Notes under the pieces: model-generated
Told to the model about the DNA's origin: nothing
Databases searched by the model: none
Seen by the model: the letters and a program-made list of their open reading frames with translations, nothing else
Shown here: positions 1 to 22,868 of the stretch, in pieces
Numbering within the stretch: the first letter of the stretch is position 1
How the letters are laid out: each line of letters begins with the position of its first letter
Source: a virus
Virus record (IMG/VR): IMGVR_UViG_3300028392_000305
Span: 1 to 22,868 of that record
DNA length: 22,868 nucleotides
Reading direction: 5' to 3' (one strand)
Translations under genes and position numbers: made by a program

Positions 1-324
1 ATTGGCCAATTCTGCAATTATGTCAGTGCCAGTTGCAACCAAAAAGTCTGGTGTAAAATCTCTATATAGTGCATTACATCCATAACTTTGTAATTTATCC
101 ACAGCCAACACACCGCCTTGATGTCTAGCAATATGTGTCAAATCAAATCCCACACGACTTTCGCCGTTACCAATGGCAATAGCCTGTCCAGTGGTGTGAG
201 TATTGGTGATTTGATTTTGAACAGCTTCTGTTTCAGGCATCCATTGGTTATTTTCCAGCGTTAAGCTGGTCACAATTGACTCTCCCGAGTAAGAACTTCT
301 ATATATCTGTCTTAGTTTTTGCAT
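1..324 (-). CDS. Hypothetical protein, possible Rossmann-like fold (5' part only, runs off left edge)
   Basis: The first 108 codons are present and the reading frame is still open at base 1, so the C-terminus lies outside the window. The ATG at 324-322 overlaps the TAA stop of the 671-aa gene by one base (TAATG). A Shine-Dalgarno-like GGGAG sits about 7 bases upstream, which suggests translational coupling. Visible landmarks are IYRSSYSGES near residue 7, AIGNGESR near residue 48 and YGCNALYRDFTPDFLVATG near residue 80. The GNGxSR loop after a hydrophobic strand resembles nucleotide-binding loops of Rossmann-like proteins such as the MptE/DUF115-like group. I recall similar open reading frames in marine T4-like phages, where they have no assigned function. 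A role in modifying the neighbouring fibres is only a guess. An exact late-promoter octamer lies 44 bases upstream, inside the end of the previous gene. Confidence 0.75.
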   Translation of the reverse strand, partial: MQKLRQIYRSSYSGESIVTSLTLENNQWMPETEAVQNQITNTHTTGQAIAIGNGESRVGFDLTHIARHQGGVLAVDKLQSYGCNALYRDFTPDFLVATGTDIIAELAN

Positions 325-2339
325 TAGAATCTCCCGACAACAATTTCTATTGTGTCTATGCTATTAGTATTTATAGATTCCAACGCTTTACCCAGTACAC
401 ATCCTGGTTTAAATTGACTGTTATCTATTGCTTGGGCCACCCCTGGCACTGTACTTGTAACCAATACTGTGCCTTTATTTACTGGCCCCAACACACGACA
501 GGGCAACCGTCCAGTTAGTCCAAGAGCAACCACATTAGTTCCACTTAGTCCACCATTCATCAAGTGGGCTGGGTCTGTAGAAACAACCCCCGCTGCTCTT
601 TCATCGTGGTCAGTTGTTGTGGTAGTTACTTCGTACTCGCCGCCAAATACCAGCACAGTTCCGGGCTCGTATTGTGCGTCTGCTTGATAGTTTTCTGCCA
701 AGTCAGCATATTTGGCCTGTGTTGATACCCCATAAAAGGTGCCCCACCAGCTGGTTGTTGTTCCGAGATTTTGTGATACGTTGGCAGTTGGCACTACCCA
801 ACCTGATGTGAACACGTTACCACTAATACCTGCACCTCCAACTACCACCAACGCACCTGTTGTGGCACTGGTACTTGCTGTGCCTGATGCAGCAACTACG
901 TTACCACTGGCGATTAATGTACTGCTTGTGGTTGCTGTACTAAACGTACCAACACCATTGAAACTGGTTGCCGTTAACGCACCTGTACTGGGATTATGTG
1001 TTAGCGTACTGGCTGTAAATCCTGCACCATTGCCTGTTGTTTTATCAAGCATTTGTGGGTAAAATGTGGCATTAGTTGTAGTGGCTGTAAAACTATCATA
1101 CAAACTAACGTTGGCTGTTGTGACTGTACCGTTGACGTTTGATCCTGCTAACGCTGTCAAGTAAGTACCGGTACCCACAACGTTGGCACCAATGTTACCT
1201 ATAGTACCAGCATTGACTGTTGCTACAGTGGTTTGTCCTGTGATGTTAAACGCACCAGTTACTGTGAGTGGATTAGTCCCTGAACGACCAATATAGTTAG
1301 TGGCATTACTGCTACCAAATACCAGATACCCTTGTGTGCCATCTTGTTGTCCCATTAAACGTGTAGTGTTGGCTACGTTAATGTCTCCAATCCATACATC
1401 GTCGCCAACTGCAAAGTTTGTTCCATTTCCATTGTTGGTGGCGTAAACTTGTCCACACCACACATTACCTGCGACGCCAATTCCACCCCCAACTACCAAT
1501 GCACCTGTAGTTGTACTTGTACTAGTTGTAGTAGTACTGATAGCCACGTTGCCAGTGCCAGAAGCATAGACAAAGTTTGCAGCTCCTGCAAACGCTCCTG
1601 CATTGTTGTATTGTATTTGTGTTGTACTTCCTCCCGGCGTACCACCACCGCCGCCGCCACTACTGTATGATGAACCGTTTGCCCAGAATACACCGTTTGT
1701 AGTAACTACGTTAGCACCTGTTACCTTACCGAGTATTGTTAAATCGCCGGCATCACTTAAAGTAAACAGATTGCTAGTATAAGCACTATTGATAATCTCA
1801 ATGCCACCGGTACTATTTAAACGGAAGGTCTTGTTAGGATTGGTGCCGCCACCTTGATTAGTAACTAATAAAAAATCGTGATAGCCGGCGCCGCCTTTGG
1901 TAGAAGTACCAGTTACTTGTATTGCCTGTACTGCTGTATTGTTTGTTACTACAAGTGGGCCAGCAACGTTAGCCCAACTAGTTAATGTTAGTGTTGACCC
2001 AGTGTGTGCGGCCCCGGTATTACCAATTGTGGCTGCACTAACAGTTGTGGCAAATAGTGTTCCATTGACTATATGGCTACCGGATGTAATGTTTGCATAA
2101 CTGGTAACTGCAACGTTGGTGTCTGTAATACCAGTGTTACTGGTAAATGCTGTGACAAAAGTATTGCCAGATTCGTTCCAATACAAGGCCACATTACTGA
2201 CTAGGCCATTGGCACGATTCAATAAAAAACCAATATCTACGTTGGCCGAACTATACCCAGCATGTAATACCGTAAGAGGATCGCTGATTCTAGATGTGCC
2301 GGTTGTTATTTGTGCTAATGAGGGTCTAGTTAATGCCAT
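324..2339 (-). CDS. Fibre-like virion protein with C-terminal KYADLAENYQAD domain (671 aa)
   Basis: This is a probable tail fibre or appendage protein rich in Gly, Asn, Thr, Ser and Ala. Residues 27-75 hold a module (DIGFLLNR ... LYWNESG) shared with the 190-aa and 1329-aa proteins. Residues 226-240 are a Gly-rich linker followed by a GGSTTQIQYNNAGAF motif. Residues 268-293 and 484-510 are two copies of the STSTTTGALVV-GG-GISGN module. Residues 371-510 closely match two separate parts of the 1329-aa protein. Residues 515-671 form a C-terminal domain with KYADLAENYQAD, PAHLMNGGL and a final IEIVVGR. That domain is shared with the 362-aa protein and resembles intramolecular-chaperone or Peptidase_G2-like fibre ends. 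Translation starts at ATG 2339, after a weak ribosome site. The stop overlaps the next ATG. Its role in host attachment is inferred from module content, not from a recognised receptor-binding domain. Confidence 0.8.
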   Translation of the reverse strand: MALTRPSLAQITTGTSRISDPLTVLHAGYSSANVDIGFLLNRANGLVSNVALYWNESGNTFVTAFTSNTGITDTNVAVTSYANITSGSHIVNGTLFATTVSAATIGNTGAAHTGSTLTLTSWANVAGPLVVTNNTAVQAIQVTGTSTKGGAGYHDFLLVTNQGGGTNPNKTFRLNSTGGIEIINSAYTSNLFTLSDAGDLTILGKVTGANVVTTNGVFWANGSSYSSGGGGGGTPGGSTTQIQYNNAGAFAGAANFVYASGTGNVAISTTTTSTSTTTGALVVGGGIGVAGNVWCGQVYATNNGNGTNFAVGDDVWIGDINVANTTRLMGQQDGTQGYLVFGSSNATNYIGRSGTNPLTVTGAFNITGQTTVATVNAGTIGNIGANVVGTGTYLTALAGSNVNGTVTTANVSLYDSFTATTTNATFYPQMLDKTTGNGAGFTASTLTHNPSTGALTATSFNGVGTFSTATTSSTLIASGNVVAASGTASTSATTGALVVVGGAGISGNVFTSGWVVPTANVSQNLGTTTSWWGTFYGVSTQAKYADLAENYQADAQYEPGTVLVFGGEYEVTTTTTDHDERAAGVVSTDPAHLMNGGLSGTNVVALGLTGRLPCRVLGPVNKGTVLVTSTVPGVAQAIDNSQFKPGCVLGKALESINTNSIDTIEIVVGRF
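368..375 (-). promoter_or_regulatory. T4-type late promoter, exact TATAAATA
   Basis: The minus strand reads TATAAATA, the octamer recognised by the gp55/gp33 late transcription machinery of T4-like phages. It lies inside the last codons of the 671-aa gene, 43 bases before the ATG at 324. That spacing suits a separate late transcript for the left-edge gene. Lying in coding sequence, it could be coincidental, but the match is exact and well placed. Confidence 0.55.
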
Positions 2340-2359
2340 TTACAAATCCGTTGTTAGAG

Positions 2360-2367
2360 TATTTAGC
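2360..2367 (-). promoter_or_regulatory. Probable late promoter variant GCTAAATA
   Basis: The minus strand reads GCTAAATA (6 of 8 to TATAAATA). It lies just past the U-tract of the terminator at 2375-2395 and 20 bases before the ATG of the 671-aa gene. The identical octamer occurs in the same arrangement before the 190-aa gene. Placement supports it more than the match does. Confidence 0.4.
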
Positions 2368-2395
2368 AAAAATAAAAGGGCCAAATTGGCCCTTT
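2368..2395 (-). terminator. Rho-independent terminator after the 362-aa gene
   Basis: On the minus strand a 9-bp stem (AAAGGGCCA with TGGCCCTTT, 2387-2395 and 2375-2383) closes a short loop and is followed by TTTTATTTTTG-like sequence ending at 2368. It lies 20 bases past the stop of the 362-aa gene. It should end the transcript from that gene. Confidence 0.85.
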
Positions 2396-2414
2396 ATCGA
2401 GTAAGACAATAAGT

Positions 2415-3503
2415 CTATTGTCGACCTATGACCACTTCAATAACGCCTTTGGCACCCGAAAAGTCAGCCAACGCTTTACCAATTACCTGTCCCACTTGTG
2501 CATTGTTATTTGTTTTCGCATAGCCAAAGCCTGCACTGACCATGATGTCACCTTTGGCAACTGGACCAATCACGTTACAAGGAACACGCCCTTGCAGTGC
2601 CAATGGAATAACATTAGTGCCTTGTAGTCCACCATTCATCAAGTGAGCTGGATTTGTGGATACTACGCCGGCAACACGTTTTGTGTCCGGAGTTGCCAAT
2701 GTTACTTCATGTGTGCCACCAAATTCCACAACTTGTCCTGCTTGATATGCAGCGTCTGCTTGATAGTTCTCTGCCAAGTCAGCGTACTTGGCTTGTGTCG
2801 CAACACCAAAGAATGTATTGAACCAGTGTGTACTATCACCCAAGTTACTGCTTACATTACCAGTAGGTAGTATACTAGCCGCAATATAGACGTTACCAGT
2901 TACTCCAAATGTACCGTTTTGTTGTGTACCAGTTGAGCTAATGGCCATAACGTTGGCACTGCTAATACCAACTGTTGCAATACCACCCGAACTACCAATG
3001 GTTACGTTACTTGTACCATTACTGATACTGCTGGCACTCAGTGTTACCCACTGGAGTCCAGTACCAGTTGTACTCAAGAATTGTCCACTTGTGCCCGGAC
3101 TACCAGACAACAAGATATTAGCACCCAATGACAAGTTACCACTGATACCAGTGCCGCCAACAACCACCAATGCACCTGTTGTGGTGCTTGTGCTGGTTGT
3201 GCCACTTGCAGCCACAATGTTGCCTGAGCTGATGTGTACACCACCGTTGTATATTGCACCACTGACACCAACACCACCGGTTACAACAAATGTACCAGTT
3301 GTAGTGCTATTACTTGCTACATTTGCATTGGCTGTTACTAAGCCATAAACCGCTTCAGTACCAGTAACAATTTCATTAATGAAGGTTGTTGTTGTACCTG
3401 TTGTGGTAATATTACCTGTTGTTGAGATGCTACCTGTGGCCGCATCAATTGTCATTGGTCCAATTGTTAGACCATTTTGTACTACGAAATTTCCATTTGC
3501 CAT
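2415..3503 (-). CDS. Fibre-like virion protein with C-terminal KYADLAENYQAD domain (362 aa)
   Basis: This is a short fibre-type protein related to the 671-aa gene product. The N-terminal 60 residues (MANGNFVVQNGLTIG...) are Gly/Thr-rich, with alternating short strands. Residues 65-85 and 102-124 are two STTTGxxVV-GG-G module copies. Residues 134-155 contain GTSGQFLSTTGTGLQWV, a motif common in phage fibre sequences. Residues 210-362 form a C-terminal domain that matches the end of the 671-aa protein: QAKYADLAENYQADA is identical, as is PAHLMNGGL, and both end in an I-E-[IV]-V-[VI]-G-R strand. The ATG is preceded by GGGGAAAATAAA, a fair ribosome site. It could be a shorter alternative fibre tip or a gene-duplication partner of the 671-aa protein. 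No receptor-binding fold is recognised. Confidence 0.8.
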   Translation of the reverse strand: MANGNFVVQNGLTIGPMTIDAATGSISTTGNITTTGTTTTFINEIVTGTEAVYGLVTANANVASNSTTTGTFVVTGGVGVSGAIYNGGVHISSGNIVAASGTTSTSTTTGALVVVGGTGISGNLSLGANILLSGSPGTSGQFLSTTGTGLQWVTLSASSISNGTSNVTIGSSGGIATVGISSANVMAISSTGTQQNGTFGVTGNVYIAASILPTGNVSSNLGDSTHWFNTFFGVATQAKYADLAENYQADAAYQAGQVVEFGGTHEVTLATPDTKRVAGVVSTNPAHLMNGGLQGTNVIPLALQGRVPCNVIGPVAKGDIMVSAGFGYAKTNNNAQVGQVIGKALADFSGAKGVIEVVIGRQ

Positions 3504-3544
3504 TTTATTTTCCCCGGTTCCATATTCCCCGATAAGGTTTGTAA

Positions 3545-3571
3545 GTTAAGGGCAGCCTATCTGCCCTTAAC
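3545..3571 (-). terminator. Perfect 11-bp hairpin after the 1329-aa gene; weak terminator or processing site
   Basis: The sequence GTTAAGGGCAG at 3545-3555 pairs perfectly with CTGCCCTTAAC at 3561-3571 across a 5-base loop. It sits 8 bases past the stop codon of the 1329-aa gene. Unlike the other terminators here, no U-run follows on the minus strand (the next bases are TTACAAACC). It may be a weak terminator, an mRNA 3'-end stabiliser or an RNase site. No promoter is obvious before the 362-aa gene, so read-through is likely. Confidence 0.5.
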
Positions 3572-3579
3572 TGTCGCTA

Positions 3580-6500
3580 TTAGATTACCAAATAATCTTT
3601 CTTAATTCTCACTATGTTGGTTGCATTGGTTGCAATAAACTGTAGTAATGAGTTGCTGCCACTTTGTGTAGCTGACAATACACCCAAGTTACCGTTGGTC
3701 TGTATCGTACCATATGTGGTCACTGTGGCGGTTGTACCATTGCTGATCAACAACGCTTCCATGACTTGGTAGTTGGTACCATTGGTGACCTGTACAATGT
3801 ACTTGGCACTGCGGTATGTGCTGGTTGACATGGTGTCCACTGTGGTTGCTGTGTTTGCACTTGCAACTGTCACGTTGCCAACTGCATTGACTTCTGCACC
3901 TGATGTGTCCCAATATGTTGTATTGTTTGCAGAACCTGTTCCAGTTGTCACATAAGCACCGTTGTTGTCTGCATAGAATCCCATGTAACCGTTGGTACCA
4001 GATATGGCCGTAATTGTTGATGTTGTTGTCAATCTTCTTACATCAATCACGTCACCACTTGCAGGAGCTTCAGTGAATGTTAGTGTGGTTCCAGAACAAC
4101 TGTATGCTGTTGTTGGAATCTGCACAATACCGTTAATGCTGACAATAGCACCATTGGTGGTTGATGAAGCAGCCATTGTGAATGCTGTTGTGCTTCCATC
4201 GCCGTTGAACGAGTCTGTGGCTATAACAGTAAATTGTGTTGACAATGACTGCCAGCTTGATCCGTTATACACTTCCATCGCTGTTGATGTTGTGTTGAAA
4301 CGCAACATACCAGTGGTATCAGTTCCGCCTGTGCTGCTTGGACGTTGTGCTGTTGTACCTGATGGTATCATCATACTGTCTGTGCTGTTGATCTGTAGTT
4401 TTGCACCACGTACCAATGTGGACGCTGTGGCACTGTTACCAATCAGCACCTGATCGTATGTGGTGCTTGAACGTGCCCATATCAATGATGTAGTATTCTT
4501 ACCAAGTACATACAAGTCTGCACCGTTACCAGTGTTCTGCCCAACGTTGATGTTTGCACCCCAAGTCGTCACTAGGTTGGCGGTTGTCAAGTTACCTGTA
4601 CTTGGAGTATATTTTAGTATACCGTTACCATCTACATATTCGTTCTGTGCACCACCAGCAACACTGTCAGTGAGTACTGGATAGTATGCAGTTGAACTGG
4701 TTGATGTGTTTATGTTGACACTGCTTGCCTGTGTTGCATAGGTTGCACTGTTGACTGAACCCGAACTTGTTTGATATCCGGATGGGTTGGTATTGTTGTA
4801 TGGTGTAAAGCCCAGTGCTGTTGTTACCATTGAACTGCTGATAGCACCCGAGAATGTGGTTGCACTCAGTGTACCAGTCGACGGATTAACGTTGACCGTA
4901 GTCACTGCACCAGTCACACTATTTCCACTCACCACATTGGCAAATTCTAAGTAATAGGTTTGATTATTGGTCAAGTTGGTGACTTGATCGTATATGGCCA
5001 CGTTGGCAGTTGGATATGTACCACTCAACGCACCAATACTGATGTTGGTCAAGTAAGCACCTGATCCAACAAACGCTGTGGCACTCACGTTACCAGTTGA
5101 CGGATTAACGTTGATGTTTGTGGTTGCACCTGTTGAAGTATTGCCGTTTGTCACGTTGGCAAACTGCAAGTAGAACGTTTGGTTAGTTGTATATGGTGTA
5201 ATGTTATCATACAAGCTGACGTTGGCTGTGGCCACTGTACCATTGACGTTTGATCCAGTTAAACTTGTCAAGTAAGTGCCAGTACCAACTAAGTTGGCAC
5301 CAATGTTACCAATTGTACCTGCGTTAACTGTGGTTGCAATAGCAGTACCTGTTAGCGTAGAACTTGCACCGCTAAACGCTGCTCCTGCGTTACCGATTGT
5401 ACCTGCATTCAATGTTGCTGTTATCAATGATGTTGTTGCATTCACTGTGGCTGTAGTGGTTGTAGCACCAATATACAAGTTTCCTGATATGCTACCATCA
5501 CCATATACCTGGAACGTTCCTGTGTTGGCTGTTAGGCCACCGCCCACTGTCTTGGCATTGGCAATAATTGCTGCACCAGACTTGGTTGTGCCCAATACTG
5601 TGCCAGCAAACACGTTGGCTGTGTCTGTACCACGTGAGTACCAGGTCAAGAATCCATCTGCTGTGGTACGTCCCAAGAATGCTGCTGAATCAACAGTGTC
5701 ATAGTAGTGGAATTTTAAACCAATATCAGCTGTAGTCGGTGTAGTTAGTGGTGTTAGGTCGCTAGGTGTGTTCAAGTTAATGATCGGGTCATTGATACTC
5801 AATGTACTAGCACCAATGGTTACACTTTGACCAGTAACTGTCAAGTTGCCACCAATGCTTACGTTTCCGTTTAGTACACTGATACCGCCCACATACAAGT
5901 TACCACCAACACCAACACCGCCTGTGACCACCACAGCACCAGTTGTTGTGCTTGTGCTTGTACCTGTGCCAAGGAACGTACCAGTTGTGCCGTACGCATT
6001 GCCTAATAGGTATGGAGCTCCGATATTTCCTGTTGTTACTATAACATTGGCTGTACTGGCGATTGTCAATCGATTTCCAGTGGCAGTGGTAAGAGTCAAA
6101 TTACCATCAGTGCCTTCACCAATCACAGAGCCACCTATGTATTGTGTTTGTCCGCTCAAATATAGATCTTTAAATCTTAATCCCGAGGTACCCAAGCTAT
6201 AAGTTACGTTGGCACTTGGTACTATGTTACCAGTTATGGCAATATTACCGCCAACTGTCAAGTTGCCTGAGGTACTTGCTGTAGTAAATGCACCCGAACC
6301 AGGTGTTACATTACCAATTGCTTGTGCTTGTAGTCCACCTGCTGTGGCAGTTGAAAGAGTAGTTGCACCAGTAACACCCAGTGTTGAACTAAATGTACCT
6401 GTAGTAAATGCACCCGAACCAGGTGTTACATTACCAATTGCTTGTGCTTGTAGTCCACCTGCTGTGGCAGTTGAAAGAGTAGTTGCACCAGTAACACCCA

Positions 6501-7569
6501 ACGTTGAACTAAATGTACCTGTAGTAAATGCACCAGTACTTGCTGTTGTTGATCCAATTGGAGTATTCTGTATACTACCTGCATAAATTGCACCACTGAT
6601 ACCTGCCCCACCCACTACCACCACAGCACCTGTTGTTGTGTTTGTACTTGCTGTACCACTTGCAGCCACAATGTTGCCAGACGCAATTAACGTGCCACTG
6701 GTAGTTGCTGTACTAAATGTACCAATACCGTTGAAGCTGGTTGCTGATAATGCACCAGTTGAAGGATTGTGTGTTAGCGTACTGGCTGTGAATCCTGCTC
6801 CGTTACCAGTAGTTTTATCAACTATCTGAGGATAGAATGTGGCATTAGTCGTAGAAGCTGTAAAACTATCATACAAACTAACGTTGGCAGTAGGTACAGT
6901 ACCGTTCAAACTACCTTGTGTAAAGTTACCTGTGATGTTGCCTGAAAAGAAGTTGGTTACTGTGGCCTGTGTGGCTGTTACGTTGGCTAGTCCGTTGACA
7001 TATCCACCTGTGATTACAGCGTTGGCTGTTGAGAAATTTGTTGCTTGAGCTGTGGTAAAATAACCAGTACTGCCGCTGATTGGAGTACCTGTGATACCGT
7101 TTGAAGCTGTGATTGAACCTGTGGTTATGGTCAAGCTGTTGGCTGTCACGTTACCAACTTTCAAGTTGGCAAAGCCCGAATTGTTAATGGCACCAGCAGT
7201 GGTACCAGTTTCTGTGGTCATTACACCCACAAATGCTGTGTCTGCTTCTTTCCACACAAACGCAGCATTAACAGCACCGTAAGGAGCCAACGAGTTCAAA
7301 TTGCGGTTGATCAACATACCAATATCGTATGTTGGAGATCCTGTATAGTTGTTGTTGAACACAACAACGGGGTCATTAATGTATGTGTTTATTGAATTTA
7401 ACTGTGCAAAACTGTTGGCAACAGTCAAATTACCCAGGATTGTAACGTTACTGTTCAGGGTCAAATTGGTTGCAAACAAGCCCCCGGTAAGTGTGTTTGT
7501 TGCAATCTTGGCAGCTGTAATGGTGCTGTCTGTGATCTGATTATTTTTAATTCTGGTAATATTTGCCAC
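3580..7569 (-). CDS. Giant modular tail-fibre-like structural protein (1329 aa, GTG start)
   Basis: I place the start at GTG 7569-7567, giving MANITRIKNNQITD. It has AAGGA seven bases upstream, and this N-terminus fits related phage proteins better than the TTG at 7584. Residues 43-125 and 575-655 hold the 'ND-P-I-LN ... G' module shared with the 190-aa and 671-aa proteins. Residues 346-425 are two perfect 40-residue repeats (GAFTTGTFSSTLGVTG...). Residues 307-329 and 536-560 are STTTGAVVV-GG modules. Four copies of a TANVSLYD ... NPSTGxLSAT unit lie near residues 226-282, 779-834, 851-906 and 942-998. The C-terminal 250 residues carry an 'RFNT..EVYNGSSW' segment, a 'GDGSTT...VSINGIVQ' domain and a final sandwich-like domain (STYRSAKYIVQV). 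It is probably a long fibre or baseplate-linked appendage. It is flanked upstream by two late promoters and downstream by a hairpin. Confidence 0.85.
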   Translation of the reverse strand: MANITRIKNNQITDSTITAAKIATNTLTGGLFATNLTLNSNVTILGNLTVANSFAQLNSINTYINDPVVVFNNNYTGSPTYDIGMLINRNLNSLAPYGAVNAAFVWKEADTAFVGVMTTETGTTAGAINNSGFANLKVGNVTANSLTITTGSITASNGITGTPISGSTGYFTTAQATNFSTANAVITGGYVNGLANVTATQATVTNFFSGNITGNFTQGSLNGTVPTANVSLYDSFTASTTNATFYPQIVDKTTGNGAGFTASTLTHNPSTGALSATSFNGIGTFSTATTSGTLIASGNIVAASGTASTNTTTGAVVVVGGAGISGAIYAGSIQNTPIGSTTASTGAFTTGTFSSTLGVTGATTLSTATAGGLQAQAIGNVTPGSGAFTTGTFSSTLGVTGATTLSTATAGGLQAQAIGNVTPGSGAFTTASTSGNLTVGGNIAITGNIVPSANVTYSLGTSGLRFKDLYLSGQTQYIGGSVIGEGTDGNLTLTTATGNRLTIASTANVIVTTGNIGAPYLLGNAYGTTGTFLGTGTSTSTTTGAVVVTGGVGVGGNLYVGGISVLNGNVSIGGNLTVTGQSVTIGASTLSINDPIINLNTPSDLTPLTTPTTADIGLKFHYYDTVDSAAFLGRTTADGFLTWYSRGTDTANVFAGTVLGTTKSGAAIIANAKTVGGGLTANTGTFQVYGDGSISGNLYIGATTTTATVNATTSLITATLNAGTIGNAGAAFSGASSTLTGTAIATTVNAGTIGNIGANLVGTGTYLTSLTGSNVNGTVATANVSLYDNITPYTTNQTFYLQFANVTNGNTSTGATTNINVNPSTGNVSATAFVGSGAYLTNISIGALSGTYPTANVAIYDQVTNLTNNQTYYLEFANVVSGNSVTGAVTTVNVNPSTGTLSATTFSGAISSSMVTTALGFTPYNNTNPSGYQTSSGSVNSATYATQASSVNINTSTSSTAYYPVLTDSVAGGAQNEYVDGNGILKYTPSTGNLTTANLVTTWGANINVGQNTGNGADLYVLGKNTTSLIWARSSTTYDQVLIGNSATASTLVRGAKLQINSTDSMMIPSGTTAQRPSSTGGTDTTGMLRFNTTSTAMEVYNGSSWQSLSTQFTVIATDSFNGDGSTTAFTMAASSTTNGAIVSINGIVQIPTTAYSCSGTTLTFTEAPASGDVIDVRRLTTTSTITAISGTNGYMGFYADNNGAYVTTGTGSANNTTYWDTSGAEVNAVGNVTVASANTATTVDTMSTSTYRSAKYIVQVTNGTNYQVMEALLISNGTTATVTTYGTIQTNGNLGVLSATQSGSNSLLQFIATNATNIVRIKKDYLVI
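6281..6534 (-). repeat. 120-bp tandem direct repeat inside the 1329-aa gene
   Basis: Bases 6281-6400 and 6401-6520 are copies differing only at two adjacent positions (6381-6382 versus 6501-6502). A further 14 bases of a third copy continue to 6534. Both differences are silent (Thr ACA/ACG, Leu CTG/TTG), so the encoded 40-residue units are identical. The length is a multiple of three, and the frame is kept. This points to a recent duplication by slippage or unequal recombination. Confidence 0.95.
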
Positions 7570-7576
7570 GGAATTA

Positions 7577-7581
7577 TCCTT
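7577..7581 (-). promoter_or_regulatory. Shine-Dalgarno AAGGA deciding the GTG start of the 1329-aa gene
   Basis: The minus strand reads AAGGA followed by seven bases (TAATTCC) and GTG. A TTG codon lies three bases upstream of this element and could not use it. The site therefore supports initiation at GTG 7569-7567. Confidence 0.7.
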
Positions 7582-7600
7582 CAAGTTAGTGTTATAATGT

Positions 7601-7608
7601 TATTTATA
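7601..7608 (-). promoter_or_regulatory. T4-type late promoter, exact TATAAATA (proximal)
   Basis: An exact TATAAATA on the minus strand in a non-coding gap, 31 bases before the GTG of the 1329-aa gene. A start site a few bases downstream would give a leader of roughly 25 bases that includes the AAGGA ribosome site. Confidence 0.8.
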
Positions 7609-7683
7609 CGGTCCGTGAAGAAACCATTCTGTCCAAGTCAAATTGGATAGAAATATAAAAACTTAGGGAAGTTTATCTAGAAT

Positions 7684-7698
7684 GCACTAGTCTAGTGC
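7684..7698. repeat. 15-bp palindrome GCACTAGTCTAGTGC between two late promoters
   Basis: GCACTAG and CTAGTGC are perfect inverted arms around one central T. The palindrome lies in the 5' leader of transcripts from the distal late promoter. The arms are almost adjacent, so only a 5-bp stem with a 5-base loop can form in RNA. A protein-binding dyad is an equally open reading. Confidence 0.4.
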
Positions 7699-7723
7699 GA
7701 TAACTGTAGTTGATGTGTACTTT

Positions 7724-7731
7724 TATTTATA
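7724..7731 (-). promoter_or_regulatory. T4-type late promoter, exact TATAAATA (distal)
   Basis: A second exact TATAAATA on the minus strand, 33 bases past the stop of the 1347-aa gene and 123 bases upstream of the proximal copy. No terminator is seen between the 1347-aa gene and this site. The intervening sequence holds no open reading frame longer than a few codons. Confidence 0.7.
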
Positions 7732-7764
7732 CTTTTGCAAACGATCTAGGGGATTATGGCAGAC

Positions 7765-10700
7765 TTAGCCAAGCGTGACATAGCCCCAGTAGACCGTTTG
7801 ACTAGACCCGCTGGTGTTGTTGATACCAAAGTCAAATCTATTGGTGGTTGCACTGGGGGAGGTACTGCTACGAACTATGGTGTTTGCAGTGCCGGTAAAC
7901 TGATTGGGTATGCTGGTAAAGTCAATGGGTGTGCCGCCGCCGTTGTAGACCCAAGCATACTGAGCACCCACCACAGGCACATTGGTATTGGTAACTACCA
8001 CAGTAGCAAGGTATACTAGAATACCGTTGGGAATATTGCCTCGGACCCAAATTTGATATGTGCCACTGGCAGGAACTGTGATGCTGTAGGTATTTGTACC
8101 AGTGGTCACTGTCCATGAACCTGTGGTCTTACTGGTTAGGTTAGTGCCAGTGATGTTGCCAGTAGCAGTGACATCTCCTGATACCGTTACAGCCCGTGTG
8201 ACTGTCAAGTTGCCACCTACTGTGACATTGCCAGTTGTGGTCATTGTGTCTAGCGTGTTGAGGGCAAAGGCTTGATTAATCTGTGTGATTTTAGCGTATG
8301 TGCCTTGGCCTGCCACAATGGTGCCACTACCTAGTCCGGCAGTAATTCTTACTTTTACCGTTTGATTAGTGCTTGGTGTGTAAACTAGTTTAGATAAAGT
8401 TCCATATGCGGCGTTCGACGCCCAAGTAGCTGGTACTACAGTACCTGTGCTAATGCCAGTCGTATCTAGTAGTGCATTTGTTGTGGCATCGACCCAATTG
8501 AACAAGATATAATCACCGGTACTATTCATACCAATATAAGTCAACTGCGATTCTAATTCATAAGTCTTGCCAGCAGTTAATGTAAACACACCAGTTGATG
8601 TATTGTGTGCTATACCAGAATTAGTAGCAATAGAGGTGTTGAATATTACATCCTGTGGTGTAGCCGCATTAGATACAGTTTGACCACTAGTTATTCTACC
8701 TGCTTGTATATAATCGTTGTTGACTGTGCCAGTGGCAGTGGCTTGAACTGCTATGGATAAATTAAGCGGTCGAACAATGGCCTGTGTTCCAATAGCACCG
8801 CGTAGGGTTGCGGTGCCGCTTGCTGAAGTAACACGCAGTTTAACTGTCTGGTTAGTGCTTGGTGTGTATATGACTCTGGCGGTGGGATTATCAATTTGTC
8901 CACCACTTTCAGTGGTTGGTATTGAAGTTCCTGTACCAATGCCAGTTGTATCTAGTAGTGCATTTGAAGTGGAATCTACCCAATCGTAACACAAGTATCC
9001 GCCTGTGGTATTACTAAATGAGATAAAACTTGGTGTAAAACTCATGTCATAAGTTACACCAGCAGTAAGAGTGAACACACCAGTTGATGTGTTGTAACTT
9101 GTTTGACTGTTGACATTTCCTACCACAGTGTCAAGTACGAAGGTGCTACTATTTCCAAAACTGGTTACACTACTTGTTAGTCCAACAACTATGAAAGCAG
9201 GATTCACTACACCATAACTTGTTAAGGCACCGTTTATTAACACATTGCCGGCTGATACGTTGCCAGTGGTTGTGACATTGGTTGAGATACCTGCGGCCAA
9301 GTATGCGGCTGTATTGGTGTTGGCGTTAGTGGCCAGGCTGGTAATAGATGTTTGTTGTGTTGCGGCATTGGCATTGGCCCAAGTATAGTAACTGCCTAGG
9401 TTGGCGTTGATGCTGGCTATGTTGGCGTTGGCCCATATTTGTGTCACACCCAAGTTGGCTTGTAATACTGATACCGTTGTGTTGGCATAAGTTTGGAACG
9501 CACCCAAGTTGGCATTGGTGCTTACATTTCCATTATACAAAGTACCAATATTGGCATTGGCATAAATTTCATAGGCACCCACATTGGCATTTAGTGTTTG
9601 TATAGTGGTATTGGCCCCAGTAATGCTGTTATACAACCCACTTACGTTGGCATTGGCCCATGTCTGATAACTGCCAATATTGGCACTGGTAATATTTTGG
9701 CTGGTTAGGTATGCACTTACATTGGTGTTACTATATGTGCTACTTGCGGCCACAGTGGACAAGATGTTCACACCGTTGGCAAACAAGTAGTTTGGAGCAA
9801 TAATATTGGCCGTGGTTGTAATATTGGCTGTTGTACTGATGCTTGTTACGTAATTCTGCAAGTTAGCAACAACATTGGCATTACTATAAGTTGTGCCACC
9901 AGTTACCGGCGTGTTGTTTATCAATAGTGTACCATTGCTAACTGATATTGGAGTATTGCCGACGTAGATGGTATTGTTACTGACCCATAAGTCTCGCCAT
10001 TGATTTGTGCTGGTACCTAGACTGTAAGTTACATTGGCACTTGGTATTAGGTTGCCATCAAATTGAGTCAAGTAAGATTTAACATTGGCGTTACTATAAG
10101 TTGTGCCGCCTGATGTAATTCCAGTTAGAATACTTACACCATTGGCATAGTTGATCATACCGCCACTTGGCAATGTAACATTACCATTTGTATCTAATGC
10201 AAATGTCTTGACTCCGCTCACCAACACATCCGATGTAGTACCAGCAGGACCTGCTGTCAAGTACCCAACTCGTGTAGCAGATCCCAGTGCCAATCTCTCA
10301 AATGTTACTGTAACGTTGGCACTGTCGCCAGTGGCCCATAAATTAATATTTCCTGAACTAATGTTACTGGTAAAAGTTGCAACATTGGCCTGTGTATTAC
10401 TTTGAAGTACTCCATACCCTGTATAATATACTTGGCTGCCGGTATTGATTGAACTGATGGTCAGTGCTGTGTAGTTTGTGTTTACATTATCAACGGCAGT
10501 GACAATCCATTGTAGTGCAGTGTTGCCTGTAATAGGAATACTATCTATTAGTGTTGGCGATCTGGTTGCCGTTACTCTGTTTAAATATGTTCCTGGATTG
10601 ATATTATCAAATTCATGTACGACTGATGTCGCCAAAAACCTAACATCAATTAAATCTGTTACTTCAGGTACTTGTGAAAAAGTAATAGTGGTACCCGATA

Positions 10701-11808
10701 CTGTGTAGGCCACTGTGGGTTTTTGTACAACACCGTTGATACTGACCAATACTCCAATATCTGTCGAAGACTGACTTAATGCATAAGATGCACTAGCACC
10801 ATCAGGATCAATTTGTTGGTCTGTTATACCATTAACAATACTGATCCAGGCGGTGCCATCAAAATATTCAAATGTTGCACTATCTGTATTATATCTGATA
10901 TATCCAATTTGACCAACAGGACGATTTGCAGTTGATCCCACTGGTAATTTTAAAGATCCAGTTCCTGTTACTGTAACCACATTGCTTGTAGTTCCAGTAA
11001 TGTAATCTGTTATAATATTACCAGTAATGTTACCAGTTGTAGTAATACTATTACTACCAAAACTTGATAAGAATGTCGACACATTGGAATTACCAAATGT
11101 ACTACCAAATACATAGGCAGCACCGTTGGGGTAAAACAATCCGCTAGTCAATACATTGGCTGTTGTGGTAATATTTCCACCGAAACTTATATTATTATTA
11201 CCAGTAATGGTATTACCATTAATTGTAATATTACCAATTGTCAGTCCATTAGTAAAACTGGTTGCTCCAGTTGGGCCTATGTATCTTGCCCCACTAATAA
11301 AAACACTTTTACCAGTAACACCCGTTGCAATGGATGTAGGCAAGTTAGTACCAATAAAGTTTAATATACCTGATTGATAATCAAAATACCATTGATCGTC
11401 GTTTAGACCGGCTGCCTGTAATGCGGTGCCTGTTGTTTGTGCTGTTGTGCTTCCTGTAGAATCAACATAAACTTTAACAAAATATGTGGATCCAAATTGT
11501 GGATCAATCCAGTTTGTTAATCCCGTTGACCATGTACGATTATCTGTAACAGCCAATTCTGTACATTCAACTGTAGGTGACCAAGATCCCGAACCATCTT
11601 TATAAACTTGCACAACACTACTCGTTGTCGATGGTATGCTTTCCGGAATCGATCCGGACAATTGCCATAAGGTGTCTCCACGAATTAGCAATGGGCTTGG
11701 GTTAGCTTCGTTGTAAGCTTCTTTAGGAGGATTGGTGTCTGTTTTGGTCGCGGCCCAGGCAATCTTCTTATATAAGAGGTCAACTTTTTGACTGTCTGAA
11801 ATAGCCAT
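7765..11808 (-). CDS. Giant virion structural protein with tandem C1q-like domains and conserved tip (1347 aa)
   Basis: Residues 1-177 form a conserved N-terminal domain (SDSQKVDLLYKKI, SPLLIRGDTLW, FDYQSGILNFIGTNLP, ISGARYIG) that I recognise from structural proteins of cyanophage- and pelagiphage-type T4-like phages. It probably anchors the protein to the virion. Residues 288-507 are the RYNT/EYFDG segment, a 'VSINGVVQKP' domain and a sandwich-like domain, also found in the 1329-aa protein. Residues 705-835 contain repeats of the form ANxGxxxxxANAN, probably a trimeric stalk. Residues 868-1012 and 1022-1172 are two homologous domains (FTLTAG-TY, WVD-T-NALLDTTGI, YTPSTNQTVK) resembling C1q-like jelly rolls. 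Residues 1228-1347 form a C-terminal domain (IPNGI, NVPVVGAQYAW, WGYVTL) common at fibre ends in marine phages. The ATG overlaps the stop of the 1219-aa gene by one base. It is a likely receptor-binding fibre. Confidence 0.85.
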   Translation of the reverse strand: MAISDSQKVDLLYKKIAWAATKTDTNPPKEAYNEANPSPLLIRGDTLWQLSGSIPESIPSTTSSVVQVYKDGSGSWSPTVECTELAVTDNRTWSTGLTNWIDPQFGSTYFVKVYVDSTGSTTAQTTGTALQAAGLNDDQWYFDYQSGILNFIGTNLPTSIATGVTGKSVFISGARYIGPTGATSFTNGLTIGNITINGNTITGNNNISFGGNITTTANVLTSGLFYPNGAAYVFGSTFGNSNVSTFLSSFGSNSITTTGNITGNIITDYITGTTSNVVTVTGTGSLKLPVGSTANRPVGQIGYIRYNTDSATFEYFDGTAWISIVNGITDQQIDPDGASASYALSQSSTDIGVLVSINGVVQKPTVAYTVSGTTITFSQVPEVTDLIDVRFLATSVVHEFDNINPGTYLNRVTATRSPTLIDSIPITGNTALQWIVTAVDNVNTNYTALTISSINTGSQVYYTGYGVLQSNTQANVATFTSNISSGNINLWATGDSANVTVTFERLALGSATRVGYLTAGPAGTTSDVLVSGVKTFALDTNGNVTLPSGGMINYANGVSILTGITSGGTTYSNANVKSYLTQFDGNLIPSANVTYSLGTSTNQWRDLWVSNNTIYVGNTPISVSNGTLLINNTPVTGGTTYSNANVVANLQNYVTSISTTANITTTANIIAPNYLFANGVNILSTVAASSTYSNTNVSAYLTSQNITSANIGSYQTWANANVSGLYNSITGANTTIQTLNANVGAYEIYANANIGTLYNGNVSTNANLGAFQTYANTTVSVLQANLGVTQIWANANIASINANLGSYYTWANANAATQQTSITSLATNANTNTAAYLAAGISTNVTTTGNVSAGNVLINGALTSYGVVNPAFIVVGLTSSVTSFGNSSTFVLDTVVGNVNSQTSYNTSTGVFTLTAGVTYDMSFTPSFISFSNTTGGYLCYDWVDSTSNALLDTTGIGTGTSIPTTESGGQIDNPTARVIYTPSTNQTVKLRVTSASGTATLRGAIGTQAIVRPLNLSIAVQATATGTVNNDYIQAGRITSGQTVSNAATPQDVIFNTSIATNSGIAHNTSTGVFTLTAGKTYELESQLTYIGMNSTGDYILFNWVDATTNALLDTTGISTGTVVPATWASNAAYGTLSKLVYTPSTNQTVKVRITAGLGSGTIVAGQGTYAKITQINQAFALNTLDTMTTTGNVTVGGNLTVTRAVTVSGDVTATGNITGTNLTSKTTGSWTVTTGTNTYSITVPASGTYQIWVRGNIPNGILVYLATVVVTNTNVPVVGAQYAWVYNGGGTPIDFTSIPNQFTGTANTIVRSSTSPSATTNRFDFGINNTSGSSQTVYWGYVTLG

Positions 11809-14800
11809 TACGAATAAGATCCTAAATAAATGTTACTTACAAACTGTCCAGGGCCCAACACTATGTTGAACAAACATTGATGTATTGCTGAATTAGATAA
11901 ATCTGCAGATCCCAGTGTTAATATATATCCCACATTGCTCACAAACGTATTTACCGGCACTGTGGTTCCCACTGCACAACCAGTACTACCGTTGCCGCCA
12001 GCACCAGTGTTTGCACCAGGGTATCCTGATCCACCGTAGGCCACATTGGCGTCCATCCAACCATTCAACGTTGAATTGGTATCTGTTAATTTTGTTCCTG
12101 GTGCAGCCACATACATTCCGGCTATGTTGCCAGTGAATATGACCTTCATGTTCTGCATGATGGGTCGTTGGAATGCAAACTTGAAGTTTTGTGTTGTGGT
12201 TCTGTTTCCGCCCACAGATAAATCTGGACCCACAGGCAAATAACCGCTACTGTAGTTTGTTGTGTTGACTTTCAAGTTGCCCCAACGTACAACTGCTTCT
12301 GTTGTTCCTGCCACTGTTGATGTACTAGACCAAGCCGCAGTAGAGTAGTAGTTTGTGCCTGTATTGGCATAAGTTGGTGTAGTCACGTTTGCACTGGACA
12401 ACACAATTCGTTTGGCCACTGTGGTGTTGCCAGCTGCAGCTCCTGCACTACAGGCAATACTGGTTTCATCAAGTCCAGTATAACTGGCACTGTATACATT
12501 CAAATATGTGGGCAATGTCACCACAGAACTTGTACCGTTCACATTGGTCAAACTGACGTTGGCATTGGCCACTGCGGCTGCTGTTCCATCAATGTTCAAA
12601 TATAAATTACCAAATGTGTAACTATTGGAAATAACGTTACCTGTATTGGCCTGTGGTACACCACCAGTCAAGTAATTGGTGCCTCTGTTCAATACATCAT
12701 ATGTTTTGGTTTGGCTAGTGGCAATTGTTCCTGATGTGCCTTCAGCTGGTGTTGTGTTGGCACTGATGGTGAACGGCGATGCACTGCTTGGACCATAGAA
12801 TGTTTGTCCTATCCAGTTGTAGGCTTGTAGACCTTGTACCACAACGTTTCCACCTGCTTGATAATAAGGAACACCCGATACTGTTCTAATTGTGGTTGCT
12901 GACACATTACTCATGGTCACACCCGAAGTAACCAATGTTGGCACTGCGGTCACATTATCCACCACATAAGGAACTACGTTTGTTTTACCTGTAGAGGTAT
13001 GTGATAAGAACGTGTCATTGTAGCCCAAATTAGCAGCTGATAATGACCCACTGATATAAGCATTAAAGACTTTGTAGAAGTAACTTGGATATGTGGCATC
13101 AACCACATGGTAATCTCTGTCTGCAGCAATTACCAAATTGTTATATGTTCCACTGGTGTCTGTTGGTGTACTAAATGCAACTCCGCCCACGTTGGCTCCA
13201 CTTACATAAGCAAGTAAAGTTCCTGCAACAGATGTATTGGCATTTGTTATAGTGTTTGTGACCACTGTGCCAGTTGATGTAGTATAACGTGTTACACTTG
13301 TTCCGGCACTGGCAATGTTACCACTTGTTTTATCCACTGCACCAGCAGACAAATAAGGACTAGTGCCAACCGATGAAGTACTCATTGACAATGTTTTGGT
13401 ACTTAATGCACCCGGTGCAGTTGGTGTAGTCTTAATTGTGACTGTTACTGATTTGGTGTTACTCTGTGAGATAGTAACTGGTGTACCATACGATGTCAAT
13501 GCCACTGTCTTGGCACCAGTTGCTGAATATGTATGTGTTATATTTGCTGAACTTGGGAATCCAGATCCAGACGATACGTTACCACTTGAAGTTGAATCTC
13601 CATAGTTCCAATTTACTATTGTGGCATTTTGTGTGGTATTCGAACTGAAGTTAAACAAGCCCCTATCGTTACCAAGGTAGTCAGTGTAAACATAACCTGA
13701 CAACGCATTGTCACCGGTGGCATTGCTGATTGTGTTTGCTGTCGCTGACAAATTACTACGAACACTTGGTTCAACAATGATCTGTATGTTTGAACTAGTG
13801 AATGGACTTGTGCTATATCCGGTGTATACTTTTAATAGAGTATTATATGTTACTGATGTTCCAGCAATCTGTTGTGCTGATGGCAAGGAATATGTGTGAG
13901 CAATAGTTGTACTGGTATCGCCTGAACTTGCACTACCAATTGATACGTTGCTGTTGGCGGTACCATCACTCCACCAGTATTGATAAACTTGTTGAGCACC
14001 AAACGTTGCGTTACTACCAGGAGTGGGTGTTGTTCCGTTAGTGACGCCAACTGTGCCACCCCCATTGCCTTCCCAGTTAACTGTACGGAAGGTTGTTACA
14101 GCACCGTTGGCTGTGATTGATGGTGTTATTACACTGTATACTTTTGTAGTATACGGAGCACTATTAACACTTACTATGGTTGGCGGTGCGGCGGCCGTAC
14201 TGCTATTACTTTGTAATATGATACTGTAGGCAGTATCTGTGGTGGCGTTGTTGTATGTGTGTTTCTGTGTGCTACCAGGACTTGTGCTGACCGTTGTGTT
14301 GCCATCTCCCCAATATACTGTATATCCAGTTTCATTTGTACTGGTGTCAGTGAATGATATTGTATTGCCAGTATTCAATGACGCTGTGTTAGTGGTAAAT
14401 GATGGTACTGGGTTTGGTGTATATAATGTAATATAGTTGGTGCGAGTAAAATCATCTACGCTACCAATTGCACCCAACGTGGCATTTCCGCCCCATGTGC
14501 CGGAACTGTTTGACGCACGATAGTAAACTGTAAATACTCCGCCACTGGTGTTGGCATAAAGATGTGTCACTGAACTACTACCAGTTGTGGTATTACCATC
14601 TCCGAAATCCCAGTAGTAAGTGTTTGGGTTACCAGATGCTGTTCCTGTAAATCGAATTGCAACTGGACTGGCATTGGATGTTACATTTGCTGTGAATTGT
14701 ACATTGCCAACAAATGTACCTTGTCCAAGATTTAAGGCAACTTGATTTAGATTGTCTATTGCGTCAGTGACTTTTGTTGTACTTGACCAACCATCATATC

Positions 14801-15467
14801 CTGAATTGGCCACAAGGCTACCATCTGTTGGTGTCCCTAATGTAACGTCCATTCCTGTTGTACCAACAGCACCTGCCAATACTGTTAAATTTGCCCAAGA
14901 TGTGTTTCCGCTTCCATCTGTGGTCAATACATAATTTGCAGAACCACCAGTTAGAAATAAATTACCAGTTGTAATTACATTACCACTTTTGTTGGTAATA
15001 TTACCAATAATATTATCAAGAAAATTTATTGCATCAGTAACTGTTATAGTATTAGATAAGGCTGTTGTACCGTATGCATCGCCGGATGTTGCTACAGATC
15101 CTAATACAATGTTATTGCCTGTAAAGTTTTCTAAACCAGACAGTGTACTTAAATTTCCAAAACTTAAATTTCCATTACCATCTGTATATAGAATATAGTT
15201 AGCAGTGCCGCCTGTTATTTGAACGTTAGATACACTACCGAGATTAATTTTACCAGTATTGCTGGTAATGGTGTTGCCTAATATTATAAGATTGGCAAGT
15301 TTGACATTGCCCGAACTATCAAGACTATAAGAAGGACTGGCATTGTTTATACCAACACGACGATTTATTACATCAGCATATATTAAATTACCGTCAATGG
15401 CAATATCAGCACCCTGGCGTTCCAGGTTGCTCTGTAACATCTGCCCTGTTATACGTGCTATTGCCAT
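11808..15467 (-). CDS. Giant virion structural protein with four PKD-like domains (1219 aa)
   Basis: The N-terminus (ARITGQMLQSNLERQGADIAIDG, then LIYADVINRRVGIN-ASPSYSLD) is a conserved start of structural proteins in marine T4-like phages. Residues 80-200 hold two GG-[TS]-ANY-L-TDG-GN repeats. Residues 252-337, 351-433, 436-565 and 567-678 look like four PKD (Ig-like) domains: they contain WDFGDGNT, VYWGDGNTT, YWWSDGT and WNYGDST, each followed by an H-[TL]-Y strand. The remaining part (about 690-1219) is an uncharacterised beta-rich region that includes SGVPYYQAGG and DVLNRGTNYLTGG, with a C-terminal piece (RPIMQNMKVIFTG..., ending IYLGSYS). AAGGG lies upstream of the ATG, and only 8 bases separate it from the 140-aa gene. 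PKD domains often bind carbohydrate or protein surfaces, so a role in host adhesion is plausible but inferred. Confidence 0.85.
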   Translation of the reverse strand: MAIARITGQMLQSNLERQGADIAIDGNLIYADVINRRVGINNASPSYSLDSSGNVKLANLIILGNTITSNTGKINLGSVSNVQITGGTANYILYTDGNGNLSFGNLSTLSGLENFTGNNIVLGSVATSGDAYGTTALSNTITVTDAINFLDNIIGNITNKSGNVITTGNLFLTGGSANYVLTTDGSGNTSWANLTVLAGAVGTTGMDVTLGTPTDGSLVANSGYDGWSSTTKVTDAIDNLNQVALNLGQGTFVGNVQFTANVTSNASPVAIRFTGTASGNPNTYYWDFGDGNTTTGSSSVTHLYANTSGGVFTVYYRASNSSGTWGGNATLGAIGSVDDFTRTNYITLYTPNPVPSFTTNTASLNTGNTISFTDTSTNETGYTVYWGDGNTTVSTSPGSTQKHTYNNATTDTAYSIILQSNSSTAAAPPTIVSVNSAPYTTKVYSVITPSITANGAVTTFRTVNWEGNGGGTVGVTNGTTPTPGSNATFGAQQVYQYWWSDGTANSNVSIGSASSGDTSTTIAHTYSLPSAQQIAGTSVTYNTLLKVYTGYSTSPFTSSNIQIIVEPSVRSNLSATANTISNATGDNALSGYVYTDYLGNDRGLFNFSSNTTQNATIVNWNYGDSTSSGNVSSGSGFPSSANITHTYSATGAKTVALTSYGTPVTISQSNTKSVTVTIKTTPTAPGALSTKTLSMSTSSVGTSPYLSAGAVDKTSGNIASAGTSVTRYTTSTGTVVTNTITNANTSVAGTLLAYVSGANVGGVAFSTPTDTSGTYNNLVIAADRDYHVVDATYPSYFYKVFNAYISGSLSAANLGYNDTFLSHTSTGKTNVVPYVVDNVTAVPTLVTSGVTMSNVSATTIRTVSGVPYYQAGGNVVVQGLQAYNWIGQTFYGPSSASPFTISANTTPAEGTSGTIATSQTKTYDVLNRGTNYLTGGVPQANTGNVISNSYTFGNLYLNIDGTAAAVANANVSLTNVNGTSSVVTLPTYLNVYSASYTGLDETSIACSAGAAAGNTTVAKRIVLSSANVTTPTYANTGTNYYSTAAWSSTSTVAGTTEAVVRWGNLKVNTTNYSSGYLPVGPDLSVGGNRTTTQNFKFAFQRPIMQNMKVIFTGNIAGMYVAAPGTKLTDTNSTLNGWMDANVAYGGSGYPGANTGAGGNGSTGCAVGTTVPVNTFVSNVGYILTLGSADLSNSAIHQCLFNIVLGPGQFVSNIYLGSYS

Positions 15468-15475
15468 GTTATCCC

Positions 15476-15898
15476 TTATACAGCATCAGTGCTGTTTAGA
15501 TTGTGGATAATGGTAATCTTGTTTGGGTTAACTCCTGGTGCCGGTGGCGGACTACTGAATGTGATATATAAAGTACCATCAACTGTGTAGTTGTTATCTG
15601 GCTGTTGATACACTCCTCCGACAAACACTGCAATTGCCTTTGGATCAGTTTCTGCTTTTTGCATCAAGAACATGGTGGTGGAACCATCGCCTGTTAAATC
15701 GTCAACTAACAATGAAACTGAACCAATCTTGGCAACTTGATTCCATGCACCGTTGTAATAAAATTCAACCTTGCTGTTGGTTGTATTAAATCTTATAACT
15801 CCATTAACAGGAGAGTCGCCGGATGCACTGGTGGCAATTGGCAATCTAACACCAAGTGCCCCTTGAGCAATATCTGGGTTTTTGAGTAGTCGTCCCAT
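15476..15898 (-). CDS. Small virion protein, stand-alone version of a fibre cassette (140 aa)
   Basis: Residues 1-56 contain GVRLPIATSASGDSPVNG followed by VIRFNTTNSKVEFYYNGAWN. Residues 57-133 contain DDLTGDGSTTMF, then AVFVGGVYQQPDNNYTVDG and an ITFSSPPPAP loop. The same two units, in the same order, are embedded in both the 1347-aa and 1329-aa proteins. I recognise this as a conserved structural protein of T4-like marine phages without an established function. The ATG lies 2 bases past the stop of the 104-aa gene, so the two are probably translated together. It may be a collar, whisker or fibre-attachment part. Confidence 0.8.
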   Translation of the reverse strand: MGRLLKNPDIAQGALGVRLPIATSASGDSPVNGVIRFNTTNSKVEFYYNGAWNQVAKIGSVSLLVDDLTGDGSTTMFLMQKAETDPKAIAVFVGGVYQQPDNNYTVDGTLYITFSSPPPAPGVNPNKITIIHNLNSTDAV

Positions 15899-15900
15899 CG

Positions 15901-16215
15901 TTAGATTCCAATCGAACTTATGGTTGCTGTTACACTATCACCAGCACTACAATTCGCACGAATACTGTCGCCATTGGCCAAAATAAATTTTTCAGCATAA
16001 ACAATATATGTGTTTTGTCCAGTAATACTAATGTTTGCATATATGGCATTGTTTGCGTTGGCTATGACGCCGCTACCTGTTACCAAATAAACATTACATG
16101 TGACTGTTGCTCCTGTGGTGTTACACAAGTGAATTGTTGTTATTGCACTACTTCCTGAGCTGGCATATATATTTGCTGCTGTGCTGCTTGTTAGTCTAGT
16201 ATTTTGTATTGCCAT
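15901..16215 (-). CDS. Small beta-rich virion protein (104 aa)
   Basis: A short protein with alternating hydrophobic strands: TTIHLCNTTGATVTCNVYLV, NAIYANISI, TYIVYAEKFILANGDSIRAN and SVTATISSIGI. This pattern suggests a single beta-sandwich. Similar small proteins occur near fibre genes in marine T4-like phages and I know of no assigned function. AGGA upstream of the ATG (AGGAATAATTAAATG) is a good ribosome site. It lies 13 bases past the 190-aa gene and 2 bases before the 140-aa gene, within one operon. Decoration, adaptor or fibre-hinge roles are possible. Confidence 0.75.
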   Translation of the reverse strand: MAIQNTRLTSSTAANIYASSGSSAITTIHLCNTTGATVTCNVYLVTGSGVIANANNAIYANISITGQNTYIVYAEKFILANGDSIRANCSAGDSVTATISSIGI

Positions 16216-16228
16216 TTAATTATTCCTA

Positions 16229-16801
16229 TTATCCAAATATGATACTGTATTTAATTGCCGCAGACGCTGTGGCCAATTCTTGTGCGGTATTAGTTGTATT
16301 TGTTACGTATAGTCCCGAACCACCACCGCTTGGTGTTTGAGCATACACTGTGTTATATCCAGCAACTGCCGTGGGCGTTCCTGTGGTATTTTGTATTGCC
16401 AAGTTACTGTCAAATTTGACATTTCCAGTAGTACTGCTGTATATACTGTAGGTCAACATGTCCAAATTGGCGATTAATGTCAATCCGCCGCCTGCACTCA
16501 GAGTTGATATATTGGCGAAATTTGTGCCATCTTTTGTTATTTGCCAATTTGTTACAGATTCATTCCAACGTAGTTGTACGTTGGCAGCTGATCCGCGATC
16601 GACCTCTAATCCAGAATAAACTGATGTAACCCCCGATCCGGACTCACCTTTGTTTAGCGTGATTATGCTGTCTGCAACACTGGTATTTGTACTGGTAACC
16701 GACGTAGAGTTACCCGTGACCACGAGATTACCCACAATGGTCACGTTTCCGCCTATACTTTCAATTGTATAGTTCCCGCCAATTCGTTTATATGATGCCA
16801 T
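16229..16801 (-). CDS. Small fibre-module virion protein (190 aa)
   Basis: Residues 20-95 carry GNLVVTGNSTSV ... DSIITLNKGESGSG ... SGLEVDRGSAANVQLRWNES. This is the module also found at the N-terminus of the 671-aa protein and twice in the 1329-aa protein. The C-terminal half contains TGNVKFDSNLAIQNTTGTPT and SGLYVTNTTNTAQELATASAA, and ends IKYSIIFG. AAGG lies 8 bases before the ATG. It is the first gene after the terminator at 16860-16879 and is preceded by a late-promoter-like GCTAAATA. It probably heads an operon that continues through the 1347-aa gene. The exact location in the virion is unknown. Confidence 0.8.
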   Translation of the reverse strand: MASYKRIGGNYTIESIGGNVTIVGNLVVTGNSTSVTSTNTSVADSIITLNKGESGSGVTSVYSGLEVDRGSAANVQLRWNESVTNWQITKDGTNFANISTLSAGGGLTLIANLDMLTYSIYSSTTGNVKFDSNLAIQNTTGTPTAVAGYNTVYAQTPSGGGSGLYVTNTTNTAQELATASAAIKYSIIFG

Positions 16802-16822
16802 TAGAAAACCTTGTTTTTAGTA

Positions 16823-16830
16823 TATTTAGC
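16823..16830 (-). promoter_or_regulatory. Probable late promoter variant GCTAAATA
   Basis: The minus strand reads GCTAAATA (6 of 8 to TATAAATA). It lies 21 bases before the ATG of the 190-aa gene and downstream of a strong terminator. The same octamer in the same setting occurs at 2360-2367. Confidence 0.45.
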
Positions 16831-16852
16831 AGAAATAAACATAATGTTTTTT

Positions 16853-16879
16853 CAAAAGAAAAGCGGCCGAAGCCGCTTT
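16853..16879 (-). terminator. Rho-independent terminator after the 228-aa gene, UUCG tetraloop
   Basis: The minus strand forms an 8-bp stem AAAGCGGC/GCCGCTTT around a TTCG loop, followed by TCTTTTG. The UUCG tetraloop is unusually stable. The stem begins 21 bases past the stop codon at 16901. Confidence 0.9.
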
Positions 16880-16900
16880 CTAAGTTAAATTATCAACTTA

Positions 16901-17587
16901 TTAGGTGTACCATACACGCACAAATGTGCTGTCCGGAATAGCCAAGTGATAACGATATCTGTTACCACTAAAATCGTAAACATACTTGTTGTTGATACGA
17001 GCAGCTTGACGTGAGTTAGTAATAGTCTGACCAGACTGTGCCGCTACGTTACCGTTAACTGCAACAGTGATGTTAGCAACTGTGCCACCAAACAATGGAG
17101 TGTTGATTGCTGTAACCAATGCACCAAATGCACCAATACTGCTACTGGCAAATCCTTGAATCCAATCGCCAACTGCTAGGTCACGTGGGCCAACCAAGTT
17201 GCTGGATGCAGCATATGTTACATATGTTTGTGTTGACGCATTGAGTGCCACGTTAGCAGCTGCAATGTTTGCTGTTGCTTCCGCTAGGTCAACGCGAATA
17301 CTCATTGTGCTTGCAGCAGTTGGAGTAGTGATGTTTGCCAATGTACAGATACCTGCACCATCAGTTGCGTTGTACGCTCTGAACTTGCGAATACCTTTTT
17401 GTGCAATGATTGAACTGTTACCGGCTGTACCAGAACCAATTTTAGCAACTGCTTGAATTTGGCGTCCAGTTTGTGTTGTGTTACCACCTGTACCACCGGT
17501 GTACGCACCGTTAATATACTGAGTGCTGATGTAACGGTCGTGAATTTGACCGCTGGTGTCAGTGTTTGTAATTTTTAATTTTGCCAT
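16901..17587 (-). CDS. Virion structural protein downstream of the major capsid gene (228 aa)
   Basis: The N-terminus MAKLKITNTDTSGQIHDRYIST is followed by a Gly/Thr-rich stretch. The segment IIAQKGIRKFRAYN (near residue 60) then ICTLANI is a motif I associate with small structural proteins of marine T4-like phages. The middle is Ala/Val/Asn-rich, and the C-terminus (NKYVYDFSGNRYRYHL, ending RVWYT) is aromatic. AAGGA lies 8 bases before the ATG. It is a single-gene transcription unit, bounded by terminators at 17676-17697 and 16853-16879. Because it sits directly after gp23, where T4 has the vertex gene 24, a head-decoration or head-completion role is possible. The sequence itself does not show this, and it has no gp24 likeness I can see. 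Confidence 0.75.
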   Translation of the reverse strand: MAKLKITNTDTSGQIHDRYISTQYINGAYTGGTGGNTTQTGRQIQAVAKIGSGTAGNSSIIAQKGIRKFRAYNATDGAGICTLANITTPTAASTMSIRVDLAEATANIAAANVALNASTQTYVTYAASSNLVGPRDLAVGDWIQGFASSSIGAFGALVTAINTPLFGGTVANITVAVNGNVAAQSGQTITNSRQAARINNKYVYDFSGNRYRYHLAIPDSTFVRVWYT

Positions 17588-17656
17588 TTTATTTTTCCTT
17601 TTTAAATAGCGTTCTAGGCTACCCGGAGTGGCCTCCGAGAGTTCTTATGAACAATG

Positions 17657-17664
17657 TATTTACT
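17657..17664 (-). promoter_or_regulatory. Possible late promoter variant AGTAAATA
   Basis: The minus strand reads AGTAAATA (6 of 8 to TATAAATA). It lies between the gp23 terminator and the ATG of the 228-aa gene, which is 69 bases downstream. A terminator directly upstream means that gene needs its own promoter or read-through. Confidence 0.35.
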
Positions 17665-17670
17665 GCAATC

Positions 17671-17697
17671 AACAAAAAAGGACCTTGCGGTCCTTTT
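17671..17697 (-). terminator. Rho-independent terminator after gp23, GCAA tetraloop
   Basis: On the minus strand the stem AAAGGACC/GGTCCTTT (extendable by one pair) closes a GNRA-type GCAA loop and is followed by TTTTG. It lies about 34 bases past the gp23 stop codon. Confidence 0.9.
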
Positions 17698-17730
17698 CTG
17701 TCTTCCCATCCCTGGGTTAGTAATCTAAGA

Positions 17731-18909
17731 TTACTGGAAGCTCAAGTTAGCGATAGAAATTTCCCCAACGTAGTCACCAGCGTTACCTAGAGAAGACGCA
17801 GTGTTGGTCAACTCAACGTAACCGTAACGTGTCATAAATGACACGACTGGTTCAAATGTTGTTGGATCTAGAACAACACCACTGCTCATCAATGGAATGT
17901 ATGGGCAATAGAACGCGGCTGCATCAGCCTCGCTAGAACCTTTGTATCCAACTAGAACTGCTGCGGAGTCATTTGCATAACCGTCAACATAAACTTTCAT
18001 TGCACCATTCAATGTACCAACAAACTTGGTGTTTGTAGGAGCTTCGAATGTGCCTTCTGTTGTACGAGCGAACGCTGAAGTAGTTGCAGATTGCAATACT
18101 GTCAATGCAGCTGGACTTACAACGGCCCAGTTACCAGCACCACGACGTGTGCGTTGTGCGATCAAGTTAGCTGTACGGTTGATCAAAACTGCCAAAGCGG
18201 CGTGTTCGTCACCAACGAATGTAGCTGTACCAGAAACAGCAGATTGGTCATATGCATAATCAGTAGCTGCCAATGAACGTAGAGAACCTAGGATCTCTTG
18301 ATCAATTTCAACTGTGATTTCTTGTGCCAATGCGGCCATGATTTCTGCCTCAACGTCCAAACCGTGCATGGATTGTGCGTCTTGAGCAGCTTCAAACGTC
18401 CAACGTGCTGACAACTTGCGAGTTTTAGCCTCAACAACTTGTTTCAAGATTTGAACGTTAATTCTGTTACCTGCAACACCTTCAAGTGTGGCTGTACTAG
18501 TAGCTTGACCAGTAGTTGAACTACCAGAATAAGCAACAGCAATCTTGAATGGGCTCAATGCCTCATCACCAGCAGTAGTGCTAGTACCATAGCCAGAACC
18601 GTCAGAAACGGAATCAGCGTAACGTACACGCAATGTGTGGATTTGAGCTACTGGACCAGTCATTGGTTGTACACCAACGATTTCGTTTGCAATAACTGTA
18701 GGCATAACACGACGGATAACTGGTAGAATAACACGGTTAAGTGTAGCTACGTTACCTGCTTGTGTTGCACCACCGCTGGCATTCTCAGCCAACATTTTAC
18801 GAGTGTTCTCTAGGATTACACCCATTGTAGTTCTCTTAGAACCATTTAAGCCTTCTAACAGGGCTTCTTTGGTTTCGCCCCAACGGCTCTCTAATAATGC
18901 TTGTGTCAT
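17731..18909 (-). CDS. 23: Major capsid protein, T4 gp23-like (392 aa)
   Basis: This protein forms the hexameric shell of the head. The diagnostic segment is VILPVIRRVMPTVIANEIVGVQPMTGPV at residues 60-87, which matches the gp23 family. HTLRVRY follows, and further on come a Trp-containing RWTFEAAQDAQSMHGLDVEAEI segment and QEITVEIDQEI. At 392 residues it is much shorter than T4 gp23 (521), as in marine relatives. The N-terminal 42 residues look like a removable scaffolding segment: MLAE at 39-42 fits the L-x-E cleavage rule of the gp21 protease, leaving about 350 residues. AAGGA sits 8 bases before the ATG. A terminator follows, so high late expression ends here. Confidence 0.97.
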   Translation of the reverse strand: MTQALLESRWGETKEALLEGLNGSKRTTMGVILENTRKMLAENASGGATQAGNVATLNRVILPVIRRVMPTVIANEIVGVQPMTGPVAQIHTLRVRYADSVSDGSGYGTSTTAGDEALSPFKIAVAYSGSSTTGQATSTATLEGVAGNRINVQILKQVVEAKTRKLSARWTFEAAQDAQSMHGLDVEAEIMAALAQEITVEIDQEILGSLRSLAATDYAYDQSAVSGTATFVGDEHAALAVLINRTANLIAQRTRRGAGNWAVVSPAALTVLQSATTSAFARTTEGTFEAPTNTKFVGTLNGAMKVYVDGYANDSAAVLVGYKGSSEADAAAFYCPYIPLMSSGVVLDPTTFEPVVSFMTRYGYVELTNTASSLGNAGDYVGEISIANLSFQ

Positions 18910-18936
18910 AAAATTTCCTTTTTTTCCTCTTAGGGT

Positions 18937-20052
18937 TTATTTAAGCCCTGCTAAACGCTTCATCTCAAACACATTGTCATAGGACGCTGTAGCTGGAGCT
19001 TCAACGGGAGTTTTAGCAGTTTTATCACCGGTTGCAACTGAACGTGATTCTGTCAATACTTTTGCCTGTAGGGCAGGTGTAGCAACAGAACTGTTGTTTA
19101 GTACAGCTGGTAGATACTTTTCGTATGCACTCTGTAATTTATCAGTTTGCACACTCTCAAGAAGGTCACGCATGATTGCGGACTTTTCTTTGTTCAATGG
19201 TTTCATCAGTTCTGCAAGTTTTTCCTTGCGTTCTGTTGATTCCTTGATGATTCTAATTTCTTTTTCTTTAGTCTCAACTAAAGTTTGCTTGGATTCAATT
19301 ACCTGAACTGCTTCAGATAATTTACCAGTTACTTTGGCTACAGTAGCCTGCAACTGACGAATTTGTTTGTTCTCATTCAAGTGAGTACCTGCAAATTCAC
19401 TAGCAAATGCTTCGAATAGACGACGTCCAAACATGTTCTCACGAGCAATTTGAATGTCTTCTTTTAGTTGAGTCAATTCTGACTCTAACGAACTGGTAAC
19501 GGCCTCTTTAACAGCAGCAGCAGATTGAGCAATGAATTTTGATTGTAGTTCAGCAATTTTTGCTTTACCTTCACGAACCAAGCGAACTTTGGCTTCCACC
19601 ACAGCACGTTTGTCATTTTCAAATTCTTTGATCTCTTCGGCAAGTGCTCTGATTACAAATTTTTCTAGCTTGCCAGCGGCAGCTTCGTAAACTTTGCGAT
19701 CATCACGCAATTCTTTGATTTCTTCGGCCAATTTACTAACCATGAAATCATTGAATTTGCCAGCACTTTCGACCATGTGGTTTTTAAACTTAACACGATC
19801 TTCAGCTAGTTGTTTCTTTTCGTCTGCAAACTCAGATAGTTCAGCAGTGAGAGACTCGGTAACCATTTTGTCTAGAGCTTCAACCATAACTTGTTTGTCA
19901 TGTTGGTAACGTTGTGCGAATTCTTCACGAAGTTCTGCACGAACAGTTTCTTTAGCTTCAGCAATACGGCTTTCCCATGCCTCAGCAATAGCTGTGCGTG
20001 TATCTTCGTTAATAACTCCGTTATCCAATAATGGTCGAATTGCATCTAACAT
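18937..20052 (-). CDS. 22: Prohead scaffold protein, T4 gp22-like (371 aa)
   Basis: This is the internal scaffold on which gp23 assembles, later degraded by gp21. The sequence is almost wholly helical and highly charged. Near-repeats lie at residues 68-107, 108-136 and 137-155, with LAEEIKE in two of them. QLKEDIQIARENMFGRRLFEAFASEF lies at about 195-220, DLLESVQTDKLQSAYEKYLPAVL at 296-318, and the C-terminus is FEMKRLAGLK. The middle block and the MKRLAGL end are hallmarks of gp22 in marine T4-like phages. It is longer than T4 gp22 (269 aa). The ATG overlaps the end of the 87-aa gene by 7 bases and has AAGGAG upstream, a strong site. Several L-x-E and I-x-E sequences are available for gp21 cleavage. 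Confidence 0.95.
   Translation of the reverse strand: MLDAIRPLLDNGVINEDTRTAIAEAWESRIAEAKETVRAELREEFAQRYQHDKQVMVEALDKMVTESLTAELSEFADEKKQLAEDRVKFKNHMVESAGKFNDFMVSKLAEEIKELRDDRKVYEAAAGKLEKFVIRALAEEIKEFENDKRAVVEAKVRLVREGKAKIAELQSKFIAQSAAAVKEAVTSSLESELTQLKEDIQIARENMFGRRLFEAFASEFAGTHLNENKQIRQLQATVAKVTGKLSEAVQVIESKQTLVETKEKEIRIIKESTERKEKLAELMKPLNKEKSAIMRDLLESVQTDKLQSAYEKYLPAVLNNSSVATPALQAKVLTESRSVATGDKTAKTPVEAPATASYDNVFEMKRLAGLK
18938..18945 (-). promoter_or_regulatory. Possible late promoter variant CTTAAATA before gp23
   Basis: The minus strand reads CTTAAATA (6 of 8 to TATAAATA) across the gp22 stop codon, 28 bases before the gp23 ATG. T4 has a late promoter just before gene 23, and the core TAAATA is shared with the other sites here. 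The coding overlap with the Leu-Lys-stop codons makes coincidence possible. Confidence 0.35.
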
Positions 20053-20309
20053 ATGGATTCTCCTTTTGTTGTTTTGATATTATTCAATTTTTTTGATAAT
20101 TTTGTTCTCTTTTCACTAAGAGAAATTTTCTCTTTAGTTTGTACATCCCAAGTTTTCCCTTTTCGTGCCAAACTAATTGCCCTTTTGGATTCTTCACTAT
20201 GTTTAAATCCAGACAATCCTTTATTCCATGCCACACGTCCCTTTTTAGATGCAACATACCACATCATTGATGGTAAATGAGTCCATTTGTACACATAAGC
20301 GATTGTCAT
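20046..20309 (-). pseudogene. Remnant of a NUMOD3 / GIY-YIG-type homing endonuclease (87 aa)
   Basis: The first 22 residues (AYVYKWTHLPSMMWYVASKK) resemble the start of a GIY-YIG nuclease, with AYVY in place of GIY and YVA in place of YIG. The sequence then jumps straight into a NUMOD3-type DNA-binding repeat, GRVAWNKGLSGFKHSEESKR at 24-43 with ISLARKGK after it. A second, weaker repeat follows (TKEKISLSEKRTK, 58-70). The catalytic core, with its Arg and Glu, is missing, so nuclease activity is unlikely. The gene overlaps gp21 by 4 bases (ATGA) and gp22 by 7 bases, so it sits cleanly between two essential genes with an intact frame. It may be a decayed homing gene or a small DNA-binding protein kept for another use. 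Confidence 0.7.
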
Positions 20310-20944
20310 AACTTTAAATCCTTTATAAGGCGTGTCACTGCCTCTTTCATGTACTTCTGTACTCGTTGATTGCCATTGGCTTCACGTGCCATTTCAAAAA
20401 CCTGTTGCCCACCACGCATATTCATAAGTCCTTCATAGATGGCCTTAGGGTATGCATTAGGAGCACTAGGTTGTGCTACGATGTCAACGGTAATGATTTC
20501 AAATTCACTAACGTGACCGGAACTCTCATTGACATTACCTGAACCACGTGAGCTAACACCCAGTTTGACACCGCTGGTCAACATGGCTTCAACCAAGTTG
20601 CCCATTGGAGTTGGTAAAATCTTTAATTTTCCAAAACCCGAAGGACCGTCCATCCACATCTTTTCAATCATGTGACTAACACGGTCCAGGTTTATTTTTA
20701 AATCGTCGGGGTGATCTAGTTCACCTAGAACACTATAACCTTCTGTGAGTTGGTTATTGATTGCAGATACTGCTCTTTGTATTTCATGAACGGGATAAAC
20801 ACGCTCGTTGGCATTCTTCACGCCCCCTTGAATGAATATCCCTTCCATTTTTAGAGACTTACCATTCCCGTTGGCATTATCTTCGGTTAATACCTTGATT
20901 TCTGCCCGGTCAAACGTTAAATGCTCTTTTAGGTACAAAGCCAT
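20306..20944 (-). CDS. 21: Prohead core protease, T4 gp21-like (212 aa)
   Basis: This serine protease (S77 family) cleaves the scaffold and major capsid protein during head maturation. Motifs seen are NANERVYP at residues 44-51, VLGELDHPD at 72-80 with the likely catalytic His78, LGVSSRGSG at 128-136 with the likely nucleophile Ser131 or Ser132, and FEIITVDIVAQPSAPNAY at 148-165 with a probable third residue Asp154. The length matches T4 gp21 (212). AGGA lies before the ATG, and the upstream core-like gene ends 12 bases away. Its TGA overlaps the ATG of the endonuclease remnant (ATGA), which implies coupled translation. Confidence 0.95.
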   Translation of the reverse strand: MALYLKEHLTFDRAEIKVLTEDNANGNGKSLKMEGIFIQGGVKNANERVYPVHEIQRAVSAINNQLTEGYSVLGELDHPDDLKINLDRVSHMIEKMWMDGPSGFGKLKILPTPMGNLVEAMLTSGVKLGVSSRGSGNVNESSGHVSEFEIITVDIVAQPSAPNAYPKAIYEGLMNMRGGQQVFEMAREANGNQRVQKYMKEAVTRLIKDLKL

Positions 20945-20956
20945 TATCGTTCCTAA

Positions 20957-21952
20957 TTACTTCTTACCAGCGTTGGCAACTACCACGCTTTTTGTATTTC
21001 TTTCGCCTTGCTTCTCGCTCTTGGCGCCTGTGCCAGCCATGTTACCACGTGCGTCACCTTGGTTATCGCCACCTTTTTCGTAGCTGTCACCTGTTGACTT
21101 TGGTGTACCGGCTTTGCCACCTGGAACATTTACGTTACCAGATTTGATGGTGCCTTCACCTTTGTTGTATTCGTTGCTGGCTTTGGTTGGGCTTGTGCCA
21201 TCTTGATTCTGTTCGCCACCTTTTGGAGTAGCTGTTTGTCCACCAAAATCGGCACCTGGGCCTACAGTAGATTTGTTATGAATGGAAACTTTCTTTGGGC
21301 TGCCTGTGCCTGTACCAACAGTTGTACCTTCAGTAGCATCACCTTGTCCGCCATAGATGTCACCAATTGTGTCTACGTATTCACGCATCAATTCAACTGT
21401 GGACATTTTACGTCCTGATTTTTTGTCATCCATTTTAGACTTAGCGGATTTTTTGGCTTCGGCCATTGTGTCTTCTTCCTCTGGCTCACCTTCTAGATCG
21501 GCATGAGTATTATCATCGTCCATGTCGTCCATGTCGTCCATGTCGTCCATGTCGTTGTCCATGTTGCCAAAGTCATCGCCCATGATGTCATCAAACTTGG
21601 CTAGAAGTTCGTCCAACTTGGCGTCAATGTCCATTACTTTGTCTTCAATTTCGTTGTGTTCAGCTGTGTCATCATCCATGTCGTGCTCAGCTGGCAAACT
21701 GCCATCCATGTCACCATCATCATCCATGTCACCGTCTAGGCTGAACTCATCTTCGCCCATGGCTTCTTCGCCTTGTATCTCGTTAGTCAAGTCTTCGACT
21801 TTAGCACCGTGTACATGATCCATAGATTCTTCATCCATGATGGCCTCATAAATGTCACGTGACTTTTCTACCACAATGCTGTGGAATAGTTCACGTGCCT
21901 TTTGGTCTTCATCATTGATGATGTATTCAATTAATTTTTCAAACTTGTTCAT
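20957..21952 (-). CDS. Acidic prohead core-like protein in the gp67/gp68 position (331 aa)
   Basis: Residues 1-45 (FEKLIEYIINDEDQKARELFHSIVVEKSRDIYEAI) form a short helical domain like the start of small prohead core proteins. Residues 50-165 are extremely acidic, with repeated DMDD. Residues 165-205 are basic, then include STVELMREYVDTIGDIYGG. Residues 205-331 are a Gly/Ser/Thr/Lys-rich, probably disordered tail ending VVVANAGKK. The position between portal and protease is that of T4 genes 67 and 68, whose products form the scaffold core. At 331 aa it is far longer than either T4 protein. The ATG has AAGGAG upstream. I infer a core role from position and acidity; no catalytic motif is seen. 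Confidence 0.75.
   Translation of the reverse strand: MNKFEKLIEYIINDEDQKARELFHSIVVEKSRDIYEAIMDEESMDHVHGAKVEDLTNEIQGEEAMGEDEFSLDGDMDDDGDMDGSLPAEHDMDDDTAEHNEIEDKVMDIDAKLDELLAKFDDIMGDDFGNMDNDMDDMDDMDDMDDDNTHADLEGEPEEEDTMAEAKKSAKSKMDDKKSGRKMSTVELMREYVDTIGDIYGGQGDATEGTTVGTGTGSPKKVSIHNKSTVGPGADFGGQTATPKGGEQNQDGTSPTKASNEYNKGEGTIKSGNVNVPGGKAGTPKSTGDSYEKGGDNQGDARGNMAGTGAKSEKQGERNTKSVVVANAGKK
21521..21556 (-). repeat. 9-bp tandem repeat encoding Asp-Asp-Met
   Basis: About four copies of a 9-base unit (plus strand CATGTCGTC) lie in tandem, with the last copy altered at its end. They encode DDM repeats in the acidic part of the 331-aa protein. The unit keeps the frame, so copy-number change by slippage would alter only the length of the acidic stretch. 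Confidence 0.85.
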
Positions 21953-21987
21953 AGGAACTCCTTAATAGTTGTTTGGCTCTGTAAAGT

Positions 21988-21995
21988 TATTTACA
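21988..21995 (-). promoter_or_regulatory. Possible late promoter variant TGTAAATA
   Basis: The minus strand reads TGTAAATA (7 of 8 to TATAAATA) in the 99-base gap before the 331-aa gene, 35 bases upstream of its ATG. No hairpin terminator is visible in this gap. Confidence 0.5.
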
Positions 21996-22051
21996 AAACT
22001 GCTAATATTTCGGTGTTAAATGAGTGTTTTTTGACTAATTTTGCAGTATAA

Positions 22052-22300
22052 TTACATGCCTGGGGGTGGCATACCACCTATTCCGCCTTCTGCTGGCGGG
22101 GTATACTGCTTAGACACACGCTCTAGCTTTTGTTCGTGTTCTAATTTACGCACATCGTGGCTGATGCGTAATTGATGTAAATGTGCTATGGTCAAGCGAT
22201 TTTTACGACTATCCACCTTGGATGCCACACTTTGATCCGATTGGTCGTCCCAATTATAATGTCCATGTGGTGCTTGGTCAAATAATTCTAATATAATCAT
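22052..22300 (-). CDS. Small protein of unknown function between portal and core genes (82 aa)
   Basis: This small protein sits where T4 has gene 67 but lacks the acidity of gp67. The N-terminus MIILELFDQAPHGHYNWDDQ is followed by a charged, probably helical part (SRKNRLTIAHLHQLRISH, then RKLEHEQKLERVSKQY) and a Pro/Gly/Met-rich end (PPAEGGIGGMPPPGM). No strong ribosome site precedes the ATG, which lies 23 bases after the portal stop codon, so initiation may depend on portal translation. I believe similar small proteins occur at this position in marine relatives. A head-core or connector role is only suggested by position. Confidence 0.7.
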   Translation of the reverse strand: MIILELFDQAPHGHYNWDDQSDQSVASKVDSRKNRLTIAHLHQLRISHDVRKLEHEQKLERVSKQYTPPAEGGIGGMPPPGM

Positions 22301-22323
22301 AACACTATTTAACTATTTTTTGA

Positions 22324-22868
22324 TCAAAGTGCTGGAGTAGGTGCATTGGTGCCGGCAGCAGTGCCTGGACCTTCACCTGGAGCGACTTGCCCGGCTGCAG
22401 CTGCTGGAGCACCCACAGGGGCTTCTGGACCAAGTCCTTCTATATCACTTTGAATGCCACCTGGGCTAATGCCCACACTACGCAATCCTGGGCTTTCTGG
22501 TACTGCAATCTCTGCATCTCCACGCTCTTCTGCCCATGCCATTTCGTTTTCTGCAATTTCCTGCTCTGACATGCCCAAATAACGCTTCATTAGCCAGCGT
22601 TTGCTTAGATATGCATATCCTTCTAACTGTGTAAATGTGGCAATACGAGCTGCATCAATGTCAGCTTGACGATATTGTGCAAAGTTTTGAGGCTCATTGA
22701 ATTGCAATTCAAACAAGCTGCCGTCAATATTGAAGCCTCTCCAACGCATGAACAGCTTGAATTCAGCATCCAATTTGTCCGCAATCATGGCCTGTAAACG
22801 CTGGCAGTACTGATTAAAACGCCATTCTTGTATAAGAGCAGTACCCACACGACCATCTGTGTAGGCTT
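22324..22868 (-). CDS. 20: Portal protein, T4 gp20-like (C-terminal part, runs off right edge)
   Basis: The portal forms the dodecameric ring through which DNA enters the head. Only the last 181 codons are in the window. The frame is open to the right edge, and the residues before the apparent GTG at 22848 (AYTDGR) belong to the protein. The segment GRVGTALIQEWRFNQYCQRLQ, then EFKLFMRWRGFNIDGSLFEL, QNFAQYRQADIDAARIATF and KRWLMKRYLGMSEQEIAENE, matches the conserved C-terminal region of gp20. The final 55 residues are a Pro/Ala/Gly-rich, probably disordered tail. Head assembly genes follow directly downstream. Confidence 0.95.
   Translation of the reverse strand, partial: AYTDGRVGTALIQEWRFNQYCQRLQAMIADKLDAEFKLFMRWRGFNIDGSLFELQFNEPQNFAQYRQADIDAARIATFTQLEGYAYLSKRWLMKRYLGMSEQEIAENEMAWAEERGDAEIAVPESPGLRSVGISPGGIQSDIEGLGPEAPVGAPAAAAGQVAPGEGPGTAAGTNAPTPAL

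Follow-up and report, generated by a model that had tools for sequence, protein, structure and literature searches.

The 671-aa gene in the window, the whole 22,868-nt stretch of DNA analysed here (IMG/VR virus record IMGVR_UViG_3300028392_000305, positions 1 to 22,868), is a mosaic. Its left cassette and right block each have their best match in a different part of the 1329-aa gene of the same window, the breakpoint between them lies within a TANVSLYD motif, and the flanks of this motif are decoupled in relatives. Motif-guided exchange, in which a copy-B-type left cassette and a copy-A-type right block became joined at TAN|V in the 671-aa gene, is the probable origin of this arrangement. The virion genes surveyed here are those of uncultured jumbo T4-like phages. 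Positions within the 671-aa gene are given as q, the window position being 2340-q (minus strand), and the features are listed in Table 1.

Table 1. Positions in the window of the mosaic gene, its neighbours and their matching parts
Feature	Window position	Strand	Basis
671-aa mosaic gene, MALTRP N-terminus, YADLAE C-terminal domain	324..2339	-	ORF; gene order conserved in relatives; C-terminal homologue PA5oct gp359
Left cassette (NAGTIGN...NGTVTTAN), copy-B type	1110..1220	-	82.9% over 111 nt to 1329-aa gene
TANVSLYD motif of 671-aa gene	1095..1118	-	Informative sites, permutation; switch between 1107 and 1116
Right block (repeat unit and tail to TTGALVVVGGAGISG), copy-A type	819..1109	-	80.4% over 291 nt to 1329-aa gene
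362-aa gene, YADLAE C-terminal domain and TTGALVVVGGTGISG motif in common with 671-aa gene	2415..3503	-	
1329-aa gene (1334 aa if read from TTG at 7584), three repeat units	3580..7569	-	ORF, unit survey
TANVAIYD of third unit, 1329-aa gene	4987..5010	-	
TANVSLYD of copy B, 1329-aa gene	5206..5229	-	
Copy B left cassette in 1329-aa gene, best match for left side of 671-aa gene	5221..5331	-	Rank 1 of 79
Copy A right block in 1329-aa gene, best match for right side of 671-aa gene	6592..6882	-	Rank 1 of 79
TANVSLYD of copy A, 1329-aa gene	6868..6891	-	

The 671-aa gene matches two separate parts of the 1329-aa gene

The 671-aa gene was compared with the 1329-aa gene (1334 aa in the longer reading) by blastn. 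The result showed two main matches on different diagonals, the first between q1120-1268 and positions 2254-2402 of the 1329-aa gene (81.2%) and the second between q1207-1521 and positions 679-993 (80.3%), the two matched parts lying 1.5 kb apart in the 1329-aa gene. The 62-nt overlap of the two matches is an internal repeat of the 1329-aa gene (75.8%). Informative sites were of the B type (the copy at aa 786 in the 1334-aa reading) until q1224 and of the A type (the copy at aa 232) from q1233, and the observed value was reached in only 2 of 200,000 permutations of these sites. The original prediction that the 671-aa gene matches two separate parts of the larger gene is thus borne out by the two diagonals and the sharp switch, and local alignment of the two genes revealed no single contiguous part within the window that matches both segments. 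The predicted switch at TANVSLYD was also found inside the motif, in the codons TAN|V, but at window positions 1107-1116, slightly to the left of the place proposed (about 1115-1140).

The best 120-nt ungapped identity was 104/120, compared with 58-62 in 10 codon shuffles. At identical residues, four-fold degenerate third bases agreed at 15 of 22 sites on the left and 31 of 54 on the right (expected fraction 0.337; p 0.001 and 0.0003, respectively), and this excess indicates that the DNA itself is of common descent, beyond any constraint on the protein. The pieces of the 671-aa gene diverge by about 20% from the copies in the 1329-aa gene; the exchange event is old, so later changes could blur the signal.

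Among the 79 other repeat copies, copy B of the 1329-aa gene ranked first on the left side (identity 0.822) and copy A ranked first on the right side (0.829), whereas the right half of copy B ranked 35 and the left half of copy A ranked 61. The second-ranked left half, that of L030 (0.811), was nearly equal to the first, which leaves room for a donor in a different phage. As for the right side, L048 carries the right block at the orthologous place in a 671-type gene, implying that the right-hand transfer could have run the other way. The claim that the 671-aa protein was spliced from two parts of the 1329-aa protein says more than these data allow, although that gene ranks first on each side. 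For the left piece a 1329-type gene is the probable source, since the left cassette was seen in 1329-type genes of five contigs but in 671-type genes of only two.

A like join occurs in the 1329-type gene of a relative

The relative L044 has a join of the same copy-B-left/copy-A-right kind in its 1329-type gene; a unit of the copy-B type also stands there in the orthologous position. A copy-B-left/copy-A-right unit might be ancestral in the 1329-type gene and might have been passed whole to the 671-aa gene, the left half of copy A having since disappeared from the 1329-aa gene of the window, in which case no splice took place. The similarities make this course of events unlikely. The 671-aa gene showed 0.70 (rank 7) on the left and 0.685 (rank 15) on the right to the L044 hybrid, against the higher values for the two separate parts in the window, and a codon bootstrap of the hybrid against those two parts gave 0.0034 and 0 of 10,000. 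Moreover, the left half of the L044 hybrid was nearest to L044's own copy B (0.78), suggesting from sequence similarity that the hybrid is a parallel join. The original prediction had counted relatives with an older 671-aa arrangement as evidence against itself; L044 supplies this in part through the comparable junction in its own 1329-type gene, to which the 671-aa gene is far less similar.

Linkage is lowest across the motif

TANVSLYD is the N-terminal edge of a repeat unit of roughly 58 aa, and 95 domains of this kind were found in 2041 ORFs. The first unit set comprised 81 of these 95 (full flanks, score at least 30) and 75 after dereplication at 95%; the corresponding counts for the later set were 101, 86 and 80. 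In the 75 units (2775 pairs), left and right similarity were correlated with a rho of 0.016, a value equalled or exceeded in 164 of 500 Mantel permutations, and halves within one side correlated at 0.15-0.21 (0 of 500).

With adjacent 15-aa windows, the linkage scan did not dip at the motif (rho 0.212 at position 0, lowest value 0.075 at +9); one interpretation is that the conserved motif covaries with both sides. A scan with an 8-residue gap was adopted after this result. It gave a minimum centred on the motif (rho 0.03 for nucleotides and 0.142 for protein, compared with a protein rho of 0.36-0.46 inside the unit). The minimum was also seen in between-gene pairs and fell within 4 residues of the motif centre in 247 of 300 bootstraps (31 loci). 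A position-resolved profile was set aside as evidence, since its pairs were chosen by left and right identity, which partly builds in its step.

Joins at TANVSLYD in other phages, which the original prediction had proposed to look for, were found: the cluster of the left cassette (8 units) is joined to seven right clusters. Of the clusters with more than one member, 5 of 10 on the left and 7 of 12 on the right had several partners, the similarity thresholds (0.72 and 0.76) being arbitrary. At 0.72, 0.75 and 0.78, pairs high on both sides numbered 16, 11 and 7 of 3160, and those high on the left or right numbered 59 and 133, 37 and 49, and 22 and 23, respectively. A search for within-locus triplets gave 25 candidates, which have units in common and are not independent. 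In several of them the switch lies no more than 12 nt from the start of the motif (e.g. L090:1110 and L094:382), and about half have breakpoints outside -10 to +24 nt of it. With the breakpoint in the motif, the rank-1 matches and the lowest linkage across the motif, the proposal that the repeated motif works as a module joint through recombination is well supported.

The units are frequent, and unrelated pairs already reach about 0.61-0.64 gapped nucleotide identity, as would be expected if there were one widespread repeat family with old common descent and no specific exchange at the motif. This explanation is very improbable given the sharp switch of parent and the contrast between the first rank on either side and the low ranks of the mirror halves; in addition, the 291-nt right block, which runs beyond the unit into the tail, has a full-length match only in the 1329-aa gene and in L005, a second IMG/VR record. 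The window is a metagenome contig and repeats are prone to misassembly, but an assembly or sequencing artefact is hardly credible, as the diverged copies carry private changes spread along both pieces and L005 has the same junction (the right block and 39 nt to the left of the join, 100% over 330 nt), which refutes an artefact unless L005 derives from the same reads.

Gene identity and further joints

The C-terminal domain of the 671-aa protein is homologous to PA5oct gp359, a virion structural protein (ESI-MS/MS note), and the neighbouring PA5oct gp358 is annotated as a gp10-like tail pin; the 671-aa gene is a putative tail-type virion gene. It matched the 362-aa gene at 71.8% over 209 nt and 77.7% over 94 nt (blastn). 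At least two further joints, absent from the original prediction, were recognized in the 671-aa gene, an NAxTIGN motif on the left and a TTGALVVxGGxGxxGN motif on the right. In six ORF matches, homology to the left cassette begins at q1120. Searches of the INPHARED phage collection with the hybrid region, and of PDB sequences with two protein queries, including the 671-aa protein, gave no match. Predicted structures were useless (mean pLDDT 33.8 for the 671-aa protein and 38.0 for a two-unit segment). No inverted repeats of at least 30 nt were found in a scan of the window; inverted repeats surround the invertible tail-fibre cassettes of the Gin/Cin type.

Discussion

Phages are known to remake their virion proteins by motif-guided shuffling of modules in tail genes, and the 671-aa gene, a putative tail-type gene, is a well-shown new case. 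If the mosaic arose by motif-guided exchange, the 671-aa gene and its neighbours would be virion genes in which short cassettes alternate with a few recurrent coding motifs (NAxTIGN, NGTVxTANVSLYD and TTGALVVxGGxGxxGN), and non-allelic copies would exchange by homeologous recombination or copy-choice, in the same genome or between co-infecting phages. Because the motifs retain DNA similarity and reading frame, such swaps would leave the protein unbroken. The exchange presumably took place between these two genes of one genome, with the left cassette passing out of the 1329-type gene into the 671-type one; as the enzymatic route, homeologous recombination and template switching appear alike compatible. 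It is a tentative and rather doubtful idea that the three-gene virion locus is a standing shuffling library, whose motifs are portable in-frame joints and whose cassettes move continually between adjoining genes and phages; if so, interior length and content would turn over and the protein ends would remain fixed.

Tetart, Desplats and Krisch reportedly described in 1998 that the T-even distal tail-fibre locus recombines between conserved motifs, the glycine-rich joints of gp38 allowing adhesin specificity to be swapped. In both systems variable segments lie between short, conserved coding motifs that act as swap joints; the gp38 joints are glycine-rich, whereas the joint here, NGTVxTANVSLYD, is not and lies in large virion genes. 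Five glycine-rich motifs are given for gp38 in PMC12529663.

The present case, resolved to the base and backed by a quantitative test of linkage in many phages, illustrates how virion proteins of large phages are remade below the level of whole domains, a scale that Smug et al. 2023 (PMC10684548) call an under-explored reservoir of mosaicism. In their sequence-based measure of domain and sub-domain mosaicism, tail fibres and spikes occur more often than expected and, as here, fragments are common to otherwise different phage proteins; that study concerns fragments of at least 50 aa in representative proteins, whereas the present joint spans a few bases and its pieces lie in adjoining genes of one genome. 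A mosaic pair is defined there by a fragment of at least 50 aa with at least 30% identity, coverage of at most 50% and probability of 95% (PMC10684548). In the right block, 87 of 97 codons are identical, and weak similarity elsewhere may exceed that coverage limit.

De Paepe et al. 2014 (PMC3945230) describe relaxed homologous recombination, in which, as here, diverged sequences are exchanged with short homology left at the borders; their phages are temperate, infect E. coli and have Rad52-like recombinases. Swaps of the fibritin C-terminal domain in T4-like phages, ancient and ceased according to Letarov and Krisch 2013 (PMC3797505), are likewise modular exchanges inside a virion fibre gene of T4-like phages, but concern another gene and a C-terminal domain. 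Pfam held no convincing match to the repeat unit, and the PHROG families that it matched lack annotation, so the unit offers a practical means of marking mosaic virion genes of uncultured phages.

Coordinates and strands of the features considered
Feature	Position	Strand	Remark
671-aa gene	324-2339	minus	after the 362-aa and 1329-aa genes
362-aa gene	2415-3503	minus	ORF
1329-aa (larger) gene	3580-7569	minus	1334 aa with the TTG start at 7584
Left cassette, 671-aa gene	1110-1220		copy-B type
Right block, 671-aa gene	819-1109		copy-A type
Parent switch, 671-aa gene	1107-1116		q1224-q1233 (q, position in the gene)
TANVSLYD of copies A and B, larger gene	6868-6891; 5206-5229
120-nt repeats, larger gene	6279-6518
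Related segments, 1347-aa protein	8425-9012
1219-aa virion-type protein	11808-15467
87-aa ORF	20046-20309

The 671-aa gene matches two separate parts of the larger gene

Comparison of the 671-aa gene with the larger gene by blastn showed two main DNA matches on separate diagonals, as the original prediction had claimed, to larger-gene positions 2254-2402 (81.2% over 149 nt) and 679-993 (80.3% over 315 nt). In the 62 nt shared by both matches, the larger gene contains an internal repeat. The best 120-nt match was 104/120, and 10 codon shuffles gave 58-62; four-fold third-base agreement was 15/22 on the left and 31/54 on the right, compared with 0.337 predicted by codon usage (p 0.001 and 0.0003, respectively). 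Informative sites placed the parent switch at the TAN-V codons, within TANVSLYD as predicted, and the observed value was reached in 2 of 200,000 permutations of site order.

The single joint originally proposed at TANVSLYD was thus present, but further joints at NAGTIGN and TTGALVVVGGAGISG had been missed. Left-cassette homology starts at the identical base, q1120, in the larger gene and in five other contigs (L030, L046, L007, L077 and L015); this base coincides with NAGTIGN, which occurs twice in the larger gene. The right block terminates at TTGALVVVGGAGISG, another repeated motif; the YADLAE domain that follows, at the C-terminus, shows relatedness to the 362-aa gene (71.8% across 209 nt). 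The 671-aa gene is thus composed of four or more pieces.

Two internal repeats were also observed. Two head-to-tail 120-nt copies in the 1334-aa gene are 98% identical: the tandem duplication is recent and in frame, and it shows the larger gene to be still rearranging. In the relative L044, this segment recurs in a similar run. Towards its C-terminus the 1347-aa protein has a pair of related segments (102 nt, 75%, spacing 486), another internal duplication.

Origin of the two halves

Ranking of 79 other units by similarity to the 671-aa gene put copy B of the neighbouring larger gene first on the left side (0.822; its right half is 35th) and copy A first on the right side (0.829; its left half is 61st). 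Five contigs (the window, L044, L030, L125 and L128) carry the left cassette in a larger-type gene and two (the window and L022) in a 671-type gene, which favours its movement from a larger-type to a 671-type gene. The right block may have moved in either direction; outside the larger gene, L005 was the only full-length match to its 291 nt.

A degenerate pattern of the exact junction was present in two other IMG/VR contigs, L005 and L044. L005 is a close relative (97% over 274 aa). The L044 junction sits in that contig's larger gene; left and right halves of this hybrid are both clearly less similar to the 671-aa gene (0.70 and 0.685; codon bootstrap, 0.0034 and 0/10,000), so it looks more like a join made in parallel than like the source, although an older hybrid may have existed in the window's own lineage.

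Relatives of the locus

The three genes, in the order larger, YADLAE and MALTRP (671-type), are also found in L004, L013, L021, L022, L030, L044, L048, L065, L125 and L128, with greatly differing gene lengths. The 671-aa N-terminus was matched by 56 ORFs, 44 of them at ≥44% identity; a repeat unit scoring >30 was found in five of these 44 (the window, L013, L048, L022 and L094), and some of the 44 are cut by contig ends. The block preceding the cassette in the window runs into different sequence (YDNGTRV or like) in L004, L048, L013 and L077, so that the copy-B-type cassette in the window looks like a replacement. At the corresponding place in L048, a copy-A-type right half is joined to another left half. 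The 671-type gene of L022 (L022:10768-11832) has extra sequence that separates the N-terminal domain from a NASTIGN motif and contains a left cassette of copy-B type paired with a different right half; it reads as an insertion ending at this other joint.

Linkage across the motif

A 58-column HMM of the repeat unit detected 95 domains among the 2041 ORFs of 121 sequences; in L090, L094 and L100, single genes hold many copies. Across 75 dereplicated units (2775 pairs), left-side (30 aa) and right-side (37 aa) similarity were uncorrelated (rho 0.016; 164/500 Mantel permutations as high); the two halves of one side do correlate (0.152 and 0.208; 0/500). A scan with an 8-residue gap showed a coupling minimum centred on the motif and higher coupling inside the unit; between genes (80 units), the values were 0.128 at the motif versus up to 0.393 inside the unit, and the minimum lay ≤4 residues from the motif centre in 247/300 bootstraps over 31 loci. 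An adjacent-window scan without a gap showed no minimum at the motif. A search for other TANVSLYD joins in related phages, as originally suggested, found one left cassette in eight units with seven kinds of right half, and further hybrid units from within-locus triplets (e.g. L090:1110 and L094:382); about half of the 25 candidate triplets switch elsewhere than at the motif. Several partners were found for 5/10 multi-member left clusters and 7/12 multi-member right clusters.

Conserved motifs are already established as places where tail-gene segments are shuffled, reportedly by Tetart et al. in 1998 among others. Smug et al. (2023; PMC10684548), De Paepe et al. (2014; PMC3945230) and Letarov and Krisch (2013; PMC3797505) also belong to the studies establishing segment shuffling. 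The repeat unit had no convincing Pfam match, only unannotated PHROG matches, and no description in the titles and abstract openings searched.

Gene products

The window, a 22,868-base virus record of the IMG/VR class, encodes a Gp23 major capsid protein (PF07068) closest to those of the jumbo T4-like phages Vibrio 2.275.O, Sinorhizobium Phosso and PA5oct. The YADLAE domain has a homologue in PA5oct gp359, whose record names a virion structural protein and carries a mass-spectrometry note; the adjoining gp358 is annotated as a T4 gp10-like tail pin. Judged from such homology, the gene products are likely tail or baseplate appendage proteins. Structure models were of too low quality for use. 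Residues 1120-1185 of the 1329-aa protein, close to its C-terminus, weakly match the T7 tail-fibre N-terminal domain (PF03906), under the Pfam cutoff. The 1219-aa protein, encoded two genes upstream of the repeat gene, contains PKD domains (PF18911). The 87-aa ORF, between the prohead protease and the next gene, carries a NUMOD3 motif (PF07460) above the cutoff and is probably a homing endonuclease remnant.
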